A model generated the notes under the pieces. The model did not search any database. It had not been told where the DNA came from and saw only the letters and a program-made list of their open reading frames with translations. Of a stretch of 64,000 bases of DNA, positions 1-64,000 are shown in pieces. Where the stretch lies: contig JAAYBH010000045.1 of the NCBI GenBank assembly GCA_012718935.1, positions 1 to 64,000 of the forward strand, read 5' to 3'. The stretch is from Clostridiales bacterium (GTDB taxonomy: Bacteria > Bacillota > Clostridia > Oscillospirales > Oscillospiraceae). The translations under genes and the position numbers were made by a program. Every line of letters begins with the position of its first letter. Position 1 is the stretch's first letter.

Positions 1-402
1 GTCGGACAGTGAGATCTCTATCCCATAAGGGTTTTCACTGTCAGGCAGCGTTTCGTATCGACCAACGCCGTCTTCACCGACGAGTAAAATACCGGGCAGA
101 ATAAAATCCACGGCCATATCATCCGTTTCGCTGCCCTCCATCAGCCGGAACTCGAACATAACGCAGCCGTTCGAGAGATATTTCAACTGCAGAACCTTGT
201 TCGTGTATTGGGCCGACTCATCCCAGGTGAAGCTGCCGGTGGCGGTTTGCCACTTCGCCCAATCCTCCTCGTCCCCAAGCTGTACGCTCGATGTCTGCGC
301 CGGGCCGCCCGAAGGGGCTGGAGCTGGAGCTTCCGTGTTTTTGCAGGCGGCCAGCCCGAAGGTCAGCGCACCTGTCAAAAGAATCATTACCAGCTTTTTC
401 AT
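1..402 (-). CDS. lipoprotein, C-terminus truncated by window edge
   Basis: Read directly on the minus strand from ATG at 402 (AGGAGG-like RBS just upstream): MKKLVMILLTGALTFGLAACKNTEAPAPAPSGG..., with LAAC lipobox; open to position 1. Absent from the ORF track because no stop lies in the window. Confidence 0.8.
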   Translation of the reverse strand, partial: MKKLVMILLTGALTFGLAACKNTEAPAPAPSGGPAQTSSVQLGDEEDWAKWQTATGSFTWDESAQYTNKVLQLKYLSNGCVMFEFRLMEGSETDDMAVDFILPGILLVGEDGVGRYETLPDSENPYGIEISLSD

Positions 403-412
403 ATCGCGCCTC

Positions 413-1165
413 CTAATTCATATTGAGCTTGTATTCTTCTTCTACGACTTTCTTAGAACCTGAAGCCGTGATTTGGACCAGATACGTCCCGGATTTGCAT
501 TTTTCCTTCCTGGTATCCCCTTCATAGCGATATCCTGTCCAGCTGCAAAATCCGACCTCGTCGTTTGTCTTTCGCGCCGGCCCCGTTATACTGAACACGA
601 GTCTTCCGGCGGAATCATACACCTTCATCGTAAGCTTTAATCCCCTCATGTTCGTGCATTGGACATTCCACTTATGCCGCATCGTGCCATTGTCGTTCCA
701 TTTTTCATAGGATTCAATCGAAAACGATTCGTTTCTCTTGTTCGTGTACTTAACCGACCAGTACCATCTGTCGTACAAACCCATATCCTCGCCGACCTGG
801 ACGTAGAATTTGAACGTGTATGTCCCGTCGGGAAGGGTGCTGTAATCGTAACCTAAATTGCGCGTGGCAGCGCCATCGCTGGCATAATAGCTTTTTTTAG
901 ACCAGGAGGCTACCTGCTTTCCCTTCGCGTCGCAGAGCGTCGCCCAGGTGTACATACTCTTGCCGAACGTGAGGTTTTCCGCTGTGTAGCTGATGTAATA
1001 CTTCCCGTCCTTGCTGAAAGAATCATTTTTGTGTACCGACACATAATCCTCCGCGCTGGCCGCCAAAGCGGTCATTTCAAGCGCAGGAACGAGCGCCAGC
1101 ATCATAACGAGCGCCAGCAGCAGAGACAGAGCTTTTTTGCCCCGGGTGTCTGTTTGTCCCATCAT
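413..1165 (-). CDS. secreted protein of unknown function with N-terminal signal peptide
   Basis: ORF 413..1216; likely start at the ATGATG near 1165, preceded by GGGAGGAAAC. N-terminus KKALSLLLALVMMLALVPALEMTALAA is signal-peptide-like. Confidence 0.7.
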   Translation of the reverse strand: MMGQTDTRGKKALSLLLALVMMLALVPALEMTALAASAEDYVSVHKNDSFSKDGKYYISYTAENLTFGKSMYTWATLCDAKGKQVASWSKKSYYASDGAATRNLGYDYSTLPDGTYTFKFYVQVGEDMGLYDRWYWSVKYTNKRNESFSIESYEKWNDNGTMRHKWNVQCTNMRGLKLTMKVYDSAGRLVFSITGPARKTNDEVGFCSWTGYRYEGDTRKEKCKSGTYLVQITASGSKKVVEEEYKLNMN

Positions 1166-1193
1166 TGTTTCCTCCCTATAATTCAGATGAACA

Positions 1194-1730
1194 TCATTCG
1201 CCGCTGAAATCATCATAAACCGCTGCCGTTTTCTCGCCGTCGTAATCCACCGATATCCGGTATATTACCTGATAATCATCACCCATAAGCCCACCTCCGG
1301 CTGTGCCAAGACCGACGGAATAGATGTAGCACTCGCGCCCCATGGCGGAATCCAAAACCGCCAGTTCATCAAGGGAAATAAAGACGCACTGTCCGTCGGG
1401 TATGCCGTTATCGCTGTAAAGCCCCATGTCCGTAAGCAAATCGCTTACAAGCCCGGCGCCCTCTCGCGGCGAAAGCCCGCTGCCGTAATCTCCCGACATC
1501 TCGGCAAGCTCGTAGTAGAAAACCCCCTGCATGACAACGTCGTCAGCTCCCGCGGGGATTGTGTCGTCAATCCTATCGCCCCGCCCTTCCTGTTCTTGAG
1601 CAGGTTCGCCTGCCGGAGCCTGAGTGGATTCTCTTGGGGCTGGCGTTGTGCCGGAATTCCCTCCGCCGCCGCAGGCGCACAGCGCAAGCGCCAGCATAAG
1701 CGTCATTGCTGTTAAGACAAATTTATTCAT
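1194..1730 (-). CDS. lipoprotein of unknown function
   Basis: MNKFVLTAMTLMLALALCACGGGG lipobox; Pro/Thr/Ala-rich linker after Cys. Confidence 0.7.
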   Translation of the reverse strand: MNKFVLTAMTLMLALALCACGGGGNSGTTPAPRESTQAPAGEPAQEQEGRGDRIDDTIPAGADDVVMQGVFYYELAEMSGDYGSGLSPREGAGLVSDLLTDMGLYSDNGIPDGQCVFISLDELAVLDSAMGRECYIYSVGLGTAGGGLMGDDYQVIYRISVDYDGEKTAAVYDDFSGE

Positions 1731-1775
1731 TTTTCCTCCTTGTTATAGCGGCAATTCGTCCATATTTATGCCTGC

Positions 1776-3128
1776 TCATTCGTCAAACATGTCATCAATG
1801 CCCATCAGCGCGCCGTTTGCCATATCGTATCGGCAAACCTGACCGCCGTTTACGGTTACAGCGTAGAAAAACGAGTCTTCGCCAAGGAATATCCACGCAT
1901 CAACATAGGACGGACCGACATCGTCGGTAAAGTCCAGAGTGGTCAGCACGTACTCCGGCTCGTCGTAAAACAGCGCGAGGCCGAGAGCTTCGATATCCAC
2001 TCCCCGGTCGGCCAGCGCGTCATTGATGAGGTTGAGAGCGTCCTCTTTGCCGATTTCGGTCTCTTTGCCTTGCTCCGTCGTTTGATGCCTCTTATACGTT
2101 CCCGCGTAGCCTTCAAACTCAGGGTTTAATGGCTCGACGGTCAGTGTGTCGCCGTCAAGATAAAGCGCAAGGTATTCGTCCTCGGCCGACCCGCCGTCCG
2201 GATCTAACTCCATACCTGAGTTGCTGTACATTGAGCCGATGTCATCGTTTAAATAGAGCGAGACGTTGACCGTGTTTCCACCAAAAGCTTCCGATATTGA
2301 TACCTCGCCCGTCTCGCCGGTATAGTCGCCGTACCACCTGCTCAATACGCCGCCGTCGGCCTTTCCGTTAAATATTGTCACATCCAGCGAAGGAACGCGG
2401 AATGTATTGCCGGTATAATCGCACTCTTCCTCTGTTCCGTCCAGCCAGCTGATGGTCAACGCCTCGTCTTCAACAACCCAGTTCCCCGAATCCGCGGTTT
2501 CAAATGTGTACATGCCATCGTCAAGGTCCACACGGATCAGATACTCAAACGCACCGTTAGGATAGAATCGGAAAGCGCAGGAGTCGTCCGTTGACTTCCA
2601 ATCACTTGTGATCACCACATACCGCGCTATCGCGGCGTCACCCTCGGCTGTGCCGATGACTGAATCCCGGACGTAAAACGACGTGCCGCCGCCCAGCTCC
2701 GACACGGTGAACAGCTCAAAGCCCGGCGAAAAGCAGCCCGTATCGGCAAACATGTCCTCGCCAAATTTTATTGTCGTACTTTCAATTTGATCGCCGGCAG
2801 GGAATCCCTCGCTCCCGCCGGAGATGCTGTAGACACTTTCCCCATATTCGTATCCGTCCGCCGTTATTCTGTTGCAGGTGCTGTCGGTCAGCTCGTAATA
2901 CTCGCCGGAGGTATCGCCGTCTTTATACCACTTGCCGGACAAATCACCCATGTCCGCGGCTTCCGGCGTCTCTACCGATTCGGTGGTGTTTTCATCGTTT
3001 GGTCCATCGTTACCTGGCTCTGACGCACCCGTGTCGCCTTGACTCTTGCAGGCGGAAAGCACGAGGACAAGAAGCAGGGCTAACAGAACGGACAGAGAAC
3101 GGATTTTGCTTGCTTTATTGTGTCGCAT
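1776..3128 (-). CDS. lipoprotein of unknown function
   Basis: 450 aa; LSVLLALLLVLVLSACKSQG lipobox, acidic linker. Confidence 0.75.
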   Translation of the reverse strand: MRHNKASKIRSLSVLLALLLVLVLSACKSQGDTGASEPGNDGPNDENTTESVETPEAADMGDLSGKWYKDGDTSGEYYELTDSTCNRITADGYEYGESVYSISGGSEGFPAGDQIESTTIKFGEDMFADTGCFSPGFELFTVSELGGGTSFYVRDSVIGTAEGDAAIARYVVITSDWKSTDDSCAFRFYPNGAFEYLIRVDLDDGMYTFETADSGNWVVEDEALTISWLDGTEEECDYTGNTFRVPSLDVTIFNGKADGGVLSRWYGDYTGETGEVSISEAFGGNTVNVSLYLNDDIGSMYSNSGMELDPDGGSAEDEYLALYLDGDTLTVEPLNPEFEGYAGTYKRHQTTEQGKETEIGKEDALNLINDALADRGVDIEALGLALFYDEPEYVLTTLDFTDDVGPSYVDAWIFLGEDSFFYAVTVNGGQVCRYDMANGALMGIDDMFDE

Positions 3129-3200
3129 GGCTTATTCCCTTTCAATTTTAAATGCGTCGTTTTATTACGGCTCGTCTGTCAGATGGATTCATGTGTGATC

Positions 3201-3461
3201 CTATTCATTCTTAGCGGGCTGTTCTGACAGCCATCCGAGTATTTCTGCCAGCGCAATCCGGGGGCCATTTTGCCAGAAGATATTCTGACCGTCGGTGTGC
3301 GGGCGGGGCAGCAATTCCAAATCCCACAGGCTGTCATAGCTGCGGTCCGTTTCAGGCAGGCACCGGGTATCAAATAGGATCAGGTGTCCGTTACTGAGCT
3401 CAATATCCAGCGTTTGTCCGTCTACAATGTCCACCCGGGTTATTTGCAGCATCATAATCAC
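3201..3461 (-). CDS. small DUF2442-like protein
   Basis: 86 aa; pattern of ITRVDIVDGQTLDIELSNGHLILFDTR...ILGWLSEQP resembles DUF2442 domains. Confidence 0.5.
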   Translation of the reverse strand: MIMMLQITRVDIVDGQTLDIELSNGHLILFDTRCLPETDRSYDSLWDLELLPRPHTDGQNIFWQNGPRIALAEILGWLSEQPAKNE

Positions 3462-3532
3462 CTCGTTTCAATAGGCTGCGTTTCAATACCGCGGCATAAC
3501 CCAAGGGTAGCTCAAAATTTTTCCTTTGTGCG

Positions 3533-3602
3533 AAAGGTTAAGAAATCTTTACCTTTTAATAAAATCTCGGGCGTTTGATTATTTCAGAAAATATGCTAAA
3601 AT
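3533..3602 (+). promoter_or_regulatory. dyad AAAGGT-t-AAGA-aa-TCTT-t-ACCTTT (3533-3556) followed by candidate -35 TTGATT (3575-3580) and -10 TAAAAT (3597-3602) for the response regulator gene
   Basis: Read directly; 16-nt spacer; lies just upstream of the response-regulator ORF. Confidence 0.5.
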
Positions 3603-3613
3603 AACGCTGCAGG

Positions 3614-4315
3614 ATGGAAGGTGACTGGATGAAGAAAATCAAGCTCTTAATGATAGAGGATGAGGCCGATGTGCTGGAAATCAACCGGGAATATTTCGAG
3701 GGCAAGGGCTATGAAGCTGTCTGCGCAGACACCCTTTTAAAGGCGCGGTTTCTGCTGGAGGAACATGCCCCGGATCTGATTCTTTTAGATGTGATGATGC
3801 CGGACGGCTCCGGCTTTGACTATTGTGTCGAGCTGCGAAAAAAAACAAACGCCCCCATTATCTTCCTGACATGCAGGGACGAGAATGAGAGCGTTGTGAA
3901 AGGTCTTTTGCAGGGCGGAGACGATTATGTCACCAAGCCCTATGATTTAAACATCCTCAGCGCACGGGTTGCGGCACAGCTTCGCAGGTCCGGCATCATG
4001 ACTGCCGGAAGGATTGAGCTTGCTCCGCTTGTTGTCGATTTTTTATCGGGCGACGCCACCCTTGATGGGGAACGCATCCCTCTGACGCAAAAGGAATTAC
4101 AGCTTCTTGGGTGCTTCGCCCTGTTTGCGGGTCGGCGGCTCAGCTGCGAAGATATCTATCGCCGTGCTTGGGGTGAGGCACCCGCCGGTGCTTCCGGAAG
4201 CATCAAGACGCATGTGGCAAACCTGCGCAAGAAGTTAAAACTGGATGACGGCGGTTGGTTTGAGCTGGTAAGCTCCGGCAGAAACGAATACATCTTCAGC
4301 AAGGTGCGGTATTAG
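3614..4315 (+). CDS. OmpR/PhoB-family response regulator
   Basis: Receiver domain (MIEDEADVLE...LILLDVMMPDGSG...YDVTKPYDL-type K) plus C-terminal winged helix (SIKTHVANLRKKLK). Confidence 0.92.
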   Translation: MEGDWMKKIKLLMIEDEADVLEINREYFEGKGYEAVCADTLLKARFLLEEHAPDLILLDVMMPDGSGFDYCVELRKKTNAPIIFLTCRDENESVVKGLLQGGDDYVTKPYDLNILSARVAAQLRRSGIMTAGRIELAPLVVDFLSGDATLDGERIPLTQKELQLLGCFALFAGRRLSCEDIYRRAWGEAPAGASGSIKTHVANLRKKLKLDDGGWFELVSSGRNEYIFSKVRY

Positions 4316-6288
4316 TCCTTATACACAGGCAGGGTAAAAAACACGTCGGCACCGTGCCCGTCCTCGCTTTCAATCCAGATCTCACCGCCATGCTGCTCCA
4401 CAATATGCTTGCAGATATAGAGTCCAAGTCCGGTGCCGGTGTCCTGACCGCCGCCGGATTTTTGCTTCTTGTTGTACCGCTCAAAGATATGAGGCAGCCG
4501 TTCAGCCGCAATTCCCACGCCAGTATCCGACACATGGACCAGAATACCGGAATTTTCCTTTTTTGCAGATATGACAATCACACCGTCTGTTGTGAACCGC
4601 ACCGCATTGGAGATCAGGTTGACGATGACCTGCGATATTCGCGCAGGGTCGGCATGGACGGCGGGCAGACCGCTTTCAATGCGGATGTCCAGTCGGTTTT
4701 GGTTCTTATTTAGAATAGGGTAATGGGTTTCAACGGCATTGTGGATGATTTCATCCACATAGCAGCGCACCGGCTCCATGACCATGCGCCCTTCCTCCAT
4801 GCGGGTAACATCCAGAATTTGACCCACCATTAAAGACAGCCGTTCCGCCTCAGAGGAAATCAGCGTCATCCTGCGGGATACCTCGCCGCCGTCCAGCGTA
4901 TCCGGCTTCCCCGCAAGCTGCTTTGTGGTCTGTGCATAGCCGGACATCACCGTCAGAGGCGTTTTCAGCTCATGGGAGACATTCCCTAAAAACTCGGTTT
5001 TCAGCCGGTTCAGGCTTTCCAGCGTGTTTTTTTCCGCCGTCAGCTTCTGCTCCGCTGTTTTTGTTTCGGCCATCACTCTGTTGTTCATGAGAAACAGTGA
5101 GACAGTCTGTGCCAGTACGAATACCATCATAGCGGCTTCAGAAACAGGCGTATTCGGCCCGTCACCAAAAATATCGCTGTACATTAAGATATCAGACAGA
5201 GCGGCAAGGAAAAAAACTGCTATTCCAAACATAGCAGCGCTCTGCTCCTTGATGGGATTACGCATATGCCAAAACAGAACCGTAATTCCCGGAACAATCC
5301 ATAAAATAAGCAGGATCTGATAATACAATAATATTGAGGTATAGAAAATAGAATCCCCCAGGAGTACACAGACACCATACACACAGGAGCCGAGAACCGC
5401 CGCATATAAAACGACCCGCAAAAACCTCCCGACGGCGTACTGCCCGAGGTACAGTGACAGGAAAACAGTCAGCAGCACCATGCTCAGATATTCCAGCATA
5501 AAGGATAGGTTTCCGGGTATGGGGAAGTATACCCAGGCCTGACTTTGCAGGCATTCTCTCAGCGCCATGACGATGCAGGCAAGGGCAAAATACAGGGTTG
5601 CCCTTGTGTGGGAGAGCATCAGGTAAATTCCCAGCAGCAATACTGCTGCGCATAAAAACGCACCCATCAAGGCAATTCCCATTATTCGTTCCAATAAAAA
5701 AGGATCGGCTGCCGATTCGCTTTTGCTTACAGTGAGCTCTGCAAGAGATGCTCCTCGCTTGTCATGATAAAACTGCGCGCTGTGGAGAATGATGTCGATT
5801 TCACCATTTACCGCAGCCCCGTGAAAAGTGATGTTGTTTTCCCAGACCACCGTGTCTTGCTTGGTAGTGCCGTTTTGCCCGCTCTGGGCTGCAAGTTCGC
5901 CATTTACATAGACCCGCATGGCATGGCGCCCGGAAAGGGTAAAGGTAAACATAAATACGCTGCTGTTTTCCGATGTTTTCAATATAAACCGCTGAGAAAG
6001 GTAATCCGCCCGGATTTCATCATATCGGTTTGTGTTTTCCGGTGCAGTGGAATCCGCATCCTTTGGCGATAGATATGTATTGGGGTAGTAGCCGCTGCCG
6101 GGGCTGAGCCTGACAACAGTTTCTTCTGTAACCGGGATGCCGGTCAAGTCGTACACACCGTTTTGCTCCGTGACGGTGATGACTTTTTGAGCCTCCCCCG
6201 TTTGCCAGTCCAGGCTGACAAGTACCGCCAGTGCTGCCGTTGTGAGAAGCGCCGCCAGCATAATAAAGAGGAGTTTGTTCCTAGACAT
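4312..6288 (-). CDS. membrane sensor histidine kinase (7TM-type N-terminal region)
   Basis: H-box FLGNVSHELKTPLTVMSGY, N-box QVIVNLISNAVRFT, G-boxes DTGVGIA / GTGLGLYICKHIVEQHGG; multiple N-terminal TM segments. Confidence 0.93.
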   Translation of the reverse strand: MSRNKLLFIMLAALLTTAALAVLVSLDWQTGEAQKVITVTEQNGVYDLTGIPVTEETVVRLSPGSGYYPNTYLSPKDADSTAPENTNRYDEIRADYLSQRFILKTSENSSVFMFTFTLSGRHAMRVYVNGELAAQSGQNGTTKQDTVVWENNITFHGAAVNGEIDIILHSAQFYHDKRGASLAELTVSKSESAADPFLLERIMGIALMGAFLCAAVLLLGIYLMLSHTRATLYFALACIVMALRECLQSQAWVYFPIPGNLSFMLEYLSMVLLTVFLSLYLGQYAVGRFLRVVLYAAVLGSCVYGVCVLLGDSIFYTSILLYYQILLILWIVPGITVLFWHMRNPIKEQSAAMFGIAVFFLAALSDILMYSDIFGDGPNTPVSEAAMMVFVLAQTVSLFLMNNRVMAETKTAEQKLTAEKNTLESLNRLKTEFLGNVSHELKTPLTVMSGYAQTTKQLAGKPDTLDGGEVSRRMTLISSEAERLSLMVGQILDVTRMEEGRMVMEPVRCYVDEIIHNAVETHYPILNKNQNRLDIRIESGLPAVHADPARISQVIVNLISNAVRFTTDGVIVISAKKENSGILVHVSDTGVGIAAERLPHIFERYNKKQKSGGGQDTGTGLGLYICKHIVEQHGGEIWIESEDGHGADVFFTLPVYKD

Positions 6289-6361
6289 GAACCCTTTGAT
6301 ACGCAGCGCCTCCCTATAAAATATTAACAGAACACTTAAATGTCAGCCCAAAGCGCGCTAT

Positions 6362-7153
6362 TCACGACTCTGTTGGTTGGTATGCCGAGGCAATCTGCGC
6401 GCCATATCCGAGTGCAATACCTCCATCTACAGCGAGGGAAATACCGGTGATGAAAGAAGCGTCCTCCGAGCACAGGTAGCACGCGGCCTTGCCGCAATCT
6501 TTTGGCGTCCCAATTCTCCCCAGCGGATGTGCGTCTATCACAAGTTTTAACCTGTCAGGATGCATTCTGCTCACATTTTCAGTCATAATCCACCCGGGAA
6601 GAATGGCGTTCACACGTATCCCATACTTTGCGAGATCAAGAGCCAGCGATTTGGTAAAGGCGATAATTCCGCCCTTGCTTGCAACATAAGATGAGGAGTT
6701 TTCCATTCCTATGGCGCCAACGAGGCTCGCAATGTTCAGGATATTTCCGCAGCTCTCCTTTAGGAACGGCAGAGCTGCCCTAACGCAGCGGGCATATCCA
6801 TTCAGATTGGTATTGATAACATTATCCCACTGATCCTCAAGTTCTGTTTCAATGCCGGTGCTGCGGGGGATTCCGGCATTATTAACCAGAATATCAAGCC
6901 TTCCGAAAGTCCTGATAATATGGTTAACCGTTGTATTCACCGACGAAGTGTCTCTAACATCCATTTGGATATAGATGGCTCTGGCGCCGAGACTGTCAGC
7001 CGCTTCCTGTCCAGTTTCCGCGTTTCGGCCAGCAATCACAACAGCAGCGCCTTTGCCATACATCTCCATTGCAATTCCTTTTCCAATGCCTGTTGCGCCG
7101 CCGGTGATAAGCACAACCTTATCTGCCCATGAAGAATCCTGATTTCCTTTCAT
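6362..7153 (-). CDS. short-chain dehydrogenase/reductase (SDR)
   Basis: VLITGGATGIGKG, NNAG, SSYVASKGG motifs. Confidence 0.93.
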   Translation of the reverse strand: MKGNQDSSWADKVVLITGGATGIGKGIAMEMYGKGAAVVIAGRNAETGQEAADSLGARAIYIQMDVRDTSSVNTTVNHIIRTFGRLDILVNNAGIPRSTGIETELEDQWDNVINTNLNGYARCVRAALPFLKESCGNILNIASLVGAIGMENSSSYVASKGGIIAFTKSLALDLAKYGIRVNAILPGWIMTENVSRMHPDRLKLVIDAHPLGRIGTPKDCGKAACYLCSEDASFITGISLAVDGGIALGYGAQIASAYQPTES

Positions 7154-7282
7154 ATCTCATCCCTCGCTTTTAACTCTTACCCTATATATTACCATACTTA
7201 GCGCGACATATCTATCCACGCATTGACTCCGAATCAACATTGCGGTAATATTTACATAATCAAACAAATGGAGGAAAGGAAT

Positions 7283-8239
7283 ATGGAACCAATTCAATTT
7301 CCTGAATTTATGAACGAAGAAAACATGAGAAAAATGCCGAGACAGCAACTGATCGACATGTTCAAGGAGATGGGCGGGATGATGATGCCGCCCGGGATGG
7401 TCATGCCTGACCCCGAAACGCTGACGGTCAAAGGGGAGCGCATGATGGTTCCGACGCGGGACGGCGACATTCGATGCATAATATACAGGGCAAAAAAAGA
7501 AAACATGCCCGTTTATTTCGGCATGCACGGCGGCGGCTTTGTGGGCGGGAATTGCGAGGATATAGATTTTTTCTGTGACATGATCAACAAACATCTGGAT
7601 ATCAATGTGGTGAATATCAACTATCGAAAAGCGCCCGAATTTCCATACCCATACGCGGTCAATGATGTTTTTGACGCGGTCAGCTGGTTTCATACGAATG
7701 CGGCGCAATTCGGTATAGACACAGACCGCATGGCGATCGGCGGCCACAGTGCCGGAGGAAATCTTGCCGCCGTGACAAGTCTGCGTTCAGTGAAAGAAAA
7801 CACGCCTTTCCGTTTCAAGGTGCAGATTCTTGATTATCCGCCTATAGATCTTACAAAATGCGCCTTTGATAAATTCATTCATCCGATGGGCATCCCACCG
7901 CAGATCGCCATCATGTTCGATGCGTGTTACATTTCACCCGAAGACGGCGATAAACCTACGGTATCTCCCGTAACCCTTGACCCGTCCGAGCTTACCGGTC
8001 AGCCGCCGACAGTGATTTTGACCGCCGAATACGATTCCCTGCGCGACGAGGCTGAGGCGTACGCCCTAAAGCTGATTGCGGCAGGTGTCCCTGTTTGGTG
8101 CCGGCGTTTTCTCGGTTCAGCCCACGGGTTTACGATGACCCTTGGCGGAAACGATATGATGGGTATGCCTGAAGACATAAATGCAGAGGCCGGCTGCAAA
8201 ATGATGATCGATGCGCTGCGCTATTATCTCGTTTCATAA
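7283..8239 (+). CDS. alpha/beta hydrolase, HSL/acetyl-esterase type
   Basis: HGGGF oxyanion motif, GHSAGG nucleophile elbow, GSAHGF catalytic His region; ATG 7283 preceded by GGAGGAAAGG. Confidence 0.9.
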   Translation: MEPIQFPEFMNEENMRKMPRQQLIDMFKEMGGMMMPPGMVMPDPETLTVKGERMMVPTRDGDIRCIIYRAKKENMPVYFGMHGGGFVGGNCEDIDFFCDMINKHLDINVVNINYRKAPEFPYPYAVNDVFDAVSWFHTNAAQFGIDTDRMAIGGHSAGGNLAAVTSLRSVKENTPFRFKVQILDYPPIDLTKCAFDKFIHPMGIPPQIAIMFDACYISPEDGDKPTVSPVTLDPSELTGQPPTVILTAEYDSLRDEAEAYALKLIAAGVPVWCRRFLGSAHGFTMTLGGNDMMGMPEDINAEAGCKMMIDALRYYLVS

Positions 8240-8322
8240 CTGCTGAGAGTGCCATTACACAAGACTTCCAGACCTTCAGCAGTAAACTGTTTCTCGATTT
8301 TTCCTTTGTCTGTTCGGGAGGG

Positions 8323-8793
8323 TTATTTGACTTCAATCATATAGTAACCCAGCACAACAGAATCCGGAAGCCTTTGAGCGCAGCATATGAACAGCCTGTT
8401 TTTCAGTATGCTTAGGCTTTCGTCATAAATTTCAAATTCGGGCTTCGTACAGAAATAATAAACATCAGCAGGCGCTATTTCTCCGGACAGAACTGTGGCG
8501 GCGTATTCGGGCGGAACCGTGCGTATGCCGTCATTCTGAATGTAGAAGCTCCTGCCGTCGTCAAGCTTTACGCCATAACGGGCTGAAATCTCTGCTCTGC
8601 CATCGGGACGTATGACCTGGCTGTCAACCCCGCCTGGCAGCAAAATGCCGTTAAAAGGTAAAGCAGCACCACTGATTTGGCCTTCAGTCACTTTAATCAT
8701 CTGACGCCGGCCTGTTTTGCTGTCCTGCCCGATAAAGATTGGTTTATCGACTTTTGCTTTGATGTCGAATGCCTTGACTAATCTAGGTTCCAT
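8323..8793 (-). CDS. DUF3237 family protein
   Basis: 156 aa; pattern ...ADVYYFCTKPEFEIYDESLSILKNRLFICCAQRLPDSVVLGYYMIEVK typical of DUF3237/UPF0311. Confidence 0.7.
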   Translation of the reverse strand: MEPRLVKAFDIKAKVDKPIFIGQDSKTGRRQMIKVTEGQISGAALPFNGILLPGGVDSQVIRPDGRAEISARYGVKLDDGRSFYIQNDGIRTVPPEYAATVLSGEIAPADVYYFCTKPEFEIYDESLSILKNRLFICCAQRLPDSVVLGYYMIEVK

Positions 8794-8914
8794 TTCGGAC
8801 CCTCCTATCTACCGATTCTGAACAAGCGGTCTCATCCCACCTGGTATCTTACTACATTCCACGAATGCTTTTCAAGCAACACGGTCATCCCCTGGGACCT
8901 GCCCGCGGACGGTT

Positions 8915-9121
<207 letters not shown>

Positions 9122-9145
9122 CTACAGACCTCCCGGGGTATTATA

Positions 9146-10678
9146 TCAGCCCTTCAGGTGCTTTTTGAGATACTGCCCGATTAAGAATTTCATGAGCTTA
9201 TCCGGCTCTTTATCGCTGAGATAAACCTTGTCGCAGAACATGATCCTGCAGGGGTCTTCGTCTGCAAACGGTTTCCAGAAAGGCATATCGGAGCCGTCGG
9301 CGTCCAGGCCGTTGGGATTGCCGGAGCGGATAAAGTTGGACCAGTAATTGCACATCAGGCGTGCCAGGTCATAATGCTTCCCGACGAACGGCCGCCAGCA
9401 TTTTGCCAGTGTCTCGAAGAAGAACCAAAGATCAGAGGAATGAAAAGCACCGGGATTGTCCCAGCCCGGAATCTCAGGATTGAAGCACCAGTAATACATC
9501 GGCGTCTTATCGCCCGTCCTTTTTTTTGCCTTCCCTAATAGTCTGATGGCATATTCCAGATGGCTGACAGTGGCTTTGTGAAGCGTCTCCGTAATGCTGC
9601 CGATAGAGGATGAACAGAGTTTCAGGAACTCGGCAGCATCATCGCCGTATGCCTCATGGGCAAAGGCTCTGAGTTCCTCCATTGTTTGAACGCGGGGGCG
9701 GTCAGGAAATTCAGTTGGCGTATGGCCAAACATCATCGGCACACGCTGGCATTTGTTCTCCATGTATAAGTCGTTGGCGTTTCCGACACAATACTTCCCG
9801 TCAATGACGGTCGTCCACCATCTTTTATATTCAACAGATTTGTCGCGGATATAAAATGCGTCCAGCTTGCGCGCCTCAGCCAGTGTGGATACGCCCAGAA
9901 ACTTGAAAAATTCAACACCCTCCAGTTCCGCCTGTTCAAGATAACGGTCGGGCCCGAAAAGCTCGCCGGGATATGCTGTCATCATCAGACCGCTGTCGAC
10001 AATGGCTTTCTGGAAAAGGCCCTCGTTCTGCGGCGACGTAACCTGCGCCATCACGCTGCCGCCGCCAGCCGACTGCCCGCCGATGGTGATATTCTCCGGG
10101 TCACCGCCGAACGCTGCAATATTCCGTTTGACCCAGCGCGTGCCGAACTGCTGATCCAGGTGGCCGAAGTTCGTTGGGGCGCCGGGGTTTTCAGCCGTGA
10201 TCTCGGGATGCGCCAAAAATCCAAAGACGTTGAGTCTATAGTTTATACTGACCACGACAATACCGCGGCGGGCGATTCGCTCGCCGTCAAATTCCATCTC
10301 CGCCGTATTGCCCTCCTGAAGTCCACCGCCGAAATACCAGACGAAAACAGGCAGTTTCTCGTCTGCATTTATTGCCGGCGTCCATATGTTCAGGTGAAGT
10401 GAATCTTCGCTCATTTCAATAGAGGGGTCTACATTCCACTCTCTTGAATAGATATTCTCGACATTCTCCCCGGGAATGTGTTGTACGGAAATCGGCGCAA
10501 ACTTGTATGCTTGAAGAACACCGTCCCAGTTCTGTGCCGGCTGGGGTGCTCTCCACCGGTTTTCTCCCACCGGGGGTGCTGCAAACGGTACGCCCTTAAA
10601 GGATGTTATGCGCGGATCGGCGGCCGGCAGTCCTTCCACCAAACCATTTTCAACAGTTACCTTTCTCAGCATGATCAT
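9146..10678 (-). CDS. type-B carboxylesterase/lipase family protein
   Basis: GVPFAAPPVGENRWRAPQ, ITIGGQSAGGGSV nucleophile elbow, FHSSDLWFFFETL His region. Confidence 0.92.
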   Translation of the reverse strand: MIMLRKVTVENGLVEGLPAADPRITSFKGVPFAAPPVGENRWRAPQPAQNWDGVLQAYKFAPISVQHIPGENVENIYSREWNVDPSIEMSEDSLHLNIWTPAINADEKLPVFVWYFGGGLQEGNTAEMEFDGERIARRGIVVVSINYRLNVFGFLAHPEITAENPGAPTNFGHLDQQFGTRWVKRNIAAFGGDPENITIGGQSAGGGSVMAQVTSPQNEGLFQKAIVDSGLMMTAYPGELFGPDRYLEQAELEGVEFFKFLGVSTLAEARKLDAFYIRDKSVEYKRWWTTVIDGKYCVGNANDLYMENKCQRVPMMFGHTPTEFPDRPRVQTMEELRAFAHEAYGDDAAEFLKLCSSSIGSITETLHKATVSHLEYAIRLLGKAKKRTGDKTPMYYWCFNPEIPGWDNPGAFHSSDLWFFFETLAKCWRPFVGKHYDLARLMCNYWSNFIRSGNPNGLDADGSDMPFWKPFADEDPCRIMFCDKVYLSDKEPDKLMKFLIGQYLKKHLKG

Positions 10679-10717
10679 TTCCTCCTTTCAAATTCCCTGC
10701 CCGTAGTAGGCGTTTTT

Positions 10718-10740
10718 CGTACATGTACGTACATTATACT
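10718..10740 (-). promoter_or_regulatory. candidate operator palindrome CGTACATGTACG (10718-10729) immediately downstream of a TATAAT -10-like box on the minus strand
   Basis: Perfect 12-bp palindrome and AGTATAATGT on the minus strand upstream of the carboxylesterase. Confidence 0.4.
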
Positions 10741-10840
10741 ATAAAAATAACTCAATTTCCTACATCTGGCAATCACAAACTATGACCAAATATCCGGTTT
10801 GTGTTTTGTAGATACTGTGGAATAAGAAAACTGAGATATT

Positions 10841-10951
10841 TCAGGTGGTTTCCTTTTCCTCAACGATCCAGGGGATCATGCCACCGGGATGATATCTACC
10901 TGAAACGATCATGATTCTCAATTTGTCGGCGAGCTTCTCGTATTTTGTCAT
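10841..10951 (-). pseudogene. truncated GntR-family regulator N-terminus (36 aa)
   Basis: Read from minus strand: MTKYEKLADKLRIMIVSGRYHPGGMIPWIVEEKETT*, matching the start of GntR winged helices (Y-x2-LA-x2-LR-x2-I-x-SG-x-Y-x-PG-x2-IP); ends inside the HTH. Confidence 0.6.
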
Positions 10952-11101
10952 ATGACGACCTCAGGTTGAAGGATTGTTTGAATATTCTATATCACGAAGA
11001 ATCCCAATTGAACAGATATTTAAAACAGTTTCAAATGATAATTGCCGGAGGCTGCTCTGGGTGTATAATAAACGCATACAAACCATAAGGAGTGTCGCAT
11101 C

Positions 11102-12277
11102 TTGAACAGTTTTTCATTTTGGAGCCCGACGAAGATCGTATTCGGCGCGGACACCGCCCGCTGTGCCGGTCAGGAGGTCAAGCTATTCGGCAGTTCAAAC
11201 ATACTGGTCCTTTATGGCGGCGGCAGCGCAGTAAAAAGCGGTTTGCTGGACAAGGTATCCCAATCACTGACAGAAGCCGGCCTGCAATATCACTGCGTTG
11301 GAGGCATACAACCGAATCCCCGTGCGGAACTTGCCCAGCAGATCGTTGATGCCTACTGGATGCAGGAGATTGATTTTGTCCTCGGTGTCGGCGGCGGCAG
11401 CGTGATTGATACGGGAAAAGCCGTCGCGCACGGTTTCGCCTCTCCCCAAATCCCCGTATGGGATTTTTTCAGCGGAAAAGCTCAGGTCACGGCATCCCTT
11501 CCTGTCGGCGCAATCCTGACTATCGCCGCTGCAGGAAGCGAAACAAGTGATTCCGCCGTGCTCACCAATCAAGCACTGGGAGAAAAGCGCGGCCTCTCAA
11601 CGCCTTTTAACAGACCGAAATTTACCCTGATGGACCCGACCCTGACATATACGCTGCCGCCGAGGCATACGGCCTGCGGTGTGACGGATATCCTGATGCA
11701 TACCCTGGACCGATATTTTGCCCCTGATACCGATAATGCTGTCACTGACGGATTAGCCGAGTCACTGATGCGCACCGTTATCCAATACGGCAGGCATGCA
11801 ATGGAGAAGCCCAATGATTATAAAGCGCGGTCTGAATTAATGTGGGCCGGGAGCCTCTCTCACAATGGACTCACAGGTCTCGGCCAGTCAAAGGATTTTG
11901 CCGTCCATCAGTTGGGTCACGCGCTCTCGGCCAGATACGACATTCCTCACGGCGAGAGCTTGTCTGCCGTTTGGGGCGCTTGGGCAAAAACCGTCTGCCG
12001 TGAAAACATTGCCCGATTTGCACAATACGCGCGTTATGTCTGGCTTGTTACCGATCCGGATGACATAACCGCGGCGTATGCTGGCATTGCTCGGACAGTG
12101 GAGTATTTCCGTTCGCTCGGTATGCCCGTTACCATTACACAAGCCGCCGGCCCGCAATCTGAGGAAGACATTGACGAATTAACAGAGCTGTGTAGCTATC
12201 ATGGAACACGGAGAATAGGGTCGTTTAAAGTCCTGGATGCGCATGCCATCCGAACCATCTATAATTTGGCGAAATAA
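11102..12277 (+). CDS. iron-containing alcohol dehydrogenase family protein
   Basis: TTG start; NSFSFWSPTKIVFGADT, GVGGGSVIDTGKA, GAILTIAAAGSETSDSAV, HQLGHALSARYDIPHGESL. Confidence 0.92.
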   Translation: MNSFSFWSPTKIVFGADTARCAGQEVKLFGSSNILVLYGGGSAVKSGLLDKVSQSLTEAGLQYHCVGGIQPNPRAELAQQIVDAYWMQEIDFVLGVGGGSVIDTGKAVAHGFASPQIPVWDFFSGKAQVTASLPVGAILTIAAAGSETSDSAVLTNQALGEKRGLSTPFNRPKFTLMDPTLTYTLPPRHTACGVTDILMHTLDRYFAPDTDNAVTDGLAESLMRTVIQYGRHAMEKPNDYKARSELMWAGSLSHNGLTGLGQSKDFAVHQLGHALSARYDIPHGESLSAVWGAWAKTVCRENIARFAQYARYVWLVTDPDDITAAYAGIARTVEYFRSLGMPVTITQAAGPQSEEDIDELTELCSYHGTRRIGSFKVLDAHAIRTIYNLAK

Positions 12278-12368
12278 CGCAGCACCTGTCCAAGGCTGGT
12301 GTTCCGCTTGTTTCACACAACCGAAATAAAATAGAGAGAGGATGAGCTCTACCCAATTCATCGGAAAT

Positions 12369-12418
12369 AAAAGCGCAGCTGTGGTACACTAACCAGGTGC
12401 AGTCACATCTGCGCTTTT
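12369..12418. terminator. bidirectional Rho-independent-like terminator
   Basis: AAAAGCGCAG..TGTG...CACA.CTGCGCTTTT inverted repeat between converging genes ending at 12277 (+) and 12484 (-). Confidence 0.85.
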
Positions 12419-12483
12419 GCTAAATATACGCTATGGGGAGCAGCTGATTTGCAATTTAAGTATCCCGAGTTTTTAAGTGTTCG

Positions 12484-13983
12484 TTACATTTTTTGCCCGT
12501 AAAGCTTCTCCGGATCGTAGACCTTTCGGGCATCGCCCTCGGCTTTTGCGGCTTTTGCCATTTCTGTATAAAGGCCGTACTCATGTTCTTCGCAAAACTG
12601 TGTCAACGCGGGATCTGTTCTCGAATTTCTCGGTAAGGGAACATCCTGGTCAATCAGAATGTTCTGAACTGTCTTGATGTTGACATTTCTCACGGTGGTT
12701 CCGTCCTTCAGGGCAACGGCGGCGGCGACTCCGGCCGCCTGACCAGTTCCTATACATTGCGGGATGAGTGTCAGCCAATCGATTGCGATGTCATCTGCAG
12801 AAATGTGTCTTCCTGGGCATAGCAGATTATCAGCTATCTTAGGCAGAATAGACCGGTATGGGATTTCGACAGGCCCATTGTCGTTAAGCGGACAAACTGT
12901 CGAATGCCATGCTATGACGTCGTCATACTTTGGAGCAAAAGCAAAATCATTCGGAGTCATCACGTGTTCACCGTTGAGCCTGTAACTGCAGCGGGCTCCC
13001 AACTGCGGCGCGATGTCGTACAAAAAGGCGTTTCTGAAAGCAACGGGACACACCTCTCGGAGATATTCAAGAACATCACGCATTGAATTGCGAACGATGA
13101 TTTCGGTTTTGGTAAGATCCTCAATCTTGGCACAATCCTTGTTTGGGATCCAATTGTTTACCCAGCAGATGTCGTTTCGGCTCGAAGCTATAATCATACT
13201 GGGGAATCCGGCAATTTTTCCAAGGGATTGATACATTCCGGCGTCACTGTCCGGCCGGGTCCTCAGCCACTCTTGATAGAGATCCCAGTTGATGCCGCCA
13301 ATCCTCCAGACAAGAGCCGTTTTATTGGACCGGGTATTGCTGCTGGCCAGTGCTGTAAATGGTGCTCCGGTCTGGCGGAATATATCGCCGTCGCCGGTGG
13401 CATCGATGACGGTTTTCGCGTAGATCACCTGTCGGCCTTCCTTGCTCTCAAAAATAACACCCTTGACGTTATTGCCGTCCATGATCGGTTTTGTTCCCCA
13501 GCTGTGGTACAGAACCTTGATTCTGTCCCGCTCCTCAAGCAGCATTTTATCCATTTCGATTTTCAGCTGATTCGGCTCAAAATAAACCGCTCGGACAAGC
13601 GAGGGTGTCTTGCTGCGGGTAACGCACCCATGTATGGCTCTCCAAGCACCCGTCAGCAGCGGATCTGTCATTCCAGCTTGTGAGAGTTTCGGACCGAGAA
13701 CGGCATTCGGAATGCTTTCCATCCTTGTAAACCATTCCTCCTGAATGCCGCGCACGAACGATTTGCCAAACCAGGTGAGCGCCGGTACCATAATGACATA
13801 ACCGCCTGTGACGTCGCCGCCCATATAGCCATAGCGCTCCATCAGGACGATGTTCTTGGCTCCGGCCCTTGCCGCCGCTAATGCGGCGCTGTGCCCTGCA
13901 CTGCCGCCGCCAACGACAAGAATATCGCACTCGTCATATACGTTAAGTGTATTTGCAGGTTCAAGATAAACCTTGGCTGCCAT
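12484..13983 (-). CDS. FAD-dependent oxidoreductase (PF12831-like)
   Basis: Dinucleotide-binding motif DILVVGGGSAGHSAALAAARAGAKNIVLMER; VIDATGDGDIFRQTG; LCPGRHISADDIA. Confidence 0.85.
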   Translation of the reverse strand: MAAKVYLEPANTLNVYDECDILVVGGGSAGHSAALAAARAGAKNIVLMERYGYMGGDVTGGYVIMVPALTWFGKSFVRGIQEEWFTRMESIPNAVLGPKLSQAGMTDPLLTGAWRAIHGCVTRSKTPSLVRAVYFEPNQLKIEMDKMLLEERDRIKVLYHSWGTKPIMDGNNVKGVIFESKEGRQVIYAKTVIDATGDGDIFRQTGAPFTALASSNTRSNKTALVWRIGGINWDLYQEWLRTRPDSDAGMYQSLGKIAGFPSMIIASSRNDICWVNNWIPNKDCAKIEDLTKTEIIVRNSMRDVLEYLREVCPVAFRNAFLYDIAPQLGARCSYRLNGEHVMTPNDFAFAPKYDDVIAWHSTVCPLNDNGPVEIPYRSILPKIADNLLCPGRHISADDIAIDWLTLIPQCIGTGQAAGVAAAVALKDGTTVRNVNIKTVQNILIDQDVPLPRNSRTDPALTQFCEEHEYGLYTEMAKAAKAEGDARKVYDPEKLYGQKM

Positions 13984-14064
13984 TTTTTATCCCTCCAGTT
14001 TTTTCAGCAAATAAGGCTGACATTCCCCCCGGACCGGAATATCTGAAATCAGCAGACCGGCAAT

Positions 14065-14406
14065 TCAGCGTTTTCCGGAAGGTGGCGTCATGTTGGGAGG
14101 CGGCGGATTCTTCATGCCGACGCGGAACTCCTCGCCCGTCTCTTTTCTTTTCCAGATCGTCGAGATACGCTGCTTTGCCGGCGCCACAAGTGTGATGGCG
14201 TGGCGGGGACATTCCTCCACACAACCGCCGCAGAACCAGCATTCTTCTGCATAAAGCACGATGGGCTCTTTCCCTTTTTTGGGATTCGGTATCATCACAT
14301 CTGTGGGACAGACGTTGACACAGGCGTTGCAGCCGACACATTTATTCGCATCAAACTTCAGGACACGGCACGGTCCCGCTTGACTGGGCATGGAAAAAAT
14401 ACTCAT
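14065..14406 (-). CDS. 2x[4Fe-4S] ferredoxin, AprB-like electron-transfer subunit
   Basis: CVGCNACVNVCPTDVM ... CWFCGGCVEECP; likely ATG at 14406 (ORF track extends further upstream). Confidence 0.88.
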   Translation of the reverse strand: MSIFSMPSQAGPCRVLKFDANKCVGCNACVNVCPTDVMIPNPKKGKEPIVLYAEECWFCGGCVEECPRHAITLVAPAKQRISTIWKRKETGEEFRVGMKNPPPPNMTPPSGKR

Positions 14407-14419
14407 GGTTCTTCCTTTC

Positions 14420-16429
14420 TCAGCCGATCTCGGCGTATCGCTGGTAGTTTTCTTCAAGGTCGTTTGAATAGGGCGCCTCAAGATAATAACGGTGAGAGAC
14501 AAGCCTCGACCGAGTCTCGTCATCTTTCTGGCTCACTGAAACAAAGGCGTTCCAATCCGCCGGGTCTACCTCGGGATAATCCATCCTCTTGAAGTTGAGG
14601 ATTCTTGAGCTGGCCTTTCTTGCCTTCGAGGCTTCCATGCAGCATTTTCCGAGATCAATGAGACTGAAGCACTCAAGAAGCCTTGCCAGCTCATGAGGAT
14701 TGCTGGCATAGGTCCGCTCGCCCTCTGTTTCAAGCAGATCGTTGAACCTTTTAACCCCCAATTCGAGCGTCAGATCTGTCTTGACCTCGCTTCCGCAGTA
14801 GTCCTGCATTATGCGGGCGATGGCGTAGTTCATTTCCTTCCAGCCGATATCCCCGTCCTCACGCGTCACCGGAGCGTAGCAACGTTCTTTTTCCTTTTTA
14901 ATCTGTTCCGAATCCGGCTCGACCGCGCCATTTTTTTTGGCAAAGGCCGCAGCCTGGCGCCCCGCATACCGCCCTGTCGTATGGGCTTCACCGTGGCAGC
15001 CCGAGCCGAAGATCGGCGTACCGCCGGCCGCGAACAGGCCGGGCAATGTGGACTGTAGCCTCCAGTCCGTCAGAAAGCCGCCGCCGCCCATACTGCACCA
15101 GTTCGGCGGATTATGTGTATTCACACCGCTCCAGGCGGCACCGAAGGCGTAGTAATCGGGATTGTAAACAGGCATCTGAAGCATATCCTTGTCCGGGTCG
15201 AAGCCCCACTGCGTGAGCGTCTCGTATATTGGTACCCGGCATTTCCCCTCCTGGGAGAGCATCATACCGAAAATCAGCCGCCTGTGCTTTTCAGGGAGGA
15301 GCGTAAAATCGTTATACAGCGGCAGCTTATATTCCCCGCTTCTGATTTTTTGGCCGAGCTTGGGATCGAGCGACGTGATCAGATAATCCTTACCGTTGGC
15401 CATATTGAGTCCGATACCATGTCCGATCACGAATTTATCCGGTCGCGAGGACTCGTATATCTGCCGCTCCTCCTCTAAAAGCTCACCATAAGAGTTTGCA
15501 TACGAAACGGTCCGGCCTTCCGCGTCAACTGCAGGGGCGCCCTGATATGTATTGTCTGTGTTACCCATACTGTACGGCGCATATCCCATCCCGGAGATGG
15601 CCCGCGCCGCCTGATGCTCCATGAGCACCATTTCAGCGCCGGCTTTCCAGCCGATCGAATGGCCGGCTGCCGTTTGGTTGAGATTGTACATCGCGGCGCT
15701 TTGCGTCAGTTCAGGCGCAAAGGACCAGAGCCGTCCGACAGTCCCCGTGGCGATGACAACCGCCTTTGCTTTGAAAATGTAAAATTCGCCGGTTCTGTCG
15801 TTAATTCCTGTTGCACCGACGACCCGCGTCCCCTGCTTTCCGCCCTCTGTCAGAAGCGATGTTATGCAGATCCTATCATAAACGTCACAGCCGAGCCGCC
15901 GCATTTCAGCGTCCACACAGGGTTTGATATTATGGCCGTAAATGCGCAGGCAATGCTTGTTTTCGACATCGTAGGCAAACAGAAGCTTTGTCTCCTCATC
16001 CCGGAACATCGTGTCCTTGAACTCGTCATCCTCATCCCGTATCTGGACGCCCATCTGCTCCGTCTCGAGCAGCGTATCCCAGCCTTCCTTGCCGATGATA
16101 TAGCGCGCCGAACCATTCGTATAACCACCTGCGCACTCCATGGCCACTTCAGAGTACATTTCCGGCGTTACTTTTGAACAGGGATTCGTGACAGCCCCGT
16201 GCCAGTGATCCACACCGGCTCCGCCGTTTCCGCTTCTTTTTGAAAATCCCCGGTCCGCCACAGCGACCGTCGCGCCTTTCCTGCGGGCTTCGATCGCCGC
16301 GCGGCAGCCTGCGACGCCGCCGCCGACGACCAGCACATCAGACTCGACGACATTTTCCTTTCCATAATTCACTTTGTACGGCCACTCAGGCAGTTTCCCG
16401 GTTTTCTTTACATACTCATGCCAGTTCAT
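14420..16429 (-). CDS. FAD-binding fumarate-reductase/AprA-like flavoprotein
   Basis: SDVLVVGGGVAGCRAAIEARRKGATVAVADRG; GNGGAGVDHWHGAVTNPCS; GLFAAGG; paired with ferredoxin 14 bp downstream. Confidence 0.9.
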   Translation of the reverse strand: MNWHEYVKKTGKLPEWPYKVNYGKENVVESDVLVVGGGVAGCRAAIEARRKGATVAVADRGFSKRSGNGGAGVDHWHGAVTNPCSKVTPEMYSEVAMECAGGYTNGSARYIIGKEGWDTLLETEQMGVQIRDEDDEFKDTMFRDEETKLLFAYDVENKHCLRIYGHNIKPCVDAEMRRLGCDVYDRICITSLLTEGGKQGTRVVGATGINDRTGEFYIFKAKAVVIATGTVGRLWSFAPELTQSAAMYNLNQTAAGHSIGWKAGAEMVLMEHQAARAISGMGYAPYSMGNTDNTYQGAPAVDAEGRTVSYANSYGELLEEERQIYESSRPDKFVIGHGIGLNMANGKDYLITSLDPKLGQKIRSGEYKLPLYNDFTLLPEKHRRLIFGMMLSQEGKCRVPIYETLTQWGFDPDKDMLQMPVYNPDYYAFGAAWSGVNTHNPPNWCSMGGGGFLTDWRLQSTLPGLFAAGGTPIFGSGCHGEAHTTGRYAGRQAAAFAKKNGAVEPDSEQIKKEKERCYAPVTREDGDIGWKEMNYAIARIMQDYCGSEVKTDLTLELGVKRFNDLLETEGERTYASNPHELARLLECFSLIDLGKCCMEASKARKASSRILNFKRMDYPEVDPADWNAFVSVSQKDDETRSRLVSHRYYLEAPYSNDLEENYQRYAEIG

Positions 16430-16473
16430 AAAAACCTCCTATTTTTAAGGAATGATGCGACGGTATCCATTTT

Positions 16474-17490
16474 TTACTTATTCATGCCCGGCATAATCAT
16501 CTTGGACGATGCCATGTTCTTTCTGGTCTTTCGAGTCTTGAAACTGTCGAGTGTGAGCGCAATGACGAGCAGCATGCCGTTGACAAGGGTGACAAACCAA
16601 AGCGGCAGCTGCATGGATTGCAGTGCATAGGACAGCACTGAGATGAGTATGACGCCGCAAAATGCCGCACCGAGGCTGCCCGACCCGCCCATGAAGGATA
16701 TACCTCCGAGAATAGCTGACGTCAGCGCCGTCATTTCCGGCATCAATACGATCAGACCGGTGGGATTGTACATTTTCTGCTGTGATGACCAGATCAGACC
16801 GCCGATTGCCGCCAGGATACCGTTATTGACATAGAGCATGCTTTTGATCTTGTTCGGATTAAGCCCGGCCAGACGCGACGCCAGGGGATTACCCCCCACC
16901 ATCAGAATGCTCCTGCCGAACCGTGTCCATTTTAGTACAAAGCTGTAAACAATGATGACAGCAACAACAAAGACAAACAGCCATGGGATGGGGGTACTAC
17001 CAATAGTGGCAGAGCTCATTTTAGTAAACGCCGGATTGTTGATCGCCACATAGTTTCCTTTGGTTGCCCATCTGGCAAGGCCGCCCCAGACCGACGCCAT
17101 GCCGATGGTCGCAATAAAAGGCATCAGCCTGAGCCCATGCGCCAGAAAGGCGTTAATGCCTCCGCAGAGGGCGCCGGTAATAATTGCAGCCAGAGCAGCA
17201 ACCGTCCAGGGGATACCGGGGAACCATTGCATGCATTTCAAAAATATGAGCGTACTGATCGTCGCATGGGCGCTTGTCGCGAAGTCAAAACCTCCGCCCA
17301 TGAGAAGCATTGCAACGCCCACACCGAAGATCCCGGCAAAGCACAGGTTTGACAAGAGCTGCTTGGCATTACCTGTTGTAAATGAGCCTGGTGTATCAAT
17401 ATATGTAATCACAAGGACAATCAGGATGAGGATTATAAGAAGGGCGGACTTTCCGCTCATCATCTTTTTAAGCAAGGATCGTTTCTTCAT
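16474..17490 (-). CDS. ribose-type (BPD_transp_2) ABC transporter permease
   Basis: Polytopic; GVGVAMLLMGGGFDFATSAHATIS, MVGGNPLASRLAGLN, AILGGISFMGGSGSLGAAFCGV. Confidence 0.92.
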   Translation of the reverse strand: MKKRSLLKKMMSGKSALLIILILIVLVITYIDTPGSFTTGNAKQLLSNLCFAGIFGVGVAMLLMGGGFDFATSAHATISTLIFLKCMQWFPGIPWTVAALAAIITGALCGGINAFLAHGLRLMPFIATIGMASVWGGLARWATKGNYVAINNPAFTKMSSATIGSTPIPWLFVFVVAVIIVYSFVLKWTRFGRSILMVGGNPLASRLAGLNPNKIKSMLYVNNGILAAIGGLIWSSQQKMYNPTGLIVLMPEMTALTSAILGGISFMGGSGSLGAAFCGVILISVLSYALQSMQLPLWFVTLVNGMLLVIALTLDSFKTRKTRKNMASSKMIMPGMNK

Positions 17491-17503
17491 GTCATATTCT
17501 CCC

Positions 17504-19039
<1,536 letters not shown>

Positions 19040-19084
19040 AAAAGCTGCTCTCGCTTTCTATCATGTTGATTCAGGAAATTCAAA

Positions 19085-20098
19085 CTAAACGCCGAGGCGT
19101 TTGTTTTGCCGCTTCTGACTCCAGACATCGAGCGTTAGCGCAAAAATCAGCAGCGCACCCGACAACACCGATGTGAGATATGTACTGGAGCCGCCGATCA
19201 TCATGCCCTTGTAGAAGGTCTTGAGTAAAAGCAGTCCGACAAAAGCGCCGCCCATGCCGCCTGAGCCGCCGGAAAAGGAGATGCCGCCTAAAATTGCCGC
19301 GGTAAGCCCTGTAAACTGATCACCGCTCAGCGCCTGCAGACTGCCTTGCTTTGAACGTGCCGTATAGATCACGCCGGATAAGCCTCCAAGCAGTGAGCAG
19401 TTGATAAACAAAAAATAAGAAATCTTCTTGGAGTTAATGCCGGAGAGCCGTGAGGCCATCGGATTTCCGCCGATCATATAGATGCTCCTGCCCATTTTTG
19501 TCTTTTTTAGAATCAAGCCGTAGATAATGAAGGCGACTATGACAAGAAAAACGGTCGCTGGTATAAAACCTGCCACAGAATAATTGCCGACACTGGTGAG
19601 CGTGGAGTCTTTAAAATTAATGTTGCTCTGCATGACGCCCTGAGAATCTGTTGCAAGCAGCAGCATGATCGCTTTGACGATGGCGGTCATCGCCATTGTC
19701 GCGATAAAGGGAACGAGCCTGAGCTCATTGACAAGTATTGCGTTGATCAAGCCGACGGTGCCTGCCAAACCAAGGGCAATGATGACGCCGAGATACCAGG
19801 GCAGGCCCCACCAGGATATGGAGATGGCGACAATAATGCCCGTCATTGCTCCGACCGAAGCCTGGGACAGATCAATGGCCCCGGACACAATCAGGCATGC
19901 GGCGCCAATAGCGAGAAAGGCCGGAACGGCAAGATCCTGAAGGATGCCGATAAATGTATTGGCACTGAAGAATCTGGCATCATTCAGTAATGCAAGAATT
20001 GTAAAAATCAGAATCAATATTGCAAGCAGAATGACAAGGGTAAAGGCTTGGGATCGAATCATTCTTTTGAGAAATGAAGTTCTGGATAAATTATCCAT
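19085..20098 (-). CDS. ribose-type ABC transporter permease
   Basis: Polytopic; SGAIDLSQASVGAMTGI, IGGNPMASRLSGINSKKI, AILGGISFSGGSGGMGGAFVG. Confidence 0.92.
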   Translation of the reverse strand: MDNLSRTSFLKRMIRSQAFTLVILLAILILIFTILALLNDARFFSANTFIGILQDLAVPAFLAIGAACLIVSGAIDLSQASVGAMTGIIVAISISWWGLPWYLGVIIALGLAGTVGLINAILVNELRLVPFIATMAMTAIVKAIMLLLATDSQGVMQSNINFKDSTLTSVGNYSVAGFIPATVFLVIVAFIIYGLILKKTKMGRSIYMIGGNPMASRLSGINSKKISYFLFINCSLLGGLSGVIYTARSKQGSLQALSGDQFTGLTAAILGGISFSGGSGGMGGAFVGLLLLKTFYKGMMIGGSSTYLTSVLSGALLIFALTLDVWSQKRQNKRLGV

Positions 20099-20190
20099 AC
20101 AAACCTCCTTAATACCTTATTTCTCAATACGGCCACTGAGCTGAATCTCAGGCTTTGCAGCACAATGTCCCGGCATTTGCGTTCAGCGTG

Positions 20191-20226
20191 GAAACCGGCT
20201 CCCAGAAGATATGAGGAGCCGGTTTC
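20191..20226 (-). promoter_or_regulatory. intercistronic hairpin after substrate-binding-protein gene
   Basis: GAAACCGGCTCC / GGAGCCGGTTTC perfect 12-bp stem, between SBP stop (20258, -) and permease start (20098, -). Confidence 0.8.
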
Positions 20227-20257
20227 CGGGAACTGTCATCTCAATTGGAGGGAATGC

Positions 20258-21628
20258 TTATCCGTTGGCTACTTTATAGCTTGCGGGAGGTGTGGCGCGC
20301 GTCGGGAACAGGTTGATGTCCGTCACAGGCGGATACTTCCACACACCCTCCGCGCCGGGTCCAAAGGCGTAAAGGTCAGTCCACTCGAGATAGTCTTTAT
20401 AATTGTCCTTGGTCAAAGGTTGATATGGCAGCATCATGATTGCGTAGCTGTGCTCTTCAATGACCTTGCCGTTTTCGTCCTTAACATCGCCCTTGTCATT
20501 GACATTGACCCAATCCTGGAAGATGGTTTCGGGTGTGGCCTGGCCGGACATATAGGCCCACAGCTGGCAGACGATCGGCTCAGCATAAATTTGCTGAGAG
20601 CTGAATATCGCAAACCGCCATGCGTCGTCAATACCGCTGTCCCAGCGGGTGGGCAGGGCGACGCCGCCTTGACAGGCAGTGCATACCTTATCTGTCATGC
20701 CGAGGTTGTCGGCCGCATTGGCTGCACCGACGGAATAGAGATCGGCCGGTGTGCCGATAAGCCAAACTTCAATGTCACCGGGGTTTGAGAGGAACTGCGT
20801 CGCCAGGTTCTGCGCCGCTGTCTGGTCCGGATATTGCGCGCTGGCAATATCCCCGATAAAGAAGTTTTTGGGGTTTTTATCAGGAGCCGGATCGAATGCG
20901 CCGAATTCCGGATGGAGCTTTGCCCATTGCTGTTCCATGCCAATCCCGCGGTTGTGAATGTCGGGGCTGTACGAATAGTCCAAAAGAAGCATGCCGACTT
21001 TATCATAAGGAACGTCCGGGAATGTCTCGTCTTTCCACTTAACAAGCAAATCCAACGTCTGCATGCCGATGGTGAAATTGTCAAAGCCGACCTGCGGATG
21101 GAGGAGCTGGTAGCTGCCGGAGGAAGCACGGGCCACACCCAGACCGCTTACCCACTCAACACCAGCCTCGCCCAGTATTTCCGCGACACGCTCGTAGTTC
21201 TGTGTACCCGCCTCGAGGATCAGTCCGTCGAAGCCTTGATCGACGAAGGTTTGCATGCCGCTGAGAAACTCATCGGCGCTGTACTGTGTGGGCGCCCAAA
21301 GATTTGTATAGTCAATATTGACTTTGTTTGCCCAGTTTTCATAGGCGACGTCAAATGCATCCCAAAGTTCACCAGCCGTCATGCTGAGGAAAGCAACCTT
21401 GTATTTATCATACTTTGTGTAATCGAAGTCCGGGTCGAAGAATCCTGCTTCTTTGGGATATTTACTGTCGTCCGAGGCCGGCTCGCCGGAAGCGGGTGCA
21501 CTGGAGGCGGGTGCGCTGGAAGCGGGTGCTCCGGAGGCAGGTGTGCTGGTGCCGCTGCTCTGAGAAGCACAGGCAAATAACGATACGATCATGAGGACTG
21601 CGAGAAGGATTGTCAGTGCTTTTTTCAT
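20258..21628 (-). CDS. sugar-type ABC transporter substrate-binding lipoprotein
   Basis: LLAVLMIVSLFACASQ lipobox, S/A/P-rich linker, YKVAFLSMTAGELWDAF.. periplasmic-binding fold; upstream of permease/ATPase genes. Confidence 0.88.
   Translation of the reverse strand: MKKALTILLAVLMIVSLFACASQSSGTSTPASGAPASSAPASSAPASGEPASDDSKYPKEAGFFDPDFDYTKYDKYKVAFLSMTAGELWDAFDVAYENWANKVNIDYTNLWAPTQYSADEFLSGMQTFVDQGFDGLILEAGTQNYERVAEILGEAGVEWVSGLGVARASSGSYQLLHPQVGFDNFTIGMQTLDLLVKWKDETFPDVPYDKVGMLLLDYSYSPDIHNRGIGMEQQWAKLHPEFGAFDPAPDKNPKNFFIGDIASAQYPDQTAAQNLATQFLSNPGDIEVWLIGTPADLYSVGAANAADNLGMTDKVCTACQGGVALPTRWDSGIDDAWRFAIFSSQQIYAEPIVCQLWAYMSGQATPETIFQDWVNVNDKGDVKDENGKVIEEHSYAIMMLPYQPLTKDNYKDYLEWTDLYAFGPGAEGVWKYPPVTDINLFPTRATPPASYKVANG
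21488..21547 (-). repeat. 15-bp x4 imperfect tandem repeat encoding SAPAS-type linker
   Basis: ggaagcgggtgcact / ggaggcgggtgcgct / ggaagcgggtgctcc / ggaggcaggtgtgct read directly. Confidence 0.85.
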
Positions 21629-22038
21629 AATAAGTAGATACCCTCCTAAATCTTTCTTGAGCCACTAGGTTTTTGTCTTTTCGCAGCGCGGGCTATACTG
21701 CTCGGGCATGAATCGGATTATGCATCTATTGAATATTATCATATACACCCAGGAATGGGTTCGGACTGCGGATATAATGTTTATGCAGTTTCATTAGACT
21801 TAATTGACGCTTTCAATATTTCTTGGTGTATATTGACGAATCACGCTCTCTCCGCCAGTGCTGGGTTATTCTCACGCATACCACTGTCGGCATTCAAATT
21901 GCTTAGCTTAATATGTGCATACCTACAATGTGGTCCCCGTATCCTGAAACAGGTTTTATTCTGTGTTATAGTGGTGGCATCACCAGGCTGGGACACTATG
22001 AAGACGGAATAATCACTACGTTTACGAGGAGTCGAGCT

Positions 22039-23601
22039 ATGGAATATCTTTTTTACGGAGACCAGGTAAAATACCCCGAGTATACCGTTCGGCATGCGTG
22101 GGACAAACCGCCTGACGTGATTGACGAGACTCTGATCGCCGAGACGATCGAAACGGATGTGGTCATTGTCGGCGGCGGCATCGCAGGCCTGTCCACGGCT
22201 GCCCGGCTGTCGCAGCTCGGTGTAAAGAGCATTGTGCTGGAGAAATTTCACGGCATCGTATCCCATGGCGCGCACGTGGCGTCTGTGGGGTCAAAAATCC
22301 AGCGCGAGAACGGCGTCATCATCGACAAGAAGCAGTTCGCGCGGGACTGGATGCGCATCTGCGGCAGCAGGGTCAACGAGGATCTCCTGTGGTTGTTTAT
22401 CAACAAGAGCGAGGAGGCCTTTGAATGGCTTCTGGAATGTGCCGGGGATGAGGCGTCCCCTGTGCTTCACGGGGGGAATTATAAGGGGCCGGATTTTACA
22501 GAATACCCAGGCACCCAGTTCCTTTCAAAAAAGAAGGACAGCAAGTACAAATTTACCGGTGCGGCGCTTGTCTGTGAGATCATGGAGGATATCGCCCTTA
22601 CCGGCGGCGCCAGGGTCATCCGCAAAACGAAGGTCGAGCAGCTGGAAAAAACCGACGGCCGCGTCACGGCCGCTATCGCCAAGGACGAGAACGGCCTATA
22701 CAGGCGTTACAAAGGCGCCCGCGGCATCGTGCTCGCCACGGGCGACATCGGCGGCAACCCGGAGATGCTGTCGGAGTTTTCTCCGCTGGGTCTCAAGCCC
22801 GCGAAGAACGGCTATTACCCGCCCGGCCTCAACACCGGAGACGGGCACAAAATGGGTTACTGGGCCGGTGGCGCCTTTGAAGACGGGCCGTGGGCACTGT
22901 CCCTGCACATTATCGCCTACGCCTATTACTGCTTCTTCTTTCTGCACGTCAACCGCGAGGGCAACCGCTTTATGAACGAGGACACGTGGATCCAGGCCAA
23001 GGCCATTCGCTGCCTCATGCAGCCCCGCGGTGACTTTGCGTACACGATTTTTGACGCAAAGTGGTTTGAGGAGTGCACGAAGCTCGCCCAATACGGCGGG
23101 GGTCAGTTTGTCGACCCGCTGATCTGTGTTTATGGCCGGCCGTGGGATGAGAACAACGATGTGCAGAAATCCATCGACAATTACATCAAAAATGGTCTCT
23201 GTGTCTGCTGCGATACCATCGCGGAGCTGGCTGAAAAGATCGGCGTCCCCGTTGACAATCTTATCAAGACCGTCAATCGGTATAATGAGCTGTATGAGCT
23301 GGGAGATGATCCTGATTACGGCAAGCGTGCCAATCTGCTCACTCCCATCGTCAAGCCCCCCTATTACGCCCTGAAGTGGGGTCCTGCGCTCCTCAACGTC
23401 TTTGGCGGACTTCTGATCGACACAAAGATGCGCGTTCTGGACAGAGACCACCGTCCTGTTTCCGGTCTGCTGGCGGTAGGCAACGTATCCGGCGGTCTCT
23501 ACGGCGTTGACTATCCTCTGCTGCTCAGCGGCAACAGTCATGGTCGCGCGCTGACCTGGGCGCGTGCCGCAGCTGAGACTCTTTATGCCGACGAAGCATA
23601 G
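22039..23601 (+). CDS. FAD-dependent fumarate-reductase-type flavoprotein
   Basis: [52 protein letters not shown] 22039 with GAGGAG-like RBS; ORF track start 21913 is upstream. Confidence 0.88.
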   Translation: MEYLFYGDQVKYPEYTVRHAWDKPPDVIDETLIAETIETDVVIVGGGIAGLSTAARLSQLGVKSIVLEKFHGIVSHGAHVASVGSKIQRENGVIIDKKQFARDWMRICGSRVNEDLLWLFINKSEEAFEWLLECAGDEASPVLHGGNYKGPDFTEYPGTQFLSKKKDSKYKFTGAALVCEIMEDIALTGGARVIRKTKVEQLEKTDGRVTAAIAKDENGLYRRYKGARGIVLATGDIGGNPEMLSEFSPLGLKPAKNGYYPPGLNTGDGHKMGYWAGGAFEDGPWALSLHIIAYAYYCFFFLHVNREGNRFMNEDTWIQAKAIRCLMQPRGDFAYTIFDAKWFEECTKLAQYGGGQFVDPLICVYGRPWDENNDVQKSIDNYIKNGLCVCCDTIAELAEKIGVPVDNLIKTVNRYNELYELGDDPDYGKRANLLTPIVKPPYYALKWGPALLNVFGGLLIDTKMRVLDRDHRPVSGLLAVGNVSGGLYGVDYPLLLSGNSHGRALTWARAAAETLYADEA

Positions 23602-23743
23602 CGCCGCGGTTTGTAAAGGCATGTTCTTCGCTTCCGGGTTCAAATATGAGATGTGGAATTCAGACTGTGCAAATAATGTTAAATCGGAAAAGATATGATA
23701 TCGTAAATACATGGAATGTTTTCGTCTGAAAGGATGTGGTATT

Positions 23744-26188
23744 ATGTACAATTTCAGGCCGATTTCCAGTCGCATTTCACGCATGCGCGACCGCATCCGC
23801 AACCGTGTGATCCGGCTCGACTCCGAACGCGCGATGATCGTAACGGAAGCTTATCAGGATATTATCAACCTCGTTCCCACCATCAGAAGACCAACTCTTC
23901 TAAAAGCGGTGACCTCCAATGTAACCCTGCGCGTCGAGGATGACGATGTGCTCGTGGGCAACAGAGGCCGATACTTTAGCAGTCATGTCTGTTACCCGGA
24001 GGGTAAAGAAGGTCACGGCTGGTTGGTCGACAGTATTCGGCGAGGCGAGTGGAAACTGGAAGCAGATGGCCTATGGCACAATCCGGCCACAGAGGATTTG
24101 CGGCTGGTCGCTTCGCCGGAGGATGTGGCGAATATTGAAAAAATTCAGGATTTTTGGAAGGGCAGAACCTTCGATTGTATCGGAGACGGCTGGGCGCCGG
24201 CGGGTATTGATGAGCTGAAACGGCTGGGTGCAACAAAGCATTCCGTATTCATGAAGCATCTGATTGGCTGTCGGCCGGGCCACATGATTCCGGGGCATAG
24301 AAAAATCATTGACATGGGTTACGGCGCCATCCGAAAACAGGCGCAGGACTGGCTGGACAGTCATTTCGGCAATGTCATGGGCCGCGATGTCAAGAAATAT
24401 CTGTTTTACTCCTCCGCCGTCATAGCATGTGATGCGGCGACCATTTTTATCCGCCGCTATGGCGACGCATGCCTTCAGAAGGCGGCGGCCGAGAGGAATC
24501 CCGTCCGGAAGGCGGAGCTCGAACGCATGTCCGACAGCCTCTACTGGATCTCCGAGAATCCCGCGCGCACCTTCTGGGAAGCCGTACAGGCCTCCCTCCT
24601 CTATGAGCTTCTCTTGTATCAGGACGGCTGCGCAGCCTTTTCGATCGGACGGTTCGATCAGTTCACATATAAATATTTCAAGCGGGATATTGAATCCGGC
24701 GCCCTGACGTTGGATGAGGCGCAGGAAATCGTGGACGCGTATTTTCTCAAGCTCAACAATTGCTACGGCGGCGGGACTCAGTATATCGTCCATATGATCG
24801 GAGCCATTACATACCAACACACCACCATTGGGGGTGTGGACCGCGACGGGAAAGACGCCACAAATCCTGTCAGCTATATGGTTCTGGAGTCTATCGCGCG
24901 GCTCAAGCTGCATGACCCGACCATTTCCCTCCGCATCAACAAGGATACGCCGAAGGAAATCTGGGAGCTCGCCATTGAGACGACAAAGCTCGTGGGCGGC
25001 TTACCACTGTTCCAAAACGACGACGTCATCATCAAAGGCCTGGTGCGGGAGAACGGCTTTTCTATTGAGGACGCGCGGGAATATGCCATCATGGGTTGCC
25101 AGGAGATCATGGGCCCCGGAATGGAATACCCCTGTGCCAACGGCAACACAGCACCGTACTCCAGCCTCAACTACGGTGTCGTCTTCAGTATGGCAATCAA
25201 CGACGGCAAGAACCCTTTTAACGGAGAGCAGTGCACGATCCATACTGGGTACCTCTACGAAATGACCTCCATTGAAGAGGTCCGCGAGGCCATGCGGAAG
25301 CTTGTCTACTACCTCATCAAGCTTCAGGTCAGCGTGGATAACTACACGGAGTATCTGCATCAGTTCTACGGTACGGAAAATTTGGTATCCCTGAGCATGG
25401 AAGGCTGCATGGAAACGGGCATGGATGCAACCTGGGGCGGCTGCAAGTACAACTCCTACGGCGGCACAGCCACCGGCCTTGCTACAATTGCCGATTGTCT
25501 GACATCTATTAAGTATATGTGCTTCGACAAGAAGATCTGTACGACGCGGGAGCTTTATAATGCCGTCATGGCCAACTGGCAGGGCTACGAGCCGCTCCGC
25601 CAGCGGATTCTCACTGAGGTGCCGCACTACGGCAACGGCGACAGCTATGCCGACATGGAGATGAAGTGGATTTGCGACACATATTATGACGCCTGCAAGG
25701 AATGTAGCAGCATGCGCTGCACGAATTACAAAGCCGGCCTCTACGGCGCCGCGGATCATGTGACCCAGGGCTATACCACCTGGGCGACGCCGGACGGGCG
25801 ATTCACGGGAGAACCCATCGCAGACGCCAGCTCACCGGCCCAGGGCCGGGATTTAAACGGACCGACCGGCGTCTTTACCTCTTCTGTCTGTTTTGATCAT
25901 TCGAAATACATGGACGGCCTCGCGGTAAACCTGAAAATCCATCCGAGCGCGCTCAGCGGGCACGACGGCATTGAGAAGCTTCGGGACATGACGCTTGTTT
26001 ATTTCGAAAACGGCGGTATGGAGGTCCAGTATAACGTCGTCTCCGCAGAAATTTTGCGGGAAGCCCAGGCCAGTCCGGAGGAGTATAAGGATCTTGTTGT
26101 CCGGATTGCCGGCTTCAGCGCGTACTTTGTCGAGCTCAGCCGGGACTGCCAGAACGACTTAATTAAAAGACACGATCACAGCATATAG
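23744..26188 (+). CDS. glycyl radical enzyme (PFL-like superfamily, C-X-E subgroup), substrate unknown
   Basis: Thiyl-radical Cys motif YAIMGCQEIMGPG (Cys codon 25097-25099) and C-terminal glycyl motif VVRIAGFSAYFVELSRDCQNDLI (Gly codon 26111-26113). Confidence 0.95.
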   Translation: MYNFRPISSRISRMRDRIRNRVIRLDSERAMIVTEAYQDIINLVPTIRRPTLLKAVTSNVTLRVEDDDVLVGNRGRYFSSHVCYPEGKEGHGWLVDSIRRGEWKLEADGLWHNPATEDLRLVASPEDVANIEKIQDFWKGRTFDCIGDGWAPAGIDELKRLGATKHSVFMKHLIGCRPGHMIPGHRKIIDMGYGAIRKQAQDWLDSHFGNVMGRDVKKYLFYSSAVIACDAATIFIRRYGDACLQKAAAERNPVRKAELERMSDSLYWISENPARTFWEAVQASLLYELLLYQDGCAAFSIGRFDQFTYKYFKRDIESGALTLDEAQEIVDAYFLKLNNCYGGGTQYIVHMIGAITYQHTTIGGVDRDGKDATNPVSYMVLESIARLKLHDPTISLRINKDTPKEIWELAIETTKLVGGLPLFQNDDVIIKGLVRENGFSIEDAREYAIMGCQEIMGPGMEYPCANGNTAPYSSLNYGVVFSMAINDGKNPFNGEQCTIHTGYLYEMTSIEEVREAMRKLVYYLIKLQVSVDNYTEYLHQFYGTENLVSLSMEGCMETGMDATWGGCKYNSYGGTATGLATIADCLTSIKYMCFDKKICTTRELYNAVMANWQGYEPLRQRILTEVPHYGNGDSYADMEMKWICDTYYDACKECSSMRCTNYKAGLYGAADHVTQGYTTWATPDGRFTGEPIADASSPAQGRDLNGPTGVFTSSVCFDHSKYMDGLAVNLKIHPSALSGHDGIEKLRDMTLVYFENGGMEVQYNVVSAEILREAQASPEEYKDLVVRIAGFSAYFVELSRDCQNDLIKRHDHSI

Positions 26189-26230
26189 ATAATTCTCATA
26201 CAACCATAATAGTTAGGGGATCCGATTTGC

Positions 26231-27340
26231 ATGAAGTACGACAGGCCGGTTTACGGGAATCCGAATGCCCAAAAATCCAAAATAAAATTACGCGGCACTC
26301 TCGAACTGGAGCTTCCGGCATTCAACTTTCCCGTTTCCCCGAAGGAAAATTTCAAGCTAGCTGCTCAGCGGAAAACCCCGTATTGGATGCCGAGTTCTCT
26401 CGCCGACAATCAAACACTGATGGCACAGGACCTGGTAACCGGAGATGTCAGAGGCATGCAGTCCAGTGCCGACATCTCAAGACCTGCTAAAGAGAATTAT
26501 ACTTTTTTTGACTGGTTTCACACCAATTGGACCTGGGTCACCACGGCAGGCGGTCCGATGCTGACGCCGGGTTTTGTCCTGTGCGACGATATCACCCAGT
26601 GGGAACGCGACATCATATTCCCCGATCTGCGTGAGTGGGATTTTTCGACGTCAGCAACTGAATTCATGAGGAAGTGGTACGACCCGTCCAGAGTGATGCA
26701 TATCAACATCGGCCAGGGCGCGACGGAGCGTCTTGTCTCCGTCCTGGGCGGATATACCGGTGCCATGCTGGCGCTCGCGTCTGAGCCTGAGGCCGTCCGG
26801 GGTTTTCTTGACCGCTTCGCGGATTTCACGATCAGCTATGTGGATCTGATCTCCAGTCTGTATCCGGTGGATCTCATTACCTATCACGATGACTGGGGTA
26901 CGGAAAAGGATACCTTCTTCGGCGAAATGATGATGGAGGAGATCGTCTTTGAGCCGACAAAGCGCATTGTGAACCATATAAAATCAAAGGGAGTTTTGTT
27001 TGAATTTCATTGCTGCGGCAATATCACCCGTTTTATCCCGTATATGATTGATCTTGGTATGGACTTTTTGCAGCTGCAGCGCCGGGCCGTCGATATCCCA
27101 GCCTTAAAGCACAAATACGGAGACAAAATCGGCTTCAACGTTTTCGTCGAGGGCGCGGTTGCCGGTCAGGCCTATTCACTGGAAGAAATGACGAACAAAC
27201 TCCGCGACACTGTAAATCTCTACGGCAAAAACGGCGGCGCCTATGTCAATATTTTCGAGATGCATCCTGAAAAGGCCTGGAGCATTGTCAGCGAGCTGTA
27301 CTGTTACAGCCGTGAGTATTACGACGCGGAACGCAGCTAA
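26231..27340 (+). CDS. uroporphyrinogen-decarboxylase (URO-D)-superfamily protein, methyltransferase-like
   Basis: VLFEFHCCGNITRFIPYMIDLGMDFLQLQ; YHDDWGTEKD; URO-D fold spacing. Confidence 0.82.
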   Translation: MKYDRPVYGNPNAQKSKIKLRGTLELELPAFNFPVSPKENFKLAAQRKTPYWMPSSLADNQTLMAQDLVTGDVRGMQSSADISRPAKENYTFFDWFHTNWTWVTTAGGPMLTPGFVLCDDITQWERDIIFPDLREWDFSTSATEFMRKWYDPSRVMHINIGQGATERLVSVLGGYTGAMLALASEPEAVRGFLDRFADFTISYVDLISSLYPVDLITYHDDWGTEKDTFFGEMMMEEIVFEPTKRIVNHIKSKGVLFEFHCCGNITRFIPYMIDLGMDFLQLQRRAVDIPALKHKYGDKIGFNVFVEGAVAGQAYSLEEMTNKLRDTVNLYGKNGGAYVNIFEMHPEKAWSIVSELYCYSREYYDAERS

Positions 27341-27412
27341 ATAGAGCTGATCAACAGCAGACCGCTCTGTCGTGTCTTGTACTGACAAATGCGGATATCA
27401 GGAGGATTACCC

Positions 27413-29413
27413 ATGGAATACCGAAACTACATAGCAAGATGTCTGCCGCTTCAATGGCCCTACAAGGTCGCTTACGAAAAGGAAACCTCCGACGAATGTG
27501 ATGTGCTTGTCATCGGCGGCGGCCTGGCCGGGTCTTTTGCTGCGATAAACGCCGCAAAAAAAGGCGCACGCGTCATCGTGACGGATAAAGCAGCGATCAT
27601 CCGGAGCGGCTGTGCGGGCGTCGGTATAGACCACTGGGGTTCCGTCTATACGAATCCCTGCTCAAAATATACGCCCGATGAGATTTTGGAACAAAAAATT
27701 ACCGTCAGAGTGAAAGATGACCCCTACGCAATGGAATTTGCCTCCTATATCACCATGCAGGAGAGCTGGGAGGCGGTACTCGAGCTGGAGGAATACGGCA
27801 TCGATATCCGGGACAGTCAGGATGAGTTCGCCGGGGCGCCCTTCAGGGACGAAGAGACAAAACTCATGTTCGCGTATGACTATGAAAACAAGCATACGCT
27901 GCGCCTGAAAGGCGCCGACCTGAAGCCGGCGCTTTACAGGGAAATGAAGCGTCTCAAGATTAAAATGTATGACAGGGTCATGGCGACATCACTCCTGAAC
28001 GAAGGCGGCAAGGCGGGAAATCGGATAATCGGGGCGACCGGCGTTCATACCAGGACGGGTGAATTCTTCATTTTCAAGGCAAAGACAACGATATTGTCCA
28101 CCGGTAAACCGTTGCGTCTGTGGGAGTTTGCCACGGATCTCGTCGGTTCCAATGCAAATCATGACGACCCGAACAGCGCCGGAGACGGCGATGTGATGGC
28201 CTGGCGTGCCGGCGCCAAACTGATGATGCTGGAAAAAAGCCATTCGAGCTCAGCCGGCAGAAGATATCCGGCTTATGGTACCGGCAATTGCGACAACACG
28301 TGGCGCCCATGCTCGATTGTTGATGCGACCGGCAAGGAAATTCCCTGGCAGGATCGCGACGGCAATATCCTGACAAACGTCGAGGATCGGATGAAACCTG
28401 CGCCAGGCCAAAGGTTTATGCTGGGCGGAGGAAAGCATATCCCCTACGATCTAAGGGGCCCCTCCCTGATTGATGATCTGGAAAGCCGAATCCGGTCCGG
28501 AGAGTATAAATTGCCTTTTTTCGCTGATCTGTCGAACCTTCCGGATTACGAGCGCCGTGCCGTTTTCGGGCTGATGCTCGGGAATGAAGGTAAAACAAGG
28601 GTTCCCATTCTTGAGACCCTCCAAAACGCAGGCTTTGATCCGGAAAAAGATATGCTCCAGGCAAATGTTCTCTCACCCGAGTATACGGGCGCTGATTTGA
28701 CATGGTGGGATGTGAAGGCGCCCGGTATCGGAGGACCCAATATCCGCGACACCGCGTTTATGGGCGGCGGGGGCATTGTTGTGGATTGGTCACTTAAAAG
28801 CACGCTGGACGGCCTTTACGCCGCGGGCAACCAAATTGCCGGTGTGTCGGGAGCGGCTTCAGCCGCTTCCACAGGCCGGTACGCCGGGCGTAATGCGGCT
28901 GTCTACGCGCGATCCCAAATGCTCGTCCAGCCCTCCCAAGCGCAGATTCAGGCCGAAAAAAAGCGTGTCTATGCCTATGTTCAGCGGGAAAAGGGGTACG
29001 GATGGAAGGAAGTCCAGTTGGGGCTGTGCCGCATCATGCAGGATTATTGCGGAGACTACAGGACCAAGGAAATCATGGAGATGGGGCTCTGGTGGTTTAA
29101 TTCAATCCGTGAGAACGAACTGGCAAGCACCTTCGCGGCGAACCCGCACGATCTGGGAAAAGCCCTCGAGGTGGAAACCAGGCTGACAATCTGTGAGATC
29201 ATCCTTCACCTATGTCTGGCACGAGAAGCCAGCAGCCCCAGGCTCGGGCTTAACAGGCTGGATTATCCTGACAATGGAGATCGTTGCGGTTACTTTATTG
29301 CGGTTTCGCTCCGGAATGAACAGGCAGCCATTGAAAAGATTCCATACTACTATTGGCGCAGCGAGGAATCCTTCCGCTCCTGTTATAAACGTTACTGCTG
29401 TAAAGAAGCGTGA
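27413..29413 (+). CDS. FAD-binding fumarate-reductase/AprA-like flavoprotein, paralog of 14420..16429
   Basis: CDVLVIGGGLAGSFAAINAAKKGARVIVTDKAAIIRSGCAGVGIDHWGSVYTNPCSKYTPDEI; ATG 27413 with GGAGG. Confidence 0.9.
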   Translation: MEYRNYIARCLPLQWPYKVAYEKETSDECDVLVIGGGLAGSFAAINAAKKGARVIVTDKAAIIRSGCAGVGIDHWGSVYTNPCSKYTPDEILEQKITVRVKDDPYAMEFASYITMQESWEAVLELEEYGIDIRDSQDEFAGAPFRDEETKLMFAYDYENKHTLRLKGADLKPALYREMKRLKIKMYDRVMATSLLNEGGKAGNRIIGATGVHTRTGEFFIFKAKTTILSTGKPLRLWEFATDLVGSNANHDDPNSAGDGDVMAWRAGAKLMMLEKSHSSSAGRRYPAYGTGNCDNTWRPCSIVDATGKEIPWQDRDGNILTNVEDRMKPAPGQRFMLGGGKHIPYDLRGPSLIDDLESRIRSGEYKLPFFADLSNLPDYERRAVFGLMLGNEGKTRVPILETLQNAGFDPEKDMLQANVLSPEYTGADLTWWDVKAPGIGGPNIRDTAFMGGGGIVVDWSLKSTLDGLYAAGNQIAGVSGAASAASTGRYAGRNAAVYARSQMLVQPSQAQIQAEKKRVYAYVQREKGYGWKEVQLGLCRIMQDYCGDYRTKEIMEMGLWWFNSIRENELASTFAANPHDLGKALEVETRLTICEIILHLCLAREASSPRLGLNRLDYPDNGDRCGYFIAVSLRNEQAAIEKIPYYYWRSEESFRSCYKRYCCKEA

Positions 29414-29418
29414 GAAAA

Positions 29419-29751
29419 ATGTATAACGCGTATTTTTTACCGAATCCCGCTGTACCAAACGAATGCGTTGCCTTTGACGAAACGAAATGCATCGGCTGCA
29501 ATACGTGCGTCAATGTCTGCCGCTGCGACGTCATGCTGCCGAACCCGGAAAGAGGTAAGCCGCCGATCGTCACATATCCCGACGAATGCTGGTTCTGCGG
29601 TGCGTGCGTATCCGATTGCCCCGTTCAGGGTGCAATCCGGATGAACCATCCGATCAACCAGCGTATTGCCTGGAAACGCAAAGAAACAGGTGAAATATTC
29701 CGCGTGAAATACAGCTACATGAAAGAAACAGAATACCGGCATGAGCCTTAG
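29419..29751 (+). CDS. 2x[4Fe-4S] ferredoxin, AprB-like
   Basis: CIGCNTCVNVCRCDVMLPNP ... CWFCGACVSDCP ... WKRKETGEIFRV, same C-terminal tail as the 14-kb ferredoxin. Confidence 0.88.
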   Translation: MYNAYFLPNPAVPNECVAFDETKCIGCNTCVNVCRCDVMLPNPERGKPPIVTYPDECWFCGACVSDCPVQGAIRMNHPINQRIAWKRKETGEIFRVKYSYMKETEYRHEP

Positions 29752-29754
29752 GCG

Positions 29755-31422
29755 CTATGAAGAGAATCCTTTGCGCTGCGCTGTCTCTTCATTCTGGTCC
29801 GTATATGTGTCGGGGTGCGACCCGGGGGCAATTCTTGGGGTTGCGCCGGGATAATCAACATCGGAAAGCGCATTGTTGTTGATCAGACGCAAAATCATAC
29901 AGGAGAGCAGAATGTGTAAACGTTCGAAGGGATCCTCAAGCTGCATCGGCGTAATATTTTCTATGCACTTGATCCTGTAGGCCAGGGTACTTCGGTGAAT
30001 AAACAGTTTGCTTGATGCGGTTAAGAGGCTCCTGTTGCTAAGCAGATAGGCTTCCAGCGTCTCAAGAAAATTTGTTTTATTTGCGATATCATATTCCTGC
30101 AAGCGAAAGGCTGCGTGATGGCACACAGCACGAAGCGGAAAACAGGAACTCAGATCGTTGATGATGTGCATTCCAAGGACGTCGCGGTAGTATTTGATGC
30201 GGCACTTCGACAGAGATGAGACTCTGTGCGGCAGCATCGCGAGGTTATATTGAAGCTTCAGTATATTAAAATCGCAGAACTTCATGCCGATACTGCATGA
30301 CCCATTGTTCAGTTTCAGCTGTTTTTTCAACAGCGGTATATTTTTCTCGAGCAAGGAGCAAGCGTCATTGTGCAGCAGCACGAAGATGAAGTCGTCAAAC
30401 CAAAAGGCAACACAATCGGAATAGGAGCCTGCAAAAACATTCTCGTAATCATACAAAAAATGGCTTATATTCTTATCCTCCGGTGGAAGCTTCACAAGCA
30501 GGATCTGATAGTCGTCGTTTGTACGCCAACCAAGACGCGCCATATTTGTGTGCAGGAATTTTGATTCCATAACGGTCGAATAGCGAAGCGCTGTTGTAAT
30601 GCTCGCCCGGAAGTAGTCATGTACGTCAACAAAGGTGTTAAACCGTTCAATCACGGTTTTATGCAGGATTTCTGCTATACAGTCTGTCAGCCACAGGTGA
30701 TGACCTGACAGAGCGCCATAAGTCCTTGAAAAGATCAGAGTCGCGACACGCGAACTCTTGTATTCGAACGAAATACTGATATAGTCCCGGCTGGCATCGC
30801 CTGAACTCAGAAAGGTCGATCGCGGACTCGGCTTCGATTTTATCTGGCGTTCCTTGGCTGTCTCTCCCGGGTTCATGGGTAATACCCAATGATTGGCTGC
30901 GAGCGTCTCTTGCCAGATAGTATTGCTATCCGGCGGCAGGTTGATGTCGCTGTACCCAAGAAGAGCCATATCCGAACCATAGAGAGAGACGTGACAATCC
31001 AGAAACGCAGCACAGGCATTGAGTACCGTCTGAAGCGACTTGTTCGTCAGAAGCGCATCCAATAATGCCCGTTCATGGTCGGCATATTTGAAGAAGCTGT
31101 TCTGTATTTCAAGCATGATGGCTGACTGGTTGCTGTCAGCTGAGTAAATCAACCCCCTGACCTGGTGTTTATCAAGCAGCGTAACCGCGTTACCTCCGCC
31201 ACCCAGACAGATAACGTTTTCAGGTAACCGGTGCAGTTCCCGAAGCTGCGGCCACTGTGCCAAATACAAAATATCCTCGGCATAAGGCCGTTCTGCGATA
31301 AAGGGACATATGCCTATCAGATTCATCGCGCCACCCGGACATCCCACAACGTGTTCATAAGGCGTTTCCAGGTAATCCATAATCATACCTAAATTGAGTT
31401 TCACTGTCATCCTCCCCGTCAA
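29755..31422 (-). CDS. PucR/CdaR-type transcriptional regulator
   Basis: C-terminal HTH: FLETLEAYLLSNRSLLTASSKLFIHRSTLAYRIKCIENITPMQLEDPFERLHILLSCMIL. Confidence 0.82.
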   Translation of the reverse strand: MTGRMTVKLNLGMIMDYLETPYEHVVGCPGGAMNLIGICPFIAERPYAEDILYLAQWPQLRELHRLPENVICLGGGGNAVTLLDKHQVRGLIYSADSNQSAIMLEIQNSFFKYADHERALLDALLTNKSLQTVLNACAAFLDCHVSLYGSDMALLGYSDINLPPDSNTIWQETLAANHWVLPMNPGETAKERQIKSKPSPRSTFLSSGDASRDYISISFEYKSSRVATLIFSRTYGALSGHHLWLTDCIAEILHKTVIERFNTFVDVHDYFRASITTALRYSTVMESKFLHTNMARLGWRTNDDYQILLVKLPPEDKNISHFLYDYENVFAGSYSDCVAFWFDDFIFVLLHNDACSLLEKNIPLLKKQLKLNNGSCSIGMKFCDFNILKLQYNLAMLPHRVSSLSKCRIKYYRDVLGMHIINDLSSCFPLRAVCHHAAFRLQEYDIANKTNFLETLEAYLLSNRSLLTASSKLFIHRSTLAYRIKCIENITPMQLEDPFERLHILLSCMILRLINNNALSDVDYPGATPRIAPGSHPDTYTDQNEETAQRKGFSS

Positions 31423-31542
31423 ACAATAAAACTATTCCGTCGTACAACGCGTAAAAACAATTTATTAAATACCTGATGATCATAAATACACAAAACACGG
31501 CTGCGTGAATACGCTGATGCGCTATTGAAAGGAAACATACAA

Positions 31543-32538
31543 ATGACATTGACACCGAAAGAAAACTATATCAAGATGCTCCATGGTGAAATCCCGGAAT
31601 TTATACCATCAATGCTGTATGCAACGCACAGTGCTCCTATCGGCGACGAGATGCTCACACCTCAATCGGCACCGAACGGGCCGGTGATGACGGCGTACGG
31701 AGTTGAATATGTCGGCAGCAAGGATATCAATAACGGTGCCATGCCGGCGCCCGGGAAAACACTTCTGAATGACATCCGAAAATGGCGTGATGTCATTAAA
31801 AACCCCGACACGCGGCATAGGGATTGGGAGGCATACTACAAGAAGAAGATCGATACGATCGATCGCGCTAATATGGCGGTTTCCTGTGTCGGCGGGGATT
31901 ATTTTTTGACACTGGTCAGCTTTATGGGGTTTGAGCAGGCATTGATGGCAATGTTTGAGGAGCCTGAAGAGGTCTACGCTCTCTTTGATTATGTTTCCGA
32001 GCACTATCTGAACGTCATGCGTCAGCAACTCAGGTATCTGAAGCCCGAGCTCTATACCATCATGGATGACGACGCCGCCTATCGCTCACCGTTCTTTTCC
32101 GTGGATATGTACCGGCAGCTTGTAAAACCCTTCCATAAAAAACATGCCGATCTCGCCTTGGAAAACGGTATCCTTTTAGAGCGTCACGACTGTGGGCGCT
32201 GTGAATGCTTCATCGACGACTGGCTGGAACTCGGCATCAAAAGCTGGAATCCAGCACAGGTTTCGAACGATCTGGTGGCGATAAAAAAGAAATACGCCGG
32301 CAAACTGGCCTTGTGCGGCTGCTGGGATAATCAGGGTAAGTTCAGCAGCCCGCTGATTGACGATGAGACATTGCGCGAAGCGCTTTATACATACGTTGAC
32401 ACGTTTGCGCCCGGCGGTGGATTCTCCTTCACAGCGAGCTTTATGGGATTTGCCGACGATCCGATTGCAAACAAGAAAAGAGAAATTATCCGTGATTTCT
32501 ATCACAGTTACGCTAAAAACTACTATCAAACACACTAA
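31543..32538 (+). CDS. URO-D-superfamily protein
   Basis: MTLTPKENYIKMLHGEIPEFIP start, LLERHDCGRCECFIDDWLELGIKSWNPAQ metal-site region. Confidence 0.82.
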   Translation: MTLTPKENYIKMLHGEIPEFIPSMLYATHSAPIGDEMLTPQSAPNGPVMTAYGVEYVGSKDINNGAMPAPGKTLLNDIRKWRDVIKNPDTRHRDWEAYYKKKIDTIDRANMAVSCVGGDYFLTLVSFMGFEQALMAMFEEPEEVYALFDYVSEHYLNVMRQQLRYLKPELYTIMDDDAAYRSPFFSVDMYRQLVKPFHKKHADLALENGILLERHDCGRCECFIDDWLELGIKSWNPAQVSNDLVAIKKKYAGKLALCGCWDNQGKFSSPLIDDETLREALYTYVDTFAPGGGFSFTASFMGFADDPIANKKREIIRDFYHSYAKNYYQTH

Positions 32539-32550
32539 TCGGAGGATATC

Positions 32551-33516
32551 ATGAAAGAGAAAGAAAACATCCTGCGATGTTACAGACATCTGTTACCTGA
32601 TCACCTCCCTGATTTGTCACAAGGACATCAGATGATTCTGCCGGCCGGCTTTAATGAGGTACCGCCGTATGAACAGGGAGGCCTTGATTGGTTCGGAGTT
32701 CTTTGGCGTACCGAAACGCCGGCGGCTATCCCCGATCCGATGGCGCCGAGGGTTCTGACCGATATCTCAAAATGGCGTGAGCAGGTTAAATTCCCGGATC
32801 TGGATCTGTGGGACTGGGATAACGCAGTCATTGTTGATAAAGTCGATGTTTTTGACAGAGAAAACAAGCTGATGGAGGTCCTGATTAAGGAAGGCCCCTT
32901 TGAGAGGATACACGCACTGATGGGTATGCAGGAGGCGCTCACTGCCCTTCTGACCGATCAGGAGGAGTTTATAGCACTGGCGTCCGCGATTACCGATTTT
33001 AAATGTCAACTGATCAACAAGGTTGCGCAGTACTACAAACCAGATATTATCAATTTCCATGACGATTACGGTACTCAGAAAAGCATGATGCTCTCACCGG
33101 TGCTTTGGCGGCGGATATTCAAACCGCTGATTCAAAAGGTCGTTGCCGTTTGCCACAGCCACGGGATCTTTTTTGATCTGCATTCATGCGGGCTAATCGA
33201 ACCCATCATACCCGAGCTCGCGGAAATTGGCGTTGATTGCCTCAACTGCATGCCGATCAATGACATTCCGAAAATGAAAGAGCTGACCAGCGATAAACTC
33301 ACCTTCTTTGTCGGCTTTGATGTGCAGAAATACGAGCTTTGCGACCGGACGGGACAGTTAACAGGCGATATCCGGAACGAAATCCGTGAAACGATCGCTG
33401 CCTGGGGAAAAAATGGGAATTATCTTCCGAGCAATCGCCTGAGTGAATGGTGGGTAAGCAAAGTCATTGCGGAGGAACTGGAAAACATGCGTTGGACAAT
33501 GTACCCAGCGCTCTGA
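32551..33516 (+). CDS. URO-D-superfamily protein
   Basis: FHDDYGTQKSMMLSPVLWRRIFKPLIQKV...FFDLHSCGLIEPIIPELAEIGVDCLN. Confidence 0.82.
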   Translation: MKEKENILRCYRHLLPDHLPDLSQGHQMILPAGFNEVPPYEQGGLDWFGVLWRTETPAAIPDPMAPRVLTDISKWREQVKFPDLDLWDWDNAVIVDKVDVFDRENKLMEVLIKEGPFERIHALMGMQEALTALLTDQEEFIALASAITDFKCQLINKVAQYYKPDIINFHDDYGTQKSMMLSPVLWRRIFKPLIQKVVAVCHSHGIFFDLHSCGLIEPIIPELAEIGVDCLNCMPINDIPKMKELTSDKLTFFVGFDVQKYELCDRTGQLTGDIRNEIRETIAAWGKNGNYLPSNRLSEWWVSKVIAEELENMRWTMYPAL

Positions 33517-33523
33517 GGCGGAT

Positions 33524-33568
33524 CAAGCCCTTCCTGAAAACCGGCAGCAGGAAGGGCTTGACTGTTTT
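33524..33568 (+). terminator. Rho-independent terminator of the URO-D gene pair
   Basis: CAAGCCCTTCCTG / CAGGAAGGGCTTG 13-bp stem followed by actgttttt. Confidence 0.88.
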
Positions 33569-33621
33569 TGAGAGTCAAACCGGTAGAAACGCTTTCTGTT
33601 TCCGCAAGCTGGTGAAATCTC

Positions 33622-34401
33622 TCAGAACTGATCCTTGAATTCCGCATACACTTTCGGCAGAATTACCGCAAGATTTGTGAATTCCTTGATATTATGAAGA
33701 AGAAGCTCCTTGACGCCGTCAGTCGGGATTTTTGCGCCGTCAGGCAGCATTTTAAACGGCTTCCCTTCCCGGACACCCCAACCGGTCCAGAAGCGGGTCC
33801 TGAGCTCCGACCCTCCCTCTGTTGGGCGGACAAAATGCACCATGATGACAGGCGCGTGTTCATTTCCGGCGCAGACGATCGTGCCCTTGAAGTCTTTGAG
33901 TTTTTCCTTATCAAAGCCGATATCGGCAGGATTGCGGAAATTGATCATTATATCAAGGACAGGCCCCTCGGGCGACATGGCTTCCTTGACGTCGTGAATT
34001 GTATCCCAATAACGCTCTTTCATTGAAAGTGACGAATCCCGGGCTTTTTCAGGATTCCGTGTAATGGCCTGGTGGTGCTCGTCATGACACCATATTTTAT
34101 ACCTGAGCGGCTCCAGGCCATGCCAGGCGAACCACCAGTCGAACATATCGGGTGTGACGCCCGGCATCAGTGTATGATTGGCAAGCATTGCGGTGCCATC
34201 CTCAAACTGGGTATAGCCGATCTCTCCGTACATATAACCTTCGTCGAAAAGCTTGTTGAGGTCGGGAGCTCTGTGTGCCTTAGCCGGATCAAGCGGTGTT
34301 TCTGCTTTTTTGTAACTCTCGGCGGGTGGGGTCGCCATTTCCATTACGAAATACTTGTAAAGCGGGCTGTTCATTTCAGCACCAGTGATGGGTACCGGCA
34401 T
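33622..34401 (-). CDS. DAPG/phloretin hydrolase-like (PhlG-family) protein 1
   Basis: GYMYGEIGY, MPGVTPDMFDWWFAWHGLEPLRYKIWCHDEHH, KERYWDT, LLHNIKEFTNLAVILP; paralog of 48171..48968. Confidence 0.75.
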   Translation of the reverse strand: MPVPITGAEMNSPLYKYFVMEMATPPAESYKKAETPLDPAKAHRAPDLNKLFDEGYMYGEIGYTQFEDGTAMLANHTLMPGVTPDMFDWWFAWHGLEPLRYKIWCHDEHHQAITRNPEKARDSSLSMKERYWDTIHDVKEAMSPEGPVLDIMINFRNPADIGFDKEKLKDFKGTIVCAGNEHAPVIMVHFVRPTEGGSELRTRFWTGWGVREGKPFKMLPDGAKIPTDGVKELLLHNIKEFTNLAVILPKVYAEFKDQF

Positions 34402-34479
34402 TTTTTGTCATCCTTTCTTTAGTGCAGATGAACTCTGCAGCATCTATTATGAATTCGATGTTCGTTTGAGGCTGCGGGA

Positions 34480-36468
34480 CTACATAATTTCGAGCGCAGC
34501 CAAAAATCCGCTTCTTACAGCTGATTCAACTTTTCCCGGCCGTGCGCAGTCACCGACCTTGTACACTCTTATGTTTTGAGTAATGCTGTCAATTTCCTCG
34601 GTTGAATTGGGGGACATACCCAGCGCATATATGACAGTATCGCCTTTCAAAACACTTTCATTCCCGTCTTTGTCGACGATACGGACTGATCCCGGTGTTA
34701 TCTTCTGGCAACGCATTTCCGTAAGGACTTTAATTCCCTCACTTTCCATTTCCATGGTCAACGCTTCTCTGTACATTCCGAAGGAATCGTTTGCTATTCG
34801 CGGTAATTTCTCAATAACCGTAACCATATGGCCTGTTTTGGCAAGATGCAGACCAGTCTCGCAGCCGACAAGACCGCCGCCCACCACAATGACGCGTTTT
34901 CCCATCGGATAGCCTTTATATACATCGACAGCATGCTGTATTTTGTCTATTCCAGGGATGGACGGTACGGCTGGGCGGGATCCCACAGCCAGTATAACAG
35001 CGTCCGGTTGGAGCTTACGTATCAAGGTCGCGTCTGCAACGGTATTTAGGAGAATCTGAGCCCCGCAGCGCTCTGTAAGCCGAATAAGGAGATTCTTGAA
35101 ATCCCGTAGGTCCTGCTTTGAAACATCTGTCTCGGTAAAATTCAGCATTCCCCCAAGCCTGTGTTCGCTCTCCGCGAGTACAACCCGATGACCGCGGTCT
35201 GCTGCTGTTATCGCTGCCTGCATACCGGCTGGTCCCCCGCCAGCGATGAGAACTGTTTTTGGTGAACTCGGGGTGGGAAAGAGTGCCAGGTCAATGGGCA
35301 GATTGGCAATTGGATTGATTGTACAGTTTCCGACGCGTTTGGACAGCTCGGCGCTTGACCAGGGTATGTCTTTATATCCTTCTTCCGGTGAGCCTGGGAA
35401 GCAATTAAAACAGCGGATGCATCGACGGATTTCGTCAGCCTTCCCGTTAAATGCTTTCGCAGGAAAATACGGGTCCGCAAGCATCTGCCGTCCAAGGATC
35501 ACATAGTCCGCCATGCCCTCGGCAATTATCTGCTCGGCCTGTTCGGGTGAATTGAAGCCTCCCACGACACCGACGGGCAGGGTCGTGTACTTTTTGAGCT
35601 TGTCGGATACGGCAGCATTGAACCCATGCGGAACATACATTGAAGAGAATTGGCGCGTTTTTATAGGTTCGGTGTAAAGACCGGCGGAGACATGAATCAG
35701 ATCAGCTGTCCCCTCCAGCATCCTGCAAAACCGGCCTATATCATCGAGTGTGATACCTCCCTGCACGCCTTCTGTTGCGCTCAACCGCACTTCAATTAAA
35801 AAATCGGAGCCGACACGTTCCCGTATACCTCTGATAATATTCAGAGGAAATCTGGCTCTGTTCTCCAACGGGCCGCCATATGTATCCGTTCTGGTATTCA
35901 GCCTCGGCGATAAAAACTGTGTGAATAAAAACCCGTGACCGGCATGAATAAGGACGCCGTCAAAACCGGCAGCTTTCATAAAACTCGCCGCATCCTCAAA
36001 GTCTTTTATAACGCGGGCCATATCGTCATCGGTCATTGCAGCGACCTTAACTCCGTCAGGCCGAGTCAGATTCACGGGGCCTATCGGCCCCTTCTGCCCT
36101 TCAAAAGGTGTTTTTTCTGAACCGGGATGTGCCAGCTCGATCATCGCCAGAGCGCCGTGCTTCTTTATTAAAGTCGCATAATGACCAATCGCTTCAAAGG
36201 CCTTGCCTCCATGCTCGGAATAATCAAAGGGCGGGAACGGAAGGCGGTCAGCATCTGTAAAGTTGACATTTGTTTCACCGACATATACTGCGGCGGCTCC
36301 CCCCTCTGCAATCGCCTCTATTTTGCGGTACGCCCGCGGGCCAGCTTCGGGATCAAGTGCGATCAGGCCGAAAGCCATTGGGGCATTCACAATTCTGTTC
36401 TTAAAGGTATGGCATCCAACTGTCAATGGACTCATTAAGTTCGTAAACGGTCTGTATATTCTTCCCAT
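34480..36468 (-). CDS. OYE-family NADH:flavin oxidoreductase / enoate (2,4-dienoyl) reductase-like Fe-S flavoenzyme
   Basis: N-terminal OYE barrel (LIHAGHGFLFTQFLSPRLNTRTDTYGGPLENRARFPLNIIRGIRERVG), Fe-S cysteines RRCIRCFNC...NCTINP, C-terminal FAD/NAD motifs VLIAGGGPAGMQAAITAADRGH. Confidence 0.92.
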   Translation of the reverse strand: MGRIYRPFTNLMSPLTVGCHTFKNRIVNAPMAFGLIALDPEAGPRAYRKIEAIAEGGAAAVYVGETNVNFTDADRLPFPPFDYSEHGGKAFEAIGHYATLIKKHGALAMIELAHPGSEKTPFEGQKGPIGPVNLTRPDGVKVAAMTDDDMARVIKDFEDAASFMKAAGFDGVLIHAGHGFLFTQFLSPRLNTRTDTYGGPLENRARFPLNIIRGIRERVGSDFLIEVRLSATEGVQGGITLDDIGRFCRMLEGTADLIHVSAGLYTEPIKTRQFSSMYVPHGFNAAVSDKLKKYTTLPVGVVGGFNSPEQAEQIIAEGMADYVILGRQMLADPYFPAKAFNGKADEIRRCIRCFNCFPGSPEEGYKDIPWSSAELSKRVGNCTINPIANLPIDLALFPTPSSPKTVLIAGGGPAGMQAAITAADRGHRVVLAESEHRLGGMLNFTETDVSKQDLRDFKNLLIRLTERCGAQILLNTVADATLIRKLQPDAVILAVGSRPAVPSIPGIDKIQHAVDVYKGYPMGKRVIVVGGGLVGCETGLHLAKTGHMVTVIEKLPRIANDSFGMYREALTMEMESEGIKVLTEMRCQKITPGSVRIVDKDGNESVLKGDTVIYALGMSPNSTEEIDSITQNIRVYKVGDCARPGKVESAVRSGFLAALEIM

Positions 36469-36483
36469 ATAAGTATTCCTGCT

Positions 36484-37479
36484 TTACGCGCCGGAGAGTT
36501 TATGAAGACGCGTTCTCTTCCTTCTGTACTCGCCGATTTTTGCTTGGTTGGAGGTGACCGCCAGGAATACCACCAGAAAAATACCGATGCCAAATGTCTG
36601 CATCGAGGCAGGTATTCCGAGGGACAGCATTCCCGCCATAAGGAGTTTTATTGTAAATGTCCCTACGAATGTGCCGAACGCCAGATTTGTATATCTTGAG
36701 AGATATAGACCGATAAACACAGCCGGGAACGCTTCAAACATCATGCCCATCGCACCGTTGAATTTAATAGGCGCCTGGACGATACCAGAGACGGACAGGT
36801 TCATTGTTGCTGCACAGCCCAGCAGGATACCGCTTAATATATAGCAGCTCAGAAGATTTCGCTTTTCTTTGATTCCGGTGCTGACTGCCAGGGCCTGATT
36901 GCCCGCTAACGCCCGAACGTTATATCCAAATCTCGTTTTCGAAAAAAGCATGTAGAAAACAAGCCCGGCTAAAATCCCAAGGGCAAAAATCCACGGTGAC
37001 CTCCCAAAAATCAACATGGCTGTATCACTGATCTTGGCGCCCGATCCGCCTCTCCATACAAGAGCCACGCTTTCATAAGCGATCATCGTTCCGATGCTGA
37101 CAACAAGGGTCGGTACTCTGATCAGCAGATATACGACGGCATTGATAAGAGAGAGAATGACGGCAGCAATGATTGTTATCATCAAAAGACCAGGCGCACC
37201 AATGTGAAGCGATTCAGCTATCGGCGCTGATATGATTACAGATAGAACAACGATCAGTCCGACAGAGAAGTCCCACCTGTTGTTTATTAAGTTGCACGTC
37301 ATTGCCAAAGCAATACAAGCGCCGATCATAGTCTGCTGGGCAATCATGCGGATACTCGCCCATGATCCAAATCCGCTCTTCCCTATAATACGCGCCAGGA
37401 TCATAAACAGCAGAAGTATGCCGATCGGCAATATCAGCGTCTTAATTAGGTTCAGAACAACAGGTTTAACCCTTCCCAT
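36484..37479 (-). CDS. ribose-type ABC transporter permease
   Basis: Polytopic; CNLINNRWDFSVGLIVVLS region, RFGYNVRALAGNQALAVSTGI. Confidence 0.88.
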   Translation of the reverse strand: MGRVKPVVLNLIKTLILPIGILLLFMILARIIGKSGFGSWASIRMIAQQTMIGACIALAMTCNLINNRWDFSVGLIVVLSVIISAPIAESLHIGAPGLLMITIIAAVILSLINAVVYLLIRVPTLVVSIGTMIAYESVALVWRGGSGAKISDTAMLIFGRSPWIFALGILAGLVFYMLFSKTRFGYNVRALAGNQALAVSTGIKEKRNLLSCYILSGILLGCAATMNLSVSGIVQAPIKFNGAMGMMFEAFPAVFIGLYLSRYTNLAFGTFVGTFTIKLLMAGMLSLGIPASMQTFGIGIFLVVFLAVTSNQAKIGEYRRKRTRLHKLSGA

Positions 37480-37516
37480 TTTAATGCCCCTTTAAACCCC
37501 CAAGGCCACCGGTTAC

Positions 37517-37541
37517 CCCGGCAGTCTTGTTGACTGCCGGG
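37517..37541 (-). promoter_or_regulatory. intercistronic hairpin after substrate-binding-protein gene
   Basis: CCCGGCAGTC ttgtt GACTGCCGGG between SBP stop (37583, -) and permease start (37479, -). Confidence 0.85.
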
Positions 37542-37582
37542 ATAACCAGCATTCTCGGGTGCTTCTTCTCTTAATAATTATC

Positions 37583-38734
37583 TTACGCCAAATTATCCAT
37601 TTTGAAATCAGCGGCAAGAGCATTGACGTTATCCAGGCTAGCTCCCGCGGTTGTCACAACGATGATTTTTTGAATTTCCTCCAGGCTGAATGCCGATTTA
37701 TCAAGGAAAGTCTGATAATCCTTTTCGCTGCGCATGATCAGGTTGTCCATATTGATAACAGGCGCCGAACCATCGGCATTTGCGAGTCTATTACCCGAGA
37801 TCGCATTATAAAGCAAAGCAAAGCAGATTTGTGCACGGGCATTGGCGCCGTCGCACGCATACGTGATGGTGCCCTGCTTAAAGGCGTTGAGAACATCGCC
37901 GCCGTCTTCAAATGTCGTCACCTGGACTTTTCCGTTCAAGCCCGCGGCAAGCAGCGGCTGCTCAATATAGGTGGTTGTGTCGACACCGGATAGAATTGCC
38001 TCAATATCAGGATTCTGCGTTAAAAGGTTCTGTCCGGCTTCGGTGACGTTAAAGGATCTGGCTTCAGCGGCAAGAGTCAGGCCTGCTTCCGTAACTGCTG
38101 CGGTGGCACCGTTCAAGCGATTGTCAAAAGTGGCAGCCGTTCCGGGAGGCATGCCAAGCGTTGCAAATTTTGTCAGACCTTTATCGATCATCTCTTTTGT
38201 GATGTCGTACATGGTCTGATAATCATTGGGAGCCACACTGCCGACAAAATAATCATTCATTTTTGTGGTTTCGTAACCGCTGTCGAGACTGGCGTCATTT
38301 TCGCAGGCGATAAAGAAAACCTTTGCTTTCTCGCAGGTCTCCATTATGCGCGACGTCATGCTGCCTGTCGCAAAAGCGATGATTCCGTTGACTCCCGATG
38401 CGCAGAGGTTTTCCACGCCGGATAACACTTCGTCAGGCGTGGCTGCCGGATTGCCGTTAATAAATTCACAGTTATACGCATCGGCAAGCGGCTTTAATGC
38501 TTCATTAATTCTCTCAACCCACGGGCCGGTATACTTAAAGGACAGTATGCCGATCTTATATTGCGGCAGCTCGGGTTTCTCGGGTACGGCAGAGCCCTCC
38601 GGGGACGCCGACGGGGCTGCGGACGGCGCAGTCGATTGCGGAGCCTGGCTTGGATTCGGATTTGTTTGGGAACATGCGCTGAAAACAAAAAGAATGACTA
38701 GGATGACACTAATTATTTGACCCAACTTTTTCAT
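37583..38734 (-). CDS. sugar-type ABC transporter substrate-binding lipoprotein
   Basis: ILVILFVFSACSQTNPNPSQ lipobox; YKIGILSFKYTGPWVERINEALKPLADAYNCEF periplasmic-binding fold. Confidence 0.88.
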   Translation of the reverse strand: MKKLGQIISVILVILFVFSACSQTNPNPSQAPQSTAPSAAPSASPEGSAVPEKPELPQYKIGILSFKYTGPWVERINEALKPLADAYNCEFINGNPAATPDEVLSGVENLCASGVNGIIAFATGSMTSRIMETCEKAKVFFIACENDASLDSGYETTKMNDYFVGSVAPNDYQTMYDITKEMIDKGLTKFATLGMPPGTAATFDNRLNGATAAVTEAGLTLAAEARSFNVTEAGQNLLTQNPDIEAILSGVDTTTYIEQPLLAAGLNGKVQVTTFEDGGDVLNAFKQGTITYACDGANARAQICFALLYNAISGNRLANADGSAPVINMDNLIMRSEKDYQTFLDKSAFSLEEIQKIIVVTTAGASLDNVNALAADFKMDNLA

Positions 38735-38762
38735 TTGTTATCCTCCATACATAATTTTTTAT

Positions 38763-39683
38763 TTACCGAGGCAGCAAGCCTTTACGGTCTCTTTTATATG
38801 TGCTCAGAACGACAAGCAGAAAAATGATTCCCTGAATGATTCCAATATACTCGCTTTTCAGCCCAAGCATTGTCAGTCCATTGACGAGCATCACAACGAT
38901 AAAGCTGCCGATGACAGCACTCCTGACAGACACAGTGTAGCCTCCCGTCAGAGACATCCCGCCCAGTACAAGAGCGATTATGACGTTGAGCTCCAGGTTT
39001 TGACCGACGTTTGTTGTAACAGTGCCGTTACGCAGGAGTTCAAAAAAAGACGCAATGCCGAGGATGACGCCGCTGATGAGATACGCCAGCATGCGGTACT
39101 TCTTCGTATCAATACCTGATATCTCCGCCGCTCTGATGTTCTCTCCGATCGCCTTGTTATACTTCCCGATCCTTGAATATTTGAGTACAACGAACATAAA
39201 CGCCAGGATCACCAGGAGTACCGGGAGCTTTAGCCACCAATTGGGATCCCGCAATTCCGAGACGCCGATGGAATGGCCTGTCAGCACTGAATTCACAACC
39301 CCTCTAGCGGCAAACTGCATGCAAAGGGATGAGATAAACGGTGTGATGTTCAGTCGGATTGTAATCGTTCCTGTAATGAAACCACAGAGTCCCGCGGTCA
39401 GTACGCTGAAGATCAGTAAAAGAGCGGGAACACCGGTCGCCCGGTATACAAGAACAGCGACCACCTGAGACAGTGCCAGGACGGCACCCACGGAGAAATC
39501 CATGCCGCCGTGGGCGTAAATTATGGTGGTTCCCATTGAAACCAAAACAACTGTAAATGTTTGATTGAGCAAAAGCGCAACATTGCCGCCGGATATAAAA
39601 CGTCCGTCTGTCAGCACGGCAAACAGCAAGGCTGCGGCAATCAGGCTTGCATAGGGTAAGAACAGTTTAAACCTGCTCATCAT
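38763..39683 (-). CDS. ribose-type ABC transporter permease
   Basis: Polytopic; YAHGGMDFSVGAVLALSQVVAVL, AAEISGIDTKKYR, LVLGGMSLTGG. Confidence 0.9.
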   Translation of the reverse strand: MMSRFKLFLPYASLIAAALLFAVLTDGRFISGGNVALLLNQTFTVVLVSMGTTIIYAHGGMDFSVGAVLALSQVVAVLVYRATGVPALLLIFSVLTAGLCGFITGTITIRLNITPFISSLCMQFAARGVVNSVLTGHSIGVSELRDPNWWLKLPVLLVILAFMFVVLKYSRIGKYNKAIGENIRAAEISGIDTKKYRMLAYLISGVILGIASFFELLRNGTVTTNVGQNLELNVIIALVLGGMSLTGGYTVSVRSAVIGSFIVVMLVNGLTMLGLKSEYIGIIQGIIFLLVVLSTYKRDRKGLLPR

Positions 39684-39700
39684 ATTTGAACGATCCCTCT

Positions 39701-41197
39701 CTATATCATGGATTCAATAAGGTCGTGCTCAGACAGGGAGGCACTGCGTCCGTACTCTCTCTCGACCCGTCCATCTTTAATAATCAGAATTCTGTCGCTC
39801 ATGCCAAGCAGTTCCTGCAGCTCCTCAGATATCAGCACAATTGAGCAGCCATCTGCTTTGAGTCTGACGATAAGGTCATACATCGCACATTTGACTCCAA
39901 TGTCGACCCCTCGGGTTGGGCAGTCTAGTATCAGGATTTTTGAGTCGTTGCCGATCCATTTGGAAAAGACAACCTTTTGCTTATTGCCGCCCGACAAGAA
40001 CCGTACCTGCTGACTATGCGATGCACATTTAATGGCCAATTCCCTCACCATATCATCCGCAAGACGATTTTCTGTTTTCGGCGATATCAGATGGCCTGGA
40101 ATCTTCTTTTTCAGTGCCGAAGCAACGATGTTATCTCTAATGGATGCTCTGAGCATCAGCGCTTCCTGATCCCTGTTTTTTGATACATATCCGATGCCGT
40201 TATCAACAGCAACCTCAGGGTTGTTTATCAGGGTGCCGTCTGCGAGCCGGACGCGACCCGATATCGCCTTATCCAATCCGAAGAGCAGTCGTCCCAACTC
40301 ATGCATGCCGCTGTCCGACAATCCCCCGATCCCAAGGATCTCACCCTTGCGCAACTCGATATTCACGTTCTCAATAACCTCGGCTCCGCAGAGGTTTTCA
40401 GCGCTCAGGACAGCTTCTCCTGTATCGGTGGCATCATAATCGACTCTGTACATATTATCTTTGATTTCCCTGCCGACCATCATTGACCTGATCAGTTCAA
40501 CTGAGAATTCGTCTTTATTCAGCGACCCTATGATCTTTCCGTCCCGCAGTACAGTCAGTTTCGTGCATACCGTCATGAGCTCTTCAAGATCATGGGTGAT
40601 AAAGACGACGCCCTTCTCTTCCTGGCGAAGCTTCTCCATAACTGCATACATCAAGGTACGCCCGCGCATGGATATCGCCGTTGTCGTCTCATCAAGGATA
40701 AAAACAGACGGTTTATCGACCATTGCCTTTGCAAGCTCGACGATTTTCCGATCCTCAAAACTGAGCATTCCTACAGGAATCGCTGGGGAAATTGTCAGCT
40801 CGCCGATGTTCTCCAATGCTTCCGAAGCGCTTTTTATCATTTTCTTTTTATGCACGATCCCAAGTTTGGAAAACAGGCGTTCTTTACCCAAAAAAATGTT
40901 TTCTGCCACACTCAGCTCCGGCACAGTACCCATCTCCTGTACAACCATTGAAACGCCCAGTTCTTGAGCGTTCACAACGTTCAATGGCCTGTAAGGAAGG
41001 CCGGATTTCTCCATAGTCCCCTCATAGTGCTGCAGGATGCCCGCCATGATTGATGTCAGCGTCGATTTCCCTGAACCGTTCTCGCCGACAAGCCCGTGAA
41101 TCTCGCCTTTACGGAGTTCAAAATCGACGCCATCCAACGCCTTAATCGGCCCGAATAATATTTTTATGTCCTGTACACGCAGCAGGATATCGTTCAT
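39701..41197 (-). CDS. sugar ABC transporter ATP-binding protein, duplicated ATPase
   Basis: GLVGENGSGKSTLTSIMAG; VRFLSGGNKQKVVFSKWIG; ILILDCPTRGVDIGVK. Confidence 0.93.
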   Translation of the reverse strand: MNDILLRVQDIKILFGPIKALDGVDFELRKGEIHGLVGENGSGKSTLTSIMAGILQHYEGTMEKSGLPYRPLNVVNAQELGVSMVVQEMGTVPELSVAENIFLGKERLFSKLGIVHKKKMIKSASEALENIGELTISPAIPVGMLSFEDRKIVELAKAMVDKPSVFILDETTTAISMRGRTLMYAVMEKLRQEEKGVVFITHDLEELMTVCTKLTVLRDGKIIGSLNKDEFSVELIRSMMVGREIKDNMYRVDYDATDTGEAVLSAENLCGAEVIENVNIELRKGEILGIGGLSDSGMHELGRLLFGLDKAISGRVRLADGTLINNPEVAVDNGIGYVSKNRDQEALMLRASIRDNIVASALKKKIPGHLISPKTENRLADDMVRELAIKCASHSQQVRFLSGGNKQKVVFSKWIGNDSKILILDCPTRGVDIGVKCAMYDLIVRLKADGCSIVLISEELQELLGMSDRILIIKDGRVEREYGRSASLSEHDLIESMI

Positions 41198-41242
41198 ATC
41201 TGTTGCCCCTATCGCTCTGTTGCCATCGTTATGCGTACTAAA

Positions 41243-41286
41243 AACCAGGCCTCTATCATGTTATCAACTTGAACTTGATAGAGACC
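41243..41286 (-). terminator. terminator downstream of LysR gene
   Basis: GG.CTCTATCA...TGATAGAG.CC stem; on the minus strand followed by TGGTTTTTAG. Confidence 0.75.
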
Positions 41287-41315
41287 CTACTATTCATATT
41301 AACTTGTCGGTGTCC

Positions 41316-42218
41316 TTATGTAAAATCGATTTCTTCTATGAGCTCATAAACAGATAGGAAGAGCGGTATGCAAGGATTGTCGTTTTTTTGGTTCCAGGCG
41401 ACCACCATCTCCATGGGAAACAAGTCTCTGAGCCGCACCATCGTCATGCGCGGATTGAATGCGGCCGTATTGTTTTCGCTGCCGACAGCGACTCCTCTGC
41501 CTGATTCCAAATAAAGCGTCTGTGCGTTGACATCTGCAGCATCTAAAACGTTCGGAGTAAATCCGGCTTTCTTGCATTCCTGCATCAGCATTGCGTTAAG
41601 TACCGGAGATTCTTTGGCCGAAATATTAATAAAGGTTTCATCGCAAAAATCAATCAATGACAGACCTTCCTTGTGTGCAAGAGGATGTCTGGCGTTTAGG
41701 ATCAGCACGGATTCAATGTTGTAAAGCTTATGGTAATTCAGCCAGCCCCTGTCAATCACATCAATTTTCAGAGCAAAAGAGAGGTCGAGAGTATTCTCGT
41801 ACAGCCACTGTATCAGTTCCCTGTGGCTGCCCCGGCGCAGCAACAATTCAATGTTGGGATACTTCTGTTGAAACCGGTCAAACAGTATCAAGGTCCGCTC
41901 GTCAATCCGGTCGGCGCCGCTGAGCCCGATACGCAATGTGCCTGCCTTGCCCTGCTGGATAATTTTTGCCTTCTGCAGCAGATGGTCGAACTGTTCATGC
42001 AAATTTTTTAAGCCTTCATAAAGAACAGCCCCGGCCGGTGTCAGGAGCGTATCCTTCCGCTTGTTGTTGCGGACGAACAGCTCAACACCCCATTCCTCCT
42101 CCAACGTCAGAATATTATGGCTGAACGCCGGCTGAGAAATGAACATTTCTGCCGCACTCTCGGTAAAATTGAGGTTCTGAGCCGCCTTCAGGAAACACAA
42201 GATTTGCATTGAGTTCAT
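41316..42218 (-). CDS. LysR-family transcriptional regulator
   Basis: N-terminal HTH: MQILCFLKAAQNLNFTESAAEMFISQPAFSHNILTLEEEWGVELFVRNNK. Confidence 0.93.
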   Translation of the reverse strand: MNSMQILCFLKAAQNLNFTESAAEMFISQPAFSHNILTLEEEWGVELFVRNNKRKDTLLTPAGAVLYEGLKNLHEQFDHLLQKAKIIQQGKAGTLRIGLSGADRIDERTLILFDRFQQKYPNIELLLRRGSHRELIQWLYENTLDLSFALKIDVIDRGWLNYHKLYNIESVLILNARHPLAHKEGLSLIDFCDETFINISAKESPVLNAMLMQECKKAGFTPNVLDAADVNAQTLYLESGRGVAVGSENNTAAFNPRMTMVRLRDLFPMEMVVAWNQKNDNPCIPLFLSVYELIEEIDFT

Positions 42219-42363
42219 GTTAACGCCTCCAACATTGTCTAATGACCGTTATTACCCTCATAATAAGATAATTACATTGATCTCACTATAAGTCAAGTCT
42301 CTTCTGTCATGATGGATGATGTCTTTGCTCCCTTATCACGCGGTGTTTACATATACGCCAAAG

Positions 42364-42392
42364 CGTCCTATAACCACTAGGGTTACAGGACG
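42364..42392 (-). repeat. hairpin repeat copy 1 (terminator-like) downstream of BKACE gene
   Basis: cgtcctataaccactagggttacaggacg; near-identical to 49246-49274. Confidence 0.75.
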
Positions 42393-42430
42393 TTTTGAAT
42401 GAATTGGAAAAGGCGGGGTCGATTTCCAGA

Positions 42431-43294
42431 TTATTTCCCGAGCCCCAGAATCGCCCGCGCCTCGCTGGGCGTGGCGACCTCGCAGGTAAACTCCTCGATA
42501 ATGCGCCTTGCGCGGGCGACAAACTGCATGTTGCTGTCGGCGATAACGCCTTTTCTGTACAACACGTTATCCTCCATGCCCACGCGGATATTCCCGCCCA
42601 TGGCAATCGCCGCATAGAGTATTTCCATCGCGCCGGCGCCCACGCCGAAGGCCGACCAGGTGGAGCCTGGGGCGACGGCGTCCATCGTGTCCTTCATGAA
42701 CACCAGATTCTTCGTCGTGGCCGCAATGCCCCCCGGCACGCCCATGCAGAACTGGAAATGGCACGGCGTCTTCAGGATGCCCTTCTTGATATAGTACCCT
42801 GCGTTGTAGATCATCCCGGGGTCAAAGACCTCGATTTCCGGCTTCACACCGGCTTCCTGTGCCATCAGACCCAGCTTTTCCAAGAATTGCGGATTATTCT
42901 CGAAGACGGCGTTGTGCTGCCAGTTCATCGATCCGCAGTCATAAGAGCACATCTCCGGCTTCAGCTCGTAGAAGGGCCGCAGTCTGTCTTCTTCCTTCAG
43001 GTTCACGCCGCCCGAGGTTGTAATGTTGAGGATAATGTCGCAATCACGCCGCGCGCGGACGAGCCGTACCGTCTCCTCGAACTTCTCGAAGACCATCGCC
43101 GCTTTTCCGTTGTCGTCGCGGCAGTGGATATGCGCGACGGCCGCGCCTTCCTTCCAGCAGTTGTAAATCTCCTCGGCGATCTCAAGGGGCTCGATGGGCA
43201 CGTTCGGCGTGTTTTCCTTCGTCGGCCACGCCCCCGTTGTCGCGACGGTGATGATCCGCTTGTTTTTTAAATCTGCCATACTGGTGTACTCCAT
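42431..43294 (-). CDS. BKACE (beta-keto acid cleavage enzyme, DUF849) family; candidate triacetate-cleaving enzyme
   Basis: VAHIHCRDDNGKAA Zn-ligand motif; GGNIRVGMEDNVLYRKG hallmark; ITTSGG. Confidence 0.92.
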   Translation of the reverse strand: MEYTSMADLKNKRIITVATTGAWPTKENTPNVPIEPLEIAEEIYNCWKEGAAVAHIHCRDDNGKAAMVFEKFEETVRLVRARRDCDIILNITTSGGVNLKEEDRLRPFYELKPEMCSYDCGSMNWQHNAVFENNPQFLEKLGLMAQEAGVKPEIEVFDPGMIYNAGYYIKKGILKTPCHFQFCMGVPGGIAATTKNLVFMKDTMDAVAPGSTWSAFGVGAGAMEILYAAIAMGGNIRVGMEDNVLYRKGVIADSNMQFVARARRIIEEFTCEVATPSEARAILGLGK

Positions 43295-43313
43295 TTCATT
43301 AGAAAAGCCTTTA

Positions 43314-43383
43314 TGTCATTCCCGCGAAAGCGGTAATCTACTTTATACGGCGAGTGTGGTTTCCCGCCTGCGCGGGAATGACA
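43314..43383. mobile_element. MITE/REP-like palindromic element
   Basis: Terminal inverted repeat TGTCATTCCCGC ... GCGGGAATGACA; spurious frames give the familiar CHSRESGN...RLRGND and CHSRAGGK...RFRGND peptides of a widespread bacterial repeat. Confidence 0.75.
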
Positions 43384-43391
43384 GTTGTGCC

Positions 43392-44363
43392 TCAGATATT
43401 CCCTCCGTAGGTATAGGTTCGCGTCGGCACGTCGTTCAAGTCGCTTTCGTCGATCTCCGCAACGCAGCGCACCATGGATCCGTCGCCCAGGTACCACCGC
43501 AGCGGGAAGCAGAAAAACCGGAAGCGTTTGCCCGAGACCTTGTCCAGATCCCCGCCAAGATTCTCCACGCCCACGATACCGTGACCCAGCATCTGCTTGT
43601 GGCAGGGCTCCCAGGTGCCCCAGCAGCCGATGGCCTCCAGATCCCCGAACTTCTTCATGTACGCTTCCTGCCCGTGAAGCTTGATGTACAGCTCCCTGTC
43701 GAATTCGGCGTATGCTTCCTCGCCAAACTGTTCAATGTACTCCTCGGTGATCGGCCGGCCTGTCGCGCCAAGGAGATTCATCCGCGTCATGCCGTTGTTG
43801 CCCATCGCCGTGTGCAGCGGATGATCCAGCGCCTGGCTGTCCATCGCCACGCATTTGACCTTGTGCTCCACAAACCATTTGCCGGCTTCGACGCCGGTGC
43901 CGCAGCTGTAGTGATAGTACTCCTTGGAATCGTCGAACAACCGGTGCATACCCGTGTTCAGGCATATCACCATGCCCTCCAGCTCACCTGGTTTGATGCC
44001 GACTTTTTCACAGGCCGCTTCCAGATGCTTCGGACCGATGAGCCCCCAGCGCTCGATTTCAATGGGCAGGCAGACGGCGTCGCCCGTATAGGCGTCGACG
44101 GGCATTTCGTGGGTATAGCGGGCGCGCCGGCCGTCAAACTCCCGCTCCATCACGTGGCGCGGCGCGTCGGCGTGCGTCCCTGTGTGCATGGTGCAGGTGA
44201 CCTTCTGCGTCAGAACGCCGCCCTTGGCCATGGTGTGCGTGTTGTCAATGACCGGCTTGTCAAAATACGGCCAGCGGGGAATTTCCGCGCTGAACGGGTG
44301 TGACAGATCCACAAATACTTTCTTTCCCATATATATTCCTCCTGTATTCTCGTTGTTTTTCAT
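43392..44363 (-). CDS. cyclase-family (kynurenine formamidase-like) metal-dependent hydrolase; candidate dihydrophloroglucinol cyclohydrolase
   Basis: MHTGTHADAPRHV (HxGTHxDxPxH) metal-binding motif; extended C-terminus. Confidence 0.88.
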   Translation of the reverse strand: MKNNENTGGIYMGKKVFVDLSHPFSAEIPRWPYFDKPVIDNTHTMAKGGVLTQKVTCTMHTGTHADAPRHVMEREFDGRRARYTHEMPVDAYTGDAVCLPIEIERWGLIGPKHLEAACEKVGIKPGELEGMVICLNTGMHRLFDDSKEYYHYSCGTGVEAGKWFVEHKVKCVAMDSQALDHPLHTAMGNNGMTRMNLLGATGRPITEEYIEQFGEEAYAEFDRELYIKLHGQEAYMKKFGDLEAIGCWGTWEPCHKQMLGHGIVGVENLGGDLDKVSGKRFRFFCFPLRWYLGDGSMVRCVAEIDESDLNDVPTRTYTYGGNI

Positions 44364-44372
44364 CGTGCCGTT

Positions 44373-44441
44373 GGGCGGACACAGGGGTCCGCCCTATAGC
44401 CTATATACCTTATTCCGTAGCGACCGACCCCCATGTCGGTC
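44373..44441. repeat. two adjacent intercistronic hairpins
   Basis: GGGCGGAC/GTCCGCCC (44373-44394) and GACCGAC/GTCGGTC (44422-44441) between cyclase and dehydrogenase genes. Confidence 0.75.
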
Positions 44442-44451
44442 CGAAACACGG

Positions 44452-45381
44452 CTATTTCCCGTACAGCACATTTATCAGGTACGTGTTCAGGTCGTCCTTC
44501 ACTGCCTGCATCTCCTCCGGCGTCCAGCTCCGAAAGCCTTTGCCCGTCTTGAAGCCCAGGTCTCCGGTATCGCGCAGTTCTCTGAGAATCGGGGACGGCT
44601 TATCGGAAGATTCCAGAAACGGCAGTATGTAATCGTGGATGCTGTACGTCAGGTCGGTGCCGACCATGTCCGCGTTTTCAAGCGGTCCCAATTGCGGCAG
44701 ACGCAGGCCGAAGGAGTACTTCACCGCCATGTCCACCGTCTCGGCGTCGGCGATGCCGTTCTCGACGATGGAGATCGCCTCCCGCCACAGGGCGTGCTGC
44801 ATCCTGTTGGCGACAAAGCCCGGCACATCCTTTTGACACAGGACAGGTTTCTTGCCGGCGGATACCAGAAGCGCCATAACGGTCTCCGCCGTCTCATCGG
44901 ATGTCGCGTCTGATTTGACGACCTCTACAAGCGGTATCAGGTGCGCCGGATTCCAGAAATGGGTGCCGGCAAACCGTGTGCGGCATTTCAGTTCCGCGCT
45001 GATCTCGGAAGGGCTCATAACGGAGGTGTTGGTGCAGAAGATGGCGTCCTCCCTGCAGAGCGTCTCCAGCGCGGCAAATGTCCGCCGCTTCACCGCCATG
45101 TCCTCGTACACGGCTTCAATCACAAGGTCGGCGTCCCTGACGGGCGCACTGCCCATATCTGTCGTAAAGACGATCCGGTTCAGACGGCTTTCAAGCTCAG
45201 CTTCCGTGATGACGCTGTGCTCAATAAGCTGCCGGCAATTCGCCCTGATACCCGCGCGTATGTCTGTTTCGGCGATGTCGGTGACGACGACCTTCAGCGC
45301 CGGGTTTGCCGTAAGGACAAAGGCGATATTTTTGCCCATCATCCCCCCGCCGACGACGAGGACGTTTTTAATGCTTTTCAT
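44452..45381 (-). CDS. 3-hydroxyacyl-CoA dehydrogenase-family protein; candidate 3-hydroxy-5-oxohexanoate dehydrogenase
   Basis: NVLVVGGGMMGKNIAFVL; DLVIEAVYEDMAVKRRTFAALE; FAGTHFWNPAHLIPLVEVV; PGFVANRMQHALWREA. Confidence 0.9.
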   Translation of the reverse strand: MKSIKNVLVVGGGMMGKNIAFVLTANPALKVVVTDIAETDIRAGIRANCRQLIEHSVITEAELESRLNRIVFTTDMGSAPVRDADLVIEAVYEDMAVKRRTFAALETLCREDAIFCTNTSVMSPSEISAELKCRTRFAGTHFWNPAHLIPLVEVVKSDATSDETAETVMALLVSAGKKPVLCQKDVPGFVANRMQHALWREAISIVENGIADAETVDMAVKYSFGLRLPQLGPLENADMVGTDLTYSIHDYILPFLESSDKPSPILRELRDTGDLGFKTGKGFRSWTPEEMQAVKDDLNTYLINVLYGK

Positions 45382-45393
45382 ATCAAAAGCGAC

Positions 45394-46194
45394 CTAACAG
45401 GCCCAGTAGCCGCCGGTAGCGTCATAGTTGCCGCCGGTGAGGAAGTCCGATGCCGGAGAAGCCAGGAACGTCGCCAGACCGACAAAGTCCTGCACCTCGC
45501 CCAGCCGCCCGATGGGCAGGCGCTTGAGGAAGTTCTGGTAGACGGCCGATTCGGGATCGAACATCCACTCGGTGAGATCGGAGCGGAACACCGTGGGATT
45601 GATCGTGTTGACGTTGATATGATACGGCGCCAGATCACTGGCCATTGACTGGATCATCAGATCGCAACCGCCCTTGGAGGCGCAGTAACCCGTATATCCC
45701 TTCATGCCCATTTTGCTGCGGGCGGACGAGGTGACGACGAGTTTGCCCCCCTTGTTCTGGGCTACCATCTGCTCGGCCGCGGCCTTGCAGACCACATAGA
45801 CGCTCTTAAGGTCTGCGTCCATGATCTTCTGCCACTCCTCCACGCTCTGCTCCAGGATACCTTTCGGCGCGTTGAAGCCATGGCAGACTGTCAGAATGTT
45901 CAGCTCTCCGTATGTCTTGACGGCAAATTCAACCGCCTTTTTCATGTCTGCCTCGACCGCCGGGTCTCCGGTAATGACGGCACAGTCGATGCCCTCAGCT
46001 TTGAATTCGGATTCAAGCGCTTTCAGCTTTTCCGTGTTGCGCGCCGTCATGACGACCTTGGCGCCCTGGTAGCCGTAGGCCTTGGAGACAGCCCCGCCGA
46101 GAGCGCCCGTGGCGCCAGTGACAAGCGCAACCTTACCCTTGATGCTGAACATCCCCTGTGCAAAATTCTTTTCGACTTTGATCAACGAAGCCAC
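45394..46194 (-). CDS. SDR-family oxidoreductase; candidate phloroglucinol reductase
   Basis: [41 protein letters not shown]. Confidence 0.9.
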
Positions 46195-46204
46195 AACCTT
46201 TCGT

Positions 46205-47896
46205 CTATGATTTGTTCGGCTTTACGGGCCATTTTTCCCATGGCACATCCTCGGTGCTCAGCGTCATCTTATTGCCCTGATTCTTAACGATAATCCATTT
46301 CAGCCAGTTCTCGTTATCCGTTTCCGGATAATCCTCGCGCAGGAACCACCCGCGCGACTCCTTGCGCATCTGCGACGCACGGAACTGCATCTCGGCAGAC
46401 AGAACAGCAGCTTCGGCCTCGTGGCAGTTGAGCAGCTCATGGAAGTCATCCGCCTGCAGCATACCAAGCATTTCCTTGGCCTTTTCCACATAGCGTAAAG
46501 CCGTTTCAATGCGGTGTCCACTCATATAGACAGAACGCTCCATCGGACCAACCGCTTTCTGGATCATGCGCACAACATCCTTTGCCTTAACACCGTTTTC
46601 ACGCAGGATCGGCGCATATACCCGCTCAACACATGTTTCAACCTGCTTCTCATCAATTTGCGGGAGCACCGCTTTGGCGGCAATTTCGGCAGCGGTAGGC
46701 GCGCACATCATACCAGCAAAGACGGCATTCAAGATGCCCGAGCCGCGGTTGCGTCCCGGCGGGGCGGGAACGGCGCCAGGCGCTGCTGAACCGCAGTAGC
46801 TCACATCTCCAATGGCGAACAGACCGGGAATCGTCGTTTGCATGTCGTGTCCCACCTTGACCGGAGACTGCTCGCCGATCAGCATGGGACAGACTTCATT
46901 GTTATCGCCGTCCACTGCGCCGGCACGCTTGTGATTTAACTCCCAAAAACGCATTCCGTACGGGCGTTCCCACAGCATGCTCAAGGGTCCTCCACCCCCA
47001 TCGCCCTTCGGCCGCTCCTGTTTCAGGACGATAGGTCCGGTGTTTGCGGTCATCTGCTTGTACCATTCAGCAATAGCCGAACTGCTGATGTCCGGCTCGG
47101 GCCCGGTGCGGAAATTCTTGGTTACATGTTGGTCCAGCTTGTTATACATGAAGTTTTCGCCGTAGACGACCTCCGAATGGCTGTTGACCTTAACCAGCTG
47201 CGCAAAGTTGCCAAATTCGGTGTTTCGCATTTCGGCGCCGGCACGGTATGCTGCTGCGATCCCGTCGCCACGGCCGCTGCCCCACATAGGCCCGATCCGG
47301 TAGTTCTGACTGCCAGTTGCTAAGACGACGGCCTTCGCGTTGAAAGTATAGAACTTGCCGTCCAGAATGCTGTAACCCGTGGCGCCGGAAATTTTTCCGT
47401 CTGAGGTAAGCAGGTCGGATACCGCGACCTTATCCATGACTTTAACGCCCATTTTTTCAGCGGTCTGGCGGATCTTAAGCGTAACGTCCAGATCAATGCC
47501 GATGATCGCCGTCATCGGGCCGGTCGGTATGACGGCGTAACTCCCATCCTCGCGTTTTGGCACACGGGCACCCCACTGGACCAGCTTATCAAACATCAGG
47601 TTGTTCATGGAGACATATTTGACCATAAGCTCCTGGTCACCCAGGAAGCACCCGATGGTATTGGCATGATACGCGGCAAATTCCTCCGGCGTCACACGAC
47701 CCATATCGAAGTATTGTAGGACACCACCGCCCTTATTGGCCTTACCGGAATATCCGCATGTCTGCTTTTCAACAAGCAGAACACTGAGATTTGGGTTTTC
47801 TTCCTTAATTGCAACAGCAGCTGTCAAACCTGCAATTCCGCCGCCGACGATCAGTACATCGGAGGTCAGATTTTCTCGTCCGAATTTTGTTTCCAT
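46205..47896 (-). CDS. FAD-binding fumarate-reductase/AprA-like flavoprotein (shorter subfamily)
   Basis: [79 protein letters not shown]. Confidence 0.88.
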
Positions 47897-47911
47897 TTAT
47901 CTTCCCCCTCC

Positions 47912-48157
47912 CTAGAGATAACGGTCGAAAGTCTGCAAGAGCTTTTCGCTCTCGTAGTTCGGAACAACCTCGATGCAGCCCTTCTTGCACATGGCCTCGC
48001 AATAGAAGCAATGTTCGCAGTCCTCAACGTATTTGAAAACCGGGCGTTTCTTTTCCTCATCCCACCGAATGACGTCCACAAAACAGGCCTTGTAGCAGAG
48101 CTTGCAGCCGACGCAGTTTTCCGGATTGAACCGGATTTGATGCTTTGTATCGATCAT
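47912..48157 (-). CDS. 4Fe-4S ferredoxin-type protein
   Basis: CVGCKLCYKACFVDV ... CEHCFYCEAMCKKGC. Confidence 0.88.
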   Translation of the reverse strand: MIDTKHQIRFNPENCVGCKLCYKACFVDVIRWDEEKKRPVFKYVEDCEHCFYCEAMCKKGCIEVVPNYESEKLLQTFDRYL

Positions 48158-48170
48158 GACTCAGTCCTCC

Positions 48171-48968
48171 TTAAAAGTTGTCCCGTTCTTCCGGGTAAAT
48201 CTTTGGCAGCAGAGCTGCGAGATTTGTAAATTCCTTGATGTTATGCAGATTGAGCGCACGAAGCGGGACATCGGGTATCACAACGCCGTCGGGAATCATT
48301 TTCACTGTCTGCCCTTTGATGCACGCATATCCCATCCAAAAACGGGTTCTGAGCTCCACGCCGCCCTCAATATCGCGTATAAAATGGCACATGATCGTGC
48401 CAGGACCGCCATGAGACATTCCGTGGGCGCAGACAATGGTCGAACAGGCGCTGGTGCCGATTTTTGAGACGTCAAAGCCCATATCACCGGGGTTCTTGAA
48501 ATTGATGATGATGTTTTCAGGGCCAAGTCCGCAATCTTCGTAGACCAGGTGGGTCGTATCCCAATACCGCTCCTTGTAACTGAGCATCCGGTCTCTCCCC
48601 TTCTCCTTCTGCAAGGATTCGGCGCGGTAGTGGTCTTCATGATCCCATATGGTGTAGCGGAGATTGTCCAGGCCGTGCCAGGCAAACCACCAGTCAAACA
48701 TTTCTGCTGTCACACCGGGCATTTTCACGAGATTGGAGACATATCCTGTCCCATCCGGCATGACGCAATAACCGATTTCCTCTTCAAAATATCCGGGTTC
48801 GAAAAGGCGGTTCCGATCCTTGGCGGGCAGCGCCTTCGAAGGGTTTAAGGGGCCGTTTAGCACCTTCTGATAATGCTCTGGCGGAGCGTCTGCCATTTCA
48901 TTCAGATAATACTTGTAATAGGATTTTTTCTTGTCTTCTTCAGTAACAGGAACTCGTTTTTTTTCCAT
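48171..48968 (-). CDS. DAPG/phloretin hydrolase-like (PhlG-family) protein 2
   Basis: MPGVTAEMFDWWFAWHGLDNLRYTIWDHEDHY, KERYWDT, LNLHNIKEFTNLAALLPKIY; paralog of 33622..34401. Confidence 0.75.
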   Translation of the reverse strand: MEKKRVPVTEEDKKKSYYKYYLNEMADAPPEHYQKVLNGPLNPSKALPAKDRNRLFEPGYFEEEIGYCVMPDGTGYVSNLVKMPGVTAEMFDWWFAWHGLDNLRYTIWDHEDHYRAESLQKEKGRDRMLSYKERYWDTTHLVYEDCGLGPENIIINFKNPGDMGFDVSKIGTSACSTIVCAHGMSHGGPGTIMCHFIRDIEGGVELRTRFWMGYACIKGQTVKMIPDGVVIPDVPLRALNLHNIKEFTNLAALLPKIYPEERDNF

Positions 48969-49041
48969 TTAGCAAACCATCCTTTCTCGAATGTTCATCT
49001 CCCATCGTTTTATCAACAACAGGATATCTCATTCTAATATA

Positions 49042-49090
49042 CCGAGTTGGTAACACCAAGTAAAATTGATATAATCTATGAGCTCATAAA
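49042..49090 (-). pseudogene. C-terminal remnant of a LysR-family gene
   Basis: Minus-strand read-through gives ...GSVYELIDYINFT, matching the end of the intact LysR (SVYELIEEIDFT*); DNA tatgagctcataaac identical to 41336-41350. Confidence 0.6.
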
Positions 49091-49129
49091 CGGAGCCAAG
49101 ATATGGCTGATTTGATTTCTAATCGGAAT

Positions 49130-49194
49130 GGGTTCTGCATCCGCCTTCGTAAACAAGCGCAACAAGAGTCTTTCGGTTTCAATGGTTTTATCAT
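49130..49194 (-). pseudogene. N-terminal remnant of a GNAT acetyltransferase, frameshifted near start
   Basis: Minus strand encodes TIETERLLLRLFTKADAEPI, the typical GNAT N-terminus; ATGATAAAAcc puts the start codon one base out of frame. Confidence 0.6.
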
Positions 49195-49245
49195 TGGCGC
49201 TGAACATAGGCTATGTACCATCTCATTTTGATTAATTATCCAAAG

Positions 49246-49274
49246 CGTCCTGTGACCACCAGGGTAACAGGACG
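49246..49274. repeat. hairpin repeat copy 2
   Basis: cgtcctgtgaccaccagggtaacaggacg; CGTCCTGT/ACAGGACG stem; matches 42364-42392 with flanking ccaaag. Confidence 0.75.
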
Positions 49275-49425
49275 TTTCGTTCAGCTGGAGTTAAAGCCCA
49301 TTAACGATATTGCACGGGCGGCATCCTTCACTTACCGATTTAACATTCTCCCATACGATTGAATAATACCGGCGAAAACTGCCGGCTGTGATGCCGCCGA
49401 TATGAGGAGGCAGACTTCTCCGGTC

Positions 49426-49567
49426 CTATATAAGAGTCAGGTCGTAATGCTCCATGGAACACATAAAATCGTCGAAGGCAGAATTGTGCGGCACGGATTT
49501 ATTCCAGATGAGTCTCACGGTATAGGGTTTCTCCGGCACAAGCGGAACGCAGGTGATGCCCTCCCAT
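49426..49567 (-). pseudogene. C-terminal remnant of a second LysR-type effector domain
   Basis: Minus strand reads EGITCVPLVPEKPYTVRLIWNKSVPHNSAFDDFMCSMEHYDLTLI*, LysR substrate-binding C-terminus style; in-frame stops upstream. Confidence 0.55.
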
Positions 49568-49716
49568 TATTACAAGGAAGCGTCCGCATAATATCAAATG
49601 CTTCACCTAGACATTTATTACTCTTTGAACGATTGCAGCTGCGTCGATAAGTTTTCACGCAAAGATTCAGCCGAATATTGTTTAGAACTTGGCAATCAAA
49701 GGATTTTCGGGTTCTG

Positions 49717-50694
49717 TTACAGCACATGACAGGCGCAGCTGTGGCCGGGTGCGACCTCTCTCAGCATCGGCTCCTCCTCAAAACACGCGGGGATCGTTTT
49801 TTCACATAAACGGCAGTAGCGGCAGCCTTTTTCGGGAATCGTGAAGTCGGCGGGGTCCTCCATCAGCCTGTGCTCCTCTGCACGCCTGACTCTCGGGTCG
49901 GCGAGGGGAACCGCGTTTAACAGCGCCTTTGTATATTGGTGCGCCGGATTTCCGGTGACATCAATGCTCGTTCCAAGCTCAATGAGCTTGCCGAGATACA
50001 TCACGCCGATTCTGTCTGATATATAGCGCACCACCGAGAGGTCGTGGGATATAAAAAGATAAGTAAGTGAAAGCGTGTCCTGCAGTTCTTTAAGAAGCCT
50101 CAGTATCTGCGCCTGATAGGATACGTCAAGCGCTGAAACAGGTTCATCGCACACGATAAACTCCGGCTCAACCGAAAGCGCCCTGGCGATCCCGATCCGC
50201 TGCTGCTGCCCGCCTGAGAATTCATGGGGGTAGCGGTATGCGTGGCTCCTATCAAGTCCGACGCTCTCAAGCAGTCCCAAAACAATATTGCGGCGCTGGG
50301 CTGAATTAAACATCGGATAATTCACCTTCAGCCCTTCCTCGACCGTATGAAAGATCCGGCTGCGGGGGTCCAAGCTCCCAAACGGATCCTGAAACACGAT
50401 CTGCATTTTCCGGCGGTAAGGGCGCATACTGACATGCGTAATATCGTCGCCGTCATATATGATCCTCCCGCTGTCCGGCTCGGACAGGCGAAGTATCGTC
50501 CTGCCGAGCGTCGTCTTGCCGCAGCCGGATTCTCCCACAAGTCCGAGGGTTTCACCGCGCGACACCGTGAAGCTGACCCCGTCAACGGCACGGAGCAGCT
50601 TTCTGCGCCCCAGCTTATCGCGGATGTTGTAACTTTTTTTCAGATTATCAATTGCAAGCAGGTACTCTTTCACGCCGGTATCCCCCTTTCTCAT
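49717..50694 (-). CDS. Opp/Dpp ABC transporter ATP-binding protein (F-type)
   Basis: [52 protein letters not shown] track start 50952 is probably too far upstream. Confidence 0.92.
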
Positions 50695-51691
50695 CTGCGG
50701 TCTGCTCTCCCAGGAGCCAGCAGCATGCGGTATGACCGGGAGCCAGGGTAACACTTGGCGGGAACTTTCCGCGGCACACCTCCATGCAGGAGGGGCATCT
50801 CGTCTGAAAGACACAGCCGTCTGGAAGCTGGGTAGGGTCGGCCGCGGGTCCTTCGATATAGACGAGAGGATCCGATGTCGGCGTGTCCATTCGGGGTACC
50901 ATCCGGAGCAGGAGCTGCGTGTATGGATGCGCGGCGCTGTAGAATATATCATCGGTTGACCCCTGCTCCAGGATATAACCGCCGCACATTACCGAAACCC
51001 GGTCACAGATTTCCGCAACGATTCCAAAATTGTGGGTGATATACAGCATCGCCATATTGTGCTGCTTTTGCAGCTTTTTCAGGATTTGAATAATCGTGGC
51101 CTGGATTGTGACATCGAGTGCCGTGGTCGGCTCGTCAGCAATCAGCAGCTTTGGCTTGCACAGCAGCGCAATGGCAATCATGACACGCTGCCGCATTCCC
51201 CCTGACAGCTCATACGGGTATTGCCGCATCAGCTGCCCGGGGTCGCGGATGCTGACTTCACGGAGCATATCGATTGAAGCCGCCCTGGCGTCAGCTTTTG
51301 ATACGGATTTGTCATGGGCGCGAATGGTCTCGATCATTTGATTTCCGATGGTGAACACCGGGTCAAGGCTGGTCATGGGATTTTGAAATATCATACTGAT
51401 TTCTTTGCCCCGGAGCATTGCCGCTTCTTTTCCTGAAAGTGTAAGAATATCCCGTCCTTTGAAAAACGCGCTTCCGCCGTTTATTTTAGCAGGAGCTTTC
51501 AGAAGCCCCAGAATCGAATATGCCCCAACTGTTTTTCCGCTGCCTGATTCCCCCACAAGCCCCATGACCTCGCCCTCCCTGACGGTATAGCTGATTCCGT
51601 TAACGGCATGCAGCTCACCAGCAGGGGTGCAGAAGGAAATGTCAAGCTCCCTGACGTCAAGCAATATTTCGGATAAAGCGTTGTTTGCCAA
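50648..51691 (-). CDS. Opp/Dpp ABC transporter ATP-binding protein (D-type)
   Basis: GLVGESGSGKTVGAYSILGLL; LSGGMRQRVMIAIAL; LIADEPTTALDVTIQA. Confidence 0.94.
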   Translation of the reverse strand: MANNALSEILLDVRELDISFCTPAGELHAVNGISYTVREGEVMGLVGESGSGKTVGAYSILGLLKAPAKINGGSAFFKGRDILTLSGKEAAMLRGKEISMIFQNPMTSLDPVFTIGNQMIETIRAHDKSVSKADARAASIDMLREVSIRDPGQLMRQYPYELSGGMRQRVMIAIALLCKPKLLIADEPTTALDVTIQATIIQILKKLQKQHNMAMLYITHNFGIVAEICDRVSVMCGGYILEQGSTDDIFYSAAHPYTQLLLRMVPRMDTPTSDPLVYIEGPAADPTQLPDGCVFQTRCPSCMEVCRGKFPPSVTLAPGHTACCWLLGEQTADEKGGYRRERVPACN

Positions 51692-51705
51692 TATTGTACA
51701 GCCTC

Positions 51706-52671
51706 CTAGTTCTTAAGCCGCTCCCGCTTTTTCGGCAAAAAAGCGGATACCCGTGCCGATAAGGTCCGCCTTGCCGGCAGTTCTCCCCTGGGATCCAGCG
51801 CATCACGCAGCCCATCGCCCAAAAGGCTGATAGAGATCACACTGAGAGAAATAACGGCGCAGGGTATGATCATCAGCTGGGGAGCCAGCCTGATATAGTT
51901 TTTGGACAGGTATACAATATTGCCCCATTCGGGAGTCGGGGGACTGATACCTATACTGAGATATCCGAGCACTGTGCAGGTCAGCATCGCCTCCGCCAAA
52001 GCGCTTGTAAAACGGACGATGAGCGCCGGAGCAACATTATGCACAACATGACGAAAAATGATGCCGGCGTGGCCGACGCCCAAAGCCCGGGCTGCCTCTA
52101 TATACTCGCTCCCCATCATATTCATAACAGAGACACGTACAAGGCGCGCAAACTGCGGAATGGCGGCAATGGCTATGGCGTACATGAAATTGCCTTTCCC
52201 CCAACTCAGCAACGCCTCAAAAACGAGAGCGAGCAGTATGACGGGAATGGCTGCAAGAACATCCAGAACAGGTGAGATAAAAAAATCAGCCCTGCCCCCG
52301 AAATACCCGGCGGCAAGCCCGACCGCGCTGCCTAAGAGCAGCGCGATGACAGCGGACGTGAACGTAATTCGCAGCGTCACCCTTCCGCCGTATAAAATCC
52401 GTGTAAACAAATCCCTTCCGAGATTGTCCGTACCCAGCAAATGTGTCAGGGACGGTTTAGCGAGCGTATTGTACGCATCAATGCGGGAATAGTCATATTT
52501 TGTCAGATACGGTGCCAGCGCACAGGAGAGACAGATGATTAAAAATACGGCGAGGCAAATGACCGCTATCCTGTTCCTGATAAAACGCCGCAGGGCATCC
52601 CGCCAGATTCCTCCCGGGTACTCCACGCACGACACTTCTCTATCGTTGTGCCTATCTCGCTTCGCCATCAT
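51706..52671 (-). CDS. Opp/Dpp ABC transporter permease (C-type)
   Basis: LLGTDNLGRDLFTRILYGGRVTL; EYIEAARALGVGHAGIIFRHVVHNVAPALIV. Confidence 0.93.
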   Translation of the reverse strand: MMAKRDRHNDREVSCVEYPGGIWRDALRRFIRNRIAVICLAVFLIICLSCALAPYLTKYDYSRIDAYNTLAKPSLTHLLGTDNLGRDLFTRILYGGRVTLRITFTSAVIALLLGSAVGLAAGYFGGRADFFISPVLDVLAAIPVILLALVFEALLSWGKGNFMYAIAIAAIPQFARLVRVSVMNMMGSEYIEAARALGVGHAGIIFRHVVHNVAPALIVRFTSALAEAMLTCTVLGYLSIGISPPTPEWGNIVYLSKNYIRLAPQLMIIPCAVISLSVISISLLGDGLRDALDPRGELPARRTLSARVSAFLPKKRERLKN

Positions 52672-53648
52672 TCTCCAGCCTCATTTCTGTCCCGCACGCG
52701 CACGCTGCCGGCCAGTCTGACGGCATATCGCAATCTGATCCTCGGGTTGACGAATGCGTAAAGTATATCTGACGCCAGATTCATACACATAAGAATAATG
52801 GTGAGGATCACCGCACACCCAAGGATCTCGAAATGGTCCCTGAAGCTGAGCGAAGTTAACATAAAACCGCCAAGACCGGGAACATTAAAGAAATGCTCAA
52901 CAACAAGCGTTCCGCATAAAAGCTGCGCAATAAAACCGCCAAGGGTCGAAATAATCGGAAGCAAGGCGTTTTTGAGCGCATGCTTGTAAATAACGCTCCT
53001 TTCCCCCAGGCCCTTCGAGCGCAGCGCGGTTATGTATGGCTGCTCAAGCACCTCAAGCATGCTCGACCGGGCCATTCTCGCCACCGACGCTATCCCTCCG
53101 AGCGCAATTGTGACAGCAGGCAATATATATGCTTTCGGGTTCGTATAACTCTCGATGATCGGCAGCAGCCTCAGGTAAACACAGATGACAAGCGACAGTA
53201 TTATTGCAATCGAATAAGGAGGAATCGCCGAAAGAAAAAGCGAAATGGCGCTGACAACGCGATCTCCCGCGCGTCCCTTGTGGAGCGCGGCATAAATGCC
53301 GATGGGAATCCCGGTGATCATTGTGACCCCGACGCCGCTCAAAAGCAGAAAAAGCGTGTTTCGGATGCGATACGATATATCGCTGATGAGGCCGGCTCTT
53401 GTCGCCGTCGATCTCCCGAAATCCTGATAGATGATGATGTTGTAAATGTACCGCACGAATTTTGTTAAAAAATTATCCGGAGCATTGATTGCCGTGAAGA
53501 ACGCGTCAAGTGTGTCGCCCCCGCGGGAGATCGGCATCATCGTCATACGCGAAGCCGGCAGGAAATAAATGAGCGCATACAAAATAAACAAAATTACCAG
53601 AACTGCCGGTATGATCAGGAGCGTGCGCTTGACTATGTATCTAACCAC
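52668..53648 (-). CDS. Opp/Dpp ABC transporter permease (B-type)
   Basis: MVRYIVKRTLLIIPAVLVILFILY; EVLEQPYITALRSKGLGERSVIYKHALKNALLPII. Confidence 0.93.
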   Translation of the reverse strand: MVRYIVKRTLLIIPAVLVILFILYALIYFLPASRMTMMPISRGGDTLDAFFTAINAPDNFLTKFVRYIYNIIIYQDFGRSTATRAGLISDISYRIRNTLFLLLSGVGVTMITGIPIGIYAALHKGRAGDRVVSAISLFLSAIPPYSIAIILSLVICVYLRLLPIIESYTNPKAYILPAVTIALGGIASVARMARSSMLEVLEQPYITALRSKGLGERSVIYKHALKNALLPIISTLGGFIAQLLCGTLVVEHFFNVPGLGGFMLTSLSFRDHFEILGCAVILTIILMCMNLASDILYAFVNPRIRLRYAVRLAGSVRVRDRNEAGE

Positions 53649-53979
53649 TTATACTCTCACCCCGGTTCGATTTCTCATCACATGGTAACCATAGTATCAT
53701 AGTGTATCGCCGTACTTCAATACCAAACTGAAATACTGAAAACAACGCATTATTCGAATGTGTTTCAGAACGTGTTTTTAAATTTTTTGAAGATATGCCT
53801 AATTTTTACATTATTATTTACATTTACCACTCATAGAATATACTGGATGTGTGTTTTTATGAACAATAACCAGCTGATAAAAAAAGCGGAGGAGGGAGAG
53901 GAAGCCTGTATGCAGCGTCTTGGTCGCCTTTCGCAGAATGGCGGATTCGCAAATCTGAAAACCAGGAGGATTCCGTTTT

Positions 53980-54948
53980 ATGATTGTATACATAATCAAG
54001 CGCGTTTTAATGTTCATCCCCATCCTGTTGGGAATATCGCTCATTTGCCTGGTACTCATTGACATTGCACCCGGCGACCCCGCTGAAATCATTGTCGGGA
54101 TCCAAGACAATGAAGGAGACCGGCAGGCAAAGGTTGATGCCGTTCGGAAGGAGCTGGGGCTTAACGACCCGTTCGTCGTGCGGTACGTCAATTTCGTCGG
54201 GAACGCGCTGAAGGGTGACTTCGGTAATGACTTCTATACAAAGCGTCCCGTCGGGCCCGATATTATGGCCAGATTCCCGTACACGCTGACAATCGCCTTT
54301 TTAAGTACCGTCCTTTCGGTCGCCATCGGTATCCCGATCGGCGTCTACGCCGCGACACACCAATACTCATGGAAGGATAATCTGGCAATTATTCTGACGC
54401 TTGTCTTTGTCTCAATGCCGGCTTTCTGGTTTGCTTTATTGCTTGTCCGGCTATTTTCGGTGGAGCTCGGGTGGCTTCCGGTCTCGGGCATCAAAAGCTG
54501 GACTGCTTGGATTTTGCCCACTGTCTCGACCGCGCTTGCCTCCGCCGCGAGCTTTGCGCGGCAGGCACGATCCAACATGCTCGAGGTGATCCGGCAGGAC
54601 TATATTACGACGGCGCGTGCGAAGGGCCAATCCGAAGTTGTTATAAGATACCGTCACGCGCTCAAGAATGCGGGTATACCGCTCATTATGCTCGTCGGAG
54701 GCTTGTTCGGCATACAGCTTGGCGGCGCGCTGATCGCCGAGGTCATATTCTCGATTCCGGGCCTTGGCCAATACATACTGAGCGGTCTTATCAACAGGAA
54801 CTACCCGGTTATACAGTCAAGCGTCCTGTTTATGTCCGCCATCTTCTGCCTCATTATACTGCTGATCGACATCCTGTTTGCGTTTATTGATCCGCGAATA
54901 CGGTCCATGTATATCAAGCCGAAGAAACTACAGGCAAAGGAGGCGTAA
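53980..54948 (+). CDS. Opp/Dpp ABC transporter permease (B-type)
   Basis: MIVYIIKRVLMFIPILLGISLI; EVIRQDYITTARAKGQSEVVIRYRHALKNAGIPLI. Confidence 0.94.
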   Translation: MIVYIIKRVLMFIPILLGISLICLVLIDIAPGDPAEIIVGIQDNEGDRQAKVDAVRKELGLNDPFVVRYVNFVGNALKGDFGNDFYTKRPVGPDIMARFPYTLTIAFLSTVLSVAIGIPIGVYAATHQYSWKDNLAIILTLVFVSMPAFWFALLLVRLFSVELGWLPVSGIKSWTAWILPTVSTALASAASFARQARSNMLEVIRQDYITTARAKGQSEVVIRYRHALKNAGIPLIMLVGGLFGIQLGGALIAEVIFSIPGLGQYILSGLINRNYPVIQSSVLFMSAIFCLIILLIDILFAFIDPRIRSMYIKPKKLQAKEA

Positions 54949-54950
54949 AA

Positions 54951-55811
54951 GTGGAAAAGCCAAGAAAAAAACAGTCGCAGGTGGGCGAGGTCTGGCGCAG
55001 GCTCAAAAAAAACAAAGTCGCGGTCGCCTCGCTGATCGTTATTGTTTTACTCATTTTTGTTGCGGTATTGGCTCCGGTCATCGCGCCGTACTCCTATGAA
55101 GTACAGGATACGAACCGGCCGCTGGAGGGCTCCAGCCCGGATCATCTGCTTGGAACCGACAGACTCGGGCGCGACATTCTGAGCCGCCTCATATATGGTG
55201 CGGGCCAATCGCTGCAGATGGGCTTTACTGCGATTCTTTTTTCTGCGGTTATCGGCGTCATCATTGGAGCGTTCTCCGGATACTGGGGCGGGTGGGTCGA
55301 TAATCTGCTCATGCGGTTTCTTGATATTTACCAGGGTATACCGATGTTCCTGCTCGTTGTCACATTATCGGCGGTGCTGGGTCCCAGCCTGCAAAACGCG
55401 ATCCTTGCCATCGGTATCAGCCTGATCCCCGGCAACGCCCGTTTTATGCGCGCGTGCGTCCTGTCGGTACGCGACATGGAATACATAGAAGCCGCAAGGT
55501 CAATAAACGCCTCCAGTGCCAGAATCATTTTCAGGCACATGATCCCCAATGCCATCGCGCCGATGATTGTCTCGGTGACTATGGGACTGGGCACCGCTGT
55601 CCTTGTCGGCGCCGGACTCAGCTTTGTCGGCCTCGGCGCGCAGGCGCCCACAGCGGAATGGGGCGCCATGATATCAGACGCGAGAAACTACCTGAGAGCC
55701 TACCCCTTGCTGTCGCTCTATCCGGGGATATGCATCATGATCTCAGTGCTCGCGTTCAACCTGCTTGGGGACGGGCTGAGAGACGCCCTTGACCCGAAGC
55801 TTAAAACTTAG
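54951..55811 (+). CDS. Opp/Dpp ABC transporter permease (C-type)
   Basis: DHLLGTDRLGRDILSRLIYGAGQSL; EYIEAARSINASSARIIFRHMIPNAIAPMIV. Confidence 0.94.
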   Translation: MEKPRKKQSQVGEVWRRLKKNKVAVASLIVIVLLIFVAVLAPVIAPYSYEVQDTNRPLEGSSPDHLLGTDRLGRDILSRLIYGAGQSLQMGFTAILFSAVIGVIIGAFSGYWGGWVDNLLMRFLDIYQGIPMFLLVVTLSAVLGPSLQNAILAIGISLIPGNARFMRACVLSVRDMEYIEAARSINASSARIIFRHMIPNAIAPMIVSVTMGLGTAVLVGAGLSFVGLGAQAPTAEWGAMISDARNYLRAYPLLSLYPGICIMISVLAFNLLGDGLRDALDPKLKT

Positions 55812-55830
55812 GAATAGAGTGGTGCATGAT

Positions 55831-56802
55831 ATGGCTGAAAATACTCTGGAAATACGTGACCTGACTGTACAGTACAATACCGACGCTGCGGTTATCCACG
55901 CCGTCAACGGCGTTAACCTCACCGTCAGGCAGGGCGAAGCCCTTGGCCTGGTTGGCGAAACCGGCGCCGGAAAAACGACGATCGCACGCTCCATACTGCG
56001 CATATTGCAGACACCTCCGGCAAAGCTGATGGGCGGGCAGATCATCTTCGAAGGCGAAGACATGCTCACAAAGTCCGAGGCGGAGATGCGAAAAATCCGC
56101 GGCAACAAGATATCGATGATTTTTCAGGATCCGATGACAGCCCTCAATCCGATTGAGAAGGTGGGCTGGCAGATCGCCGAGGCGATCAGGCTGCACAACA
56201 GGATATCCCGGGCGGAAGCCGAGCGCCGGGCGTGCCAAATGCTTGAAATGGTCGGCATACCGATGGAAAGGTACAACGAGTACCCGCACCAGTTTTCCGG
56301 CGGTATGAAGCAGCGCGTCGTCATTGCGATCGCCCTGGCGTGCAACCCGGTGCTGCTGCTTGCCGACGAGCCCACGACAGCGCTTGATGTGACGATCCAG
56401 GCGCAGGTGCTCGAAATGATGCGCGACCTGAAGAAAAAGCTGAACACCTCCGTCGTCATGATCACGCATGACCTGGGAATTGTGGCGCGGTTCTGCCAAT
56501 CCGTGGCTGTCGTCTACGCGGGGGAAATTGTGGAATACGGCACGGTTGAGCATATTTTTGATTACCCGACGCACCCGTATACACTCGGGTTGTTCGGGTC
56601 GCTTCCGAAGCTCAGCTCAACGGATCCGCGCTTAAAGCCGATCAAAGGCCTGATGCCCGACCCGACGAAGCTTCCGGCGGGGTGCCGATTCTATGAACGC
56701 TGCCCGGACGCAACAGAAGCCTGCGCAAAGTCGCCGCCCGAAGTAACGGAGGTCGCGCCGGGTCATCTTGTCAAATGTTTTTATGCGGGGGTGAATAAAT
56801 AA
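55831..56802 (+). CDS. Opp/Dpp ABC transporter ATP-binding protein (D-type)
   Basis: LVGETGAGKTTIARSILR; FSGGMKQRVVIAIALACNPVLLLADEPTTALDVTIQ. Confidence 0.95.
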   Translation: MAENTLEIRDLTVQYNTDAAVIHAVNGVNLTVRQGEALGLVGETGAGKTTIARSILRILQTPPAKLMGGQIIFEGEDMLTKSEAEMRKIRGNKISMIFQDPMTALNPIEKVGWQIAEAIRLHNRISRAEAERRACQMLEMVGIPMERYNEYPHQFSGGMKQRVVIAIALACNPVLLLADEPTTALDVTIQAQVLEMMRDLKKKLNTSVVMITHDLGIVARFCQSVAVVYAGEIVEYGTVEHIFDYPTHPYTLGLFGSLPKLSSTDPRLKPIKGLMPDPTKLPAGCRFYERCPDATEACAKSPPEVTEVAPGHLVKCFYAGVNK

Positions 56803-57770
56803 TGCCCGCTTTGCTTGAGGTTAAAAATCTGAAGAAATATTTCAAGAACCCGGCGGGTATGCTCCATGCCGTCGATGATATTACCTTTACGCTGGATGAT
56901 GGCAAAACGCTCGGTGTCGTCGGCGAGTCCGGCTGCGGAAAGACGACGCTTGGAAGAACCATCATCCACCTCATTGAAGCGACAAGCGGCAAGGTCTTCT
57001 TTGAAGGCAGGGATATCACGAACCCGAAGAAGAAGGAACTGAAGGCAATTCGGGAAGAAATGCAGATCATTTTTCAGGACCCTTACTCGTCTCTCAATCC
57101 GCGCAAGTCCGTCAGCGAAGCCATCATGGAACCCCTGATTATACAGGGCAAGCTGAGCAAAGCCGACATGCTCAGGGAAATGCGCGCAATCATGGACACC
57201 GTCGGCTTGGCCGAGCGTTTTGAGAACTCATACCCCCATGAGCTTGACGGGGGGCGGCGCCAGCGCATCGGCATCGCGCGGGCACTTGCCTTAAAGCCCA
57301 AGTTTATCGTTTGCGACGAGCCCGTGTCGGCGCTGGATGTGTCGATACAGGCGCAGATCATCAACCTGATGCTCGACCTGCAGGAGGAGCGGGGGCTTGC
57401 GTATATGTTCGTCACCCACGACCTGTCCGTCGTCAAGTACATATCAGACGACGTCATGGTCATGTATCTCGGCAACATGGTGGAAAAGGCGGCCTCGGAC
57501 GAACTGTTCGCCAATCCGCTGCATCCTTACACGAAAGCGCTTTTAAGCGCCATACCCGTCCCGGACATCCATGTCAGTGACGAACGCATCATCATGCAGG
57601 GGGAAATCACTTCTCCCATTAACCCGAAGCCCGGATGCCGTTTTATGGCGAGGTGCCAGTACGCGACGGAATCATGCGGCTCTCCGCAGAAGCTTGAAGA
57701 GTACTCCCCGGGTCACTTCGTTTCCTGCTGCAGATGCGGGGAGATCAACGGTGCAAAGGCTATTATATGA
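56802..57770 (+). CDS. Opp/Dpp ABC transporter ATP-binding protein (F-type)
   Basis: [53 protein letters not shown]. Confidence 0.95.
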   Translation: MPALLEVKNLKKYFKNPAGMLHAVDDITFTLDDGKTLGVVGESGCGKTTLGRTIIHLIEATSGKVFFEGRDITNPKKKELKAIREEMQIIFQDPYSSLNPRKSVSEAIMEPLIIQGKLSKADMLREMRAIMDTVGLAERFENSYPHELDGGRRQRIGIARALALKPKFIVCDEPVSALDVSIQAQIINLMLDLQEERGLAYMFVTHDLSVVKYISDDVMVMYLGNMVEKAASDELFANPLHPYTKALLSAIPVPDIHVSDERIIMQGEITSPINPKPGCRFMARCQYATESCGSPQKLEEYSPGHFVSCCRCGEINGAKAII

Positions 57771-57868
57771 AGTCAAGCATAAAGAAAGGAGGCGGCCAGA
57801 CGGAGTGAAGCGGCGATATTTCCTGTCCATATTTGATAACCATTAAAAATAATGAAGGAGAAATGGAA

Positions 57869-59509
57869 ATGAGAAAATCGTTGAAAACTGTTTTGGCAAT
57901 CCTGCTGTGCTGCGCGATGGCGCTTTCACTCTTTGCCTGCGGCACATCGAAGCCCGCTGCCGGCTCGCCGGGAGCAGATACCACATCTGCAGCTCCCGCG
58001 TCGTCGGGTGCCTCCGCCACATCAGCCGCGCCGGACGCCACCGGACCCAAAGTCTCCGCTAGGGACAGCGTCACGCTCGTCATTACCCAGGACAGAGGTA
58101 CGCTGGATCCTCTGTACACCGTCGGCTGGGACAATCAGCAGTGCATGCGCTGTGTGTACGAACCCCTTTGGGAGTTTGACGAGGACTACGAGAATATGCG
58201 GTTCGTGCTTGCGACAAGCATCGACGATTCCGACCCGCTCAAATGGATCGTCAAGCTCAGGGATGACGTCACCTTCGCCAACGGCAATAAGTTTACGGCC
58301 GACGACGTGGTCTTTTCCCTGTATCTGGCAAACAACAGGAAGGGCGAGCCCCCCTACTTCCTCTACATGGATAACACCGAAACCGGTACCAAGGCGCTGG
58401 ACGACTACACGGTGGAAATCGTCTTTACCCAGTTTAATGTCAGCTATGAAAACAGCTTCGCGACGGTATTAATGGTTGACAAGGAGTCGTACAACGCCGA
58501 CACAGCCGCTTATGAAACGAACGGCACCGGTCCTTACAAGGTGACAGATTACGTCATCCAGAGCAGCCTGGATCTCACGCTGCGCGACGACTATTGGGGT
58601 CAGGTACCGCCCATAAAGAACATCACTTATAAAGTTTTGATGGAAGACGCGCAGAGGGTCAACGCGCTGGAGACCGGTGAGGTCGACGTCAGCGGCGTCC
58701 CGTTCCAGGATGTGGAATACGTCAAGGGAATGGAGGAGCTGTTGGTCCGTGAGCGGCCTGCCCGATCCTGCAGAGCGGTCTATGTTAACGTCACGGATCC
58801 CGACTGTATTTTCTACGACAGCATGGACGCCAGACTCGCGGTTTTCCACGCCATCAACCCGGCATCGGTACTGAAGATCGTTTATAACAACTACGGAGAC
58901 GTCGCGCAGGCGCCGTATACAATGAATGCCGTCGACGCGAATCCGGATGATTTCGGCAAAGGCATATATGGAAGCGGATATGATCCCGAACTGGCCAAGC
59001 AGCTGGCTGAAAGCTCCGGCCTGACAAAGGTGACGCTTCCCTTAATCAACAACGGTACCTCGGACATGGTGACGACATCGGAGCTGGTGCAGCAGGCTCT
59101 CAAGGAGATTGGCGTCAAAGTGGATGTCAAGACGACGGACGCGGGCTCATGGCTGACATACAGATTTGACGATAAATCGTTTGACATGTGCGTTGACTTT
59201 ACCGGCGGCCTGTCCGCGACGGTCGACGCGCCCTTATGGTGGCAGTATGCCGGCAACTGCGGCACTGACACCACGAAGACCCCGGCCGCCGCCGCGCATC
59301 TCCGTGAGCTGACCGATGCGATCGCTATGGAGCCCGACGCGGCAGTGAGGAAGCAAATGGTTTCGGATATATCCAACGAGCTCATTAACCTGAACTATTT
59401 CTACAATTTGGTCGACATGGCTACCTTCCAGGCGTATAATAAGAATCTGGAGCTTCCCCGCATATCAAACAGCTGGATCGATTGGAGCAACGCGTACTGG
59501 ACCGCATAA
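57869..59509 (+). CDS. Opp/Dpp (SBP_bac_5) extracellular substrate-binding lipoprotein
   Basis: AILLCCAMALSLFACGTSKP lipobox; DRGTLDPLYTVGWDNQQCMRCVYEPLWEF; ANGNKFTADDVVFSL. Confidence 0.94.
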   Translation: MRKSLKTVLAILLCCAMALSLFACGTSKPAAGSPGADTTSAAPASSGASATSAAPDATGPKVSARDSVTLVITQDRGTLDPLYTVGWDNQQCMRCVYEPLWEFDEDYENMRFVLATSIDDSDPLKWIVKLRDDVTFANGNKFTADDVVFSLYLANNRKGEPPYFLYMDNTETGTKALDDYTVEIVFTQFNVSYENSFATVLMVDKESYNADTAAYETNGTGPYKVTDYVIQSSLDLTLRDDYWGQVPPIKNITYKVLMEDAQRVNALETGEVDVSGVPFQDVEYVKGMEELLVRERPARSCRAVYVNVTDPDCIFYDSMDARLAVFHAINPASVLKIVYNNYGDVAQAPYTMNAVDANPDDFGKGIYGSGYDPELAKQLAESSGLTKVTLPLINNGTSDMVTTSELVQQALKEIGVKVDVKTTDAGSWLTYRFDDKSFDMCVDFTGGLSATVDAPLWWQYAGNCGTDTTKTPAAAAHLRELTDAIAMEPDAAVRKQMVSDISNELINLNYFYNLVDMATFQAYNKNLELPRISNSWIDWSNAYWTA

Positions 59510-59548
59510 CGCTCCAAGCAATTGATCTGAAAGCATAAGCAGGGACCG

Positions 59549-59580
59549 GTATAGGGCGGGCCGAATAGCCTGCCCTATAC
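59549..59580 (+). promoter_or_regulatory. intercistronic hairpin after substrate-binding-protein gene
   Basis: GTATAGGGCgGGC cgaata GCCtGCCCTATAC between SBP stop 59509 and next gene 59607. Confidence 0.8.
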
Positions 59581-59606
59581 GACTTAAAGGAGAAAGGAGA
59601 GACGTC

Positions 59607-61118
59607 ATGGATATCAAGCCGGTCATGTCAAAATTCGGATTTGGACACCGCGGGACAAGGCATATCATCATCGATCAGAGCGGCGAGCTTTGGCTGAAAA
59701 TGGCTCCTGCTGCGCTGGGCGGTTTTTTGCCGATGGGCGCGACCTCCCTGCCCGGCACGCTCCGTGTCGAGCCGCTTGAGGACGGCAAGACGATACCGTT
59801 TACCTACACCGCAACAGAGGGCTCTCTGGAACTGACCACCAAAAAAGGTGCCAAAGTGAAGTTTGCAATTGACAAGGAAGCCCGGGCGCTCAGGATTACC
59901 GGAAACACCGCGCTCCGGCTGAACGGCGTCGAAAGCGCTGCATTTGTGACGACGCTGAAAACTGACGATGGCGTTATGATCAGCGCAGGAACCACCCGCT
60001 ATTTCATCGCAGCGAAAAAAGGCAAAATATCTTTTGACGATTCATGGATCCTGAACCAGTTCCATTCCGTCACCCCTGTGCTCGACGTCGAACCCTCGGA
60101 AGGCGGATTTGAGCTGTATGCTTTCGATTTGCCTGCCGATACGGATGTCCCGGTCGTCGTAAAGACGCTTGACGCGTGTGCGGCCGACAGCAGCGCCGAA
60201 TTCAAAGCATTCCTCGACACCCTTGTGGACATTCCGGCTGAATACAGCGACGTCAAAGAACAGCTCGCGTATCCGATTTGGCTATGCCACAGGGATATGG
60301 GGCGCGGTGCGGAAGTCCTTGTCGCCAACAAGCACGACTCCATACTGACCAATTCGTGGCTCATGTCAATTGCGTCAATGGCGTTCAAGGACGCAAAGAA
60401 AGCGATCGGCATGATTCTCTGCTATCCCGTCGATCTACCGCCGATCGCGGGAATCGCCGCCTGGAGGCTCCTTGAGGACAACATGCTGTGCGACTCCAGG
60501 GGCGAAATATTCAAGGTTTACGAGGCGCTTGAAGCAGCCGCAACAAAATGTGTGAAGGAGCGCACGGCAGACCGGGACGGCCTCAGTTACTATGCTTACC
60601 GCTTTGAGAGCGGGCGGGAGCGGTCGCCGGCGTTCTTCAAGGTCGGAGAGCCTGTGCTGGCGCCCGATCTGAACGCCTATCTGGTCATTGTCAGCGAGGT
60701 GCTCGGGAAGCTTGCAAATATGGAGTATGACGTCGGTGCGGGGCAAAAATGGGAAGCCCGCGCCAAAGCGCTTTTTAGAGCGCTGATTGCTGAGCTCTGG
60801 GACGGCGGCAGCTTTATCGGCAAAAACGCTTATACCGGAGAGTCTTCAGAGCCGGACGAATTCCTCTCGCTGATCCCGATCGTTCTCGGCAGCAGGCTTC
60901 CGCAGGAAATAATCGGCAAGCTCGCAGCCGGAATAACCCCGGACGTCACCGACAGCGCTGCGGGACTTCTGCTTGTCGGCGGTCTGTTTGACGCGGGCCG
61001 GAAGGACGATGCCAGAAAAATCGCGCAAAAAGCACTTGAGGCCGTCCGCAAAAACGGCATCCGGTGCCCGTTCTACGCCGCTTCGCTGCTTGCGCTGGCG
61101 CATAAAGTATTGTTGTAA
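59607..61118 (+). CDS. (alpha/alpha)6-barrel glycoside hydrolase-like protein 1
   Basis: 503 aa; all-beta N-terminal region then helical-repeat C-terminal half; shares C-terminal features (WDGGSFIGK.., IPIVLGSRLPQEIIGKLA) with the next gene. Confidence 0.55.
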   Translation: MDIKPVMSKFGFGHRGTRHIIIDQSGELWLKMAPAALGGFLPMGATSLPGTLRVEPLEDGKTIPFTYTATEGSLELTTKKGAKVKFAIDKEARALRITGNTALRLNGVESAAFVTTLKTDDGVMISAGTTRYFIAAKKGKISFDDSWILNQFHSVTPVLDVEPSEGGFELYAFDLPADTDVPVVVKTLDACAADSSAEFKAFLDTLVDIPAEYSDVKEQLAYPIWLCHRDMGRGAEVLVANKHDSILTNSWLMSIASMAFKDAKKAIGMILCYPVDLPPIAGIAAWRLLEDNMLCDSRGEIFKVYEALEAAATKCVKERTADRDGLSYYAYRFESGRERSPAFFKVGEPVLAPDLNAYLVIVSEVLGKLANMEYDVGAGQKWEARAKALFRALIAELWDGGSFIGKNAYTGESSEPDEFLSLIPIVLGSRLPQEIIGKLAAGITPDVTDSAAGLLLVGGLFDAGRKDDARKIAQKALEAVRKNGIRCPFYAASLLALAHKVLL

Positions 61119-61132
61119 GGGAGGGAGAACGC

Positions 61133-62959
61133 ATGTTTGGAACATATGAAAAATTTAACCTTGTGCGCTGCGCCTTCGCACGCCATGCCTCCAATACGTA
61201 TATTCAAGAGGACTATTATAAGCATGGGCTGCTTCGCCTGGGCAACAACTGGGCCGGCGATTCGGTGAACACCACCGACTTCCTGTTTGACATGAAGCTG
61301 ACAATCGGCGGGACGCCCGTTAAGTATACATATTTTGCAGATGAGGTCTCGTTAACAATGCGCGCTGGAGGTGCAAAGAGCACCGGAGGTGCAGAGAGCA
61401 CCGGAGGTGCTCTTGTTGACATTGCTTTGACCGACCGCTCGCACTTCCGTATTCGCGGTATAAACGCCGGTCTGCGGCTGGAGCTGCGCTCGGCATCAGG
61501 AAACGGCGCCGCCGCCTGCCGGGGTATCTGTGCCTTACCCGACGGCAGCGGCTGGGAGGGCGAGTTCGGACGCTTCGGAAAGCTGTTTTTCAAGGCTATT
61601 ACCGGTAACTACAGCGTCACCTCTGTGTTCGACGACGAAAAGAACGCATATTCCCTCGTCCGTATCGACTTTTTGCCCGATGTCACGACAGGCGTTTTCG
61701 AGGCCGCAATCCATGATTACCGTGACAAGCGGCTTGCCCACGGCGTATACGAGGACTTTGACGCACTGGTCGCGTCTAACCGCGCAGACTTCGCGGCGTT
61801 CAGCGAAATTTATAACGAACCGGCCCCCGGTTACGAGGAACTGGCCAGATACGCCCGCTGGGTTGTCTGGAGCCATCGGACGAAGGCCATCGGCGCGTTC
61901 AAGCAGCCGACCATCCTTTTCCAGAACTCATGGACATCCGTGGCGGCGCCATGGCAGCAGAGCTATAATGCCATGCCGATGCTCTCCGACCCGATGGAAG
62001 CCTGGCGCCTGATCTGTCTGTTTTTCCTCTATCAGGACGAGCGCACCGGGCGCGTTCCGGGCATGATGACGTACACAAGCCCTGCTATGTCCGGGATGCA
62101 GCCCGCGTTTCAGGGCTTTGCGCTGGATTATCTCTTCCGCAAAGTCGGCGACGATTTTATCTCTCCTGAGGACGCGGAACTGATGTACCCGAAAATGGCA
62201 GCGTGGGCCAACTACTGGACGGCTTACCACAACGCAGGTTTCGGCGACGACGTTATCGCGCTCTCAAGCCCGCATGAATCGGGCTGGGACGACTCTTCGC
62301 TGTTCCAGGACGGATTCCCTACAGTTGACCCCTGCGCTATCGCTTTCCAGATTCTGCTGATGGAAGCCGTGGCGCGGCTGGCAAAAAAATCGTCCAGCTA
62401 CAATGATAAGCAGGATGAGTGGATGTTGAGGGCGAAGAAACTGCTCGACACCCTTATTGCGGAGTACTGGGACGGCGAAAAATTTACCGCAAAGGTAAAC
62501 GGAAAGCCGGTCGACTCCCTCAGTCTTGCAAACTTCCAGCCGATCATCCTCGGCAAACGCCTGCCGCAGAATATCATCGACAAGATCGCTGAAAAATTGA
62601 CCGTTGAGGGGCAATGGCTGACAGATATCGGTCTTGCGTCGGAGAGCATGCTGAGCCGGCGCGCAACCTTCGGCATCTCATTCGTCTGCGGGCGCGTCGT
62701 CGGACCCCAGAACATGATTCTGACAGTCGGGCTTCAGGCCGCAGGAAAGCAAAAAGAAGCCGACATGATCGCCCGCCGCTATTGCGACCATTCCGGGCGC
62801 GAGGGCATCATCCTCGGTTATGCGCCGTATAATATTTATAAGGCCAGCGGTAAAACCGCCGATCAGCAGATTCCGCCGATTGGCACCGACGGGTGGCCGT
62901 GGAGCGCGTGGAGCGCCAACTGCATCCTGACAATGACAACGGGAATCATCGGCAAGTAG
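61133..62959 (+). CDS. (alpha/alpha)6-barrel glycoside hydrolase-like protein 2 (GH63/trehalase-like)
   Basis: SSPHESGWDDSSLFQDGFPTVDPCAIAFQILLMEA; EYWDGEKFTAK; FQPIILGKRLPQNIIDKIAEKL; DGWPWSAWSANCIL. Confidence 0.65.
   Translation: MFGTYEKFNLVRCAFARHASNTYIQEDYYKHGLLRLGNNWAGDSVNTTDFLFDMKLTIGGTPVKYTYFADEVSLTMRAGGAKSTGGAESTGGALVDIALTDRSHFRIRGINAGLRLELRSASGNGAAACRGICALPDGSGWEGEFGRFGKLFFKAITGNYSVTSVFDDEKNAYSLVRIDFLPDVTTGVFEAAIHDYRDKRLAHGVYEDFDALVASNRADFAAFSEIYNEPAPGYEELARYARWVVWSHRTKAIGAFKQPTILFQNSWTSVAAPWQQSYNAMPMLSDPMEAWRLICLFFLYQDERTGRVPGMMTYTSPAMSGMQPAFQGFALDYLFRKVGDDFISPEDAELMYPKMAAWANYWTAYHNAGFGDDVIALSSPHESGWDDSSLFQDGFPTVDPCAIAFQILLMEAVARLAKKSSSYNDKQDEWMLRAKKLLDTLIAEYWDGEKFTAKVNGKPVDSLSLANFQPIILGKRLPQNIIDKIAEKLTVEGQWLTDIGLASESMLSRRATFGISFVCGRVVGPQNMILTVGLQAAGKQKEADMIARRYCDHSGREGIILGYAPYNIYKASGKTADQQIPPIGTDGWPWSAWSANCILTMTTGIIGK
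61366..61411 (+). repeat. 18-bp x2.5 in-frame tandem repeat encoding GGAKST-GGAEST-GGA
   Basis: tggaggtgcaaagagcac / cggaggtgcagagagcac / cggaggtgct read directly inside the glycosidase-like ORF. Confidence 0.9.
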
Positions 62960-62964
62960 GCGCG

Positions 62965-63933
62965 CTACCTGACACCGAACTCCCTGTAGTGGACGCCGAA
63001 TTTTTTCCTCATGTCATCCAGAGTCTCAGGCTTTGCCGCGCGTTCGGGGTCAAGGGCCAGGACAGATTCCCTGTCGGTCAGGTAGTCATTCCAGCGGGGC
63101 AGACCGCCGACATCGTACATCACTGCATCTTCTAACACCTCGAAGCTGCGCGGGGCATACATGGGGAGTTTTACAAGGCACTCCTGATGCGCAACGAATT
63201 CCTCGGCGTAACACTTGAACTTGACTTTACCTTCCGTTAAATAGTACAGGTCCTGATTGACCGGGTACTTGTACGATTCGGCGTAGAAGCCTTTCTTCAT
63301 CTCAAAGCACCAGAGCTCGCAGAGGCCGGCGTTTTCCCAGCGTCCGGTCAGCATCTTAAACATGGCGCCGTCGAGCTCAAACTGCGCCATAGGGCGCTCC
63401 CTGTGGCGGATGGGCGCGCATTCCTCCGGCGGCACCTCCTTGAAGCTGTGCGGTGGCTCACGGAATGCAAAATCATTGAGCGGCGCTTTATCCTTCGGGA
63501 ATTCCGGATCGTTCAGAAAGTCCGGATTTGTCGTGCGGAGCATTTTGGCGGCGTCCCCGCCCTCGGCATAGGGCAGGTCGTGGAAAAAGCCCCTGTACTT
63601 TACATCCTCATGGAAAAACATGCCATGCGCCTGGTACGGCTGGATAAAGAGAACGCTTCCCGGCTTGATGAACGCTTTCTTGCCTGTTATGTAGATATCC
63701 ATTCCGCCGCTGTCCACAAAGAATGTCTCATAACCGACGACGTGCTCGTGGAAGTGTACGCCTGTATTCGGGCGGGTCGTGTGCATGACGGAATCCGTCA
63801 TACAAAAGTGCCTGCGCGGGCCCTCGGGGAATAGTACGGTTTGCTGATGCTCGCCAATGTACCCGTCCGGGGTCTTGATCTCGAGCGGCCAAATAAAATT
63901 TTTGGGGTCGTTTAAATCATAAAGATACTGCAT
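62965..63933 (-). CDS. bicupin (two cupin domains)
   Basis: NTGVHFHEHVVGYETFFVDSGGMDIYITGKKAFIKPGSVLFIQPYQAHGMFFH plus a second cupin-like half in the C-terminus. Confidence 0.75.
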   Translation of the reverse strand: MQYLYDLNDPKNFIWPLEIKTPDGYIGEHQQTVLFPEGPRRHFCMTDSVMHTTRPNTGVHFHEHVVGYETFFVDSGGMDIYITGKKAFIKPGSVLFIQPYQAHGMFFHEDVKYRGFFHDLPYAEGGDAAKMLRTTNPDFLNDPEFPKDKAPLNDFAFREPPHSFKEVPPEECAPIRHRERPMAQFELDGAMFKMLTGRWENAGLCELWCFEMKKGFYAESYKYPVNQDLYYLTEGKVKFKCYAEEFVAHQECLVKLPMYAPRSFEVLEDAVMYDVGGLPRWNDYLTDRESVLALDPERAAKPETLDDMRKKFGVHYREFGVR

Positions 63934-64000
63934 GTTATAACGCTCCTTCTTAATTTATTCTGCAAATGGTAAAAACACCCATTTAATAATTAAGAGCGTA

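Follow-up and report, generated by a model that had tools for sequence, protein, structure and literature searches.

The stretch of DNA analysed here (the window, 64,000 nucleotides) comes from a gut-type anaerobe that is a relative of Sporobacter. Between positions 33,622 and 41,197, six genes run along the minus strand, encoding an ABC ATPase, a permease, an SBP, a second permease, a 662-aa OYE/Fe-S flavoenzyme and PhlG1, a C-C hydrolase of the DAPG/phloretin-hydrolase family. Upstream of this run come a LysR gene and then a phloroglucinol operon that encodes another such hydrolase, PhlG2. The initial annotation had described the same run and regulator, and the open reading frames and strong family matches bear it out in gene content, strand, and position.

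The intergenic gaps within the run range from 15 to 103 bp, which is consistent with a single predicted transcription unit. The OYE gene begins 15 bp after permease 2 and PhlG1 lies 78 bp from the OYE gene, all in the same orientation, while 212 bp separate the LysR gene from the phloroglucinol operon. A scan for promoters and terminators remained near the background level (18 vs. 11.7 and 15 vs. 10.9). The GC content is approximately 0.48–0.51 across PhlG1, the OYE, the importer, and LysR, and 0.55–0.59 from the BKACE gene to that of the FrdA-like flavoprotein, so the parts of the block may have different histories; no chimera is indicated, because the gene order is common to same-genus genomes. 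The exact set of six genes was found in no other genome searched, and the gene set is a new arrangement of parts that are largely known already.

The PhlG1 protein (33,622–34,401, minus strand; 259 aa) belongs to PF18089 (E = 4e-67), with a score of 226 bits against a Pfam gathering score of 22.7, and matches the phloretin hydrolase 5xe5 (8e-35) and PhlG 3hwp (4e-24) in the PDB. Its earlier description as a second PhlG-like hydrolase is sound, given that PhlG2 (48,171–48,968, minus strand; 265 aa; PF18089, 1e-77) is 52% identical to it. The predicted zinc ligands of PhlG1 are H109, E140, H236, and E240, and the alignment retains all four of the PhlG positions, which we take to be H129, E160, H270, and E274. 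While PhlG1 shares the fold family and these predicted ligand positions with the Pseudomonas PhlG (3hwp) and the Mycobacterium phloretin hydrolase (5xe5), its identity to them is approximately 30%, and Tyr229 and Asn132 of PhlG align with Phe and Ala. Assignment to the 2,4-diacetylphloroglucinol hydrolase equivalog NF047887 was rejected, at 95 bits against a curated cut-off of 600 bits.

The flavoenzyme (34,480–36,468, minus strand) has the features of the OYE/enoate-reductase-type FMN/FAD/Fe-S enzymes, that is, a predicted FMN domain (Oxidored_FMN, 6e-56), a four-Cys motif for a [4Fe-4S] cluster, and an FAD/NAD(P)H domain (Pyr_redox_2, 1e-32). This is the order of domains of the 2-naphthoyl-CoA, 2,4-dienoyl-CoA, and enoate reductases, and the AlphaFold2 model (pLDDT 78) resembles both 2-naphthoyl-CoA reductase (6qkg, TM 0.84) and 2,4-dienoyl-CoA reductase (1ps9, TM 0.83). 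CoA substrates are not expected for the window protein, which differs from these enzymes in its motif H175-x2-H178-x-F180 and in an extra segment, CFPGSPEEGY, between the third and fourth cysteines. The proton-donor tyrosine of the classical OYEs (Tyr169 in YqjM) is thus replaced by Phe180, which places the protein outside the classical ene-reductases; the same phenylalanine is found in the aligned members of its clade and in the Lachnospiraceae members, and may suit ether cleavage better than ene reduction. Identification as BaiCD, bilirubin reductase, or the mycofactocin OYE was rejected, with scores of 376, 340, and 371 bits, respectively, against NCBIfam cut-offs of 825, 750, and 793. A paralogue search recovered approximately 24 OYE-type genes in the genome, which makes the presence of an OYE beside PhlG less improbable here than elsewhere.

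The OYE, whose phylogenetic placement the initial annotation had proposed, falls in a clade linked to PhlG and to FLR, the flavone reductase (support 99/97). Members of this clade adjoin a PhlG homologue, an FLR homologue, or both, in eight Flavonifractor-type genomes, in F. plautii, in Clostridium sp. E02, and in others, while the Lachnospiraceae members adjoin FLR homologues or PhlG. PF18089 is encoded in 15 of the 18 genomes with a clade OYE, against 43 of the 232 genomes of other family members (p = 3e-8), and the association persists at the level of the genus (12/15 vs. 20/90 genera, p = 3e-5). The closest orthologue (71% identical, genome G091) has no PhlG on its 14.7-kb contig, and PhlG is encoded elsewhere in the same genome. 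In trees of the two proteins, this OYE clade is combined with three or more distinct PhlG clades, which points to a probable repeated origin of the association.

As many OYEs of this clade adjoin PhlG or FLR homologues, and their carriers are enriched in PhlG, the closest known relative of the window arrangement, in which the OYE adjoins a Phy-family gene, is the fcr-phy pair, which encodes a flavanone-cleaving reductase and a phloretin hydrolase. In the flavonoid pathway, FLR saturates the flavones, and is a separate class of ene-reductase, distinct from the OYEs (PMC7862272). Fcr is of the OYE/enoate-reductase type, and opens the C-ring of the flavanones reductively, without chalcone isomerase (CHI), according to PMC11868195 and PMC8398226. 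The initial annotation, which had taken an OYE-type saturation of the flavone as established, must be amended on this point. In C. butyricum, flr, fcr, and phy are consecutive (PMC11868195), and PMC8398226, which also covers E. ramulus, names the Fcr of F. plautii. The window shares with these systems an OYE-type enzyme encoded together with a phloretin-hydrolase-family enzyme, a likeness drawn through the best OYE match in F. plautii (53%, same clade). It differs from them in its CUT2 ABC importer upstream, in a PhlG from another, FrdA-like-associated clade, and in the lack of a detected FLR or CHI. The FLR homologues that adjoin relatives of the OYE elsewhere represent an unrelated protein class, so the OYE itself was rejected as an FLR; the window genome yielded no FLR beyond a 25-bit partial match, and no CHI was detected there, which makes the entry of flavones via the known route unlikely.

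The adjacent operon, on the minus strand, encodes a triacetate acetoacetate-lyase-like BKACE protein (42,431–43,294; PF05853, 2e-103), a dihydrophloroglucinol cyclohydrolase-like member of the cyclase family (43,392–44,363; PF04199, 5e-31), a 3-hydroxy-5-oxohexanoate dehydrogenase-like member of the 3-hydroxyacyl-CoA dehydrogenase family (44,452–45,381), a phloroglucinol reductase-like SDR (45,394–46,194), and an FrdA/SdhA-like flavoprotein (46,205–47,896). The FrdA-like flavoprotein adjoins PhlG in many genomes, and is fused to it in some. The grouping of PGR, cyclohydrolase, dehydrogenase, and TAL genes at 42.4–46.2 kb corresponds, at the family level, to the cluster characterized in Clostridium scatologenes (PMC10470551), which supports the link to the 42–49 kb operon proposed previously. 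Unlike that cluster, C. scatologenes being described with a major facilitator transporter, the window cluster is joined to two PhlG hydrolases, the FrdA-like flavoprotein, the OYE, and an ABC importer.

The importer is of the CUT2 type, with an AraG/RbsA-type ATPase with two nucleotide-binding domains (39,701–41,197), two BPD_transp_2 permeases (permease 1, 38,763–39,683; permease 2, 36,484–37,479), and a Peripla_BP_4 SBP with a lipoprotein-type N-terminus (37,583–38,734; 55 bits), all on the minus strand. None of these components reached the cut-off of a sugar-specific equivalog, and the AlphaFold2 model of the SBP has a pLDDT of 42. Homologues of permease 2 (54–58% identical) are found in PhlG-bearing genomes.

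Given these features, the block may serve the anaerobic breakdown of a compound of the flavonoid (aryl-acylphloroglucinol) type, a reading drawn from sequence comparisons, to which we assign a probability of about 0.5. The importer would bring in a phloroglucinol-containing aromatic, and the Fcr-like OYE, as its clade, gene neighborhood, and motif suggest, would open the ring of a flavanone or flavanonol reductively, or reduce a related compound, to yield a dihydrochalcone, with electrons passing from NAD(P)H through FAD and the [4Fe-4S] cluster to FMN. The putative Zn-dependent PhlG1, judging from its family and intact metal-ligand positions, would cleave the dihydrochalcone to phloroglucinol and an arylpropionate, and the adjacent operon, whose gene content is that of the C. 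scatologenes cluster, would reduce, open, and thiolytically cleave the phloroglucinol. The initial annotation had likewise envisaged a flavonoid that is reduced and then cleaved, which agrees with the linkage of the OYE clade to PhlG and FLR and their co-occurrence beyond chance, but sits less well with the undetected FLR and CHI and with the closest orthologues of PhlG1, which lie beside a glycyl-radical-enzyme cluster, and not beside OYE or ABC genes.

The importer and LysR may instead form part of the phloroglucinol operon, for the uptake of phloroglucinol or a simple derivative, with the OYE and PhlG1 inserted between importer and regulators and acting separately, which would leave no dedicated flavonoid importer. 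This is possible, if on the unlikely side. Relatives of the importer (ATPase 57–59%, SBP 41–45% identical) occur in or beside phloroglucinol/PhlG operons that have no OYE (loci L035/L130, L025, and L136), so that the importer is not specific to operons with this OYE, and its earlier description as dedicated does not hold; PhlG is also encoded in all five of the SBP-bearing genomes among 251. The LysR regulator (41,316–42,218, minus strand) shares 54–77% identity with its orthologues in such operons of related genomes, and is probably part of the block as a whole. By contrast, the window SBP stands apart from its relatives, being 42–44% identical to proteins that share 65–76% among themselves, which suggests a changed ligand or relaxed constraint, and the OYE follows permease 2 closely and in the same orientation.

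An association of PhlG1 mainly with the glycyl-radical-enzyme/URO-D/PucR cluster at 23–33 kb, and thus with some other acylphloroglucinol or a methoxylated aromatic, the adjacency of the OYE being secondary, is improbable. Its closest orthologues (82–87%), in two same-genus genomes, stand directly beside PucR, URO-D3, and an 85%-identical glycyl radical enzyme, with neither an OYE nor an importer of the window type, and the PucR-type regulator of the window (29,755–31,422, minus strand) has orthologues (58–59%) that adjoin these PhlG1 orthologues. In the window, however, two divergently placed URO-D-like genes (31,525–33,516, plus strand) stand between PhlG1 and PucR, PhlG1 is close to the OYE and co-oriented with it, and the OYE–PhlG pairing recurs, including with PhlG1-like hydrolases in loci L073 and L266. 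Even less probable is the degradation of a non-flavonoid acylphloroglucinol, such as microbial diacetylphloroglucinol or the plant acylphloroglucinols, where an unsaturated side chain would be the target of the OYE. Although PF18089 includes true diacetylphloroglucinol hydrolases, and FLR and CHI are undetected, PhlG1 falls far below the equivalog cut-off, its match to phloretin hydrolase is stronger than that to PhlG, and its partner OYE clade occurs with FLR homologues.

If the flavonoid reading is correct, a single 16-kb block, located outside the well-studied human gut species, would connect the fermentation of phloroglucinol with the uptake of flavonoid-type compounds, their reductive opening, and their C-C hydrolysis. 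The OYE clade, defined by sequence and with a residue signature, would then mark the anaerobic degradation of flavonoids, and the importer would be a candidate for their uptake, for which the literature consulted names no system beyond a facilitator. A more speculative and rather doubtful extension is a reductive-cleavage route with its own importer and without FLR or CHI, in which the Phe180/CFPGSPEEGY clade would have given up ene reduction in favor of the reductive opening of ethers or rings and would have joined different PhlGs on repeated occasions, with the fusion of the FrdA-like protein and PhlG as the equivalent elsewhere.

The two URO-D-like proteins, which have an H-x-C motif and are candidate methyltransferases, had no Pfam match at 1e-8, and BLAST places them at 31–34% identity to URO-D-like genes near the related importers. 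In a plasmid collection, PhlG2 recovered only distant matches (Pantoea, Sulfitobacter, and actinobacterial), and one viral contig carries a PhlG (43%) that adjoins a LysR gene.

The six genes that the initial annotation had placed in a minus-strand run are all present, with unchanged coordinates, and follow one another in transcription order as an ATPase (39701-41197), a permease (38763-39683), a substrate-binding protein (SBP; 37583-38734), a second permease (36484-37479), the 662-aa OYE/enoate-reductase-type Fe-S flavoenzyme (OYE; 34480-36468), and the C-C hydrolase PhlG1 (33622-34401), separated by gaps of 17, 28, 103, 15, and 78 bp. A LysR gene (41316-42218) lies 118 bp upstream of the run and, another 212 bp upstream, past LysR, begins a minus-strand operon (42431-48968) encoding BKACE, a cyclase, a member of the 3-hydroxyacyl-CoA dehydrogenase family, an SDR, an FrdA-like flavoprotein, and PhlG2, the first four matching the families of the characterised phloroglucinol cluster of Clostridium scatologenes (PMC10470551). 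The window belongs to a 66,348-bp contig of a 3.3-Mb assembly (541 contigs, completeness 93%, contamination 5.8%). The complete six-gene set has no second occurrence in any other genome examined. It is a variant of the known fcr-phy arrangement (flavanone-cleaving reductase, Fcr, and phloretin hydrolase), joined here to the phloroglucinol operon and an ABC importer, a combination that, as predicted from the genes, appears to be new.

The saturation of the flavone/chalcone C=C bond by an OYE-type ene-reductase, initially taken as established, is contradicted by the literature: flavone reductase (FLR) does not belong to the OYE type (PMC7862272), and in the known pathway the OYE/enoate-reductase-type role falls to Fcr, which acts by opening flavanones and flavanonols, chalcone isomerase (CHI) being dispensable (PMC11868195, PMC8398226). 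Neither CHI nor a real FLR homologue was found in the window's own genome; the CHI-FLR pair of F. plautii is located on contig L180. On these grounds, the most economical reading is an Fcr-plus-PhlG route from flavanones or similar compounds, in which the OYE would be a putative Fcr-like enzyme. The proposed sequence of import, reduction, and cleavage survives in part, favored by an OYE clade with members beside PhlG and FLR homologues and by OYE-PhlG co-occurrence; the OYE-type flavone saturation falls away, and a dedicated importer is not supported.

The OYE combines FMN, Fe-S, and FAD/NAD(P)H domains, and its AlphaFold2 model (pLDDT 78) resembles 2-naphthoyl-CoA reductase (TM 0.84) and 2,4-dienoyl-CoA reductase (TM 0.83); it falls below the cut-offs for BaiCD, bilirubin reductase, and mycofactocin OYE. 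Its genome carries approximately 24 genes of this type, the second-best protein being 41% identical. In a tree of 50 proteins, it belongs to a 25-member clade (support 99/97) that includes PhlG-adjacent OYEs of eight Flavonifractor-type genomes and Clostridium sp. E02, often alongside an FLR homologue and a divergent LysR, as well as the best F. plautii match (53%), itself beside an FLR homologue, and tandem OYEs close to PhlG in genome G084. Other members have neither a PhlG nor an FLR gene in their vicinity. PhlG-carrying Lachnospiraceae also hold members at 50-53%, several adjoining FLR homologues, and one has the order OYE-OYE-transporter-PhlG1-like. The proton-donor Tyr of classical OYEs corresponds to Phe180 in the clade members, most of which also have a CFPGSPEEGY segment preceding the fourth cysteine. 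Phe180 would be better suited to ring opening, in which a hydride is delivered and a phenolate leaves, than to ene reduction. In Clostridium caldaquaticum, only the C-terminal half of an OYE (Fe-S to FAD/NAD domain; L186, 6814-7677) adjoins PhlG and an FrdA-like gene; it may be a remnant or a separately encoded partner in electron transfer.

In a sample of 251 genomes from the family, PF18089 is encoded in 15 of the 18 with an OYE match (E<=1e-150; own genome excluded), one of them (G035) counted on a weak PF18089 match alone, vs. 43 of 232 others (p=3e-8), and, at the genus level, in 12/15 vs. 20/90 (p=3e-5), p-values that are indicative, given the non-independence of the genomes. The OYE and PhlG trees pair the OYE clade with at least three distinct PhlG clades, which suggests repeated recruitment to PhlG.

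PhlG1 matches PF18089 at 226 bits and, among proteins of known structure, phloretin hydrolase best (8e-35), then PhlG (4e-24); the diacetylphloroglucinol-hydrolase equivalog cut-off is missed (95 vs. 600 bits). All four Zn-ligand positions of PhlG are kept in the alignment (H109, E140, H236, E240). The closest relatives (82-87% identical), in two same-genus genomes, neighbour PucR, URO-D3, and a glycyl radical enzyme, with neither an OYE nor an importer of the window type beside them; same-genus genome G002 has PhlG on a 13,320-bp contig. Most members of the PhlG1 clade, as defined by a 45-protein PhlG tree, adjoin, or are fused to, an FrdA-like flavoprotein.

The window's FrdA/SdhA-like flavoprotein (46205-47896) adjoins PhlG2, and its homologues adjoin PhlG in many genomes. 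Where the two are fused, one continuous open frame of 821-887 aa encodes both, as BLAST confirmed in three cases, L227 (6308-8773), L230 (999-3473), and L225 (5544-8207); open frames of this size occur in approximately 16 genomes. Fusion and adjacency suggest a coupled reductase-hydrolase.

The importer proteins are of the CUT2 type and reach none of the sugar-specific cut-offs. SBP matches (E<=1e-50) occur in 5/251 genomes, all five carrying PhlG, and importer relatives without an OYE lie in or next to phloroglucinol/PhlG operons at L035/L130 (PucR, URO-D, importer, LysR, PhlG, FrdA-like, SDR, dehydrogenase, cyclase, BKACE), L025, and partly L136; the importer therefore appears to travel with the whole phloroglucinol/PhlG block, and a dedicated flavonoid importer is not supported. 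For URO-D and PucR at these loci, the match is at the family level only (29-36%), and the window SBP is an outlier (42-44% to relatives that are 65-76% alike). Another CUT2-type importer, with FAD-dependent oxidoreductases, lies at 12484-21628; its SBP and ATPase are kept at 71-80% beside the glycyl radical enzyme in genome G001 (L026).

The window also encodes a glycyl radical enzyme of the PFL2/dehydratase type (23711-26188), nearest in the PDB to choline lyase and glycerol dehydratase (~380 bits) and missing every equivalog cut-off, which is conserved at 85% beside a PhlG1 orthologue in two same-genus genomes; at L037, an activating-enzyme-like gene starts near the contig end. Four URO-D-like proteins (window 26231-27340 and 31525-33516; L037), with an H-x-C motif in all three checked, are candidate methyltransferases of O-demethylation. 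An IMG/VR contig classed as viral (L024) carries a PhlG homologue (43-56% identity) with a LysR gene.
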